Positions 1 through 64,000 of a stretch of 64,000 nucleotides of DNA are shown in pieces. Both the position numbers and the translations under genes were made by a program. Within the stretch, counting starts at the first letter, position 1; each line of letters begins with the position of its first letter. Source of the stretch: Apostichopus japonicus. Taxonomy: Eukaryota > Echinodermata > Holothuroidea > Aspidochirotida > Stichopodidae. Under the pieces are notes generated by a model, which searched no databases, was not told the origin of the DNA, and saw nothing but the letters and a program-made list of their open reading frames with translations. Location of the stretch: positions 10,133,501-10,197,500 of the forward strand of contig NC_092568.1 in assembly GCF_037975245.1 (NCBI RefSeq), in the 5' to 3' direction.

Positions 1-2598
1 ATGTTTATTTGTTTGGACAGCACCACTTTTTGGTCAGCGCTACCAGTCCCATTTACCGCCAATCTATTCTACCAGCTCCGAAAATTGTTCACATTTCTCT
101 TTCTTTAATTAAACTGTTTGTAAACATTGATGAGACGTCTAACTAACGCGTGAGTAACGTAAGGATATGCACACTACTACTAGTCACAGCCACTATACTG
201 TTACGTCAGTCAGCAGGCTATGATGTCATACTTGACTGATTCATTCCACCAATCATGAATGCAATTATCTATCGTCTGCATACAACCGGTCAGACGACTA
301 GCGCAGCCTAACCGACACATGCAGGTCAAAATTGGAAGATTTCTTCTTGACCTATTTAATTATGCAATGCACCTGAAAATATTTTTACAAACTGTACTTT
401 GAACTAATTCAGTAACTATAAGAGCGAAAAGAAGAAAGAAAGAAAAAAAAGAAAGACAAATTCCAAGGTCAAAATTTGCGCCATTCACACCGTCAAATTG
501 AGATCGGTAATCTTGCTTTCTTCACTATTATTGGATTTGTAAATAACAAAGTCCATTAAAGGTTCTATATACTAGCTAAGACAGGTCAAATCGATAATTT
601 GGCAATAAGGTTATAAGATTTTTTTTTTTATCGTTCGACTCTGTCGCTGTGACCTGTACACATGTACATATGATAGATATTATGTAAACAACACAGGAAA
701 ACAATATCAACGTGTGTGTCTGTATGTGGCATTCTGAAGGGTATAAGCTATAAAACTTGACTTAGGCTGCATTTTCATTATTATGTTTACTGCGGTATTA
801 ATCTGTTTATCCGCTACTCCTGAAGTGGTACATGCATCAGTCACTCAACCAATTCCTGTACTAATGAAGAAGTGCGCGAGTTTTTCACCTGCCTTGCGTT
901 ATTGAAGGCCCGCGCGTTCTTAGTCAATCTGTAACCATGAGTGCCACTGGGGCGATACATGCGTTACTCATCCAATACCAGCGGGGTGGCGTTCTACATT
1001 AGAGAAGCTCCTCTTGTTGTTGTTGTTGTTGATCATGAACACCACTGATGTTATGTGTAATAATGTCTTGAGTTCGATGTTGTAATACTTTGCGAATAGT
1101 TACGTTGTGGCTACGGTGCTTATTCCGAGTAAGTTTGTTTCTGACATTTGTGAGATGTCTGTTGGCCAATCCCCATATAAAGAGGGAAAAGTCTACCCAT
1201 ATTATGCCGTGTTATGGTAGCTTAATATTTCCAGTTGTTTACACTAAGTCGTCAAACTAGTGTTGTCTAAAGCCACAAAGACGTTTTCACCAGGTGGAAG
1301 ATATACACATATTAAACTGGGTTACTTAAACGTCTTTTTATTCATGGAAGCTTCATTGTTTCTGTATATATCATGACCATAAATGTAATATTATTCCCAA
1401 ACGAGAGCCCATAGCCCAATAGCTGTGTGTCATAATGATTCATCTTCAGCTAATAACTATAACACTAAAGAATCTTGGGAGTCGAATATTTTGAAGACTT
1501 CCGATTTGAATGATTTGACACGAGACTCATAAAAGAATGAATATATGTCTAGACATCGTCAATATGTTTGGAAATGATCTGAACTTTTGGAAACAATTCC
1601 ATAACAGGGTGTCTAAGTATGGTTGAATTAAATATGGTCCCCAACTTTCACCGTAATCGGGTCCCGCCTGTAATCGCCCAGCAGACGACACGTTTGGCGC
1701 CCAATTTTACTAATCAACCATCTAGTTTGTCCGCCCAGCTTCCAAAATGTTTACGTAGTTACGTGCCATCATATATAGAGGGTTGAATATGGCAGAAAGG
1801 TGTCAAAAAAGAGATTTAGAAATCAGCAGGATGAACTCGGCTTGTTCTAGAGAACAAAGAAACCCATCGAGCACTTCATTGTAGATAATACCGATGACGT
1901 AGTAGGTATATATAGGCCTATATATGCATACATTGTAGCTGTGTGGGGCTCCCGTATGTCTGTGATGGGTTGCAAGTCACATTCATATGCGTCGAGATAC
2001 TTGCCCATTTGTAAACCTGTCTTTGATTTATTTCTTTTTTTTGATCATCATATTAAAATAAAAGAGCTGTCTTTCTGATTTATAAAGTACACTTTCATAC
2101 CTATTCATTTTCTAGCCGCAGTGCAATTGTCGGTTATTCTGTATGTACGCATGCTCAGATTTCTTTATATAGACCTATGAAGCATCCCTTAAACCTTTGC
2201 CCCATCGAAGTTGATCAGGAAACTTGGCGCAGTGTGGACTTGTTTTGATATATATTTATATATATACTTAACCTCCGTGTCTTTGTGAATAGCTAATTTT
2301 AATGCTGACGTTTTTTTTTAACTATACACGGATAACCATGCAATTACGTCATAATAAATTTCGTTAACGTCAGTAAAGTAATCATCTGCGTAATATAGTA
2401 GGTAAATATTGAGGCAATATTGCTTCAGTCTTTTGTGCAAATTTTGAGTCTGCTTATCACGGTGTTTAGGTAACTAACTAGTTGAAGTTAAGACTTTACA
2501 CTATAAGTAAATTAAGAAGCGACATTTGCTGAAATCTTCCTACGCACAAGTATTGTTAGCCGCTGTTCTTTACAGGTTTCTCTCCCTCCCTCTGTTTG
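1..2598. other. Non-coding, AT-rich stretch
   Basis: No exon, RNA gene or recognisable transposon was found on either strand. Reading frames are short and none resembles a known protein. The only low-complexity items seen are a (TTG)6 run and short A/T tracts. Confidence 0.6.
1014..1031. repeat. (TTG)6 microsatellite
   Basis: Six perfect TTG units in a row, in otherwise unannotated DNA. Confidence 0.9.
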
Positions 2599-2612
2599 GA
2601 TGCCGTTCACGA

Positions 2613-2626
2613 GGGGGGGGGGGGGG
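2613..2626. repeat. G14 homopolymer tract
   Basis: Fourteen consecutive G residues. Similar long G or C runs recur throughout the window (for example 8795-8809, 9155-9167 and 9833-9848) and look like a property of this genome. Confidence 0.9.
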
Positions 2627-4730
2627 TTTAGACTGCAAAAGAACAACCAGTTATTGTTAGCAAGTGTGGGAAGAGTTACAATTGAAGGATGTGCCTGGTT
2701 TAAACTCCCTGTTGTTCATGGTTCATCACGCGGTGGGTTGACAAAATGGAAGACTATGCAACACGTACGGGATAGGCTTATGCTTTCAGCTTCAATTGCG
2801 TAATGAGAAGAAGGAATGGCTTGTGTGTGTGTGGGTGGGGAGTGGGGGGGGAGGGGCTGGTCAACTTACTAAAATTAACGGAGTGATGTACCATGCAAAA
2901 TCTCATTTATCCAAATTATTCGCATTTCATTACAACAAATGTGTAGTGATGAAAGTGTCTTTCGAAGCGGAGAAGCGCGTTATAAATTAAACAAGATACT
3001 GTTACTTTAATTTTAAGTTATATATAAAGGGAATGACGAATGTTGTTTTCAACCTGCGTAACTAAGATTTGTCGGACAAAGAGTTATTTGAATGAACAAA
3101 GTTCCTAGTACACTATATAAGAGGCTAAAGTGGATGCGCTGGGCTTTCGATACAAGTTTTTTTGGCACTTTACACAGTAATAAGTTTGTTGACTCTGTAT
3201 GGGCGTTTCAGTTGGATCGTTTCCAAAAATATGACGCCAAACAAGTTTCAAATACGATGCTATGTTAAAACACAAGCAGAAAGAAAGAAAGAGCAAACGC
3301 ATGGAATTAAGGTTGGCTGTTGCTTGGGGTTTGTTCACGGTACTTGAATAATTACTGAAGACTTGGAGATTAATTAATGTCAAGTGCTTAGTTTAATTGA
3401 ATATGGGATACCTACGTAACCAATTACGGAAGTTGATTCCTTGTTCAAGTTTTACAAGGGGACTTTTTTTCCTCCGTATACGACTAAGAAATAATAGTCA
3501 TCAGAATTTAAGTTAGGAAATGACAAGAAGGAACGAACGATTATTAATCATGGTAAAGGGAAGAATATTCAGAGGGGTTTCGTTGACTCTTCTTTCGGAG
3601 TTGAGTTTACCGACATACAGACAGACAGACGGACAAATATACGTACAGAAAGACAGTAGCTGAGCCACACGATAGATTAACAACTCTATGTGTCCACATG
3701 GCTGCTCTCTCCCGCCTTCCAAATCGGGAAACTTCTGGCACTCTAAATCTTTCAAAGCTATTTTTTGAGAGAAAGCAAAAATGAGCAAGCTCAAATATTG
3801 GACTGAGTTTACTTAATTAGGCATGTTAATGGACTGATTAACTGCCTAAAAAGTATATAGAATCCTAAACTTAACTTCACAGAGTACCGAGGCTGACCCT
3901 CATAGCCCTTCCCTATATACAGCACTCCCTACCCCTATATCGTTTAGGACGTCATGAAATCATGTGAGTTGAATGAAACATTTGAATTGCACCAACCAAA
4001 AATTAGCAATTCGTCTTATATATATTTTTTTGTCTCCCATGTTGTATTACAGCCCTGTTAGTACAGTTCAGAGAACTTTGTATTGCGAAAATCACCGGTT
4101 CGAAAACCTTTCAAGTATAGCCAATAATTTAGTTGGTCTTTCAAAATTCGCCTGTTTTATGAGTTAAGTATATCAGATACTAGAGTAATGGTTTATTAAT
4201 AATGTATGAATCACTCATGATTAATCTTCTTGTTCTTCTTCGACTTCTTGGTTGTTTTGTATACTCCCGATATTTCTGGTTAACCGGAAATCTGTTGGGA
4301 AACGCTGATGTGTTCAATTCGTAAAACTGTCACCCAATCTTTTGCTGACTTTGCTAGTGTTTATATATTTCTTTGTGAAAGGCCTATAAACTAAGACAAA
4401 GAACAAGGAAGAAAGTTAGCAATAAACAGAATGATAAAGGAAATTGTGGGTAAACAAGTTTTTTTTTTCTTTTTTGAAGAACGAGAAGAGATTTGGCAGG
4501 TGAGATTGAAACATAAAGCTCTCAGTATTTTCAGAAATCCAGTGTTCTACCAACTACATGATTGTGTGAAGCGCGATACCGCAGCTTCACTGGCAAATTG
4601 AGATAGCATTCAGATTAGCTAAAGATCAGTTGGAGGAGCATACTGTAAATAAATCAGACTTGCTTGGTGACCCACAGATATGTTGTCCTAATTCAGCGAC
4701 CCGAAAGTCCCACGAGCCAGGATATTCCAT
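2627..4730. other. Non-coding stretch before the minisatellite
   Basis: Nothing recognisable on either strand. Open frames here are under 100 codons, low in complexity, and lack flanking splice signals or any known motif. Confidence 0.55.
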
Positions 4731-4940
4731 GACTCCCTGAGCCACGACCCACCAGACTCCCTGAGCCACCAGACTCCCTAATCCACCACCCACCAGACTC
4801 CCTTATCCACGACCCACCAGACTCCCTGAGCCACGACCCACCAGACTCCCGGATCCACCAGACTCCCTTATCCACAACCCACCAGACTCCCTGAGCCAAG
4901 ACCCACAAAGCTCCCTTATCCACGACCCACCAGACTCCCC
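4731..4940. repeat. Minisatellite, 24-bp unit with 17-bp variants
   Basis: Nine tandem units begin with GACTCCC and run to CCACCA. Seven units are 24 bp and two (the second and sixth) are 17 bp, having lost the same seven bases near the end of the unit. Position 4 of the variable core alternates between TGAG, TTAT, TAAT and GGAT. On the minus strand the array reads open as a Gly/Ser/Trp-rich repeat because 24 is a multiple of three. That frame changes at each 17-bp unit, so the open frame is a by-product of the array. Confidence 0.92.
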
Positions 4941-7900
4941 TACCCATTCCGTCTTTGAATCGATACTCCGAATACACGAAAGCCAGCTTGGACTATGTAC
5001 TTGATGTAACTTGACACAAAATCAGTTCCATCTCCGTCGACAAGCCCCGCAAACGTCAGGAAATGTCCCGAGACCTATGGAAACGTTTTTGTAACCCGTA
5101 GTTGAGTGCTGCAGGGGAAAAGGGTAATGGGTGAGGAGGGTTAGAGCGGATGAGGGATGGGTGGAGCGGGTGAGAAAACTTCAGAGGATTAATTGCTATT
5201 ATGTTAGGTGATTTAGACCACCTTGCAATGATTATTTTTCTGATTTTTCTTGAACATTATGATTGATTTTAGTGTAATAAATAATTGTCAACAAGGGGAG
5301 GGGGGGGGCGAGAAAAATATGCCTACTGAGAGAAAAGTAGGAATGATGACAGTAAGAAAACAGAACACGATTCAATTTCAATTTTAACGCTTTATTGTAA
5401 CGCAATAGGCATGAATCTGTCCATCTTAAATATTCAATAATTTTTACAAGATTTTCCAATAGTATTTGAATGAAAGGAAACAGAAAATATTCTTTTCTTA
5501 GAAAAAGGAAAAAAAAAAGAGGAAAAAAGACATTTTTGTTTTTTTCTTCAACTGAATCTTATATTCAACAATCTCATGTTCCTCAAAATGTTTTTTTGCT
5601 CTTCTTTTGTAAAATACTGAATGTGAGTTTTGGAAGAATAAAGTAAAAAGGAATTTTCCCTTAATAATCCTTAGGTCATTGCACAAGTAAAAAACTGACA
5701 TTTGTATCACAAAGCAGGGGAGTTGGAACTTTTATAACTTAGCACCACTTCTGGCTCATCATTCATACAAACAAACTAACAAGCAGACACACACATACAC
5801 ACACATGCAATATCACTCTACCAGACCATTTGCTTCACTTTCACATTTCGAATTCTTTCGTCTGACATTTCTGGTTGAAAGTTTGATGCATTTCTTGTTT
5901 TCATACACCCTAACTGGTCTCCTGAGCATATTTGTGACTATCAGTAGAAAGCCTCTCATTGGAAAAAAAACACAAAAAACGTCTAAGTCTAGTAGACTAA
6001 AGGTGAATAATAAGTTGGGTGCCACAGGGTGGGTGTTTCTGTATGGGGGGTGGGTTCAGAAATTCTAACGACTCCCCTTCACCCACTTTGTCAATCACAG
6101 AACTTTTACTCAAGGGTTTCTTCAAAATTAAGGTGGTGAATATTGTAACTGAAGTTAAAGTCTATATTGCAAATTTCAATTATATCATAATATTTGAGCC
6201 ACAAACTACATGCCAAATAGCCCATCCCCAATTTCATCCCATTCACCATCCCATCCCATTCATCCCATTTTCCACCCAATATACCCCCATTTGAATATTT
6301 TAAACCGGTAAAAAATAATCATGTAAATTTGGCAAGTCGTTTGCAAGAAAGAAAAGGTGCGATTGGAAAACCTATCCCATTTAGGTCTAGGGAGACCCAT
6401 CTCGGCTAGAAGTCACAAGGACGAAGGTTTCTTGTCTCATTGTCTTTTAGGTGCCACGTGAAAGCATATTTTGTTCTCTTTTTCCTTCTTTAAATCCTGA
6501 CAGCTATAACAAGTTAATGCCCAACAAATATCGATAATCAAAAATCTATCTTTCTTTTTTCTAGTTTCACGTTTCTCATGGATTCGTACACACCACCACT
6601 GGGAGCTGCACCACCATTTTAGGTGTCCCCAAGAAGAACTAAGTGTCAACTAACTCACCCCCCCCCCAATAAAAACGAAACCATCAATGTTTTTCCTTCA
6701 TCGTACCAAAAACTGCACGGTCAGGAAAAACAAAATGCAATTATGGTACAAACATCAGAAATGTGCTCAAACACGAAAATGAAAACTTTGATGATTAACT
6801 CATTAACTCATCTTGTAGGAACACGATTCTTAAATGTTCTTGACTAAATCCATCCGGTTTTGGATTACTGGGTTACCTAAAAGTGTGATAAAAATACAAC
6901 CCTGGGTCAGAGGGTAACACAGAGGTTACCTAATATTGCCATTTAGCATGACACCTGACATCCTTTACAACTTGAAACTGCATTGTTGGTCGTTGTCCTA
7001 TAAAGTGAGTCATTCATAGACGGCAAAAATGTTCCTTGAAGAAGCCGAACATCAATTCTCGATTTCCCCCACAAAATGTACTTATTGCCCGCTCTACCCT
7101 TAACTACATAATGCTTCCGCACCTTAATGCTCTCCCACACTTGACCTACATGAATATCCATAGAAATTTCTATACCTAGCATAAAGATATTTACATATAA
7201 TTAATCTTTAGAAGCTTTTTAAGTTATAATAATAATAATAATTATAAATAGGAATGAGTGGTGTCCTTAGTACATAATAAATACAACCAGTTTATATTAC
7301 ACTGTACATGAATATCCACACCTTACCCTAATCTCTCTCTCTCTCCCCAAACCCTCCTATCGCCATAGTTACCTCCTCTTACAACATCACTTTCCACACT
7401 AAATAACAATTGCAACATGAAAATGCACGAGTGAATATAATCCCAATGAATAAGTCATTTCTCTGTAACAGTGTTTCCAATAATGTTAGTTAAATCTTTT
7501 TATTTTCTATGTACTGAACCCAATGAATATTCATAGACAAAAAATCTTTACAACCAATTATATCTTATCTCTCTCACACACTTTAAAATTCATAATTGAA
7601 GAAAAAAGCTGAGGCCTTTTCACCACTTGAGTGTTTTTGTAAACAAATGTGGGTTTTTCACTCAATTTGAAAACTTCTGACCAGAAAACGGTCCAATACT
7701 AACTATAAAACTGTCTGCAGCCAATGAATGAATGAATGAATGATAAACAAGAGTAAATTCTCTTGTCCAAAAATAAATCATTCGACCGTATCATTCTGCA
7801 GATATCCAAATATCTACCAACTTGCCCAAGTTGACTAACATATATGTTCCATAGTGACCGTGAAGCCTAAGCTTTCCCTAAATAGCTACTCAGACGAAAG

Positions 7901-8060
7901 ACAGAACAATTCCCCCACCCCTTCGCCCTCCTCACTATACAGCTTATCCAATCCCTTATCTTCTCGTCCGACTATTATTTACCACACACAAGACTCCATA
8001 AATGTTCTCACAATATGCAGCCATCCACCGTTTGATCTCAAGGTTGTTCACCCGTCACCC

Positions 8061-8094
8061 ATATATGTATATATATATATATATAAATATATAT
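8061..8094. repeat. (TA)n microsatellite
   Basis: An alternating TA run interrupted by single G and A substitutions. Confidence 0.9.
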
Positions 8095-8794
8095 CAAAAC
8101 AAAACTGTTCATCAAAGGGAAACAAAAGAAATCTGCATGTACAAGCGAGGTGTTTCAAAATAAATGAAGAAATTTTGTTTTAAGTTTCAGTAATATTACA
8201 GGAAGTACTAGGTATCAGCAAACACAGTCTAATAATAAGGTACAAACTGTATCAAATGCGTCATCTTGGCTTTGGTGCTTTTCACAAAAAAAAAATTAAA
8301 TTAGGTACAAAGATTGATGATCAGACAACTTTAAATATTCTTTTGACTTCATTTCAGGATAAAACAAAGGACAAATAGATGATTCCATCTAAAAAAGAGG
8401 GGATGTAAAACTTGCAGGTGTCCAAAAATGTCTACGTTTTTCATATTTAAAACACAAATACTCTCTAGCATTGCGGTCAGTTATCCTTAGTCAAGACGCT
8501 GAAATATCGGTAAAAGATACCATGATTTATCTGGTGGAAAATATTTAAAGTTTCGTCATGCATCCATTAAATCGAGGGTTAGGCATCTTATTTTGGGGTC
8601 ATTCCCATGGATTGAGACGGATAAACTGCTACTCTCAATGACTTAAAAAATAAAATAAAAAGAACAAAAAAAAAACAGACAGAATCTCCTATAGGACTGA
8701 AAAATTCCTTTAAATTAATATTTGGCAACATCTGGCAAAATATTGCAGTTTTAACCTGGTTGGATAAAATTCAAACATCCCTTCCACTCCCCAA

Positions 8795-8809
8795 CCCCCC
8801 CCCCCCCCC
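8795..8809. repeat. C15 homopolymer tract
   Basis: Fifteen consecutive C residues; the minus strand is a G15 run. Confidence 0.88.
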
Positions 8810-9154
8810 AATACCCTGCTTCCCGAATACCTCTTTGTGAAAACATTTTTTTCTTTCTCATATAACAAGGACAGTACTATACATGGATAACCTGTCAGGG
8901 GTTCAATTGAGTGTTTCATCTCAAATATTTGGAACATACTCATTCATAAAAGTGGAATAAATAAGGCCATTTAACCCCAAAGATTTTTCTATTAGCTCTT
9001 AAAATGCGGGCTGAAGTTAAATTTCTCAGTCAACGTCTGCAATCCTTGTCACACGTACGACGTAAAAACCTCTCCGAGAACTGAAAAATGTCGTTTCCCC
9101 TGGGAGACAGAAATCAATACATAAAAGAGAGAGAATTAAAAAACAAAGAACAAA

Positions 9155-9176
9155 CCCCCCCCCCCCCAAAAAAAAA
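9155..9176. repeat. C13-A9 compound homopolymer
   Basis: Thirteen C residues pass directly into nine A residues. A similar C-run to A-run junction occurs near 38888-38910. Confidence 0.88.
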
Positions 9177-9832
9177 CCCATGAATATTCTGAAAAGGACA
9201 CTTTAGGCAAAATAATACTATTTTTTGAAGCAATGCTTTTGCATATATCACAGCCTTCATATAACATTTATGTACAAAAACACCACTCGATTTGTCTCTG
9301 TCAATCCTTACCGTCACATATTTTTTGTTTTTGTTTTTTTGGTGACAATTGTTTCAAAAGTTGATTTTTGTGTCCAAACTGTTAGAAACACATCTTGGTT
9401 CATACAGAGAGCAGTAATTTCATTTCGTGAAGGGTGCCAAAGGGGTGTATCTCCTAGGTTTATAAGCACTTTTGTACTTTCTAACACAAAAACAATATGT
9501 TCAAATGAAGTTAACTTAAAAAACTGATAGATCTCTTTGAAAATGCCCAAATTGCAGGAGTCCTTTGATAGAGAAAAAGCACATATAGTCCCAACCCACG
9601 TGGAGAAGGTAAAACGTAAATAAAACCATGATAGTCAAAGTTCACTTTACAGTAGTAGTAACCCAACCATGTAAGACGTCCAGGTGGAAAGTTACCATAC
9701 TATTATTGCAACACATCATTTGTCTTCCCCCCGCGCCCCCCACCCCATTTCACCAAATACACAGTCTTTTTTCTGGATATTTACTCCAGTATAACCAGCT
9801 CCACTCCTAGAGCTCTCAATTATCGCAAGATT

Positions 9833-9848
9833 GGGGGGGGGGGGGGGG
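9833..9848. repeat. G16 homopolymer tract
   Basis: Sixteen consecutive G residues, the longest G run seen in the window. Confidence 0.88.
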
Positions 9849-11206
9849 TTGGGGAGAAAGAGAGTTAAATACCAAGCCGCCTGTTCTCATGTTACTTTGT
9901 GTTTTGTTCATAATATCAGCCGCACTGTTAGGACTGCATATTGACACACTGTTGACATACACCTAGTAAACGTTTTGAGTTGAATACATATATCCATTTA
10001 AATCTTGTTTACACTTAACATCTCCCCCATCAAGCAGTCATTAATTAAAATCTATGGGTTAAAAGCTGTTATCCCATTTGCTCTGATATATAGTCTTAAT
10101 TGCTCTATTTTTTCAAAACAAAACTTCATTTACATTGTACTTTATAATCAAGAGGGCACACACACACCACACAGTCCCCAAAAATGGCAAGCTAACATAC
10201 AGAAATACAATACAAATTGTAGTCATATTTACTTCTAAGCACCAAACTTTCCTTTTCCAAACTTTTGCAGCACAGCTGATAAACCTTACTAAAAAGGGAG
10301 CCCCATTAGCAGATGTATGAATAACATTAATTTTCAATGCCGACAATGTAGGTCTCGGCGACCTTTGTCAAAAGTACTTGTCAACTCTTTGATGAAAACA
10401 ATGTGAAAACATACACAATTATAGCATCTGGAATGCTTTCATCTCCCCCCCCAAAGTAAAAACAAAGAAAAAAAACAACTTACATAAAACAAACAATTCT
10501 CCCCTTGGCAAGCAATTTGATGTGTTCAAATAAATCATAACACTCTTCATTTAATTACATCCAGGTTAAAAAGTAGGATACAATGTTTACTTTTAAAACG
10601 TCAAATCCAAAATCATGTCAGTTTTAAGGACTGTGAGCACTAAATGCGAGAGAGTTTTACTTTGGAAACTACTTCTGACAAATCTATATGTCTGGCCAAA
10701 TGGGGCTTTGGGTCACACAGTGTAGAAACCCCGGAAAGGAGTCCGTCCCTCTAGTGTTAAAAGAGGTCACTACTTGAGGTACCTCATCGAGTGACCATTA
10801 CTTTATGGTCGTTGCTAACCTCTAAGAGAAGCTCAACAACAGAGATGAAAAACCCACAGGTCCCACAATGAAGACAGAGCACCGAGAGTCTCTACGGGCC
10901 CGGGTCGGTTAATATCTCGTCAACGGTGATTTTTGCTTCGGGTGCTACGTACACTCGCACCACCGAATCCCACAAACCTGCAAGGGATACAATACAGTCT
11001 ACCTAATAATGATCTAAGACACCACAACTCTGCAAAACATCACCCTGTCACGGTGTGACTCTCCCATTTCTCGACTGGGTCTAATTATTTCCTACAAATA
11101 TATATGTATATCTATATATAGTTCTTCCCCTTCTGCCTAACAGTCCAGAACATGTTACATTCTATCTTCCAATCAATACTTCTACCTCTTCTCCATTGCG
11201 TGGTCG

Positions 11207-11212
11207 TTTATT
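11207..11212 (-). promoter_or_regulatory. Candidate poly(A) signal of the Bim-like gene
   Basis: TTTATT on the plus strand reads AATAAA on the minus strand. It is the first canonical signal after the Bim-like stop codon, about 810 bases downstream. Use is inferred; further copies exist at lower coordinates. Confidence 0.4.
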
Positions 11213-12020
11213 GCAGTTGTCAATTGGCGAAACATTTTTGAAAATGTACAAACAAAACAACTTTCAAAAGATATATATCCAAAAACATTTCTCTCTTTTT
11301 TAATTTGCTCTGTTGTATTTGGTTTCATTTCTCTTATTCGAAATGGCAGGAAAACTTTGCTTTGTAATACTTTTCTCGTTGCAGCCAAAAAACTCGTCTT
11401 TTCCCACAAAAAAGACTTTGGAAATAGAAGGAAAAAAGGAAACAAGAATGGTGAAAGAAAGTTTGAAACTATACAGATTTTTGTACATGTTGTTAAGTAC
11501 AGTACCTGAAACTCCTTTGTACAACGGTTCCACCGACCGAGATAGCTCTGACACTTGAACGGCATTTGTTTTGCTTTGAAGACTCTCTAGCGATAAAGTT
11601 CCATGATTTGCACGACCGAACGTGTACAGTGCGGTGAGAATTCACTCTTATAAATATGAGCTTCGGTTTTTTTGTATGGTACCCTGAGCTAGAAAAGGAG
11701 ACTTATTTACAAAAGCTGGTGAGGTGCGTTTTGGTTTCTCCTTTTTTTGATAACCTCTGATAATGGTGTAAAAAAAGCAGTCCAGTTCTTGGAAACCTCG
11801 GTCACTTCCAACGTAACACAAGCTGAAAGTCTTCACCCTCTTTCCGTTCAGGTTTTTAATCCACCCCCCGGCACGTGTGTGCCGCAAATTCGGCGAAGTT
11901 GCCTCCGTCACTCGGTTGACTTTCCTCAAATCACTCTGCGCGCTTCTTGCGAGGTCGTAGCGAGAGTGCCTGGCATCTTTTCGCAAGTATCAAAATAACC
12001 TGGAGTTTTTTGGCGATTCC
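11213..12020 (-). other. Probable 3' UTR of the Bim-like gene
   Basis: The stretch lies between the stop codon of the last Bim-like exon and the first canonical AATAAA on that strand. A 112-codon open frame inside it (near 11648-11986, minus strand) resembles no known protein and is taken as chance. Confidence 0.45.
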
Positions 12021-12146
12021 TCATAATCCGCCTCCAGATCCGATGGCGTTTGGCCGGTGATCTTGGTTCTGCCTCTCCTCTGCTCCCTGATCGCGATTCA
12101 ACAAGCCAACAAGACGTCTCAGGATTGAGTTGCTTCTCCCCCTCTG
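12021..12146 (-). CDS. BCL2L11: Bim-like BH3-only protein, last coding exon (exon 3, C-terminus)
   Basis: Third coding exon, joined to 12601-12809 and 27829-28450. The acceptor is excellent: a long pyrimidine tract ending in TTTTTAG just before 12146. Its phase 0 matches the phase 0 donor of the BH3 exon. It encodes 41 residues (278-318) and stops with TGA at 12023-12021. The start of the segment, SILRRLVGLLN, can form a short amphipathic helix. It is followed by a polar tail rich in Glu, Gln, Asn and Gly. In vertebrate BIM and BMF a separate last exon also follows the BH3 exon and carries the hydrophobic C-terminus. Here that hydrophobic part is short and the tail polar, so it looks more BMF-like and a transmembrane anchor is unlikely. 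The acceptor is a tandem NAGNAG (TAGCAG), so Gln278 may be optional. Confidence 0.75.
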   Translation of the reverse strand, partial: QRGRSNSILRRLVGLLNRDQGAEERQNQDHRPNAIGSGGGL

Positions 12147-12600
12147 CTAAAAAGAGAATTTAATAAGAGAAAAGATTAGCTATTAAAGTAGTGAGCAAAG
12201 TACAGAAGATTAAGGAATAACTTCTGCACAAAGCAATCTTTCTCTAAAACAACACATTCAATAATAGTTTGAATCATGAAACAATATTGAATGTTTTCAT
12301 AAGTAACTGTCTAAACAATCATGCTACTGAATGAACTGTTAATTTTTAAGTATTAATACCCTGCAAAGTCCACAAGGTAGGGACCTCATCATAAATTGTA
12401 AGAAAAAGTTTGTCGGACAATTTAATTTGGGGGGGGGAGGGAACAGACGGTAGGAAAAAAAAGTTGCCCCGAATGGAGGACGAAACTGCAGAAGTCACCA
12501 CCGAATGAGGCAAAATAAGATCATTTCCTTCCTTGCGACACATGGATACATTTAAAAAATTCCCAAACTAATAACTTAGTACAGGAAATGGAGACGGTAC
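12147..12600 (-). other. Intron 2 of the Bim-like gene
   Basis: A phase 0 intron directly after the BH3 exon. The donor reads CAG|GTACCG, which is weaker than consensus; the acceptor is strong. It contains a short G run near 12430 and nothing else recognisable. Confidence 0.7.
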
Positions 12601-12809
12601 CTGGTAAAAGGTAGATTCAAACTCATCGCTGATTCTCCGCAGCTCTCGACCGACCTCTATAGCTGATTGAGATGGTCTCGACGGTGCCGAGTTGGCTCTG
12701 TCTCGGAAAGTTCTGTCTAAGACGAGATCTGGCAGCTCTTGAGCTCCTTCCCTTGCACTGGCTGCCTCCCGTGCACTGCCCTCGGAATAGAACCGTGTGC
12801 GCACATTAT
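12601..12809 (-). CDS. BCL2L11: Bim-like BH3-only protein, BH3 exon (exon 2)
   Basis: This exon carries the functional signature of a pro-apoptotic BH3-only protein, which binds the groove of anti-apoptotic BCL-2 family members and activates BAX/BAK. The acceptor CTTCCCAATAG precedes 12809. The first two bases (AT) complete an Asp codon with the G left by exon 1, and the exon ends in phase 0 at CAG|GT. It encodes residues 209-277. Residues 260-271 read VGRELRRISDEF. Hydrophobic anchors are V260, L264, I267 and F271, S268 is the small residue and D269 the invariant Asp. Human BIM has IAQELRRIGDEF at this place, so only three of twelve residues differ besides the conservative I/V change. RDRANSAP (243-250) fits an Akt-type RxRxxS site with a Pro at +2. 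The upstream half is Arg/Glu/Ala-rich and probably disordered. Confidence 0.88.
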
Positions 12810-12903
12810 CTATTGGGAAGAAAAAAAGACACATTTTGATCATGGCTATCGACTTTGCAAAACGTAAAAAAAAAAAAGAAGCTACATATATCCTTATATA
12901 GTA

Positions 12904-12934
12904 TCTATATATATATATGTATATATATATATAT
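12904..12934. repeat. (TA)n microsatellite
   Basis: Alternating TA run with one G and one C interruption, just inside intron 1 beyond the BH3 exon. Confidence 0.88.
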
Positions 12935-13121
12935 CACTTTCAAGATGCGTTCTTAGGATTCACAAATGATTTCGAGTTGGTTAGCATCATGTTTGATCTC
13001 TAGAGTAAGGCAAAATATGTCACCAAAACAGAACATTGTCCGATACAGGTGGCAAATGCCTACAGTGGTATTACGAACTTCTTTACTGGTTTCGAACATC
13101 TGGACGTTCAATCAGCATCCA

Positions 13122-13160
13122 TGGCCTAGTTGGTTAGGGTGTCCGCATATAAAGAGTGAA
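13122..13160 (+). mobile_element. tRNA-derived SINE fragment
   Basis: The segment GCCTAGTTGGTTAGGGTG followed by TCCGCATATAAAG matches the A-box and anticodon region of the better copy at 63458, apart from single-base differences. The B-box half is missing: sequence after 13160 no longer aligns. It is therefore a broken SINE head. Confidence 0.6.
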
Positions 13161-13507
13161 CAGAGAGAATATAAAGAGTGGTAAAATGGACCCTGATTTG
13201 CTTACAGCAATAAGTTGCCCTGTAAAACATGACTGTAACTTGAATCCATGTATCTCAACATGTCCAGCCAAGTAATGTACACTGTTTCTAGATTATGTCA
13301 TAGATTACATCAAAGTTAATGCATTTCCTCCTTTTAATTCATAAACTGAAAAATAATAACATTCTACACAAAAAAAAAAACCTTAATCGCAATACATTTT
13401 TTTTTTTTTTTTTTGTGATACCAAATAATTTCATTGCTAAATAAAGTTGGTGCTAAACATTGTGATATCTTCGATTCAACTTTATTATAGCTTTTACTTG
13501 AATAAAA

Positions 13508-13586
13508 AAATAAAAGAAGCCTTGAGCACCCTGTAGGGTGGATATGTGCGCATTATAAATCTCTGTTATTATTATTATTATTATTT
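13508..13586 (+). mobile_element. CR1/L2-type non-LTR 3' tail
   Basis: CCTTGAGCACC, a GCGC-ATTATAAAT string and a terminal run of TTA units have the form of the 3' end of CR1/L2-class retrotransposons (a GCGC...TATAAAT stem region followed by a TTA microsatellite). No coding part remains. Confidence 0.5.
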
Positions 13587-16500
13587 CAATATCCCTACTT
13601 TTTGTTCATGAATTGTTCTTAACCTTAGCACTCAATGACAATCTGTCTCCTGTTCGGTCCATCTATTTAAAAACCTGTTCTGATTTTACAACCACCATTT
13701 ATGTACACTACCTTATCAGTCTATATTTTCTGATAAACTGTGGTCTTCATAACTGAACTTATTGACAATACATTTGCTTCAGTTGCACTTTGATATATGG
13801 GTCAATGATCAGATAATTTGTTATTATCATCATTTTTATGGCTTTTCGTGCCCCCAAATTTTTTGGCTTATGGTGTACATACTAAGTATCGTAAATGCCT
13901 GCCACCACAACTAAACATTTATATTCAGGCATAACAGATGATTTCTGTAAAATATTCCACCAAAGAAGGATGAACTTTGGTTGTCTAACTTAAAAATATC
14001 TCTCGTCATAAAAACGCCTTGCAAATGGTTACAGAGATAAATCGGTACCAAACCTTCCTCTGCACCATCACAATTCCCCTTCTTGTCCCTCAATAACCCT
14101 CCCCCTCTACCTTTACCCAACTGAAACACCAAACAGAAACAACACTTGAGAAAGTCATTCAACTAGTTATCAACAACTTTGATATTTATCGGCGTGCTTT
14201 GACCTACAGCTCTACATATTTAAGGCAACTGACAGACCTATTGGGCAATACGGCGGAAGTTGGCACTTCCTCTTATAAGTACCAGCAAGTTGCGTTTTCT
14301 TCTAAAAACAAAAACAACAGATCGCTCTAAACTACTTTTAGTCCGTGAGTATTACGTGGCTGGCAGCCAAACTCTAAAACAGACAGCTCTCACTAAACCA
14401 AAACCAAAAACATCAAATTAGCTAGAAAATAAGAACACAACAAGACAAAAAAAAAAAAAGTTTCACATGAAATAAATCGTGAATAAGCAAGTCAGCTATT
14501 TTCAGTGTTTTCGTAAGTCAAATAACGAAATTGAAAATGAGAGTCTAAAATTGGCTGAAGGCAATATTTGGCGTCTTTTTCATTGTCCAAAATCCGTAGT
14601 TACAGCACTTAATAAAGTCTTACTCAAGCATGACAAAAGCCCTCTTGTTACTGTTGGCTTGAACCCGCGACGGGCAAAACACCGTCGCAGGAGGTGATAT
14701 TTACTCCCCTTCCCTTGGTCTTGATATTGGTTGAAATGCCTGGCCAATTTTTTAGATATGAATTCATGTACCTTTGAACCCTTAGCTGCACGATAACTTT
14801 TACAATATACTTCCTGACTAGCATACCAGCTCAAAGTACAAACAGGTGAGAAAAAAAAAAAAAAAAAAAAATTTAAACAGATTTTTAAAGTGACGCTTGT
14901 AAACTTAATTGCAAAGAAAAATACAATTTTTAAATTAAATGACTATAATATCTCCAAAATTATAATACCTCTCACTGGAGAGGGCTTCTTCCTTTTCGAC
15001 TCTCCCATGATGTTGATGTCTACAACGGTCATGAATAAGCGATGCAAAAATCGGCAGAGTTTTCCAAAACCCTGGAGGAAAGAACTTAATCCAAACATAC
15101 AGTGGCTGTTGTACTTCGGCTCTACCCTTGATGAATGTCGACTGCAGAATGAGTAGTACCTTGGGATAACCTCACATCTTTCCTATCCTTGGTGTAATAG
15201 ATCACAGCAAACATAAAGGTTGGGGAATCCCTTCACAAAATAACAAACACTATTGCACACAGGTAAAATAATCCTCAGATTGAGAAATCCCAAAACCACA
15301 ATACAGTTAGTATTTTTATCCAATGTATATACTATGAGTCTATCCCATAGCTTCACACAACTCACTTCACAACAAGACTGTGTGTCCCAAATCAAGTCTA
15401 AACTTGTTCTAAAACCTCATCTTGTTTTCAACAGCTTTTCTATAGCTCAGTGTTTGTTATTCAAATAATAGATAGAAGCAAAAGCTCACCCAGCTATTGT
15501 AAGCCAACCCGGGTGAATCAGAACTAAAAAGAGGGCGGTGGGCTGCCTATCATGACTTTCAATTATGATGTCATTGTTGTGCATGTGGCTGGTTCTATAG
15601 TAGCTAATCACAAACTTTTGTTTGTTATCTTGGTCAATGTTATTTGCATACAATACTACTGTGAACCAATAGGAAGATAACATAGACTTGACTGACGTGT
15701 GGGTGGGGCTTAAAGTTTGCCAGAGTAACAGATATGATGAAGGGCAATGTTCTTCATTTGTTTAACAAAGTAACAACTGTTTAGTACTAGCAGCAATAGT
15801 AGTACTATATCTGTAGTATACCCTAACCATGATACTATTGGGTTTTTTGTTGTTGTTGCAATGGCCTACCACAACACTCTCACTAAACAAGTTCTAAATA
15901 TAGCAATGACAGTCTATGCCTTGTAACAGGTATGAAATATTGTGTAGGAGGAAATTTGATAAACTAGTTAGGAAGTAGCTTTAGCAGATTGTTTTGTTGG
16001 CAGGACAAAGGATTCCCTGACATACGATATATACAATTTTAAAAAGCAAACTTAATGTAGCCCCCTCATTATTATCATTAGTATAATTCCTGTTTTTTTC
16101 TTGGGAGGGGGGAGGGGGAAGGGAGAGATTTGAAGAAGGGAAAGGGAGAAGGGATAATCTTGTCATCTTTAAACAAAGATATAAATACTTCTGTGAAAAC
16201 CAATGTTCTCCCCAAATATGCTAGAAATACAAGAAATGCCCACTCTGAATTGAGTACTTTGTCTTATCACATTTTTTCTATCCCGTAATGAATATCGCTG
16301 TGATAGTTTGAGAGTGAAAAAATGAAACTAAGATTACTGAGCATATATAAAAATAGAAGAAAAAAAGTTGGCATTTTGAGCATTTCTTAATCATCATATC
16401 AAAGGCTCACAATTGGAGACGGCGATAAAATTTACAAGAGGTAACTTTACCTGCTATGTAAATAATACTACGAAACAGAAATAAAACCCTGTCGTTAAAT

Positions 16501-17323
16501 TTGTCACAGATCTAAGCATACTCCTCCAATTGAGAATGTGGATTATTTCAAATGAAAAACAAACTGTACAGTAGATATATACAACTTACATACTGGAGGT
16601 AACCAGCTGCAGACTACTTTATGAAAATGGGGGGGAGGGTGGGGGAGATTTGGAGGTGGAAAGGGGAAGTTGTCAAGTTTTGAAATATTTCTGAGCATCC
16701 ACACATGTGCATCATCACCCTAGAAACTTGACACTACAAGTTTTTTTACTCTGCTCTTACAACCCAACGGGAAGTAAAACTTACCAGAGACATTGCACAA
16801 ATGAAGCAGACAACCTGAACTATTGAGCAAGTCTGCAGAAAAAGTCCCTAAAGCATATTTTTAGGATTTCCTGTAACCTTTTGCTCTTGTCACTGAATCA
16901 TCTACGTTTAAAGCAAAACTTTGTTTGTAATTAACTCAATAAATATTTATATTTATACAACGGAGACGAAAATCCATGTATGGTAAACATGGGTCGTCCA
17001 TGCATAAATTACAGTTTGTTGGCCTCGGTTCAATATATTTTATATGTGCTGGCAGTTAAAAACTAACATGGATGAATTTGCTGCTTGGATATGGCAGTCC
17101 TTTTTTTATTCTTAACAAATAAAAATGTGATTTGGAACAGAATACCCCTACAGTAGCTGGCTGATCATGGTTTTTATTCGGAACGTAAGATTTGCATTTT
17201 TGCATCGTTCATTTTCGTTCGTGAACTTTAGTGTGTTCTACAACTTTATTATCGTGAAGGATCTGGGTTCTAAAGCATGCTTCCTGTTCAGTGCTTAAAG
17301 TCACGCTATGATCAATCGATGGG

Positions 17324-17535
17324 TTTGTACTCAAATTCACACTTATGGAATTTGGAACTCAAACTTAATGGATTTTTGTACTTAAACTCACACTTATGCA
17401 GTTTTGTACTCAAACTCACACTTATGGATTTTTGTACTCAAAGTCACACTTATGGATATTTGTACTTAAACTCACACTTATGGACTCTTACTTAAACTCA
17501 CCCTTATGGACTTTTACTTGTACTCACTGTTATGA
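17324..17535. repeat. Minisatellite, unit about 28 bp
   Basis: Eight imperfect units follow the pattern TTTTGTACTCAAACTCACAC then TTATGGA. Units toward both ends are shorter and more diverged, and the central three to four are nearly identical. Confidence 0.9.
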
Positions 17536-19110
17536 ATTTGTAATAGTATTCTGGTCATATGGGTAAAGATTAATTACTCCACCCCCTCCCCCATTTAAAC
17601 CTCATTAAAGAAATATGTAATATGTAAATTATGTGGTAGCTCACAATGAGTTAATTATTCATCTCCTTCTCACCTAGTTTTACTGTGTGTGCTTTGCAGG
17701 CATTGAACTTTTAAGGGCAAATTACTTGTTGAACAATCTAGTGAAGTGTTGCCTTGATTTATTAACTCTTTGCTCTATGATGACTAAGCACACTGAAGTT
17801 ATTTATAACTGTCAAGTGTGGATTAACTGCTTTCTGTTATAATATAATGGTTGCCCAATTAAACAATGTATTGTGTAAACAATACACCAAGTACTGTGTG
17901 CGACAGATCTTAACTCCAAACAGGAGTCGCAAGCTTCTTCACAGAATATGCTTAGAACTAAGGTCCTAGCTGGCATTGGGGAGGCACAGGTATCGTTCAA
18001 ATGAATCTATGCTTCATAGCAGGCTCAGTCCCTCTACCAATAAATTCGCATAACCTTATAATTTGGACAATGACAACACTGGTTCATCAAACCCAACCGC
18101 CCCCAAACAACAACAACAAAACAAAAGCCACAAACAATGCAACCACAAAAAAAAAATGCAATACTGTAAAAATGCAGACCCTATATTGAAGCCGCTTGTT
18201 CCAATTCTTACTACGGTAGATTTTTAGGATAAATTAAGTACTACACATCTTACATGGGTTGTTAACAGTTCTGACATGCCGGTACAGTATGGCATGGTTG
18301 TGTACAAGTTGCAACATATACAAATAGCGTTATTAAGTTCATCAGATCTGCAGTACTACATATTTACAGCGAACCAGGCGTACAGCCATTTGAGTTAATT
18401 AACGGAAATGTTAATCAACTGTTTTGATTTCTGTTTTCACTTTTCAAAAGAAGCAGCTTACAATAACTTCCCATGAGCCGAGCGTAAATTCTGTTTTATA
18501 GTATTAGATTTGGTCGCATACATGGATATGGCACTGGGATAATATTACTCAAGTGGAAAAGAAAAACCAAGCTGGTTTGAGACATCGAAACATGAGTTGT
18601 TATTACTATCATTCATCAAGTGTAATGACATGTAACTTGATGGGCAACATTATAAGCCTAACTCTGTACATAACCCCTCAGTTAACTCTGTCAGTGATCG
18701 ATTCTCAAATTGATTATAAACAGTACAGCAACACAGTTTTGTTTTCCTTCCAAGTTAATACAGATGTGCAGGCACCATTTAATCTTCAATTATCTCAACT
18801 TTGTAACCAGTTTCCTGGACTTTAATTTTGACCTGGAGGTATTGATTATAATCGGCAGTTTGTCAGCGAGATTGCTCGGTGATATATTCAGTCTGTTCCC
18901 AGCGCTCTCCCAAATTAGTGAGCCTTCCTTTCTGGGTATTTCCCCTCGGTCTGATGCAACTTCCTGCTGTCTTTGAATTAGGTTTTGCAACCTTTGGGGA
19001 GTTAATGACGACAAGCTAGATTAATTGATTAAAATGAATCAATGGTTCAATGCGGCTATAAGCTAATTTGCATCACCAGTCATATAGTTAGTTAGGTAGG
19101 TAGGAAAGTG

Positions 19111-19431
19111 CATGTAGGAGCCAGGATTTTCAAAGTTGTGTGCACGACTATCTGAGCGGAGCGCCACCATCGGTTGGCGCGGAGCGTAAAAGATAAGTTT
19201 TGGTTTTACAACCCCCCCCTAGATGGCCGGAAACAGCCCTTCCCGAGTGTTCATACTGGTTCTGTGGCCTCATGCTAACTTGAGACACCTCATTCAATAT
19301 CACTTTTAAACCCAAAAAACAAACGAGTTAAAATATTAATATAGAATTATGGGTGTTTTAAAAAAAAGAAGATAACTTGGCCAAAAAAGTGTAGGCCCGG
19401 GCCCACAGTGCTACATACTGGCTACGCCCCT
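19111..19431. mobile_element. hAT-like non-autonomous element, diverged ends
   Basis: The right end reads CTGGCTACGCCCCTG, whose complement CAGGGGCGTAGCCAG is a terminal motif common to many animal hAT-type elements. The left end CATGTAGGAGCCAGGATTTT is a degraded match in inverted orientation. Inside are a GAGCGGAGCG/GGCGCGGAGCG repeat and a GGCCCGGGCCC palindrome near 19393. No clear target-site duplication remains and no transposase is encoded, so exact ends are uncertain. Confidence 0.45.
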
Positions 19432-19552
19432 GGGAGCATAGTAAACAGAGCTCATCATCTGTAATACAAAGCAAACTCAACCATCTCCATTGACCTTACA
19501 TATATCTTACTTATATAGCATTTCTCCTCACTGTTGCTTTTCTCTTTTGCAG

Positions 19553-19877
19553 GTAGTTCAATGGAGTCATTTTCCATTCCCTTTACATTTCCTGCACAAT
19601 TCCAGACTACAATCTATTTACGGATCGATGATGAGTGATCTGGGAAATACCCACTTCGTTACTCTTGGAAGCAGGAAAATGTTTGAAGCACGTACAGTAC
19701 CTAACATAAGGATCCGGTAGTTCCATAGAGTCATTTTCCATTCCTTAATAATACCTGCACATTCCAGACTACAATCTATTTACGAATCATGATGAGTGAT
19801 CTGGGAAATACCCACTTCGTTACTCTCGGAAGCAGGAAAATGTTTGAAGCACGTGCAGTACCTAACATAACATGTAC
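19553..19877. repeat. Tandem duplication, about 162-bp unit, two copies
   Basis: Copy 1 is 19553-19716 and copy 2 is 19717-19877. Both start with GTAGTTC and share long stretches such as TGATGAGTGATCTGGGAAAT and GAAGCAGGAAAATGTTTGAA. The offset is 164 bases at the start and 160 at the end, so a few small indels separate the copies. Identity is high by eye, pointing to a fairly recent duplication. Confidence 0.92.
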
Positions 19878-22589
19878 AAAGAGCCAGATTATTTACAAAA
19901 ATATTCAATCAGAACTTGTTAAACATTATACAACTTAAAAGGCCGCTTTTCAACTTACAGGTTCATTGAGATACCTACAGGTAGGTGCATAAAGCCAATA
20001 TTTATATTAAGGCAACTTTAGGGCTACGATCAAATGTGTAGTACTACGACACACCACGGCTGATCGACACTTCCAAAAAAGTACATGGTGACTTTCAAGA
20101 TAAGATCTCTGGAGGGCAACTTCCAAAGCAGACAGTTCCCAGGGACTGATGCTAAATATAGAGAAATATAACCAACAAGTATTATTTTCAGACTGTTTAT
20201 ATACAACTACATTACTTCTGCCCCAGCAACAAGATTACCAGCTGTAGCAGTTGTTAGAATCAACTCTTCCAATTTAGAATCATTATCATATAAATGACCT
20301 GGATGACAGGGAACAAACATAAAACCATTGATGGTCCTTGATATTGTCTTTTTACTTTACATATTCACTGACGATGATTCACCTCTAAACCCTTGTCTTC
20401 TTCGACAACCTGTAAGCCGGGGCGTATATCAGAAAACTTATTGTTACCACCGGCTGTTATAGAAGTAAGTTAACTTAGACAGGATTGCACAATAGCTAGC
20501 TGCTGAATATTGACTGGTTCGTATCTCCAAGCACTAGTTATTAGTGATACAAGTCCAGACTCCACACCCCTGTTTGTCAAGAGCTACTACTACTCTGGGC
20601 TTTTTCTGGTTTGTCAATATAGACCCAGTTGCTGGTTGAGTTTTAATCTGGTTGGCTGCACCACAAAGGGAGCAGAAAGATACAATGACTCACTTAAATA
20701 AATACAGATCACTGGGCTGGCTAGCTGTACTAATCAGTTGCGGGCAAAACCGTGCGGTAAAGCTTTGATTAAACACCGGCTCTCTCTCTCTCACAAGCAG
20801 TGATGGTGCAATAGCTATGTCCCAACAACAAATTTGATGAAGTAATGAAGTCAGTTTTAAACTTTAATTGCCTCATTGTTAATGTTTTCTTTACTTTTTC
20901 AAAGCCAGCTACAGTAGGACCCTTTTGAGCATTTCCCAATGAAATTAAATTGTTCTAACAGGTTCCATTATCCTGTTTAGTCCTAGGAGAATAATTTTTC
21001 ACAATTAATTAAACATGGACGAGGAGCCCTTTTGAGAACCCCCACCGTTAACTTGTTTGACCAGTAAGACTTGGAACCCCCCCCCTCCCCCCAACAGATA
21101 AGTGACACATCTAGACCTAATATTCTTCAAGGCAACTAAAGGTTACTTGTCTTTGGTTCTTCGTTTGCTTTTCAGTGAAAGAGTTGTGAAGATTTCAAGG
21201 GTTAAATATTCATTGAACAGATACGTAACCAAAAAGATCGAGGGCCGTAGGTAAAGTTATTATGACATCATAAGCAAATTTAAAGCCATGATTCAGTGAG
21301 TAAGATTTCAAATCATCTCTCCATATGCGCTGATCTTGAAACATATGGCATGGCTACCAGTCAGTTACCCTGGGTGCATATATTATATACACCAACCATA
21401 CCCATGTACAGTATTTATGTACATGGATGAGTACCAGGGTAGGTACATACCACTGTAGGTAAGTACTGACAGTCCGAGGGTACGCAAATGATTTGTAAAT
21501 CTCTGGGGAGGTTTCCATAGAAACAACAGGAAACAAAAACAAGAAATATTTTGATCTTACCACATGTCACAATTTAACATGATGACATATTGGACCTAAA
21601 TGCTGATTGGCAGGTACATGCATTCTTGTATCGCTGTTAAGGTTACCTATAACTTTTCTAATGGAAGCTATAAAACTGTTTCACCAAGAAGCTAATTTCC
21701 AAGTGTGAACAAGACAGCACTAAGAAACAATATTTTTAATTTCGTTTTATTCAGGGAATATCAGGTACCAATACCTTTTTTACATATAATTAAGCAAACA
21801 AACTCCCCCGTCTCTTCCCCCCCCCATTTAGTTCCTTAAATTATGAAGCTGTTAATGAACTGCTAGAACATATCTCTTTTAGCTTCGTTCTCTCACAAAG
21901 GAATTTTGGACAAAAATGTCTGATTAGTGAAAGGAAAGAAGTATTTCATGTAAACTTAGCATATGTCAAGTTGGGCTATACTGAGGGCATTTTACAGCCT
22001 ATTAACATTTATTAATCCATGCGAAAGTATTTTCTGTTCCACTGTAAATTAAACAATAACATTCCAGAGGCGTTGGTTTCTATCGCTTATTTTTAATCTT
22101 CTCTTGAAGTAGAACATTTCACTTTGCAAAAATGAAATGATTCGTTATCCTTACGCTTTAACGAAGCTTTCACTGAACTGCAATCAACCTTCCACAGAAT
22201 GCATAATTTCATTTTTTTTTACATTGTTGATTATGAAAACTGATTCTGAATATATATGAGATATATGCTTCCATGCAACTGGAGTGGCAATTCTTTCATT
22301 ACTTCACATTTTCTACTATCAATAATCTCTATTTCAAAGAAAATCAAAAGCAAATGCGAGAGAATGTAATATTATTAATTTAACGTTTCTGAGTAATCCA
22401 GTACGCTATCGATCAGGACAATTCACTCAAGTTGTAAATATACCGTAACTTATAATGTTTATAATATGTACATAAAAGACAATGAATATGTAACAGAATG
22501 AATGCATATTTAAATTCAGAAAATGAGATGAAAACAAAACGAGATGATTGTTTTTTTTTAGTATCATGTAATTTTGGTTTGTGATATCA

Positions 22590-22835
22590 CTATGTATGTA
22601 TGTATGTATAGTGATCTTCCCACAAGCAGGAACTCGCGAAAGAAGCCATGGAGGCTTATAGACTCGCAAGCTGACCGTAGCCAATCTCTCGGCACACATC
22701 CATTTAACGTCCATGTCGGGAAGTTGTTATTGAACAACACCCTTGCCAGACGACACACATTGCTGTCGGCGGGGAATCGAACCGGGGATCTCATGACTGG
22801 GAGACGCCGGCGTTAACCACTAGGCTATACACACG
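22590..22835 (-). mobile_element. tRNA-derived SINE with (CATA)n tail
   Basis: On the minus strand the element begins with a Pol III A-box, TAGCCTAGTGGTTAACGC (22827-22810), followed by a B-box GGTTCGATTCC (22783-22773). A tRNA-unrelated body of about 160 bases follows and ends in (CATA)n at 22610-22590. This is the standard SINE layout. The three short open frames across it have no protein meaning. The body differs from the copy at 63458, so the family has variants or chimaeras. Confidence 0.8.
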
Positions 22836-24206
22836 CCCCACACTATGAATGACACACTATGAATGACATGGTGAAGAGGAGGAGTGGGGGGGGGGGAAGA
22901 AGGGTGCGGGCAAGGATATCTTGTGTCATCTTTCTAGAGGGAACTAACTATCATATGAACTGATATACGGTGAATAGAGAACAAGGATGCTTTTTCATTG
23001 CAAGCACGGTGGAAATTTAAAACGCTATCTGAGGCTTGATTTAATAGCAGAACGTCTAGTCAGCTGATGAAATTGACGTAATTATGGAAAACTTCACGTA
23101 ATTATGGGTCGGAACATAACGCAGGTGTATAGCATACATCCAGTCAGATGCAGGCAAAAAGAATACATATATTCTCAATAAGTAGTTTAAGCTAGAAGCC
23201 ACACAAGGATGGATGATTTCCTACAGCTCAGGTCATTCTCCAATAAAGATCTTGAAATTTGATTAAAATACACAAAAACTGTATTCATCCTGCCATTCTT
23301 CATCCATCTTTATCGAGAATAAAGTCACCTGGGAATAATTTTCATCCAGTAACCCATCATAAAATCCTATGCAAAATAACCAAATTGCTCTATAAGCGTA
23401 TACAAAGATGTATAGTAGTTTTTTAAAAAGATGTAAACAGTTCTTTTCATCCGATAGTAATTTTATATGACAAAGTTCAAGGCCTTCTAACCTGCTAGTA
23501 CACAAAATCTAAATATTCCCGAGAGTTGGTTAAACGTTTTTAGCTCTTGCCTGCCTCTGTCCGACCAAATTTTCTGGTAAACACCAGGGTGTCACCTCTT
23601 TCTTAACACAAATCTACAATATCTGAGGTTTCCTGTACAATTACCATCCTAAACCTTAAATTGTAACCTGTGTAGTGGCCATTTTGCCCATAAACGGTAC
23701 CTTCACGTTTTTTGTTACGCTACGTGACAGAATGCATGTACCCCCTGAATTTACAATTCTATCCCAACAGAAAAATGAAAAAAAAAAAAAACCAATGAAT
23801 TTGTGTGACCCCGTTAGGAATATAAGGTGAAACAGCGCCCATGGAATTGAAATAAATTTACCATCGCAAAGTTCATTCAACCATGTCAATTCTAAAGACT
23901 TCAACAAAACCCTTCTAACCTATTTATATGGCAGGACTATTGTGTAAATTTATGTACACTGAAATCGTTACGACCACCAATGTTTATATCTTTTGTGAAC
24001 AAATCTGATCTCTGATTTAGACAAATATTTAGCAACTATCAAATTGTCTGTAGGATTTTCGGAAGTTTCGGTTTAATTGGCACTTTGTAAGACATATTTC
24101 GAAATTTTTATTATCCACCTCTTAAAATGATAGAAAACTATATTCACTGAGTCTTTTTCAACGCTGGGTCTCCTTCTGTCTACGGAATTTTGTAATATCA
24201 ATGGCA

Positions 24207-24625
24207 ATTGCCATGGTAACAAAGCATTAATTATACTGTACTGCAAGCTTGCAGATATTGCTAACTACGACCAGAAAGCCAATCTTTGGATGTGCATGAC
24301 AACAATCATGAAATTGCAGCACCTGGACGATAACAACAACATAATTCAAGTTACCTTGACACTGCCCTGCAAAAAAAAATTCCCATCTACCCCATCTTCG
24401 GAAATTGTGAATGAACCCGTACAACCGTGGCAACAAGAGATCTCCATTTGTTCCCACCTATGACGTTTGACGTCACAGCCAGATAGCTCATAGAAACAGC
24501 GGTGTGATCTCTTTCAAAAATATAAAAAAGCTTACTCGTCAAATTAGCTGAGAACAGTCCATTCAGCAGCGAGGGAGACTCATTTCATGACTGTCTGGAG
24601 GAATTCATTGTGTTGCCATGACAAT
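24207..24625. promoter_or_regulatory. CRE and X-box-like motif cluster in Bim-like intron 1
   Basis: A perfect palindromic CRE, TGACGTCA, lies at 24468-24475, preceded by a half site (TGACGT at 24461). Three RFX X-box-like motifs flank it: ATTGCCATGGTAAC at 24207, GTGGCAAC at 24427 and GTTGCCATGACAAT at 24612. CREB and RFX motifs are known to co-occur in enhancers and promoters. Function here is inference. Confidence 0.3.
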
Positions 24626-24830
24626 GAAACTGCCAATTACTCTCCCTTTGAACGGCAAACAACTCCCTACTGCGGTTAGCTACATTTTTGATCTCTTAAT
24701 TGTGATACTTTGTATGTAGCCGTTTCAACCTTTTCAGTCCAAAGGACATCGGACACGCCTGCACTTCAAATTTAAGTAAATAGTCTATAGATATGCTTAA
24801 TACAGGTCTACTTAAACAAGCAGGCCATAG

Positions 24831-24852
24831 AAAAAAAAAAAAAAAAAAAAAA
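24831..24852. repeat. A22 homopolymer tract
   Basis: Twenty-two consecutive A residues. It may be the tail of a decayed retroposon, but no recognisable body precedes it. Confidence 0.85.
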
Positions 24853-25646
24853 TAGATTTCAAATATCTGTTTCGGAGGAATGTAGATCCATTTTATAATG
24901 GTTAAAATAGGTTCAAAAAGTCTGAAGCATGCAGTTATAATAGTTCAAATTCCATGTGGTGGAATTGGGTACATTGTTGATGGCTTTTAATCAACCAAAT
25001 GGAAAACTGTTTGTTTATTCCTAAAATGGAACTGATTTATGAAAAGGGGCCCATCGCAGTCTGATGCTCCCTGTGCCACCCTCTGACTCTGTCTATACCG
25101 TAAACAATGCATGAACGGCCTACGGCACAGTGAGCACTGCCTTTTCCTTGGGCTTGTAGATTGCTAAGTTTTTGCTATCAAGATGATGATGTGTGTGTGA
25201 TCTACCAGCCCATTGAATTATTTGTGACACTGTTCAATATTTATAATGCAAAAGTCACAAAGTTCTCAAAATCCTGTGGATCTGTACACCAAATGATAGA
25301 TCAACATCCTTACGATACAATTTTTATCATTGGGAATGCAGCCATTTTATATTGCTACCCTAATTACCCGATAACTTGATCCCTGCAGCCACATAATCCC
25401 ATAAACTTTGATACAGAATAAACAAACAAACAAAAACAAACAAATCAACACAAACACAAATTGCTCACCTCTGTGGCCCTATCGACTAAATCCTTTCAGA
25501 GCTAATTAATTTGTCGCGTAAAGCCCCTTCAGCTCTTACCCAGATAGTTGAGAGTGTGCAATTTTTTGACATCACATCAAACACATACAAGTTTCCATTA
25601 TATGTCAAATCAGTTTGGACTGCAAATATACCATAATATTAACTGA

Positions 25647-25941
25647 ACTGCAAATTAGTATATTTGTGCCTGACAGAGGGTTTTGTTTACTTATTAAACA
25701 GTTTTTAAAGGGATTGCCCGTAAAAGACACAAAAATTGTCAATAACAATTCCAAGTTCATGTCATGACAAAACAATGTAAAATTAATCTACAGTACTTCT
25801 ACCATGGAAGAAATCACACTATATACAACAGCACCATGCTGACCCTACTGCAAATTACTGCCAGACAGAGGCTTTGTTTACTAATTAAACAGTTTTTAAA
25901 GGGATTACCCATAACAGAAACCAAAACTGTTGATAACAACA
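25647..25941. repeat. Local duplication, two diverged copies about 191 bp apart
   Basis: Copy 1 (25647-25748) and copy 2 (25846-25941) share ACTGCAAATTA, a GACAGAGG-TTTGTTTACT stretch and TTAAACAGTTTTTAAAGGGA. A second short repeat, CACCATGCTGACC, occurs at about 25833 and 25944. Confidence 0.75.
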
Positions 25942-27828
25942 GCTCACCATGCTGACCTCACTGAGCATCCCTCTCAATACACTGTACAAGTATTACAGCC
26001 ACAAGGTCATTTTAAAATAGTGTCAACAATCTACTTCCCCCATCCCTCTCTACCTAATTGTACAATCACTGACCCACTTTCCAGGTGTCCTGGTACTTAA
26101 TTGAATTAATGCCTCCATATGTAAAAAACAAAACAAAAACAAGTTAACAATTAATGTAAATTGCAAGTTGTTTACATTACTAGTCCCTACCTACACAGAA
26201 AACCTACTTCCCAAAGCAATGTACTTTGCTATGCCAAGAACCAAGTATTACTGTAATGTCCAGTTTGCTCATTGATCACAACAACTCTCCTACAGAGAGA
26301 CCAAAGCAGAACATCTCCACAAATCCACTCAAGCATGTGGTAACACACACCGCATGACCTTCTTTGTCTCGAAAGCTCATTCATGGTGCGTGCGGTGTAG
26401 ATCCACTGTTCAATTCTCACGAAGAAAAGGAATTGGCTCGGTGCCAAGAGCAAGAAACATGCGCTGCTGACTTGAATACACTGTGAAGAAACCAATTACG
26501 CACAGCAAATCTCGTAACATTCATCGTTGGCAAAGTCGGGGTCTCCAAACTTTTCCATGATCTGCATTTCTCACAGAGTGTGACACTTTCAGCCCATGAG
26601 ATGAACTTATGAACCCATCAAGATGGAAGAACAACATTTGATGGCAGCTTGCCAATACGGGTGAATGACCATCAAAACTAAATATACTTCCCCTTTGTTT
26701 CCTCAAATACACACAGCACGCAATGAGCAATCCAGTGTTTCTGACACAAAGCTTAAAAAAGGTGATGTCATCGACCCAAACTTATGACAAAATTCCAAGA
26801 AACAGATATTTTTTCTTAAAATTTTAACTACTGTATGTAGGGTTTTTCTAATTAAAGAACAAATAGAAAAAAAAAAAAATCAGAAACATATTTGGAAAGT
26901 TAAACCTGAGTTCATTAACCTCCTACTGTAACTCACCACTGAATTAAAATGGTAAACATTAGCTGAAAATCTATTAAAGCCATCAGTATTGAAATTCCCC
27001 TAAAAGTGCAGGTCGACTTTTCTGTGTAGAGTTAGATTCCGCACGGTTTTGTGTACAGTAGACCTGTAAATAGCACACTGTACGTAACGATGCCATCCAT
27101 ACGGTATGTAATGTTACACTATCAAGCAGTTTTAGAATGTTTATTTTTTTCATCATGTAGTTCAATCTTTTATCATAGTTTTAAAATGTGTAATAGTAAG
27201 TTGGCCTGATGCTTCGATCCTAGCAGGATCTAGTTTTAAAATAAACAGAATAATCTTCTGTGATGCCTTCTTCTACTTGGCCGATTAAACATACTGGAAA
27301 TTTTTTAGGGTTAATCATTTCAATTAATCTGGAATGAACATGGATTACAGATACCAACTTTGTTGATGGGGGAGTGGGAGTAGTGGGAATCAACAATTTA
27401 ACGGCTGCAGTTCTGAACGGGACAGATTTCAGAGATGCTATTCCGGGCACAGACCAGGGGGTTGCAGAGAAAAGCTACCAAACAAATTTGTGGTGAAAGC
27501 TCTGAATTTTGAAAACTTTCTTAAAAACATACCATTCCTAAAAATACCATGCTTCAGAAAACCAGGAAGATGACGAAAGCTGGATTACACTACGAGGGCA
27601 CAATTTTCCCCCCGACATCATGGACTATGTATGCTTTTGAAATTTTCCGAAACCATTAACCATTCTAAATACTTAATCAACGACAGATCGTGCCACCGTG
27701 GACGGCGAAAAAAATTTCCGATGGCAGAAAAACGCAAATACGAGAGGGCGGGGAACGATGATACTCATATAGTTTGAGTGCTATTTAATTAGGAAAACAA
27801 TTTTTGAAAATAAAGGTGACTGCCTTAC

Positions 27829-28450
27829 CCTGTTGAACTAAGCGCTGACGCAGTCTTAGATCCTGAGAATGAGAATCTCCAAATTGCAGTTGGATGCGAG
27901 TCTCGAAAAATACTGGTGTGGCAGGAGGCGTTTGGGTTCCTATAGAACTGAAAAAGCGTGGCGCGGATCCGTAGCCCGAGGACATTGGCGAAACCGCCTC
28001 CCAGGATCCCATGGGCGAAAAGCGTCTCATGATAGAGGAGGAGGAACAATGGGAAGGAGTCACAAAGCTACAACCAGGCGATAGTGGACTTTGGCCCAAA
28101 GGCGACGGTATACTTATAGGGTCAGTACTGGTTGGACTACTGCTAGTTGCCCCCTGGGGTGATGAGGATTGCTGAGGGGATTCAAATATATCCCCTTCCT
28201 CCTCCTCCTCCTCTTCCTCCATCTCCTCCTCGGAGAGGATGATGTCCGAATCATCCGGTAAATATTCTATGTCCATTTCTTCTTCCTTCTGCATACTTGT
28301 TTGCCTCTCACCGTTCCTCCCATAGATATCGACTACAACGCGCTGTGTCCACTTGCCTCTCGATGACCACGCCCTCCGCCGTGGTGAGTAGGGTGACCCA
28401 GAGGCTGTAACTGACTGTTTCGTGGTCACACAGATATCAACTTCATTCAT
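27829..28450 (-). CDS. BCL2L11: Bim-like BH3-only protein, first coding exon (exon 1, N-terminal 207 residues)
   Basis: The first in-frame ATG is at 28450; the open frame extends upstream only through a GTG. An acceptor-like CTCTACCTGCACAG ends at 28468, so the exon probably starts at 28467 with a 5' UTR exon upstream. The donor CAGG|GTAAGG leaves one base (G), matching the next exon. Reading order: an acidic run of Glu (residues 74-85); a Ser/Pro-rich region with about ten SP or TP sites (91-155); MRRFSPM at 141; SSGYGS at 157-162; and GTQTPPATP at 171-179. Human BIM has the same order: MRR, SSGYFS (RSK sites and a beta-TrCP degron region) and STQTPSP, the LC8 dynein-light-chain motif that tethers BIM to microtubules. 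The order of these motifs, not overall identity, is what marks the protein as Bim-like rather than another BH3-only protein. BMF also carries a TQT motif but lacks SSGY. Confidence 0.85.
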
Positions 28451-28463
28451 AATACAACAGCAT
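28443..28463 (-). promoter_or_regulatory. Short upstream ORF overlapping the Bim-like start codon
   Basis: ATG at 28463 opens a six-codon frame ending in TGA at 28445-28443, past the main ATG at 28450. It lies within the proposed first coding exon, so a spliced transcript would carry it. An overlapping uORF of this kind usually lowers translation of the main frame. Confidence 0.4.
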
Positions 28464-30357
28464 GAATCTGTGCAGGTAGAGATGAGAGACAGAGAGTCGT
28501 GGGTGAGAACAACAGACACGGTAAATATCAGATTGTTTCAAAACAACTGTTGACAAGATAATCAAAGAACCTTGAGAGGGAAATATCTGACCTATTTTTG
28601 CTTTTGTAAAGAGAAGACCCTTATCAGACCTTGGAGATATTGATTGGTTTAAACACTATAGTATACAGTTCACCAGTTCTTTGGATTATAAGTTACAACT
28701 ACAGCCAATTGTCTTTGTCCCATTTTATCTTTGGGGGGGGGGGGAGGGGAAGCTTAGTGAATAAATTCTCCTATGGGAGGTGTCCACTATATTAAGGAGG
28801 TAGGGAGAAGGTGGGGCACCCATGCATGGGATTTATGGTTTAGTTTAATATCGATATTTGAGTCACATAGAAAACAGGAAAGGGCTCTTGAACTCCCATC
28901 TTCCCTACCCGAGTCATAAATATGTCGCAGCAAACTAACTATAACGTAAATTTCTATCACTTCAAGCTGCTTTGTTGTTCATCCATCTCCACGCAATGTC
29001 CAGGGTTTTCAAAATCTTCTGCATTTATGGTAATGAACTTCACATGCTACTCAGAAGTGTAAACAACTTACATGTATAGAATAAAAAGTAAGGAAAAAGA
29101 CCTTCACCTCTGATTGAAAGTAGATCACACAAATTGCAAATTCAAGTCTGGACATGTTTTTTTGCAGAATGAAAAGTGCAATTACAGAGGTTTCAAGTCA
29201 GTACAGAGAGGTCTCGATACGCTACTGTAACACTCACTATGCAGTATGAACAGACCATACGTACGCACACAGACTAGCTCAGAGATCAAGCCATTTGCAG
29301 TTCTCAACTTTAGCTTCATGCATTAACGAGGTCATTTGCCAAAGTGGGAACAATAATAACTTCCTGTATTGTTGTTTGTCTGTCTGTCAGTTAAATCATT
29401 CCCTGTTGAACAGTTGCCTGTGATATATATATACTGTAATATATGTCTGGATCAAAGTCTGCAGCAAAATGTGTGCTGAATGGGCAGCCTGCACAGCTTG
29501 AGTATTTTTAGATCTATACGCTGAAGACTGGATCATGCAAACTGACACAGGGGTATTGTTTACTATTCTGTACATAGTTGAATATTTCACTGTCTGAAAG
29601 AAGCAAACCTGTTCAGTAAGCTGTTATCTTAAACCAAAGACACATGTGTGGTTGTGAAGAAGGACAACTCCAATATACCCTCCCCCCTCCCTCCCCTCCC
29701 ACAGAGTTCAGACAAGCCTTGATAAATCCATTTGGGTGCAATCCTGATTTAACAGTCACAACACAGGGCTGCCCTTTTGTCAATTTGTGATGTCATATTG
29801 CCATCAGGAGGTGAAATACATAGTTGTGTACATATCTTAGACAGTGTATTGAAAGTATACAAGTAATGAGTAATTTCAGCACAAAGATGCTCGCCAGAAT
29901 GAACGAGTGATGAGGGTGGGGGACTAGAACATTTTGGAGTCTCGGAAGCAAAAATTACCTTAAAACTGACAAAATGTCTTTGCTAGCTAGACAGGATGGA
30001 AACAGGGACTAGACAAAGATGCTGTTCAAGTAAGCTGTTGGGTGTTCTGTAAGAGAATAGATTGCCAGATTTCTTAAGGACTAAGTTTTCTATGAAACTT
30101 TCAAATTGGTCAGCTACAAAAAGATTCAGAGCAAATATTCCATATTATCCCTTTTACTGATAATGCTGAGGTTTGAAAGCAAAAAAATAAAATATAAATA
30201 AATAAAAATATAAATGCATGATTCCTCAATTTAAGTCTTAAATGACCTTTCCAAGCTGACTACTGTGATCTTATGCATCATGATAGGATACATTTCAATT
30301 CATAATTTCTGCAATCATACACAACGTAAACAAATGTACTGAGTCATAATGACAGTA

Positions 30358-31012
30358 CATACAAATAGTGTTGCTACGATAATCGTTTTCAATATCGGTA
30401 TCGGCCGATATTTGCAATATCGGCAGCATATCGGTATCGGTAAAATTTTGCCTAATTGCCGATAACAGCAAACCGATATTGAACTTTTCTTTTTAACAGC
30501 ACTGCTACTTCTTTATACTTGCAATGATCTGTTAATCTGCCTAAGACGATCCATTTCTTTAGCGTCAGTTAAACTCAGATTCATTTTCGATTAATATCCA
30601 TGGAAAGCTGACCCTCCGTAACCTCTAAAAACATGTCTACGGCGCGCGAATATAACCAATGACCTTCGTGAACCTTGGCCTACACACAGCATTAGTGCAG
30701 CATATATACACTGTACTAACCATTCATTTTCTCAAAGGCCGTGAAAACCTTAAACATGATGTATAACTGCACAGTTCAGCAGTGTTGGAAAACCTTGTTC
30801 AATTTCCCGCGAACACAAAATACTGACAACTTTTTTTATTTAAATTGTCACGAAACTGATAAATTTAAAAAGGCTCACATTTACTGCGTCCAGTTTATTT
30901 TGACTGATAAAAAATATCGGTATCGTATCGGTATCAGACCGATATTGGGATGATAATATCGGATAACGGCCAAAACCGATATTGGTGATATCGGCGCAAC
31001 ACTACATACAAA
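30358..31012. mobile_element. Non-autonomous hAT element with 8-bp target-site duplication
   Basis: The element spans 30366-31004 (639 bp). It begins TAGTGTTGC and ends with the exact inverse GCAACACTA, and is flanked by perfect 8-bp direct repeats CATACAAA at 30358-30365 and 31005-31012. An 8-bp duplication with TAGTG-type ends is typical of hAT transposons. Inside each terminus are many copies of ATCGGTATCGG and its inverse within about 100 bases of the end. The middle has no transposase frame, so movement would have needed an enzyme supplied from elsewhere. Confidence 0.88.
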
Positions 31013-34000
31013 TATTTCGTGCCATATACCACATTCCTTATACATACCGTATACAGTATCACTACATATATTACTCAAATCCGCATGAATAATTTAACCT
31101 TGTCTTTCCTAAAAAATGATTATATTCTCAAACAAGAGAAGTGAATTATCCCTTTGTTATGCATGACGAATTCCTCACCTTTATTTACCAAAGGAGTCTA
31201 TTCACCCATGGTACATATCTACAAATTAACTACACAGCAGTCCCATAAACACTCTTTAAATAGCTGCAACCCATGTAGTGTTAGCCTGTTGTTTTAGTTA
31301 AGATATTATTACTCAGAGACAAAGTATGCCTATACATGTTACTTTACCAGGTGTGATATACTTTTATCACTGATCAAATTCCAAAAACCTATGTACAGCA
31401 GTTGTATAAATTGCCAGAAAATCAAACATTCTACACATTCCTGCCCTCTGTTATCAACATTCATCAATGACACAGATGTAGTAACGGGCGGCGGCGTTGC
31501 TTTAATTACGTTCCATTCAAACGTGACTGTCGTCCCACAATGTCGTTGCAAGACTATGTTGGATGGCAACACAGTACCGCATTCAGTTACAGTATGAATG
31601 ACAACTGTGAATGACATCAGGTATGACACATGAATATACTGTAGTGTGTACATTCAAAAATAAACAGTTAGTAAACCTTGTCTGCACAGAGCTATGACTC
31701 TTCCTTTATACACTAACGTTGACTAGTAAATTGCAGGTATATTAAAAATTAAAGATTATGGTGATGATCTGTTATGACCTCATTCATTGGCAACAAAAGA
31801 AGTGGATGTAAATTATTCATGCAAAGCTAATATTACAAAAAAAAGAAGAAAAAGTAATACAATAAACTGAACTAAATATTATCAAGAATATTGAGTGCAG
31901 TGTGTACAAGTATAGTTTTAAGTTCAAGGACATCAAAGCACAAGTTCATCACCATCGATTAATTTACCGTAAATAAAAGGTAAAAAAGCCGGGATGACTC
32001 TTTCCTGATTAGATTTGATAAAGACAGGACATTGCTTGTTTGCTCCAAGCTTTAAGAAACAGCAGGGGGGTCATGAGGGGAATGTCCATAGTCAGCCAAA
32101 ATGGGTGAATAGAAATCTATAAATAAGCCGTTCTGACATGATATATCAGTGTTAACAGTTTCCTCTTTGATTTGTTCATAAAATAAACATGTATACGGTG
32201 GCCAGTGAGTTACGAGTACTGATGCACCTTGTGGCCAGTTAGTTGTACGAACTGTGTGCTGTGGCTTAGAAGGTTGCCAGAAGTCAAAAGTACAATTCTT
32301 TGAAATAAAATATTTAGTCCTTGAAATTTGAGGCTATGTATCTATGCCCCTCCAAAAGGAAGACCCCCCCAGAAAGCATGATTTTCTGTACCTATCATAA
32401 CCACAGCATAACTAGTTTTCATCAGAAAAATACAATTGATCTGCTTCCATAAATCACTGCAGTAACCGATATGTGGTTAAATTCAGGAAATTGCCAATTC
32501 GAACTTGTTTTTATCTAGTAACTTTTGTTAAAGCACTTGCACATTTTAGCAAACTGTGGCTAAATTGTAGGCTCATTATTTCAATTTTTTAAGTCTTTTT
32601 TGGGTTGTTCTGCTTCGCAAAAACCAAGAATAATTAGTGTCCACAATTCAAACTTTTGTGTTGATCAAAGGCAATGTCCAGCTTCTTGAGTCATGAAAAG
32701 CTTATAATCTTTTAGAAAGGGTCAAACATAGTGTGAGGACATTCCTGTCCTGAGATTCAGAGTTATATTAAACCTGATGTTCCCTATAATTGTTCATGAG
32801 TAAGTGATGTTGACACAAGCCCAACCATGTAGAGGTTACGATAGTTTCTTGTTTTGGGCGTGTAGGTATCTACTTTTCTTTATCGCCCAAAATATTTTGT
32901 TAATATTTTATATCCATTCACCAGATCAAAATATAAAACTTCAATCCGACACACAGTGCATTTAGAATCATGACAAAGTAGTGTTTGAGAAAACAAATGT
33001 GTCACTCTTTATGCTACTCTCATGTTACATTCAAAACATCATGACAAATATGTGTAGATTACATATCTCTCAATATTAACAAAAACCATAGAAGGAAATG
33101 ATTTGCCCAATCAAGCAGTATATAAAATAACCTTTTCAATGTAAGTGATTAGTCACAAGTAGGATGATGAATGATTATAGCTCATCAGATGAAAATCAGG
33201 AAGCTAGTTAAATATTAAACCATGAAAAATTCAAACCATCCAATTCAAAATGGATACCTATATATGTCCAAAGATGAGTCATGTTGAGTGCAGATTGCAC
33301 CAGTGGGGCTGCTAGATTAGTCAATTAACTTACAAACTAAAACATACTTAAAAACAAAAACAAACTTAAAAGCGCATGTCAATTCCTGTGACCACATTAA
33401 CATACTGTAGCTCATTAAATCTTGGCTGTTTTGTTTTCCACACTAAGAGTACATAACAGGAAGCTAATTATAGCAACCAATTCAACACCCTACCCCACCC
33501 ATCGTCTCTCCCGGCCCCCCCTCAAGTTTCTCGGCCTTTTAACATATAATTTCTGTTTTTCTATTAATCGGCTTCTTCCTTCCCAAGAAACTTTAGACCA
33601 ACGGCTAGACAATGAGTATTCTCGCTGCTTGTTGAGTTTTACATTCATGCCAAAACATACTTATTTAGCAAAAACAGTGTAATGTTACTCATGAGGTACT
33701 ATAGCTGATTCCCTTTAAATGTGCAGGGTTTTAAGGGATAATTGGTCTCGTTATGTTAATTTGTACTTCTTGCCACTTCAAAAGGAGGAAACTTAACAGT
33801 TCGATGCTGTTTGATGCAACAGTCCCTTAACAATGGGGATCTCCAGAATTGGCCTATATCAAGGGAGGACGATGTGACATCGATCCTTGCTAGTTCCTTG
33901 AGAGAAACTTGACAAGGTGCTGTAACTGACATCACTGAGAACTCTCAAAACTGAGAAATCTCTGGCGGACACTTCTGTGTAAGTACCTGCACAATCACTA

Positions 34001-34965
34001 ATTCACACACAGCGCTCATTGCTGGCACATTTTAGCATTGTTTTGGCAGCTTCGTACACGTCTGCTCGTTAACCAATCAGAAAGCTCCTTTTTGGTAGTT
34101 TCAATCACGTCCGCTAAATTGAGTTTACAGTTTTTGAGAGGCAGCAAAATTGTATCCAAGCCTCCAAAATGGAATATACCGGACGTATACCTGCAACTCT
34201 TCTCGTGAGTAATGCAGGCGAGATCACTTTAATCATATCTTCACAACTAGCACATAGATTGAGATACCTTACAGTGCTATACAAAATCTATGCAGATCTG
34301 TAAACAGGATTAGATCCACTAGCATTACCACACAAGAGCCGTCTCTATGGCACTGTTACAACAGATATTAACAGCGCCTAGCTCTGCAGAGATGTTGAAG
34401 ATCACCACTACAGACCAAATGCAAAACCTGTTGCTTTATGCATTCTGTTTGGATTACCACCAACAGTTTCTTGTTTGCAACTAAAGATTGCAGTAAACAA
34501 CAACTTTGAGGGGGCAAGGAAGACCTGTACAGTACACCACAGAGACTGTCTGAAGGCCCGGATCAAATTTTTGAAACCTGATTCGTGGCCGCCAGACTTT
34601 GTTATGACTGCAAACTACGGTTCTTTCAGACAGGTGATATCGAATTTAAATCCTGATCCTCCATTGTGATGAGCCCTGTTTGTTGGAAGGATAACAGGAT
34701 GCACGGTGTTGTTTTTACTGCTCCCATCTTGCAAGTGACTATGACAAAGTGTATTGACATCGATTGTGTTAGGAGTAAAGGAGAGTTGTTATGACTAGAC
34801 AGTATGGTTTCTGGGGACCAAATCCATCCATCAACAGATTCCAACATTTCCTGTTTCATACATGCAAATGCTCCATGGAATAACATTTCTAGTATCTCCC
34901 ATCACACAATGCAATTGCAATATGGTTGGATTGCTATTCAAATCAACATGATGATATACTGTATT

Positions 34966-35216
34966 TAACTGTTCCTAAACCACGCTTGAAGACCTATGGT
35001 TACAGAAGCTTTGAACACTCTGGCTCTTTATCTCTGGAACAAGTTACCAGATCACATTCGAACATGCCATAAACTTTCTACATTCAAAAGTCTACTTAAC
35101 ACCCATTTTTTCACTTGTTCTTTTGTAAATTAATTTACTTTCTTTGTAAAGCGCCTTGAGCAGTGACTTTTGTCTAATGATTTGGCGCTATATTAGTCTC
35201 ATTTATTATTATTATA
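34966..35216 (+). mobile_element. CR1/L2-type retrotransposon 3' fragment, frameshifted
   Basis: The 3' end of a reverse transcriptase frame is visible: VPKPRLKTYGYRSF from 34971, then after a one-base shift LWNKLPDHIRTCHKL and a SFKSLL-like stretch to a stop at about 35130. This is the conserved C-terminal pattern of CR1/L2-class elements. The tail follows: AAAGCGCCTTGAGCAGTGAC, GGCGCTATATTAGT and TTATTATTATTA. The insertion is 5'-truncated and dead. Confidence 0.75.
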
Positions 35217-35344
35217 CAGTATAGCAGCACTGTTTTTTTTAAAATTTACACAGGAACCATAATGTTTTTTTTTTAAATGAGAGATGATACAGAGCCCTCA
35301 AATCTGTTTCACACGAGTTGAATACTAAATTATTTCCTGGCATC

Positions 35345-35453
35345 TTAAGTACCATCTTTTCACTTGTTCTATTGGCTTTCTTTGTAAAGCGCCGTGAGCA
35401 GTGACTTTTGTCTACTGATTTGGTGCTATATAAGTCTCATTTATTATTATTCT
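35345..35453 (+). mobile_element. Second CR1/L2-type 3' tail, same family
   Basis: It repeats TTTGTAAAGCGCC-TGAGCAGTGA and TATAAGTCTCATTTATTATT from the tail ending at 35216, with few differences. Only the 3' end remains. The two pieces may be separate insertions or a local duplication. Confidence 0.72.
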
Positions 35454-38235
35454 TAAAATAAAACTGTTGCATAATGGATTCATCAGAAACTGATTTATGA
35501 AAAAGTAGCTAAATTTTCTTATAGTGACTGAGGGACAAAATGTTATCTGGACAAAATAGTCGGTTGTCCTACAGAAGGCTATTGTTAGAGAGTACGTTCC
35601 CCTTTTTAAACTCCAGGAACTGTCTACAGTTCCCTGGCCCCTTGGATGACATGGTGGGTAGTACTTTTGACCGTCTCACGAGAATGAATTCGTCACGAAC
35701 TACCGGACATGGCTGAATCTCAAGTACTGTACCGTTCAGCTATGATAAACACTGAGATGCAACATGAAATTACTGCACTTACTAATAATATATATATATA
35801 GGTACTCCTTAAATTCAAAAATATTGATTTTCGACATTGCAGCTGCACCCTTCCCGACTTTCCACCAAATTCCACTGGAAGGAATATTATATTGTTAAAA
35901 GTTTCCTATAGATGACCAAACTGTAACCAATAATAGATCACTAATTTACCGACCCCTGTCGGTGCAAACAGGTAGAGTGGGATCAAACTGAGAGGTTTTT
36001 TATTTTCTATTTTACAGGTTTTGGTAAATAGTCAGAGATTGATATTTAACCAAAAACAGATAAGCTGTTTAAAAATAAGCCCACTTGAACTATATATGAT
36101 GGGATGATGCCGACCGCTAACCGGTGTAGCTGCAGCTATAGTGTAGGCCACACAAATTTTGATTCCTACAACCATACAGTAACACAGAATCAAATATTTT
36201 TACATGGCAGGGACTAAGTTTAGAGTTGATAATTAGCTTATATCGTATAAACAGTGAAAACACTACAATCCTGTTTACAAAGGCTGCTAGGCACCTTTGC
36301 AAACAATTATCTACGTAGCATATTAACACGGGCCCACTTGCACGGCTTATTACAATATATCCTTTACGAGACAAAATGAAAATCTTGTGCATGGCTTATA
36401 ATACAAAAAACTCACCCCATAAAATCCATGTACAGCATAAACCAACAGTTGGAGCGAATTTTAAAGATAAAAAAGAAAGAAGTTCAACTACTCATACAGG
36501 TTTATGTAGACCCCTCTGGTTACTACGATGTGCCACACGCTGGAATGGGAAAAGTACGTGATCACAGTATACACCGTCCAATATGTAAGGTTGAACGACC
36601 AAGAAATTATACATATATATTTAGCTGTTAAATCGAGAAAATACCTCACGGATTGGTACTGCCAGATAACAATGCAGAAATGCCCAGTATGCAACTCAGC
36701 TCCTGCAAGTGCCACAAATAAACTGTTTATAACCAACAAAAGATCCTTCTTTATCTCTTACTTATTGTCCAGAGTAAATCTTCTACCAACGACCTTAGAA
36801 CACCTTCCAGTGAATAGGATAGAACACACTTAGAATTGTACTTCCCAAAATCTCAACAATGAACTGATTTTCCAGCTTGCAAAGGCCGGGTTTGATCTGT
36901 GTTGCAAAGAATTTCCTGTGCTAACTGGCCTGAGCCAAGTAGCACCCTTTGTACCTGTGCATATATACTTACCACATAACACTGATGACAAACAGCAGGT
37001 ATATATGCATATTCATATCACCAATCCACCAATCACACAAGAGCAAAGTTACTACAGTTCACTGATTCTTCTGAATCGGAGCCAAGTTAGTGTTTTGATG
37101 TTTTTATTTTGGGCAATGGCAAGCTCGATGAGTATATCTTCAACCGCTTTGTTTCCAATTTTGAAATAATTTTCGTGAGATGTGACTTCAAAACAACTTA
37201 GTGAAAACAAATCCGAAGTGGTACTACCTGAAATGATCGCCTTTTTTGTCCCTCCTCGTCTTGGCTTCACTTCAAAGTCTCAAATGGTAAAAAAAAAACT
37301 ATGTCAATTCACAAGTGTGTTATAGTGATTGAAAGGCAAATTGAGGAACTTTCAGAAATATGAATGGACAAATCATGTGACATCCAACTGAATGAAATGT
37401 TCCGCCAGCATGTCTTTCAAGTTTCAACTGATGGGGGAAACGCGCTGAGTCACTGCTGCGAACTATTGAACTTTGAAGAGTTAGGCGTGAGCTCTTTCTC
37501 TTGCATATACCTGGCAAAATGTTAGTAGAGTATTATAAAATTATCGCTCCAGGCGGATAATATCAATGAAATGGGAGAACTGCAGAGTGATGCATTGGAG
37601 AGCTTTGTCCCAGGAGATAATTATTATTATTATTATGAGTTTGTATCTCAAGACCAAAGGCCCCCTACCTGGAAAGGTATGGGGGTAGGGGGGGGGGGAC
37701 TGATTTCAGTTTTATACCATCAAACTTCCAAAGGTAGCTTATGCATAATCGACAAAGAAAAGTGATGTGCACAACCAACAGGCTGAAAACGTAACTTATA
37801 GGTGGAATCATTTAATGTAAAAAACTTCCGGAAGGATACAAAATATCCACGTTAAATGACTGCTATATTAATTGGTTCCGAGCCAATTATAAGTGCAAGC
37901 TAACCTTTCAACAAAGTGTACAGGTGATGTGAAATTAAGGAAAGGTTTCTCCTTGACAACTACATTAAACAGTGATTCTATCGCTGCTGTTTTCTTCTTT
38001 CAAGCTAGCTATAAAAATAAAGTACGAATAAAATGCTATTCAAATGGAGGTTCTTATTTTTGTGATGTTCTTAAATGACAGAATTAGAAAAATTTGAATA
38101 CAGACTGTATAGAGTACTTTGATTCCAGGGATGCCTTGCTTGGCACAAGAAGGAATGGTTTGGTATGAAGGCTGCGATTACTCAAATTTATCACATGGAG
38201 GATGACATACAACACATGATATATGCATAATTGAT

Positions 38236-38835
38236 CTCATCTCTCATCTGTCCTCTTCGTGCCTTGTGGCACATAAGGCCATCACGCTCTGTTTCCACTT
38301 GTCCCTGTCTCGTGCACTTTCCCTTGCCTCATTCCAAGTCTTCCACCCGCCTTGCTTTCTTTCTCTTTCCACTGTCCTCCTCCACGTTGTTTTTGGTCTG
38401 CCAACTTTCCGCTTTCCTTCTGGCCGCCATGTCAGGGCAATCATACAATGGTGATCATTTGGTTTCCTTAAAACATGACGAATCCAATTCCATCTTCTTC
38501 TTTTGACTTCTTGACTTATTCTTGCAGTTTGGGTGTATTCATTGAGCTCATCCATTGAAATGATATTGGGCCAGAATATTTGTAGTGCCTTCTTCAAACA
38601 CTGGTATTGGAAGGAATCCAGTCTATTTTCATCACTTTTGTTCATTTTCCACGTTTCGCAACCATAGAGAAGTACTGGTCTTACCAAAGTTTTGTATAGC
38701 TTGATTTTGATTTTTCTTCCGTACTGTTTGGAGCTCCATATCTTGTTCAATTTAGTAAATGCAACTCTTGCCTTGTTTATTCTGCTATTCATTTCCCTCT
38801 CTCCACCTCCTTCTTTGCTTACTATTGCACCTAAG
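38236..38835 (-). mobile_element. 5'-truncated non-LTR (RTE-like) retrotransposon with 14-bp target-site duplication
   Basis: A 600-bp insertion encodes the C-terminal part of a reverse transcriptase protein: the YLG motif at the truncation point, then LLYGCETW, RRRWNWIRHVLRKP and GRPKTTWRRTVE, ending ALCATRHEEDR and a stop at 38246-38244. These motifs follow the catalytic domain in RTE-type and related non-LTR elements. The 3' end is a degenerate GATGA-type tail. The insertion is flanked by perfect 14-bp direct repeats TATGCATAATTGAT at 38222-38235 and 38836-38849, which places both ends exactly. The frame is intact over the remaining part but lacks the endonuclease and catalytic RT domains. 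Clade assignment is less certain than class. Confidence 0.85.
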
Positions 38836-41752
38836 TATGCATAATTGATACTACAACAAAATTTAATTTTATCAGTTCTCACCCCAACCCCCCCCCCCCA
38901 AAAAAAAAAAATCTGGATTTTATTGAAGACTAAACATCCCTATAAATCCTGATATATTTGCCAAGGAATGAAAAGCCTAACCTGATTTCCCCATGTTTTG
39001 TTATGTATGTCTGTTATTTAAGTATTGTTGTAGTTGTAAATATGGCAAATGTTCTTAAGAACAACACACTAAAAAAGGAACATTGAGGTCAGGATTTAAA
39101 TCTGCCACATCAAACTTATTATTTACAATTTAACCGACTCAGGCTCTTTTATTAGCATAATTTGCACATTAAGAACTACTTGTTTCGGTTTCCTCTATCT
39201 TCAATAGAACTCTTCCATGTCAACTGCAATAATTATTTAACAACTTTTTTTTACTTTAAATTTATTTTTGAAAAAGCTCTTTTCATTTCAAAAACAAAAG
39301 AATCCCCCCCCCCCCTCCCACTTGGAAGTGGTTACACTGGCAATTAGCGGAACTTTACATGACTAGTTGTGTTACATAGTTGCATGTCTAAAATTTTCAC
39401 AACTGTGAAGCAACAATCGACAATTCCCATGTTTAGGAAGAAAACGCGAGCAAATTTGAAGGATGAGAAAACGGAGAGAACCTTTTTTTGAACACTCAGC
39501 ACTTTTGCCGTAATTAGTACGATACGAGGAATACAATAAAGAAGAAAAGGGAGAACTAAAGAAAGAAGGGAAAGAGAAACGACTTCGCTGAATATGTTTA
39601 TTAGAAATGATGAAAATTCTGCAATAGAAAGTAAAACTTTGCTCTAACAATGGAACTGGTGAGGAAATAGCAACTTTGAAAAACAAATACTTTGAAAACT
39701 GAAAGCAACATGAAGGAAAATATTGTTGAATAACTGTTTGTTTTAGAAACCTATTTATAGTGTTCAAAACAAAACAGAACAAGTAAAGACAACACTCACT
39801 CACTGTAATGCCAATATGTTTGTTCACGGAATGATCGACCTAAAAGGTAAAGCATATATCGATACATTTTATATATAATCTCGGGGAAATAATTTATCCG
39901 AGTATTGCATCACAGAGTGCTATGTAATATGGTCAAACCGCTATACGATACAGCGGTTTTTGTACACAGATACCATATTATTTAATATGAAACAATATTC
40001 CGATACTATTCATAACTGCTACCCAAAATTTGAACACTCTTATATATCTTCCCTACATCTGTCTGTTATATCCAACATACCAACTACTCTAAGATAAAAT
40101 GAATGGATATAGATTTAAATAACTTTACACCTAAATGTTCAAAATGACTTTCTACTATATCCTTGTAACCACAAAGAAACCCTAACCATGGGAAAGATAA
40201 CCTTCCATGCTATAAACATCCTATCAAAATTCACTCTGAAAAGCAGTTCAGCTTTCCGCCTCAAATGTTGGTTGATTTTGTCATAGTCATGTCGAAAATG
40301 CTAGAGTGCCACACAGAAAGGTTTTTCCAACAGCCTTGACAGTTGTATAGAAGAACCCCAAACACAGATCCTGATTGGCAATGCCTATCAAATTATTTGG
40401 CTCACTGCCAAGAAAACAGTCAATGGGTTCTCCCAGTAACAGCTGATCCTTGGGTGACACAATAACAAATACTATGGAGTGAAGGTCATGCGTGTGTGTG
40501 CTGCACTGCTAAATACGAAATGTGCTTACAGGCAAGAATATAGTATCTAGATATCAACTAACACAGAGCTGGTCTTGGTTGTTTACAACAGTGTGTGCGT
40601 GCGCGTGCGAACTACAGGTGAAGAGTGGATGCCAGTGGTAAACAACAATTGTGGTGCGGACAATTAAAGGGGGATATTAATCTGCTGAGAGGGTTGTCAA
40701 TACCTTTCTTACAATTTTGAATTCATTCAGAGGAGAACAATGTACAGATAGGGAGGGATATATCTAGAAGAGTAATTGGTTATTGTTTTGTCTGATATAT
40801 TGTAGGTTTTTTTTCCATCGATTAGAGAATCACGGTCAGCCTTTATCTGATTTTTTTTCCTCTCTTTACTTTATATTTGAAAGGAAACACTGTTATATAT
40901 CTTCCCAGACTCGCATGACACCTTGATAAGTTTCACAAATTCTATAATAACGACAAAACAATACCAAAGTGGTTCTATATACCTTCATTAGTTTTTATCA
41001 TCTATTTATTCCTAAGCAAACAAATTATCAGGGTTTTCCTAAATTTGTGCTGGCTTTTGTTCCAAGGACGTCCTATTGTTACTCCTAAGAATGAAGGCAC
41101 AATACCTGCTGGTCCGAAGAGGAATAGAGGTGAAGGGTTATTGCACTTATGTGACATCTCCAATATACAATATTGCTAAGGATATGTGATGAGCCTCATA
41201 AATTATGCAATGCTACTCGATATCCCACAATAATGTAAATTAATTGACAATTCAAAAAGTGAGGGGGGGGGGGGGGAGAGGAGAGAAGAAGAAATTTGGT
41301 GGATTAACTTCATTATTCCCAGATTAACTTCCATTTGGTGAGGAAAAGTACTAGTTAACATTGATTGTCTACCCACGCAGCCTGGATCTACTAAGTATAG
41401 AAGGTCTCATGTCTTTCTGAGACAAAATTTTAGCAGGTGGGTTTGAAATCTCAAGATCCCCTGTTGCAGGCCTGTAATGTGAAATAAATGTTGGTATCTT
41501 ATGTTCAATGTTTATGTTACCCATAGTTACAAGGTCAAAGTGAAACAAATGCAATCACAAGTCACATTAATAGATTAGATAACATATAATATACATAAGA
41601 ACCCTTGGAAAATATAATGACTCCAGATTTACGGTGAGAATACTCTTTTAATACTGTTTTAATGGGTGATTCTCTTAAAACTTGATATCAAGGCTTTGTG
41701 GATATGTATCGCTTTATAAAATGATTTATCTTTCGCAATTGATGAAGTTACT

Positions 41753-42015
41753 GAACCCTTAAAGAAATAGGCCATCTCCATTACAGAAATAAACAATGCA
41801 ATAAATAAGTAAAGGAAAAACATTACAAAGTGACGAACAAGTGGCTTGATGATGACATCATAGTTTAGACTTGATCAAGTCTTCAGTCTTATGTCAAGGA
41901 ACATCCAAATCTGTGAAATTTCCTTACATGGAATAATATTTTCTTAGCTGTTTGGGGGAAGTTGTTCAAGACAGTTTTCTCTATCACATAGATCAATAAT
42001 GATGGTTGCTTTGTG
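41753..42015 (+). repeat. Dispersed repeat, copy 1
   Basis: It aligns in the same orientation with 55802-56065. Shared anchors are CTTGATCAAGTCTTCAGTCTT (with one or two changes), ATGGAATAA, and TATCACATAGATCAA. Divergence is high. No coding content or terminal repeats were seen, so the class is unknown. Confidence 0.6.
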
Positions 42016-45000
42016 TCTCCTGAAAAGAAGAGTTGAATTTAGAAGTGACATATTAATTGTTCCATGTGCACAGTATAAAAACAAAACGAAAAAATAAAAA
42101 CACTTTGTTATGCAACGTTCTCAATGTAGATTAAGAACTCGTGGAGATCAATATGAAGAGGACAAAATTAGTCTGCTCTTAAAAGGTTAATTTGGCAGCA
42201 TACTATAATGAATCCAGATAATTTCATTCACAAAGGATCTCGCTCGAATAAAAGATGGATTACTCACAGTCAGCTAGCCACATTGATTATAAACAGTTAA
42301 ACAACAGTCGACTCATTCATGACTTATATTTATATACTATCCCTGATATTCTTGGAAGGTCAATCAATGAATGGATAGGGCCTTCTGAATCAAAACAGCC
42401 ACATGTTGTGTTGGATACAGGTGAATAAAGTTGTTTACAAATCAGTAGTAAAGAACGATTGGGTGATGAAACATTGTAAACAAATGTTTCTTGTTGACAA
42501 ACCATTCATATTTTGTTTGGCATAGATCCTAATGAGCTTTCAGAAGTAGCAATAGCATCATAGAGCAGGTTTTGGACTACCCTTTTTTTTTCATACCCTT
42601 CATTGATCCTAGAAAAATCATGTTTGTGTGTCAGAGGTATATGTACAACCTTCCAGGAAAATATGGCAAACTTATCTATATAAGCTATCAGCCCGTTTCA
42701 ACACATCATTGGCCGTTACATCTTGCTCTGCTTTGTCTACCTATGTCCTTGTATTCAAAAGGATGGGTTGTGTGTGTGTGTGGGGGGGGGGGGGATAAGG
42801 TAGGCAAACATACCTTTGGCATCTACACAGATTGAAAGTTGGTGAAATGGGGACAAGGTCGTGTTTAGAACAGGAATTATGTACCAGTTTCTCTAACCAT
42901 AAAGAGGATGGAGATGATCCTGAACAGACTTTGGTACAGGTCATAAAGCCAAACTTTACATTTGGTTATATAAGCAAACAGTCACACAAAATGTGGTGGG
43001 GAGGGAAGGAGTGTGGAGAAGACTGGTTACAATTTGGCAAAGATCAGCATCAGTTAATAGCTTTGAGTTTTGGCAAAGGAATTGGGAAACTGACATCTTG
43101 ATGTACAAGGTACATGATTTTATCAACGACATCAGTTCCATTGAAGGCCAAATTTGCCAAATTACATACACTTTACAACAGAGAGGTAGTCTGTCGCACC
43201 GCACAGAGAGAGAGGGAAAAAAGAAAGAAAGAAAAACAAATTCGAACAGGCCGATGCAACAATGGTGGCGTTATTGTTGATCAATGCTAAGCTGTAATGG
43301 GATCCTATCTATCACCTGCCTTCACCTGTCAAAAATATCTGGTAAGGAAGTACTAATCTAAAGCGGCAGTTTATGTCAGTTAATTTTATTCCGGGGAGAG
43401 GTAGGACACTGCTGACCTGGGGTGAGAGAGAGAGAGTGAGTGCGGGATTTGTTTACCACATGTACGAGGCATCTGTGGTTTTACCCCATACAGGGTGAAG
43501 CTGTCAACTTGGACTTGACAAAGTCTCCTTCTTCCATGAAGACTTGTTTGTTTGAGGAAAATCTTATCTTACACATTACCAGATGATATATCACATTTGC
43601 AGATAACCCTGGATGTTTAGGGCAGCGGGCATAGTAAGCTTCTGATTGGCAAGTAGAAAGTGACGACTCGTGTGTCATTCTACTGTATGGCACTGGCCTA
43701 ATATATGGATTCAGGATGCTTAAAGAGGAGGACGAGAGAGGAGGGGTGAGGGTGGCCCTGGGGTTGTTGACTCAGAGTTCTACACAGCAAGGCTGTTCCC
43801 TCCCAAAATACTTGGAATTTAACATGTTAAATGGTGCATTCTGATACACTGTTAGGGTATGTAGACAATGTTGTTCAAAGAAATACTTTGAGATTTTATT
43901 GTGGGTTGGAAGAGGAGGGGGAGGAGGGTGAAGACCCCTACACCCCTCTGGTTCTGTGTCTGCAACATTCACTTTATACATCCACATATTATATTAGAGT
44001 GCAATTGAAGGCATTTGTTTAAAGGTGACATAGCCAATCTGAAGTCTACAAGAAAAGGAAAGAAGATTGATGGTTCACCTCTAAGCAGTAAACAAAATTT
44101 CTGATTAATTTAATAATTTTAAGTGAAAAGTAACATAGTTATTTATAAAACTTAAGACACAACCTTTGACATTTTATCACCAAGTTAAGTCGTAAGTTTT
44201 TAGAGATTCCATACAGTTCCAATTTCTTTCCCACCCATTTTCCTAAAACTGTTACAGTTCCTAGAACATAAACAAAATTGGAAGAAAAAAAAAATTGACT
44301 TTTACATCATTGTTTAACCCGACAAATTTGTGAACATTGATAAGCCTAATATCCATGTGTGATTTCACCATTGAACAGCATCCTTCAAAGACTTACGAAG
44401 TCCAATAGCTTTACTTTGCATAATAATGAATCTCTTCCACCTATGCACAAAGTTTACAAATAACAATAGACTTTGGCATAAATTTACATAATTGCCCATT
44501 TCACTAGGTTATTGTATCTGTATACCAGTGAAAATTGTTCCCTCAAAAACGCAGGAAAACAAACTGATTAACTGTAAATTTGTCACATCTTTCTATACCT
44601 GTATATGAAGATGTAACCTTGCAATACCAGCTGTATACTACCTGTAATGTGATTGGACACCTCAGTGCACACAAGACTTCTATATCTATTAACCAATATA
44701 GTTTAAAGTGCTTCTGAGCTGTGAGAAAACAGCGAATCTCTTAATTACAGTTTAACAGAGGAATCCACTGGTTTTCTGGGGTCTCGACTTTAAGAATCAT
44801 GTTTAATACACAATGAATGATAACAGACTCGAACAGGATTATACAGTGTTTTCTACTTCAATGACGGAAATTTTACCACATCAATTTCCGATAGTAGATT
44901 GTAAGAAAAGGAAAGTGTCATGGGCCACTCGACATTCAAATGGCATGTGAAATGAAACATGCCATTGTTTGTCTGTTACATTAATATCTAGCTCAAATAA

Positions 45001-45257
45001 TTGCAGTTACAAAAAAAAAACAGGGCCATGTCATTGGAAATCAATACTGAAACGTGCTTTAAACCTTTCACCCAGAGCAAACTCTATGAACTTGCTAGCC
45101 GTAACCTTTGGCAACTTGTTGAGTTGTCCACATGAAAATGTTCTTCTGTAGTAGGCAGAATAGAAGAAGAATATACTTATAATTAGGCATGCTTGGTCAC
45201 CGCCTGTCAAAAATACACAGCATATCTGTCAGGAAGGAGCAGATATTCACTGTAAAT

Positions 45258-45303
45258 TTGTCACTTTTGCAATTTTACCCGTAAATTTACGGTGAAGTGA
45301 CAA
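45258..45303. repeat. Nested inverted repeat (hairpin with inner palindrome)
   Basis: Outer arms TTGTCACTT (45258-45266) and AAGTGACAA (45295-45303) are perfectly complementary. Inside lies a separate perfect 14-base palindrome, CCGTAAATTTACGG (45279-45292). Confidence 0.85.
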
Positions 45304-45602
45304 AAAAAAAACTTATTATAATAATATCGTTTAAAAAGCTGAATATTGCCATCTGTAGTGTTCATGGCAGTGTTTTGGAAAGAAGAAAATGAATAAACAT
45401 ATTGCACTGTTTGACCACTGAGGTAGGAAAGTTAGTAAACTGAAGACCTCTGAGACAAAACGTCTTTAAGCTAGGGTAAAATAATAATAGATTTGAAATA
45501 CTGTATGTAGAATTTCAAAACTGGTCCTGCTGTTAGAAAGAAAATTAGTCAATGCTCTTTGACAAATATTGGAACAAACTGTAACTCAAAACCCTGCATT
45601 CT

Positions 45603-45626
45603 AAAAAAAAAAAAAAAAAAAAAAAA
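45603..45626. repeat. A24 homopolymer tract
   Basis: Twenty-four consecutive A residues without a recognisable retroposon body. Confidence 0.85.
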
Positions 45627-48600
45627 TCTAAGATGTCTAGCAATTTGATGCTTTTTGTTGTTGCTTGCAAGTTTTGGGGATAGATCTTACCCTCAGGTTT
45701 TCTCTGCGTTTGCAGAAACATTCTTCGAAACAAGATTTGTCTACCAGTTGCTAGAAATTTGGCAATGAATATTCATTACATTTGTTAAATTACTAAAGTT
45801 TTGAAGCTAAGAAAATCTTTCAAATTCTTGATTTATCCAATGCGGATGAACAAAGAAATTCTTTCTTCCATACTGATATACTGTACACCAATTCATTCTT
45901 AAATAGATAACTAAATATATATTTTACAGTACAAGACCAAATTTCACAAGAAACAATGTCTACTTTTTAAACCTTTTACAAAATTATTCAAAGAAAATTT
46001 TTACTTACCAAAGTTTACAAACAAGCGTGGACGAATAGATATGAAATCCATTCCGCACACTTCATAAAGCAAGATAAACTTGACACAGTTAATTCTAAGA
46101 ACAACTCATAGATGAGTTACAGTGACGCATTAGCTATCCGACGACTCACTAAGCCCAGTACCGATAAAAAATAAATAAATAAATAAATAGAAAACTACGA
46201 AAAGACTTTTGTCCAGCGCAGCACATCCAATTTGACAATGTTCATTGTGGATAGTCCCTACTTTCTGCCATCTGAAACCATCTCTAATTTGTTTCCATTT
46301 ACCTCGTCCATTTTTGTTCCTCTCAGCGTTTGATTCACAGCATGAGAAAACATTGACTGTTCCCTACACAGGAAATCCCTAGCCCTCTGATTGGTCGATT
46401 CTATGAATGATGCTTGCTTACATCACGGTTAGTATTCCCTCTGATCGCTTAACCGAGGGAGGAGGCTAATGGGCAGACATCAAACAGTGTTAAACACCAG
46501 TGACTCATACTGTACTCTGCAATGTTTGCAGTTCTCCTATCGACCAGGTTTTCCTTCCGTGCCATGGATGATGGAGATCGAAACAAATGAGAAAAAAAAA
46601 CAAAACAGGAAAAAACCCAGAACCACAACAAAATGGAAGAGTATAAACTCTTCGATGTGAATGAAATGGTGATAGCGTTGGTCGGGGTTAACGAGTCTCG
46701 AGCCAATTTTCCATGTAGGAAATAGAAGACTTACATTGATTTAGCCATGTGCCATAACTAAAATAAAAACATCACAGAGAATCATAACGGTAGTCAGAGG
46801 CAGCATACATCATTAGACGACGCATACGAAAGACAAATGGAAGATAAAGAGACTTATTTCTGGCTAAACCCCTCTGATACATTGGTCTATTCCTTTCGTG
46901 ATTAGGGAGAAAGAAACGAGGAGGCAGTAGGTGGAAAACTGCCTGTGCAGAGAGTGCGGCGTACGTCATCTATATTTAACGGAGGGTGGGTTCCTTAGAA
47001 ACAGACTCTGTTATTATTGGCTTAAGTGCTGGGAGTGAATGAACTACGCCCTTGAGTAAGTGACCATGGCAAAGGGGGAAAGAAGAGAAATTATGAGAAG
47101 AATGGAGAGGAAGAGAGTCACGTGAGTCTTTAAGTGCATTGACCAAACTCTCTAAGACAATAGGCGGCGAGATATTGCCGAGGAGTCGTAGATCAATCCG
47201 CTTAAATTATGACATCTATACTGTGGGTTGAGAGAGCAAATTAGGTCTGCTCTCTTAATTGAGATTGCAAAGTTTAAACAAAACAATCAACAGAATCGAG
47301 TACGTGTAATGCCTTAGATACTTGAAAAGAAGTGGGAAAACAATGTTGATTGTTAATTACCCTTTTGATTTTAATCAGAGCAAACTCGTGGGGGCCAAAG
47401 TACACTGACATTAATCAATAATATCAAATCTCTGTGTCCCGTTGCATGAGTGTGGTATTACAAGCACGGTTGACTTAGAACAATTCATTGATTAAAAAAA
47501 ATAAATACTAAACGTGGGTCACACGTAAATTAGACATGGGAGCTATGTAATTAATTACTCTGCAAGGGCTGGTGAATGTAAATTAAATTGTATGATAATT
47601 ATAATTTTGGGGGAAAACTAATACACAGATCAATGTAAGATTGATTCTTAGTTAATGCTGCAAAATTGCTGGTAATTTCTTTATTTTGATACACAAAGTG
47701 AAACTTTTTGCTTGCTGTCAATAATGTTAAAGATAGCCTGAGACTGTACATTAGTTTGTAATGTGTAATTTCCCATCCCTCCTCCCTACAAAAAAAAAGT
47801 TAATAATATGAGTGTTATGAATTCATTTTATCCATCTTCTTATTATAGAAACTGTTTGAATTGACCCTAATTGTAGCTTAATTGTAGCTAGCTACAGTAG
47901 GGCAACTGGCAAGGATTTTTTAAAATGATTTATAACCGCTGAAAATGTACATGATTAAGTGGAGGTTTGGATCATAATTCATCTTACATACCATTACTAC
48001 CTAATGTCTTCAATTGTTTTTCCACAGCACATGTAAAATTTTACTAGGCGTAGACCTACTGTACAATTGAGCTGGCCGAGCATGCCATGTATAGTGCAGA
48101 AGCTGTATCTCTAAAATTTGTGAGTTTCTTATCTATTTCCTTTGGATTCGTTTTGCAATTATATAAACATACAACCATTTAAGCAATCTGTCTATTACTA
48201 AACTGGATTATCCTAGTAAAATAAACTTAATTAAACATCCCCTTACAAAATAAGTTTTGAATAAAACTGATAGCCAAGTGTAGTATTCTTAAAGCAACCA
48301 TACCACTTTGAATGATTATATTACTATAATAAGTGGTATTGCATAGCAAGTATATGCTGCAGCATGTACTGCCACAAGAGAGCTTTCCAAAAGCAGATGC
48401 AGAGATGTTTCTTGTTATCTTTTTTATCACACTTTGTTCTCAGTGAGTGTAAGAAACGCACTGCAAGCTATGCCGAAAGATTATGAAAATAGAAATGGAA
48501 TCATACAGACTTACACATACTTTGTAGTCTAGCCGAAGTAATATAAATTGGACAAATACTTTGCCAAAAAATTTGTTCTTGGCTGTTTTCTGTTTATTTA

Positions 48601-49538
48601 GACTAAGTTATCCTATGCCTGCATTATGGACAGCGAAAAAAATCTTTGCATGCTACACAAACAGTGTGGACTCTACCTACCCTTGTAAGGGTCCTGGCTA
48701 AAAATTTAAGTCCAGCCTATACTATAGGCCTACGTCCAGTTTCAGCCAAAAGAGTCTTCGTTCTACTGTTGGTTGGCCTAGTCCAATTGATATGATAGTT
48801 TGCATTGTTGGCCAAGCAACTATCATTCAATTATTGAGATTAAGAGCCTGTGATTCCATACTCTTCACTCAGTTTATAAAGGCTTTGTCACTTCATCTAG
48901 ATCTTTCTTTTCTATTCATCTTGTTGTCAAAATCGAAAGCAATAACAATACTAACATTATGTTAGGCCTTCCCTAATCCCCATTCAAATAAACAAAACCC
49001 ACACCGAGCTAAACCACGTAAGTAAAATCACTTCCGTAACTCACACATAGATCAAACTTACAGCGTTGGAATATAACGGTAAGGTAAATTAATCTTTAAA
49101 GCTTCACAGACTAAAATGTCGTACGTACGTAATAACTGGACTTATAATCCGTCAAAAACAAATCACCTCATTCCCTTCATGTTGTAAATTTAACGCTTTC
49201 GAATCTGTATCAATATTCGCGCAAAATCGCACGCCAGACTCACACATGACTTCCCAGTAACAAATATTACAGCTCGCAAACGTCGCGCTTTGCTCAGAGT
49301 TTGTCATCGTGAAATCATCCGCTGAACTGTTCCAACGGTCAAAGTTAAACAACTAACGCCCACGCAAAAACGGAGCTTACAACGCACGTGTTACACATGA
49401 TATTGGTCTAGAAGGAGAAACAAAATAAGCATGATATATACAATAATAAATCAATTAACACTCTCAAATTAATAACTTTCCAGCATTTTTGAAAGAATTT
49501 TATGATTTTAGCCACAAGGAGTCATAATAAAAACTCAC

Positions 49539-49688
49539 CACACAATAATATCGCAAAGCCGATTTAATCCGTAGATAGACTTTCGAGAGATGTCGTTCTT
49601 CCTGTTCGATCAATGTTTCGTGGTGGTTTGGTTTCCCGCGGAAAATACTTCCAGCTTTGTTGCTATGCTTCAATCGCACTTGGAACAT
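49539..49688 (-). other. Candidate first exon of an unidentified minus-strand transcript
   Basis: An ATG at 49688 opens 50 codons ending at a strong donor, GTG|GTGAGT, in phase 0. The peptide starts MFQVRLKHSNKAGS and resembles nothing I recognise. The segment sits in a CpG-rich zone with promoter-like motifs. It cannot be the start of the Bim-like reading frame by direct splicing: joining phase 0 to 28467 gives a stop after six codons. It could be a 5' exon of a non-coding transcript, another gene, or chance. Confidence 0.2.
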
Positions 49689-49895
49689 TGCCGGATTTAG
49701 AAAGATGATGTAAGGCGTTCATTCCTTATTTGGTATGGTTACTTCCTAACATGGTTCGATAAGAACAATACTTTTTATTCAAATAACTTGACCAATCAGT
49801 TCTTTCTCCATTCATCAAAGCCTGCAAGTCTGAACATGAATTTTTCCAACCGCTTTGGCAAAATTCCATTCCACAGCTAAAATGTTGGCGCGAAA
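49632..49895 (-). promoter_or_regulatory. CpG-rich promoter-like zone with E2F and CCAAT motifs
   Basis: TTTCCCGC (49632-49639) and TTGGCGCGAAA (49885-49895) both match the E2F consensus, and CCAAT lies at 49792-49796. The surrounding 49.1-50.3 kb has clearly more CpG than the rest of the window, for example around 49965-49975. It lies upstream of a minus-strand candidate exon. Direction of transcription is inferred. Confidence 0.35.
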
Positions 49896-51873
49896 TCATA
49901 GCTGATCAAAATGCACCAGCTTTTCCAGGTATGCATTGCGTGCGAATGTCACCAACTACGTCGCGCCGGCCGGCTTTTCACAAATCCGTAAGAGCACTGA
50001 CAACAACTCACGAATCATATCACTCTGGCGTTAATCAGCAATGACGATATTCAAAGTCAGTCACAGGTTATGAATAATCATTAGAATAATCAATGAGTAG
50101 ACGTGGCTGTTGCCGTGAGCAACAACTTTAAACTTGGCCTGGGAATTATTACACGTCGTACGATGAATTCACGTTCATGATTTAGGCCTTCCCTGGATAA
50201 ATTTCATCTATGCGGCGATATTAACCGAGCCATTGGTGCAGTGCTGAAGATTTCCTGTCAAGTTCTACTACCCAGGCCATGTGCATGAAGTTAGTGGCGC
50301 GCCACAAATTGTGTTGTGAATCCCTACTACGTAGTACTACAACTAGCGTATGACTCGTTGATGGGTTTTTTGTACTACTTATACGTGTTTGAAATATCAT
50401 AACATAAATCGTGTCAGAAATATAGGCCAATATACCACAGTAAGTTATGAAAAGAGGAACAGAAGAAAGAGTTTGCATATAACACCTACATCTCAAGTTT
50501 CATTTAAGAGTTCATCATATTTATTATCATATACAGGCTAGTTTAAATATACATAATTGCCCGTGCACCTTTCTTTACAAATTTGCAATACGATAAATTC
50601 GAAGTACAAATAATAGAAAGCAAAACTCAAACAAATATGGGTCCGCCCGTGAAAATCACGTGCATACATGCCTTGTCACCATGTGATATAAGCCAATAAG
50701 TCAATATAGCTGCAGTTATTACGCAGATGATAACGACCCGTGCGTGGATCGTGCATCCCCTCGATATATCCTGTGTGTAAAGAAGGGAGTTACTTATAGC
50801 TCCCTGAGTTAAACATACAGCCGTGATAAATGAGATAGAACTGGATGCGGGACTATCAAAATTTGAATGATTTATATTGCATAGATAATTGGACGTCGCA
50901 GGTGACATTCAAATGTCCCCACAATCTGGTAACGTTTCTGTACGAACACAATTCCAAAAAAGAAAAGAAAAAAAGAAAGAAACAGAAACGCATGGGCGTG
51001 TCACGAGTAACCAAAGGGCAAAGTCAAGTTTCAATTTAGACGAAGTTCAGCCTTTATATAACCTCTTTTAATTTAAAAAAAATCTATTTTCCAAGTAATG
51101 TTTATGGGAATATTATGAAAGAATTCTATAAACATCGGACCAGCAATAGTTGTTTGGGGAACTGATTACTTCCAGGGAGATTCCCTGCCGATTGCAAGCA
51201 ATCTTTGCCTTAAATGACATTATTCAATGCAGTTTACTTATACCGGAATTAACTGAAAATATGGTACGACGTTCGTTTGAAAGGGTTGCAGTGTCTTTGA
51301 CATGTTAGATTCATAATGAAGCTAACCCCGGTTTCATTTCTACATTTCTTTGTTTGTTTCGGATTCCTTAAACATTAACAATTTTGTGTGTAATGTTTTA
51401 CATTGAATTATTAGGTTCACTGGAAGGTCGAAGGATCTCAGTTTTTTTACGATTAATTATTTACGATTAGCATTAGCAACCTTATAACCATACACAATAG
51501 ACACGTACCGGTCACAGCCAATGGGTTCAAGAGTTAAATGATCGTTGTCTCACATTCTAAAGTGTCCTTCGTTGTTCAAACTTACTTTGTTCGCCGTTAA
51601 CCGTCACTCGACAATTCTACATTTACCCACATAACTGTTGTCCAGTTTTCTTCCAGGAACTATACTGGTCCGTCACGGCAGTGTGTACACTGTACTCAAT
51701 TGATTGGCACAAGGCGCGAACTTGGAAAAGGATCTGTTTACGTTTCGAGCCTTCTGTCACTCGTGTTATTGACAGCAACCCACGTTGCTTTGTTTACAAA
51801 CAAACTATGCACCTCCCACCAAGTTCGGTGGACGCGCCTACTATATTTGTTATGGTGAATTTGGAGGCGTGGC
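49896..51873. other. Intergenic DNA between the promoter-like zone and the kinase gene
   Basis: No exon recognised. It contains a CpG-rich first few hundred bases, a purine-rich string near 50955-50990 and an inverted CCAAT (ATTGG) near 51520 upstream of the plus-strand start. Confidence 0.5.
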
Positions 51874-51911
51874 CTATAAATGGCCTCGCATATGGTGGGA
51901 AAATGTAGAAA
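51874..51911 (+). promoter_or_regulatory. TATA-like box and start region of the kinase gene
   Basis: CTATAAAT at 51874-51881 lies only about 31 bases before the proposed ATG, so a start of transcription at the usual distance would give a 5' UTR of a few bases. GAAAATGGCGG around the ATG matches the YY1/TISU pattern used by mRNAs with very short 5' UTRs. An ATGTAG start-stop pair lies at 51903-51908, directly before it. Confidence 0.4.
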
Positions 51912-51964
51912 ATGGCGGATACCTCAAAATTGAACGTTAAAACTGCTTTCCAAGCACCAGATCT
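51912..51964 (+). CDS. Protein kinase gene, proposed first coding exon
   Basis: An ATG in good context (AAAATGGCGG) begins 17 codons, MADTSKLNVKTAFQAPD, plus two bases CT before a near-perfect donor GTAAGT. The phase (two bases left over) fits the open frame of the next proposed exon, which supplies one base. The peptide is not recognisable by itself. The assignment to the kinase rests on strand, order, consistent phases through four exons and the promoter-like context. It could instead belong to a separate transcript. Confidence 0.5.
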
Positions 51965-54900
51965 GTAAGTTGTTGCAACTTACATCCACTTTACTTAGCA
52001 AGCAGTATTTACTTCATGATAAAGTTGCATTATATACATTGACAATGGAACTAGGATAAAAATGGCTGAAAGATAGCCTTACTTTAGAATATACTGAAGT
52101 GAATGTCATACTCATATAGGCCTCTGCAATATGGCCTAACTTAGGCTATGCATAGGCCTTTAGATTAGCCTAGCCTAGATTAATCGAATGAATTGTGTTA
52201 TTACAGAAATAAGAGCATCTTAGAGTTATTCGTATAGTGATTGATGTGTTATTTCCCGAGCAAGGATTCGGTAAAGACTAGCCTAATTGTTACGTCTTAC
52301 AACTTATTTTCTGATCAGCTAGACAATGCCAAAGTATAAGTACAACTACTACTAACTAGTAACTACTAGTAGTAGTACTACAGGCCTAGGCTAATCATAG
52401 ACTAGAACCTTGCGATGGCGTATAGCATGCTTTGCAAAGTGCCTGGATATAGATTAGTCACAACATATAAGATTTTTTTTCTAATCCTTTAGTTAAGAAC
52501 TACTTAGTAGGCCTAGGCATATTTTATTTATAAAATAAACCGGTGTGACTAGGACATGGCCTGGTTAGAACTGGGGGCGTAAGTTTACTGTTGCACCACA
52601 CGCACACCCAGTGTTGTACTAAAATCATAAGCCTATTCTATATTCATATAGGCTATAGGTCTACTTCGTTTCTTGGGACATAACTGTACAAAATGCTTAA
52701 ACCCTTGTGTCCTGCAGCGTTAACAGATTGTCTCAACTTTTTTTCAGTAAGAATTATTTAAATAGTTTCCAAGTTCAGTGAATCAAATGTTCTCTGTTGT
52801 TGATGTTTGGTCCTGTTGACACCTTAAAATGATTCTATACTGTTTTCTTCATGGCTGTTTGTGTGTGTTTTTTATATTGTTATCTTGTTTGAGCTGAAGT
52901 TTTGCACAATTTTTCTGTACTTTGCGTGATGTAAAATTTTAAAAATCCCAGCTTTGGTTGAAGAAAAGTTGGCAAGTCTGATATATATCAAAGTATATTC
53001 TAATGTAATCTCAAGGTACCTCAAACAAACCATGGTACATCATCAGCAATGTGGTGATGGGGTTTAGTAATGTCCATCCATCGGAGGAATAAATTGAAAG
53101 AGCATTAGGAAATGTCATTGACAAAGTTTAATTGACGCTGATGATATCTGATGTGAGAATGCATGACCAATATGTTAGGCAGTCTTCACCCTTAAATGCA
53201 TTGCTACACCTGGTCACCCAAAATTAAGTGCTAATTATGATGTGTATTCAAGTATGAATTTCATCCTACAACATTTCCAAAGCATTATTGCAAAACTAAA
53301 AATATGTCATTCTTAGAATCCCCAGACTTCAGATGACCTTATAGGCTTTTAGATAATAGGTTTCTCCAAACTAAATGTCATTTAATCTTATTCTGAATTT
53401 CCAGCCTGAAAGTCCCAGAGTGTGTCTATTTTTTTTCAGTATGTACTGTAGGCTATGATAGCCTTTAACCTAAATGTATGTATTATATACAAGTTTAATT
53501 AAATTTTGGGATCACTTATGGTCGGACAATGTGAAGCCTAACTTAACCTACTGTTTGTTCGTCCAAGGTCAGTTGGAGTTGTATCGTAACGTGACTGTAG
53601 TATCGTGAAGTATCTTAATTTTCAAATATATCGCAACTATATTGACTGTTTGTCATGTTGTTTTTCACTAACCTACCTCTCTTTAAAGAGCTTAAAATTC
53701 TTACACTCTTTGACCTATATCATTATCAACTTGGTATTTTTTTATATAAATTTCAGAAAGGTACGTTCCTAGTAGCTTTCAATAATTTCTATTGTAGTAA
53801 CTCAGAATATCATACCTTTAACACTCGTTATAAACACTCTTTAAGTCAACCATATTCTAGAACTATTCGCAGCCAAAAACAAGTACGAAGTACTGGTGTA
53901 CATTTCTGGAACTCACTTGATCAAGATATCAAAAACTCAAATACTCTTAACTCATTTAAAAGAAAACTCAAGCATTACCTTTTAAATAATAGTACAAACC
54001 ACCCACGCTGAGTTGTTACATTGTCTCTTTGTATGGATTTGTTTATCTCTTTCTTCGCTTCCTCTTTATTTTTTCTCTGTATTTCCTTATCTCTTTACTC
54101 TCTCTGTACTTATGTGATTTTTGAAATTCTCTTTTGTTTGTTAAGGGTCCAGACTCGAAAAGTTTCTACTTACTTCTCGTTCCTCCACTTCCATTATAGC
54201 ATACTCTGAACTTTGTTTATTGTTATTTCATCAAAATGTGAGTAAATTACTCATTGAAAATAAACTTGAAACTTGAAACGTGTACTATTGCCATAGAGTA
54301 AATAAAAGTGATTGAAGTCTTTAAACAATTATGTTAACTTGGTGCTTTCTGCTTCATAGCTACAGGTTTGTTATGATTTTCTTGGTTTTCATATTCTCAA
54401 TTTGTTTTAGTTTCCAATTTCTTGAATATGTGATACACCAAGACTGATCAACTGCTAAAGAAGGATTTGGACTAATGGGAAAGTTTTCAGGCATGCTAAG
54501 GTTCAGGTTTTGTTTCCGTCAACCTGACCAACCTCTTGTAACCAATTACTCAAACCGAGTGTTGGAATTGATTAAGATAGGCACCCCGTTAGGTTAGTTT
54601 TATCAATGTAACATGACATAACATTAATTTATTATGATGATTATATGCACTTCTTTCAAGAACTGTCGCCCAAACTCGATTTCGAAGTCATGTTCACGGT
54701 CTGTGTGTGAAAGTTGTACATATTAAGAGAATGGAATGTATCCAAATGAAGGCTTTGTATACATTATGATAAATGCACAAGTAGTTTTTTTATGCCACTA
54801 TTTTGGAACAATTATTTCTGTCTAAAAGTAGCAATATCATTGTTACGTCCATCGTCACAGATGTGTATTAAGTTTACAAATAAAATGTGAAGGGATGTGG

Positions 54901-55145
54901 TACTATAAATGAATCTCAGAATTTTGCAAAGAATCCATGAGAATGGTTCTACAGTATAGCGGGAAATATTTGAAGTTAAGGTAACAACTAGTACTGATTT
55001 CTTTCAATTTATTCATAAATTGTTTGGGGAATACATTGGTGAGTTCAACAAATGCCTTGAAGCACCTACTGTAACATACTATACAGTATGCAGGAAAAGG
55101 AGGAGAATTTTCTCAACAAATAATAAATTTCAATTGTTGATACAG
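51965..55145 (+). other. Proposed intron 1 of the kinase gene
   Basis: It starts with GTAAGTTG. The first kilobase has many AGGCCTA strings. A non-LTR retrotransposon fragment lies at 53652-54279. No other exon was recognised. Confidence 0.45.
53652..54279 (+). mobile_element. CR1/L2-like retrotransposon 3' fragment with (TTGAAAC)n tail
   Basis: An intact 118-codon frame (to the stop at 54009-54011) carries the C-terminal pattern of CR1/L2-class reverse transcriptases: LFDLYHYQLGIFLYKF, then FNTRYKHSL, VHFWNSLDQDI and SFKRKLKHYLL. About 270 bases of 3' UTR follow, then AATAAA (54259) and two TTGAAAC units. Short 3' microsatellite tails are typical of this class. The intact frame and the preserved tail suggest a younger insertion than that at 34966, and its tail differs, so it is another family. 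Confidence 0.82.
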
Positions 55146-55309
55146 GCAGGCAAGTCCAAGCCATGAAAGAAAAGCTACTGTAACCCAACCGCCATCTTCA
55201 TCTTATGCGAAGGAAATTAAACCGAATACATCACAAAACAGAAATACAAATCTTTCTCTGCTTTGGATGGAGGATATAAATGTCATGTCAGGGGGCTATC
55301 ATGTTGTCA
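55146..55309 (+). CDS. Protein kinase gene, tentative second coding exon
   Basis: After the acceptor GATACAG, one base completes Leu18 and an open frame of 54 codons follows (residues 19-72), Ser/Thr/Asn/Gln-rich, beginning QASPSHERKATVTQPPSSSY and later SLLWMEDINVMSGGYHVV. It ends with one base left over, as the next exon requires. The pyrimidine tract is poor and the donor TCA|GTGTGT is weak, so the 3' boundary is the least certain in the model. The content suits a disordered N-terminal extension before a kinase domain. Frame stops at 55315 if the donor is not used. Confidence 0.35.
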
Positions 55310-55801
55310 GTGTGTGATGCCATAATGTCACTAGAATTTCAAGCCTAGTTTTATTTTCAGGGTGAATGTAAACAGTGAATGTTCTCAGTGAAATCATGCC
55401 AGGTTTCTTAACTCTTGCTCATGCAGAGCCAGTAACTCCAGGGCAAGTTAAAGGCATTGAAGACTCGCCCCAAACCGCATACCACGCTCTAAAAAAGGAA
55501 ACTTTCTGTGGCTTGCAAGTGAAGTTTTCTTCTTGTCGCTACAAAATGCAGACAGTATTGAAACGTGATACCTTGTTATCTTTTATCTAGACCTGAGATG
55601 TCCTTCGCTGCTATGTACACTGTGGTGTGGGTATTGGCCGTAGCTGTATGTATTGACTGTACACTAGTGTCTAATTACTGACGGTAGCAAGCTGTGTGTG
55701 TATTTTCTGGGATCGCTGGTGGTGTCTAACACTACTGTTACACCTCATTCGAAACTAGGTCAGATTACCGGCATGAGACGTTTCTTTGTGCGCGAGTCTT
55801 C

Positions 55802-56065
55802 ACACCCTTTAAGAATAAAACTCAACTCTATTACAGAAAAAAAACATCGTAATGACAAAGAGCAAATTGTTACAACTTCAGTCATGTGAATGTCGACGAT
55901 GTCATACGTAGACTTGCTCAAGTCTTCTGTCTTGCGTTTGAAGGATCGTCATAACTAAAATAACTTCCTAAATGGAATAAATTCTTTCTAAAGCTGTTAG
56001 GGGGGAAGGTTGCTGAAATGTCTCTATATCACATAGATCAAGTATGACAGTTGGGTTTGCTTAGA
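55802..56065 (+). repeat. Dispersed repeat, copy 2
   Basis: Counterpart of 41753-42015 in the same orientation, sharing CTTGCTCAAGTCTTCTGTCTT with few changes, ATGGAATAA and TATCACATAGATCAA. Class unknown. Confidence 0.6.
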
Positions 56066-57378
56066 ACTCTTCTTCTAGTCACTTTTGAAAAGGGGCGTAA
56101 GAAGTGGGTTATTATGATGTTTATTTTGGGTAAACTTTAAAACATTCCGTTTTCTACTTTTTACTTCCCTCCTTAAAGGTCAAGGGGTCACGAGGCTCCT
56201 TTCGCTCGGTTTCCACCACCTGAATACCAACTTCTTCCTTTTATCACTGGAGGATTATGCAGTCTGTTGAAGGCAACCAAAGATGATGACACCGTACAAC
56301 AAGGTAGAGCAAAATTCTCTTGCACTTGAAAAGAGAAACATGTCTTTCTTCACAACCAAAATGTTGGACCCAATACTGTAGTAGGAATGGAGAAATAATA
56401 ACTTCTTTGAGCTTTTTGGAGTCCAGTCCATATAGTATTCCGTGTTTGGGACTATTTGTTGTGGGATTAGAACCGATATTCCACTCTGCCTCTTACAGAG
56501 GTGTTTTATATCTTCAATTGCTTACATAGTTTGCTGGGATTCTAGTCTTAATTATGTGGAATTATATGAGTATTGCTGTTTTGGATCAACAGTTACTCCT
56601 GGTTTGAAGAGTACAACCTGGTTCAGCTGAGTAGCAGATTATACAGAATTATTAATAAATGAGATGAGCTTTTTGACTCAGTTTCATATTTTGTTTACAA
56701 TCTTTAAAAACTTGGAAAATCATGACTAGTGTGAACCTGGTCATAGTTGGCACTGTGTCACTATTTTGAAGGTGTTGTCTTATCGCTATGCTTGAATTGA
56801 AAACAACAACAAAACATGTTTATGTTTATTCAAGTACAGTAACTGAGCCCCTGCAGTGTTTCAATGGGAGTAGGAATCACAGCTTATTATCAAAATATAT
56901 ATGCAAACTGATGTCATCAAGCTATATAGAACGGCTTAATAATTACACTCTTTTCCGATAACATTCCTGGAAAAGTTTATTTTCGTTTAGAGGAAGCAGA
57001 CATCTCAGTGAGACCAACCAAATTACCAAAACAAACATTACCTGTCTCCAACAAACATAACCTGTCTCGTTGTGATACCCGAGAGGGGTTTTTAACGAGT
57101 TCCTAACAGAAACAGAAGAAAACTCTGTGATCTGAACGACATAAATATTGAATAGAATGAAATTCAAAGAGTGATCTCATCCAGGAACACAAGTTGATGG
57201 TTTATTAAGTTACAAACTTGTTAAAAAACATCTCAAAATTCTTTCAGGAAAAGTCTGATCTAGATTATTTTATGAATTTCTTTATAGAAGGTTTATGTTT
57301 CCTTGAAGGACCAAGATTTTTGATAGTAAAATTTGACATCGGATTATATCTCTAATATCGCTGTTCTCGTAAATGTTG

Positions 57379-57572
57379 ATCTCCTTTGAAGGATCTCCTG
57401 AATGTACATTGGGAGTCTGCTCTCACTAGAAAATTACTTACTCTATTGTTCTGATCCTGTATGGGATCATCGAAAGGTACTTGAGGAGATCTGATCCTCT
57501 GAAGGTATGAGTGTCATCGTCAGGAAGTTGATCTCCCCTGCTGGGGAAACTCCCTGAATAGGAGTTGATCCC
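57379..57572. repeat. GATC-rich segment with many short inverted repeats
   Basis: Eight GATC sites occur in about 190 bases, mostly within GGATC/GATCC or GGAGATC/GATCTCC strings that pair with each other, for example GATCCTGTATGGGATC. The rest of the intron has far fewer. No coding frame or known element accounts for it. Confidence 0.55.
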
Positions 57573-58955
57573 TTTCAGACTAATCATCCCGAAAGTGGTT
57601 AATCAGGTTCATAACAGGAAGATGAATGAACTGATTTATTTATTCAATGTGGACGTCCATTCATACATGAAAGTTGGTTTGTTGTTTTTACAGTTTCGTG
57701 AACTGATCCCTGTGTCATTTATGTGTACGCAAGCTACGATACGTATATCATGCAGTGCTTCAAACTGCTGTAACAATACTGCTAGTGAGTCAATATACTA
57801 TTATGACTGTAGATGGCCATTTGCCAAGTTGCCCCAGAACGGATCTGAAATGTAGATCTGAAAGTACAAGGTCGTCATCGTGTTGGCGTTTAGTACAATT
57901 ATTATTTCATAATAGTCAAATATCGTATTTACTGACCAAAACAGTGGTAGAAAATACAAGGGGAGGATGCAAGGAGCAGTGAGGGGTGGGAGGGGTGGGT
58001 GGGGATGGGATGGGTGAGAGGAGAGGGTGGTCGAAAAAAGGAAAAGTGGGTTCATTGGGGCAACTAGCCCTATTATTCACTTTCATTAATTCGTCACCTC
58101 TCTTATTGTTATTCTGCCATTTATAGCTCGTTTAAAGTTTAAAGCATGTACCATGTAGCAGGCTTTAGAATCTTGTAGAATTAGAAGACAGTTATATACA
58201 GCTCCTGCTGTACACCATGCTTTTATGAAGTAATTTATTTCCTGTATGCCCCCACTCCTTTGACGCCAGTATTACATCAACTAATTTTCTCATCACGTTG
58301 ATGGATTATAAATATGGTGCGTCTTAGTGCTGCAAAATACCCTCCCCCTCTTTTTTTTGCAGTTTTGGACAGACTCCCCTCCTTCTCTTCCATCTGTGAA
58401 AGAACTGTTAGCTTTCTTGATAAATATAAATAAAGACAAATTATCTAAACTTAAGTTTTCAACTGAAACTACATAAGTTTCTCAATGAGGGTATACACAT
58501 CAATTGGAATAACAAATAAATATCCTTAATAGCTGATGATTTTATCGGAGTGGAACAAACTCTAATATTCATCTTTTACACAGAATCTTAGAGATCTCCT
58601 TTGATGAGAAAACTCTTGTTTGCTTGAATTATTTATCCCGCCCTGTCCTTTTAAGAAAAAAACACATGAGCGTGACCTTTTGTGAACTTGAGTCTGATAG
58701 AATTGATAATGCCTGAATCCTAACGTCTCGAATCAAGCGAGGCCTGTGGTGTTCTGATTATTAACTGAAATTGATTGAAAGAGGTTTCAGGAAGCTAGCC
58801 CACGCTTACGATGTGTGCTGTCTTCGGATTCCTCATCTCGTCTGAAGTTCGAACAGAAAAAAAAAAAAAATGTTGTGTGGAATTTTCAGGACAGACGTCG
58901 TTAATGGTTTTGTGCCAATATGACTAACATTGCTTCTTGCGTTTCCCCTTTTTAG

Positions 58956-59009
58956 AAAGCAGAAGGAGCGTTGCAGCAAAAGATGGAGTCTTCGCTTTGA
59001 CAGAAAACG
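58956..59009 (+). CDS. Protein kinase gene, short exon before the kinase domain
   Basis: A 54-base exon bounded by a strong acceptor (TTTCCCCTTTTTAG) and a consensus donor (ACG|GTGAGT). With two bases finishing a codon and one base left over, it encodes SRRSVAAKDGVFALTEN (residues 74-90). The leftover G joins AC of the next exon to form Asp91, so the frame runs straight into the kinase N-lobe. The other open frame (KQKERCSKRWS...) does not meet the next exon in phase. The segment lies directly before beta-strand 1 and should form a lead-in to the domain. Confidence 0.6.
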
Positions 59010-62000
59010 GTGAGTGTTTTTCTGTAAGATTTTGTTGCTCTTGTCAGACAAGATGGTGTTAGGCAAGCAGCATCAGAGGAACCTCTGAATGTAAATGTCA
59101 ACCTTGTGTTATGTAAATCATGTTTTGTACAGTGGAACATAGCCCATACTGTGATGTTTCTGTATGTGTGTGTGCTTTCCATATGGTGCAGTACAATAGT
59201 TTATATATACAGTAGATACTTGTGTAGTACCGTTTGTTATAATGTGGGGCTGTGTATAAATTTACTGTAGTTGTTGTCAATTGATGTTATCCATGTTAAG
59301 GTTAATTCTGTAAAACTGTATGAATGGATGCTATAAACAGGCAAACATACCAAAAAAAAGGAAAACTAGGGGGGCAAAAAGTCAACCCCATAGATAGCAA
59401 GTACAAGAATCTCATGATCTATGGAAAAAATCGGGCACTGCTGACCCAAGAGCATTAAACTTCGGCAAGTCTGCGGAACTTGAAAGCTAATACTTTTCTG
59501 CTTGTCTTAATTTGCAATCGGTGCACCAAAAAGTCACTGTATCTCCATTACAGCTGTTCTAAATTAAGACAATCTTTTGTGTGCATTCAAATTTCTTGAC
59601 AGTCTTGATAAAGGAAACCATTGCCCAAGTGCAACCACGGTCTTGAGAGCAAGTGTCTAAGAACATCACTGAACAGCTCTTGAAACTCTTCAAATTTGGC
59701 ACATTTGTGCATAATTTTGATCCATTTCTTGTTGAAATATATTCATGGAACATTTGGCCATTTCTTGTATATTGTTCCATTTGAACAAATAAATACTTTT
59801 CTTTTGCTGATAAACATGGTACCATGCAGCCTAGAGACCTTTGCAGTTACACACTTTGTTATTGCAGATTTATGCAAATACCAAACCAACAAATAACTGT
59901 GAAATGTGGATTTTTGTTCTTATCATATCAGCTCTGAAAGGCTCTTGTGTCACTACCTCAGGGCGTTATAAGTAGCAGAAGGCCAGAAATTTGGATTGTT
60001 CAGGTTCAAACTTGCAATTTGAGTGATTTAAATTGTTAGGGTTTTCGCTATGTTTGTAGCTAGAAACAGGGATTTTCATGTGTTTACAATGAGTGGGCTC
60101 TCTCTGATGAAAGCTTTGATATGTGCCCTCTGACAGGTTGAAATTAATTTTTTGCAGATGAGATAAGATGAGATGAGTAAGACTCAGGGATTAGTATGAT
60201 AATGAAGACAAAGCTTTACGTATAATTCATATAATCTGTGACGAAAACTAATCATTCATAACTGCTATGCAGACCTCAGAAGAGAGTAGGGGCAGGGGGA
60301 TAAAGACTGGGGTCTGTGATCAATTATAATGACTGGCGGGAAATAGGGAGGTTGTAAAGATGAATACAACTATAATAAAGAATAGTGATTGCTGGGAAAT
60401 ACTTTATTGTTCAATTCTTGTGTAGCAGTTTTGTAGGCTGTGGCTTCATGCCCCACACTGTGAGGCAGGTTGATGTGCCCTAGAATGCCAGAATATATTT
60501 TTGAGTTTTTACACGGTAGCCCGCAGATTTATGATGCGCTCGTATCCACACAGAAAAGGGCACTCAAGGTGCAAATGCCAATGAACTCAGGACTACAAAA
60601 TTAATGCAAAGTGTCCATCAAAAAAGTTTGTTGCATAAGGTAAGGTTTAAGCTTCTTTCTAAAGGAGGAGACACTCTAAGCCATCTTGATTTCAAGTGGT
60701 AACATATTCCACAATCCCGTAATCCTGCAATACAGCAACTGAAACAGTAGAGATCTGATTAAGGATGCAAAGTCGACTCATTCAATGAAGATCTGTTACT
60801 GAATAACATGACTAGAAAGGAAAGACACCTCTCCCCCACCCCCCACCCTCCCCCTCCCCAATACCATGACCTATATCCAGCTGGATTTGAAATGCCAAAT
60901 CTGATGCAACCCGAATAGATGAGTTCTTGTTTTACGAATATGCTATATACTTCTTTGCACTTGTATAGCAATTCACCATTTTGCATCGTATTTTGCTATA
61001 GGATACTCAATAAATTTAGATGTGTATACATGTCTCCTATTTTTGTTTTATGTTATTGTTTTGAATGATGACTATGCTGATGACTTCTAGGGTCTTGAGT
61101 AGCGCACTCCAAGCTTTTAGGAGTTCTCCAAGCCTCCATAAAAGTAACACTTTCTGCTAAGGAAAGTAACTTATTTAAAGGGAATGTGTATACCAATATT
61201 AGCTTTGGGAGGCATGCCAAATATCCCAAATTTACCTGTGTAGTTCATGCCAGCAATTTAATGGACAAACTATACAAACATAGTGTTGGTTAAGTAAATG
61301 CACACAAGCTGGTTACTCTTAGTTATGTGAGGAATAGTGATTTGCATTTTTTTCACATTCCATGTATACTTAGGCACTGTGTCAACAGTAGGATACTGAT
61401 ATGGCATAGCAATCTGCAGTCAGGCTACATTGAACATCAGTAATGTTACTAGAGGAAAAAAGTTTGTGTCCCATGGACGCAAGTCCCTCAAAAACTTTGC
61501 GTCCCGTTACAAAAGGTGGTGTCCCGATCGAACACCAATTGCATTTATTGTATGACCTACTTTCCTAGAGTAGTTGTAAAGATGAGATAGTATCACTGCC
61601 TATACTGTGTGAATGTTCTATACAATATATAGTGCAGATGGCCCAGTGCCCTAGCTTCGCTGTTTTACAGGGGCGGCCTTACCCGCCGCTCTTTTTCGCC
61701 TGCCCTGCCCGTTCCAGGACGCAAGCAATTTAAAGATTTTGCGTCCCTGGCTAAAACGTTGCGTCCGGGACGCAGATTCCTGCGTTCGTTACAAAGCTGG
61801 GACATAGTCTTGTGTTCTGTACAGTTTCACCCAATAGGCACTACAATTTACACTCAATAGGCACTGCTGGTCTGGTGAGATAATCTCTATGGATTCAGCC
61901 TTGCTGCAGGGGGTTTACAGCTGCTGCAGCTCTGCTTTTTGACATGGTGCCTTTCCATAACAAAGACTGTAAAAATAAATGTTTAGCATCTTTTTTGAAA

Positions 62001-62372
62001 AGGAGAAAGAAAACCAAATCTGGAGGTTTTAAAATTATAAAAAAAGGAAAGTTTCTGGAAACTAGATAGTTATACTTCACCTTGCTAACGATGCATCTTA
62101 CCGCTTCATCTTAACTCAATTTGCATAAATTTGCATAAAGACAGCAGAAAGAACCTAAACTATTGAGTTTGATATCATACACATGGATTGCTTGTTTTGG
62201 CCTTCTTGAAATTAACAATAATGTTGACTCGCCTGTTGAAACCTGTTGTGTCAGTGTTCCCATTCAAACATGGCTTCGTCATGTGTGTTAGTATTTAAAA
62301 CCTTTGTGGATGTTAGTAATGTACTGTATCTGGAACTGTTCACGTTCACCTACAAGCCTCTTTCTTCCACAG
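59010..62372 (+). other. Proposed intron 3 of the kinase gene
   Basis: Contains repeat-like DNA near 60400-60800 (a G/A-rich text resembling decayed transposon sequence, unclassified), a pyrimidine-rich run at 60828-60860 and the GCGTCC-repeat segment at 61466-61806. No extra exon is needed by phase. Confidence 0.5.
61466..61806. repeat. Segment with repeated GCGTCC/GGACGC motifs, probable transposon remnant
   Basis: GGACGC or its inverse GCGTCC occurs at least six times, often as TTTGCGTCCC or AGGACGCAAG, including a palindromic GCGTCCGGGACGC at about 61771. The two ends (GTGTCCCATGGACGC and GCGTTCGTTACAAAG) are not clean terminal repeats. GC content is higher than around it. The class could not be assigned. 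Confidence 0.4.
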
Positions 62373-62524
62373 ACTTGCTTCTCTGTAAACGTTACCAGTT
62401 CTTGGCGGTACTAGGTCAAGGTGGGTCTGCGGTCGTAATCAAAGCTAGAGATACGTTCAGGCATGGGAATGCTACAGTAGCCATCAAAATATTGAACCGA
62501 GGATTCTTTGATTTAGGATATCAG
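62373..62524 (+). CDS. Protein kinase, exon with N-lobe of the catalytic domain
   Basis: Bounded by acceptor TCTTTCTTCCACAG and donor CAG|GTATGG, in phase with the preceding exon and ending in phase 0. It encodes residues 92-141 of the model. YQFLAVLG opens beta-strand 1, GQGGSAVV (105-112) is the ATP-binding glycine-rich loop with Ala in place of the third Gly, and VAIKIL (126-131) contains the catalytic beta-3 lysine, K129. The start of helix C (FFDLGYQ) is at the end. The conserved Glu of helix C, the HRD and DFG motifs and the C-lobe must lie past the window. This is the N-lobe of a Ser/Thr or dual-specificity kinase. It did not match a family firmly; a CMGC-type kinase is a guess. Confidence 0.8.
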
Positions 62525-63457
62525 GTATGGCATTTATATATATATGAGTGTTTGTACGCATGTGGTTTCGAATTGTCAACTTTATATATTTTCAGTGTTT
62601 GATCAGACTGCTGCCAATAGTCGTCACCACCTCCACTGACCCCTCCCCTCCCACCCTTAGTTTTGAACTTTTCAGTGAGAGCTGAAATCATTAAAATGAT
62701 ACTTGTACAGTAAAAAGTGACGGATAATCAGTTCCAGACGATAGAAAGACACAACACGTTAACCAGTATGAGAGAGCATTGGAAACGGTCAGTTGAAAAT
62801 CCAACGCAAAATCACATAGCTTCACTTCTGAATGGTAGATTCGGAAGGAGGAGAAAGTGGGCGGTGTCCGGGAAGTAGGAATAGAGGGCGCAGTGCTGAA
62901 ATGTTTCCACTCATGTAGCTTAGTTAGACATGAAAGTGCAAATGTAGTTTGGAGACAGGTAAGTATCGTCGCTAGTAAATCCCCAAACCAATAATTTTTG
63001 GGGAAAATATTGATAAAAGAACCTGTGCGTTATCTAGCAATGAACAGTAAAATGAGCACTTTTGAGTGTTATTCGTAACCATGGTAAATAGAAAGGGAAT
63101 GCAAATATCCTCATTATGTAAACAGGAAGATCTTCATTCTCAATAACTTGCTAATGGTACCCCATTTTCTTGTTGAAATGTGGTGAAAAGGTGGGACACC
63201 TTTCTTATTAGACAGTTAATACCATCTTTGACACCAAATATTTGATGGAGATGCCAACTTTTTTCCCCATTAAAGAACTGAGAGCATGTTCTTTGTCATT
63301 TATTTTCATTAATATTTTAGTGTGTGTTTTGTGTTTTTATGCACCAGTAAGAGTGTAAGACACTGTAGGGTACTCACTTTTTGTTTTCCATTTGCAATTT
63401 GAAGTTTTTTTGTGATGTGATGGTGTGGAGTTGAATGTGGTACAAAAATATATACCA
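62525..63457 (+). other. Intron following the kinase N-lobe exon
   Basis: No further kinase exon (helix C, HRD or DFG motif) was found in any frame before the end of the window, so the intron extends at least to 64000. The sequence is AT-rich with no other recognisable feature here. Confidence 0.6.
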
Positions 63458-63523
63458 TAGCCTAGTGGTTAGGGTGTCCGCATATAAAGCGGGAGGCCCG
63501 GGTTCGAATCCCGGTGGAGGCTG
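63458..63523 (+). mobile_element. tRNA-derived SINE head (tRNA-like, not functional)
   Basis: An A-box (TAGTGGTTAGG) and a B-box (GGTTCGAATCC, 63501-63511) are both intact, the T-arm CCGGG/CCCGG pairs fully, and CCGC/GCGG forms an anticodon-like stem with loop ATATAAA. The acceptor stem does not pair: the 3' side TGGAGGC would need GCCTCCA, and CATAGCC is present. The same A-box and anticodon region appears at 13122. That favours a SINE or tRNA-pseudogene family over a working tRNA gene. Confidence 0.75.
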
Positions 63524-63567
63524 GAAGTTTTTTCATTGTTCTTGATTTCCAACTCATTACGATTTCA

Positions 63568-63568
63568 A

Positions 63569-63601
<33 letters not shown>

Positions 63602-63604
63602 TAT
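63568..63604. repeat. (TA)n microsatellite
   Basis: Alternating TA run with a single G interruption, directly before the hAT-like terminus. Confidence 0.9.
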
Positions 63605-64000
63605 TAGTGTTTGCACGGGTTATCCGGGTACCTGGGTACCCGCCCGACGCGATACTACCCGGTTCCTAATTTATTACCCGAATCCTAAGCAAAGTGTGAT
63701 TTAAAAAAAAGAAAAAAAAAATGGCAAACCGACGGTTAGGCAGATTTCCCATTGACTTAGTGTGGTGTTAGGCTACAATGTGGTCGAAGATAACAGCAAT
63801 AACGAAGGGGCCCGCTCGACGCGATACTACCCGGTTCCTAATTTATTACCTGAAACATACGCAAAGTGTGATTGTTTAAAAAAAAAAAATTGCAAACCGA
63901 TGGTTAGGCTGATTTCCCATTGACTTAGTGTGTTGTTAGGCTACCATGTGTTCGAAGATAACAGCAATAACGAAAGCTTTCCATAGATATCTTATAACTG
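63605..64000 (+). mobile_element. hAT-like terminus with two tandem 172-bp repeats, cut by window end
   Basis: TAGTGTTTGCACGGG at 63605 followed by CGGGTACCTGGGTACCCG resembles the ends of animal and plant hAT elements of the GGGTACCCG type. Two copies of a repeat follow at an offset of 172 bases: copy 1 starts near 63645 and copy 2 near 63817, both with CGACGCGATACTACCCGGTT and ending AGATAACAGCAATAACGAA. The right end lies past 64000, so neither the target-site duplication nor the inverted repeat can be tested here. Confidence 0.5.

Follow-up and report, generated by a model that had tools for sequence, protein, structure and literature searches.

BH3-only proteins share little beyond a helix of roughly twelve residues, and for this reason their descent is unsettled; a convergent origin in some lineages has been considered (PMC8998228, in the extract at hand). 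In the major isoforms of BIM the dynein-binding region, with the dynein-binding domain DKSTQT, lies in exon E2 and the BH3 in exon E4 (PMC4695108, in part). The available portion of another account places the BH3 of BH3-only genes other than Bid in the next-to-last exon (PMC7022251). For echinoderms, candidates of 118 aa in S. japonicus, 373 aa in S. purpuratus and 350 aa in A. planci, retrieved by searches seeded with Bim, Bad and Bmf and carrying the BH3 on a single exon, appear in the part of PMC8998228 at hand. As that part prints a 118-residue BH3-only candidate for Apostichopus japonicus, the kind of gene described here was already known. Among the open-licence papers listed, titles and abstract starts revealed none on a combination of BAD and BIM features in an invertebrate or on an origin of BAD, BIM and BMF by duplication of one gene.

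We describe a gene from a 64,000-nucleotide stretch of the A. japonicus genome, referred to as the window. New here are the 318-residue model over a 15-kb intron and its mixture of BAD and BIM features. Our best explanation, with a probability of roughly 0.7, is that this is a sea cucumber BH3-only gene whose product would be largely disordered and act, under regulation, as a trigger of mitochondrial apoptosis. This figure refers to the kind of gene and its mechanism; orthology to BIM or to BAD is a matter of descent and overlaps with it.

Structure of the predicted gene

Splicing of three minus-strand exons gave an open frame of 318 residues with intron phases of 1, then 0 (Table 1). Judged by eye, the donors were CAGG/GTAAGG (good) and CAG/GTACCG (weaker) and the acceptors TTTCTTCCCAATAG/A and TTCTCTTTTTAG/CAG/A; the second acceptor is a NAGNAG pair, so that the model has 318 or 317 residues. 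The three exons, phases and length proposed in the preliminary description were borne out by the open frame and splice signals. The exon positions within its span of 12021–28467 also held, although 28467 sits 17 bases upstream of the ATG.

Exon 1 encodes an acidic, Ser-rich N-terminus of disordered type, the disorder being predicted from composition only. It lay inside a 250-codon stop-free frame; when the window was simulated 60 times with a Markov model, the maximum was 195. The phase-0 end of exon 2 came six residues past the BH3 phenylalanine. The BH3 is in the next-to-last exon, a place common to other BH3-only genes. The terminal exon carries an amphipathic SNSILRRLVGLLNR and, by hydrophobic moment and hydropathy, no tail anchor; alone it had no significant similarity to human BAD, BIM or BMF, and it is the weakest part of the gene model. 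Repeats of at least 60 bases in 12000–28600 comprised two direct pairs and no inverted ones, with nothing accounting for the exons. No second match to exon 1 or exon 2 was found in the A. japonicus genome among the best candidates scored. Elsewhere in the window, a kinase-like frame (62240–62599) had no Pfam match at E 0.01 and one weak PDB kinase match (E 0.074).

Table 1. Features of the predicted BH3-only gene (positions in the window)
Feature	Position	Strand	Remarks
Predicted terminal exon	12021..12146	-	126 nt with stop; NAGNAG acceptor (exon start 12146 or 12143); stop 12021-12023
Coding exon 2 (BAD-like, carrying the BH3)	12601..12809	-	209 nt; frame, Pfam, genome search
BH3 helix IEVGRELRRISDEF (residues 258-271)	12619..12660	-	Pfam, PDB sequence matches, predicted helix, hydrophobic moment
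FRDRANSAPS, RxxSxP 14-3-3-type site	12679..12708	-	place of FRGRSRSAPP in BAD
Phase-1 intron, 15 kb	12810..27828	-	splice signals
Coding exon 1	27829..28450	-	622 nt; ATG 28450; residues 1-207 plus one base; frame, phase 1
GTQTP, TQT of dynein light chain (LC8)-binding type	27926..27940	-	as in BIM/BMF
SSGYGS	27965..27982	-	like SSGYFS in BIM
MRRFS, RRxS basophilic-kinase-type site	28016..28030	-	like MRRSS in BIM
SPLSPG, proline-directed site	28073..28090	-	PLSPG aligned with PASPG of human BIM

Judging from frame and splice signals, the three exons would be joined in one transcript. An arrangement as two unrelated transcripts, with exon 1 being part of a different gene and the BH3 exon starting at an intronic ATG such as 12834, is improbable. 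Upstream, the exon 2 frame stayed open as far as ATGs at 12843 and 12834, and a start at the latter combined with the distal NAGNAG acceptor would give 78 + 40 = 118 residues; the S. japonicus candidate is also of 118 residues in the available part of PMC8998228, an agreement in length only. A truncated automatic gene model would, however, yield the identical 118 residues. Additionally, the phases are compatible with splice signals at both ends, the frame of exon 1 remains open into the donor with no known domain found in it, and the scanned ORFs revealed no Pfam-detectable gene in the intron: none of the intron ORFs of at least 70 aa, among the 133 window ORFs scanned, had a convincing Pfam domain.

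The BH3 segment and its resemblance to BAD

The BH3 motif L-x3-[small]-D was present in exon 2 as LRRISDEF. Across the window's six frames, the pattern LRR[ILVM][GAS]DEF occurred once and its loose form L...[GAS]D[EDQN][FILMVY] seven times. AlphaFold2, run on exon 2 alone, predicted a helix at exon 2 residues 47–67 (best block pLDDT 97) and further helices at 12–20 and 32–39 in blocks of pLDDT 53–76; the BH3 helix had the highest hydrophobic moment of the whole protein. Seven PDB sequences were matched at E ≤10, six of them BH3 peptides (three of BAD, three of BIM), and the best match was BAD at E 0.15, which alone is not significant. BH1, BH2 and the Bcl-2 fold were absent from the model, PF00452 not being one of the three Pfam families that it matched with E values up to 10; the Bcl-2 domain was found at nine places in the A. 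japonicus genome, on C1, C7, C10, C13 and C18.

The profile BAD was the best Pfam match of exon 2 (Bcl-2_BAD, E 5.8e-6), and the BIM-type BH3 profile Bclx_interact was matched at E 1.2e-3. A search of the A. japonicus genome with PF10514 (Bcl-2_BAD) revealed a single match, exon 2, at 28.4 bits (cut-off 28.2), while hmmscan gave 27.2 bits for the exon and 21.2 bits for the whole model, both under the Pfam cut-off. PF08945 likewise had exon 2 as its single genome match, at 18.9 bits; its cut-off of 25 bits was not reached (18.1, 19.2 and 21.5 bits). The BH3 motif and these Pfam matches uphold the earlier identification as a BH3-only gene, and this is very probably a real one. A chance or decayed open frame with no gene is very improbable: the S/E-rich composition eases weak profile matches, but the Pfam matches, the single genome match, the 250-codon frame and the BAD flank in register (below) all argue against it.

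Alignment of exon 2 to human BAD scored 74 (0/500 shuffles), compared with 52 for human BIM (2/500) and 41 for human BMF (0/500). The model shares with BAD the BH3 sequence GRELRRxSDEF and the 14-3-3-type site FRxRxxSAP, at an offset of 22 versus 21 residues, and the serine of RxxSxP stood 16 residues ahead of the first leucine of the BH3 helix. FRDRANSAPS was equalled in 15 of 100,000 anchored shuffles. Placed in BH3 register with FRGRSRSAP of BAD, FRDRANSAP was equalled in 6 of 5000 shuffles, the values being 459 for BIM and 4421 for BMF; when the flank alone was aligned locally with no register to the BH3 imposed, nothing was significant (BAD 359, BIM 401, BMF 1006 of 5000). BAD's better profile fit to exon 2 is explained by FRDRANSAP preceding the helix. 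The bare 21-residue BH3 core scored slightly higher with the BIM-type profile (21.5 bits) than with BAD (19.1 bits). On these sequence comparisons, the BH3 exon resembles BAD more than it does BIM.

Outside exon 2, the N- and C-terminus of the model differed from BAD in having no significant resemblance to it (predicted tail versus BAD C-terminus, 4158/5000 shuffles), and the model adds the BIM-like SSGYxS and TQTP. A search of the model with E values up to 10 did not match Bim_N (PF06773), for which the human BIM control scored 69.9 bits. A hydrophobic C-terminus was also missing, no 19-residue segment of the model having a mean hydropathy above 0.6. With BMF the model shares a TQT ahead of the BH3 and a weakly similar BH3, but the BMF profile PF15185 matched neither the model nor the A. 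japonicus genome (human BMF control, 197.1 bits). One Bim_N match in the A. japonicus genome, on C2 outside the window (E 0.56, below cut-off), was taken as chance because two of the 14 control genomes, both prokaryotic, were matched by that search too.

BIM-like elements of exon 1

The model follows BIM in the order P-x-SPG, MRRxS, SSGYxS, TQTP and BH3, and in having the motifs in one exon, the BH3 in the following exon and then one terminal exon. MRR, SSGYGS, TQT and the BH3 helix were all found in the order previously reported, at residues 141, 157, 172 and 258–271 respectively. We take PASPG of human BIM to be its ERK site region and SSGYFS its beta-TrCP degron region. The TQT of exon 1 was without the D-K that precedes TQT in BIM and BMF. 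The pairing of SPLSPG with BIM holds at the lowest chain threshold, the two higher thresholds pairing this stretch otherwise.

MRR, SSGY and TQT appeared in this order in 0 of 200,000 shuffles and a looser functional pattern in 5 of 200,000, for motifs that in both cases were picked afterwards. An untargeted chain comparison of exon 1 was equalled in 3 of 400 shuffles for BIM, 141 for BAD and 250 for BMF. Repeated against BIM at three thresholds, it was equalled in 32, 8 and 99 of 1000 shuffles, and in 66, 19 and 357 of 1000 block shuffles. Gapped alignment of exon 1 was not significant and did not favour BIM (BAD 50, BIM 130, BMF 129 of 500 shuffles). Taken together, the untargeted tests suggest a weak to moderate likeness of exon 1 to BIM.

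These results bear on whether the gene might be a BAD orthologue in which the BIM-like motifs would be fortuitous in a disordered stretch rich in Ser and Pro, a reading that is possible and that we regard as doubtful. The profile, alignment and in-register flank evidence of exon 2 agrees with it, as do the weakest of the untargeted values against BIM (99/1000, or 357/1000 with block shuffles) and a chromosome shared with PH_14 and kindlin matches (below). The ordered MRR-SSGY-TQT, never reached by shuffling, argues against it, and so do the comparisons of exon 1 with the BAD N-terminus (141/400; 50/500) and of the tail with the BAD C-terminus, none of them significant.

Chromosomal location and descent

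The gene model spans C8:10145521-10161950, on the same chromosome as PH_14 matches (12.56–12.77 Mb; 2.4–2.6 Mb away) and kindlin (5.9 Mb away). We assume PH_14 to be a PLC-beta-type marker, and human PLCB3 and FERMT3, paralogues of the PLC-beta and kindlin matches, presumably lie near BAD. On the human map BAD is beside PLCB3; PLCB2 and BUB1B are close to BMF, and BUB1 is a neighbour of BIM. The linkage on C8 is weak evidence, because C8 makes up 43.0 of 671.6 Mb and chance placement would occur in ~6%. Linkage to BUB1, tried as support for BIM, was not found, Mad3_BUB1_I being present only on C11 and not on C8. PLC-beta_C (PF08703) had no match in any genome searched and was hence uninformative, and Trm112p (PF03966) had none in the A. 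japonicus genome at E 0.01 (13 candidates scored), from which we do not conclude absence.

The gene had initially been named a Bim orthologue. The placement in an echinoderm, the BIM-like motifs in order and the BIM-like exon plan stand, but orthology as claimed is not supported by the BH3 exon, which is nearer BAD, nor by the unmatched Bim_N, the C-terminus and the location of the Mad3/BUB1 domain; the name BIM is only half right. It is unlikely that the gene is a true BIM orthologue whose BAD-like 14-3-3 site arose by convergence or as an echinoderm addition. The exon 1 motif order, a chain score standing out for BIM only, the score of the bare BH3 core and an exon plan as in BIM (PMC4695108, in part) are in its favour. 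Exon 2, however, is nearer BAD by profile, alignment and flank, and unlike BIM the model has a 14-3-3-type site and lacks Bim_N, the hydrophobic tail and D-K ahead of TQT. The Mad3/BUB1 domain is on another chromosome, and the gapped alignment of exon 1 to BIM was readily reached by shuffles.

It is possible, though less likely than not, that the gene retains the pre-duplication state of a single deuterostome regulator ancestral to vertebrate BAD, BIM and BMF. The ancestral protein would have been under dual control, by 14-3-3 at RxxSxP and by LC8 anchoring and phospho-degron turnover, and the vertebrate copies would have split these controls, the 14-3-3 site going to BAD and the LC8/degron control to BIM and partly BMF. 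The human map (PLCB3/BAD, PLCB2 and BUB1B/BMF, BUB1/BIM) would fit a whole-genome-duplication origin. C8 is shared with PH_14 and kindlin, and not with the Mad3/BUB1 domain.

Discussion

The echinoderm candidates of PMC8998228, in the part at hand, share with our model the phylum and a BH3 on a single exon, and the S. japonicus entry is probably from the same species. That candidate has 118 residues and our model 318 across a 15-kb intron, a comparison by length only.

In our explanation the BH3 exon is of BAD type, with the helix GRELRRISDEF and the 14-3-3-type RxxSxP site. Exon 1 holds BIM-like elements: besides proline-directed and RRxS sites it has a degron-like SSGYxS element and the motif TQTP. 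In the mechanism that we propose, survival kinases of healthy cells would phosphorylate the RxxSxP serine and 14-3-3 would keep the protein off mitochondria; binding of LC8 to TQT and turnover that depends on phosphorylation may also restrain it. Once survival signals stop, the BH3 helix would occupy the groove of Bcl-2-type guardians, and Bax/Bak-type effectors would thereby be released. Splicing and expression of the gene, and Bcl-2 binding, phosphorylation and cell death by its product, are what we infer from these features.

A gene whose single product combines controls of the BAD and BIM kinds would connect three vertebrate families, and the order in which BAD, BIM and BMF separated would become testable. 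The role of cytochrome c in echinoderm apoptosis is disputed (PMC7022251, in part), and this gene offers a defined protein for testing how mitochondrial apoptosis starts in echinoderms.

Gene structure

The window lay on contig C8 (43,008,630 bases) of the Apostichopus japonicus assembly (671,581,487 bases in 35 contigs). Conceptual splicing joined three minus-strand exons in phase 1 and then phase 0 to give a predicted protein of 318 residues; the three-exon observation of the preliminary description was confirmed. In human BIM, the introns on either side of the BH3 exon are likewise in phases 1 (before) and 0 (after). The splice sites were judged by eye to be passable, the weakest being the second donor (GTACCG). 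Exon 1 was contained in an open frame of 250 codons; simulating the window 60 times with a first-order Markov model produced none longer than 195. A genome search, in which the best candidates were scored, revealed no second match to either exon 1 or exon 2. A Pfam scan of the 133 other window ORFs of at least 70 codons, including those of the 15-kb intron, returned a best E-value of 0.0009; none of the four families matched suggested an intervening gene between the exons. A NAGNAG tandem acceptor preceded the predicted terminal exon and, from its sequence, would yield two isoforms one glutamine apart.

Coordinates of the candidate gene and of other features
Feature	Sequence	Position	Strand
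Exon 1	window	28450-27829	-
Exon 2 (BH3 exon)	window	12809-12601	-
Exon 3 (predicted terminal exon)	window	12146-12021	-
Intronic in-frame ATG	window	12834	-
NAGNAG tandem acceptor	window	12144-12149	-
Kinase-like exon	window	62240-62599	+
Kinase-like exon	L004 (DNA past the window's right end)	9147-9341	+
Reverse transcriptase-like frame	window	38244-38882	-
Reverse transcriptase-like frame	window	53655-54011	+
PH_14, first set	C8	12.56-12.60 Mb	
PH_14, second set	C8	12.73-12.77 Mb	
Kindlin N-terminal domain	C8	16.07 Mb	

Elsewhere, two plus-strand exons appeared kinase-like by eye (GQGGSAVVIKARDTF...VAIKIL and HYCMVYELLQPNPLYHYFKK). The one within the window weakly matched a kinase in the PDB (E 0.074), and Pfam returned nothing for it at E 0.01; together they are apparently a divergent kinase beginning at the window's right end. 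Two open frames resembled, by eye, the C-terminal ends of LINE-type reverse transcriptases. No reverse-transcriptase family was listed for the plus-strand frame, which was among the 133 ORFs scanned.

The BH3 exon

The top Pfam family for exon 2 was Bcl-2_BAD (27.2 bits, E 5.8e-6; cut-off 28.2), followed by the BIM-type BH3 profile, Bclx_interact (19.2 bits, E 1.2e-3; cut-off 25); the whole 318-residue model scored 21.2 and 18.1 bits respectively. A six-frame search of the whole genome revealed exon 2 to be the sole match to the BAD profile (28.4 bits, barely above the cut-off). It was also the sole genomic match to Bclx_interact (18.9 bits), and the BMF profile had no match in the genome. Seven solved-structure sequences matched at E ≤10: BAD and BIM peptides accounted for three each, and the seventh was unrelated. 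The strongest of them, a BAD peptide, reached E 0.15, which is too weak by itself.

Exon 2 was aligned with human references, which scored 316.7 (BAD), 70.5 (BIM) and 197.1 (BMF) bits against their own Pfam models. This gave scores of 74 for BAD (0/500 shuffles), 52 for BIM (2/500) and 41 for BMF (0/500). The bare BH3 core did not tell BIM and BAD apart (21.5 bits BIM-type, 19.1 bits BAD). Their separation was due to the flank. Here TFRDRANSAP was in register with PFRGRSRSAP of BAD, the 14-3-3 site adjoining its BH3; 6 of 5000 flank shuffles reached this, whereas the best BIM and BMF stretches were reached by 459 and 4421. A narrower test on FRDRANSAP gave 15 per 100,000. When register was not required, the flank alone was non-significant (359, 401 and 1006 per 5000 shuffles for BAD, BIM and BMF), so the BAD argument depends on shared position. 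For exon 2 modelled alone, AlphaFold2 predicted one long confident helix across the BH3 (residues 47-67 of the exon).

Exon 1 and the exon plan

Pfam returned nothing informative for exon 1 (best E 0.026, under the cut-off). The exon encoded MRRFS, SSGYGS and GTQTP in the same order as MRRSS, SSGYFS and STQTP of human BIM. With motifs picked post hoc, ordered MRR, SSGY and TQT with gaps of ≤40 occurred in 0/200,000 shuffles of exon 1, and ordered RRxS, [DS]SGxxS and TQT in 5/200,000. Chaining of all collinear similar words scored 164 for BIM (3/400 shuffles), 105 for BAD (141/400) and 110 for BMF (250/400). Stricter word thresholds, applied to BIM only, gave 32, 8 and 99 per 1000 shuffles, or 66, 19 and 357 per 1000 when shuffling was within blocks. 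Gapped alignments were non-significant and did not single out BIM (BAD 50, BIM 130 and BMF 129 per 500). The BIM resemblance of the exon 1 sequence is thus suggestive and not proven.

The exon plan agreed with that of BIM, for which PMC4695108 gives E2A, E2B and E2C as an intronless single exon that carries the dynein-binding DKSTQT and is followed by the BH3 exon E4 and by E5. However, PMC7022251 places the BH3 in the next-to-last exon of BH3-only genes generally, Bid excepted.

Chromosomal location

Human BIM lies near BUB1. The sea cucumber Mad3/BUB1 domain was on C11, and BUB1 linkage therefore lent no support to BIM, located at 2q13 in human according to PMC4695108. A kindlin N-terminal domain was found on C8. 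PH_14 matches, which we take to be PLC-beta-type, were also on C8 (12.56-12.77 Mb), in two sets approximately 170 kb apart that are perhaps a pair of PLC-beta genes. In human, PLCB3 and FERMT3, paralogues of the PLC-beta-type and kindlin genes, are near BAD, and PLCB2 is near BMF. As C8 represents 6.4% of the assembly, its sharing by the candidate gene, PH_14 and kindlin weakly supports linkage to BAD-region relatives.

Classification and proposed function

The preliminary description had called the gene a BIM (BCL2L11) orthologue, which was only partly supported. Exon 1 carried its motifs in BIM order and the exon plan agreed with BIM; the BH3 exon was nearer to BAD and the BUB1 linkage was absent. 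The best description is a BAD/BIM-type BH3-only gene. Potential BH3-only proteins of S. japonicus (118 aa), S. purpuratus (373 aa) and A. planci (350 aa) appear in PMC8998228, which started from human Bim, Bad and Bmf seeds and called experimental evidence necessary. The kind is thus already known, and the present gene is a more complete example of it. Reading from the intronic ATG through exon 2 and into exon 3, the latter in its 40-residue form, gave exactly 118 residues, an arithmetic match to the printed S. japonicus length and not a sequence identity. The published entry may be the present gene minus its first exon. None of the papers listed by the literature searches, judged by title and opening of the abstract, described a BH3 exon of BAD type combined with motifs like those of BIM in exon 1.

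The product is probably a regulated BH3-only trigger. Serine 248 of an RxxSxP motif, 16 residues ahead of the helix's first leucine, would bind 14-3-3 if phosphorylated. In exon 1, TQT is a possible LC8-binding site, and SSGYxS may have a role in turnover. Upon release, the BH3 helix would fill the groove of a Bcl-2 protein and the candidate protein would kill. Six-frame Bcl-2 domain matches, which are not nine proven genes, were present at nine places on C1, C7, C10, C13 and C18. At its boldest, a reading to which we give roughly one chance in three, the gene would still combine the BAD-type and the BIM-type controls, as prior to the separation of the two.
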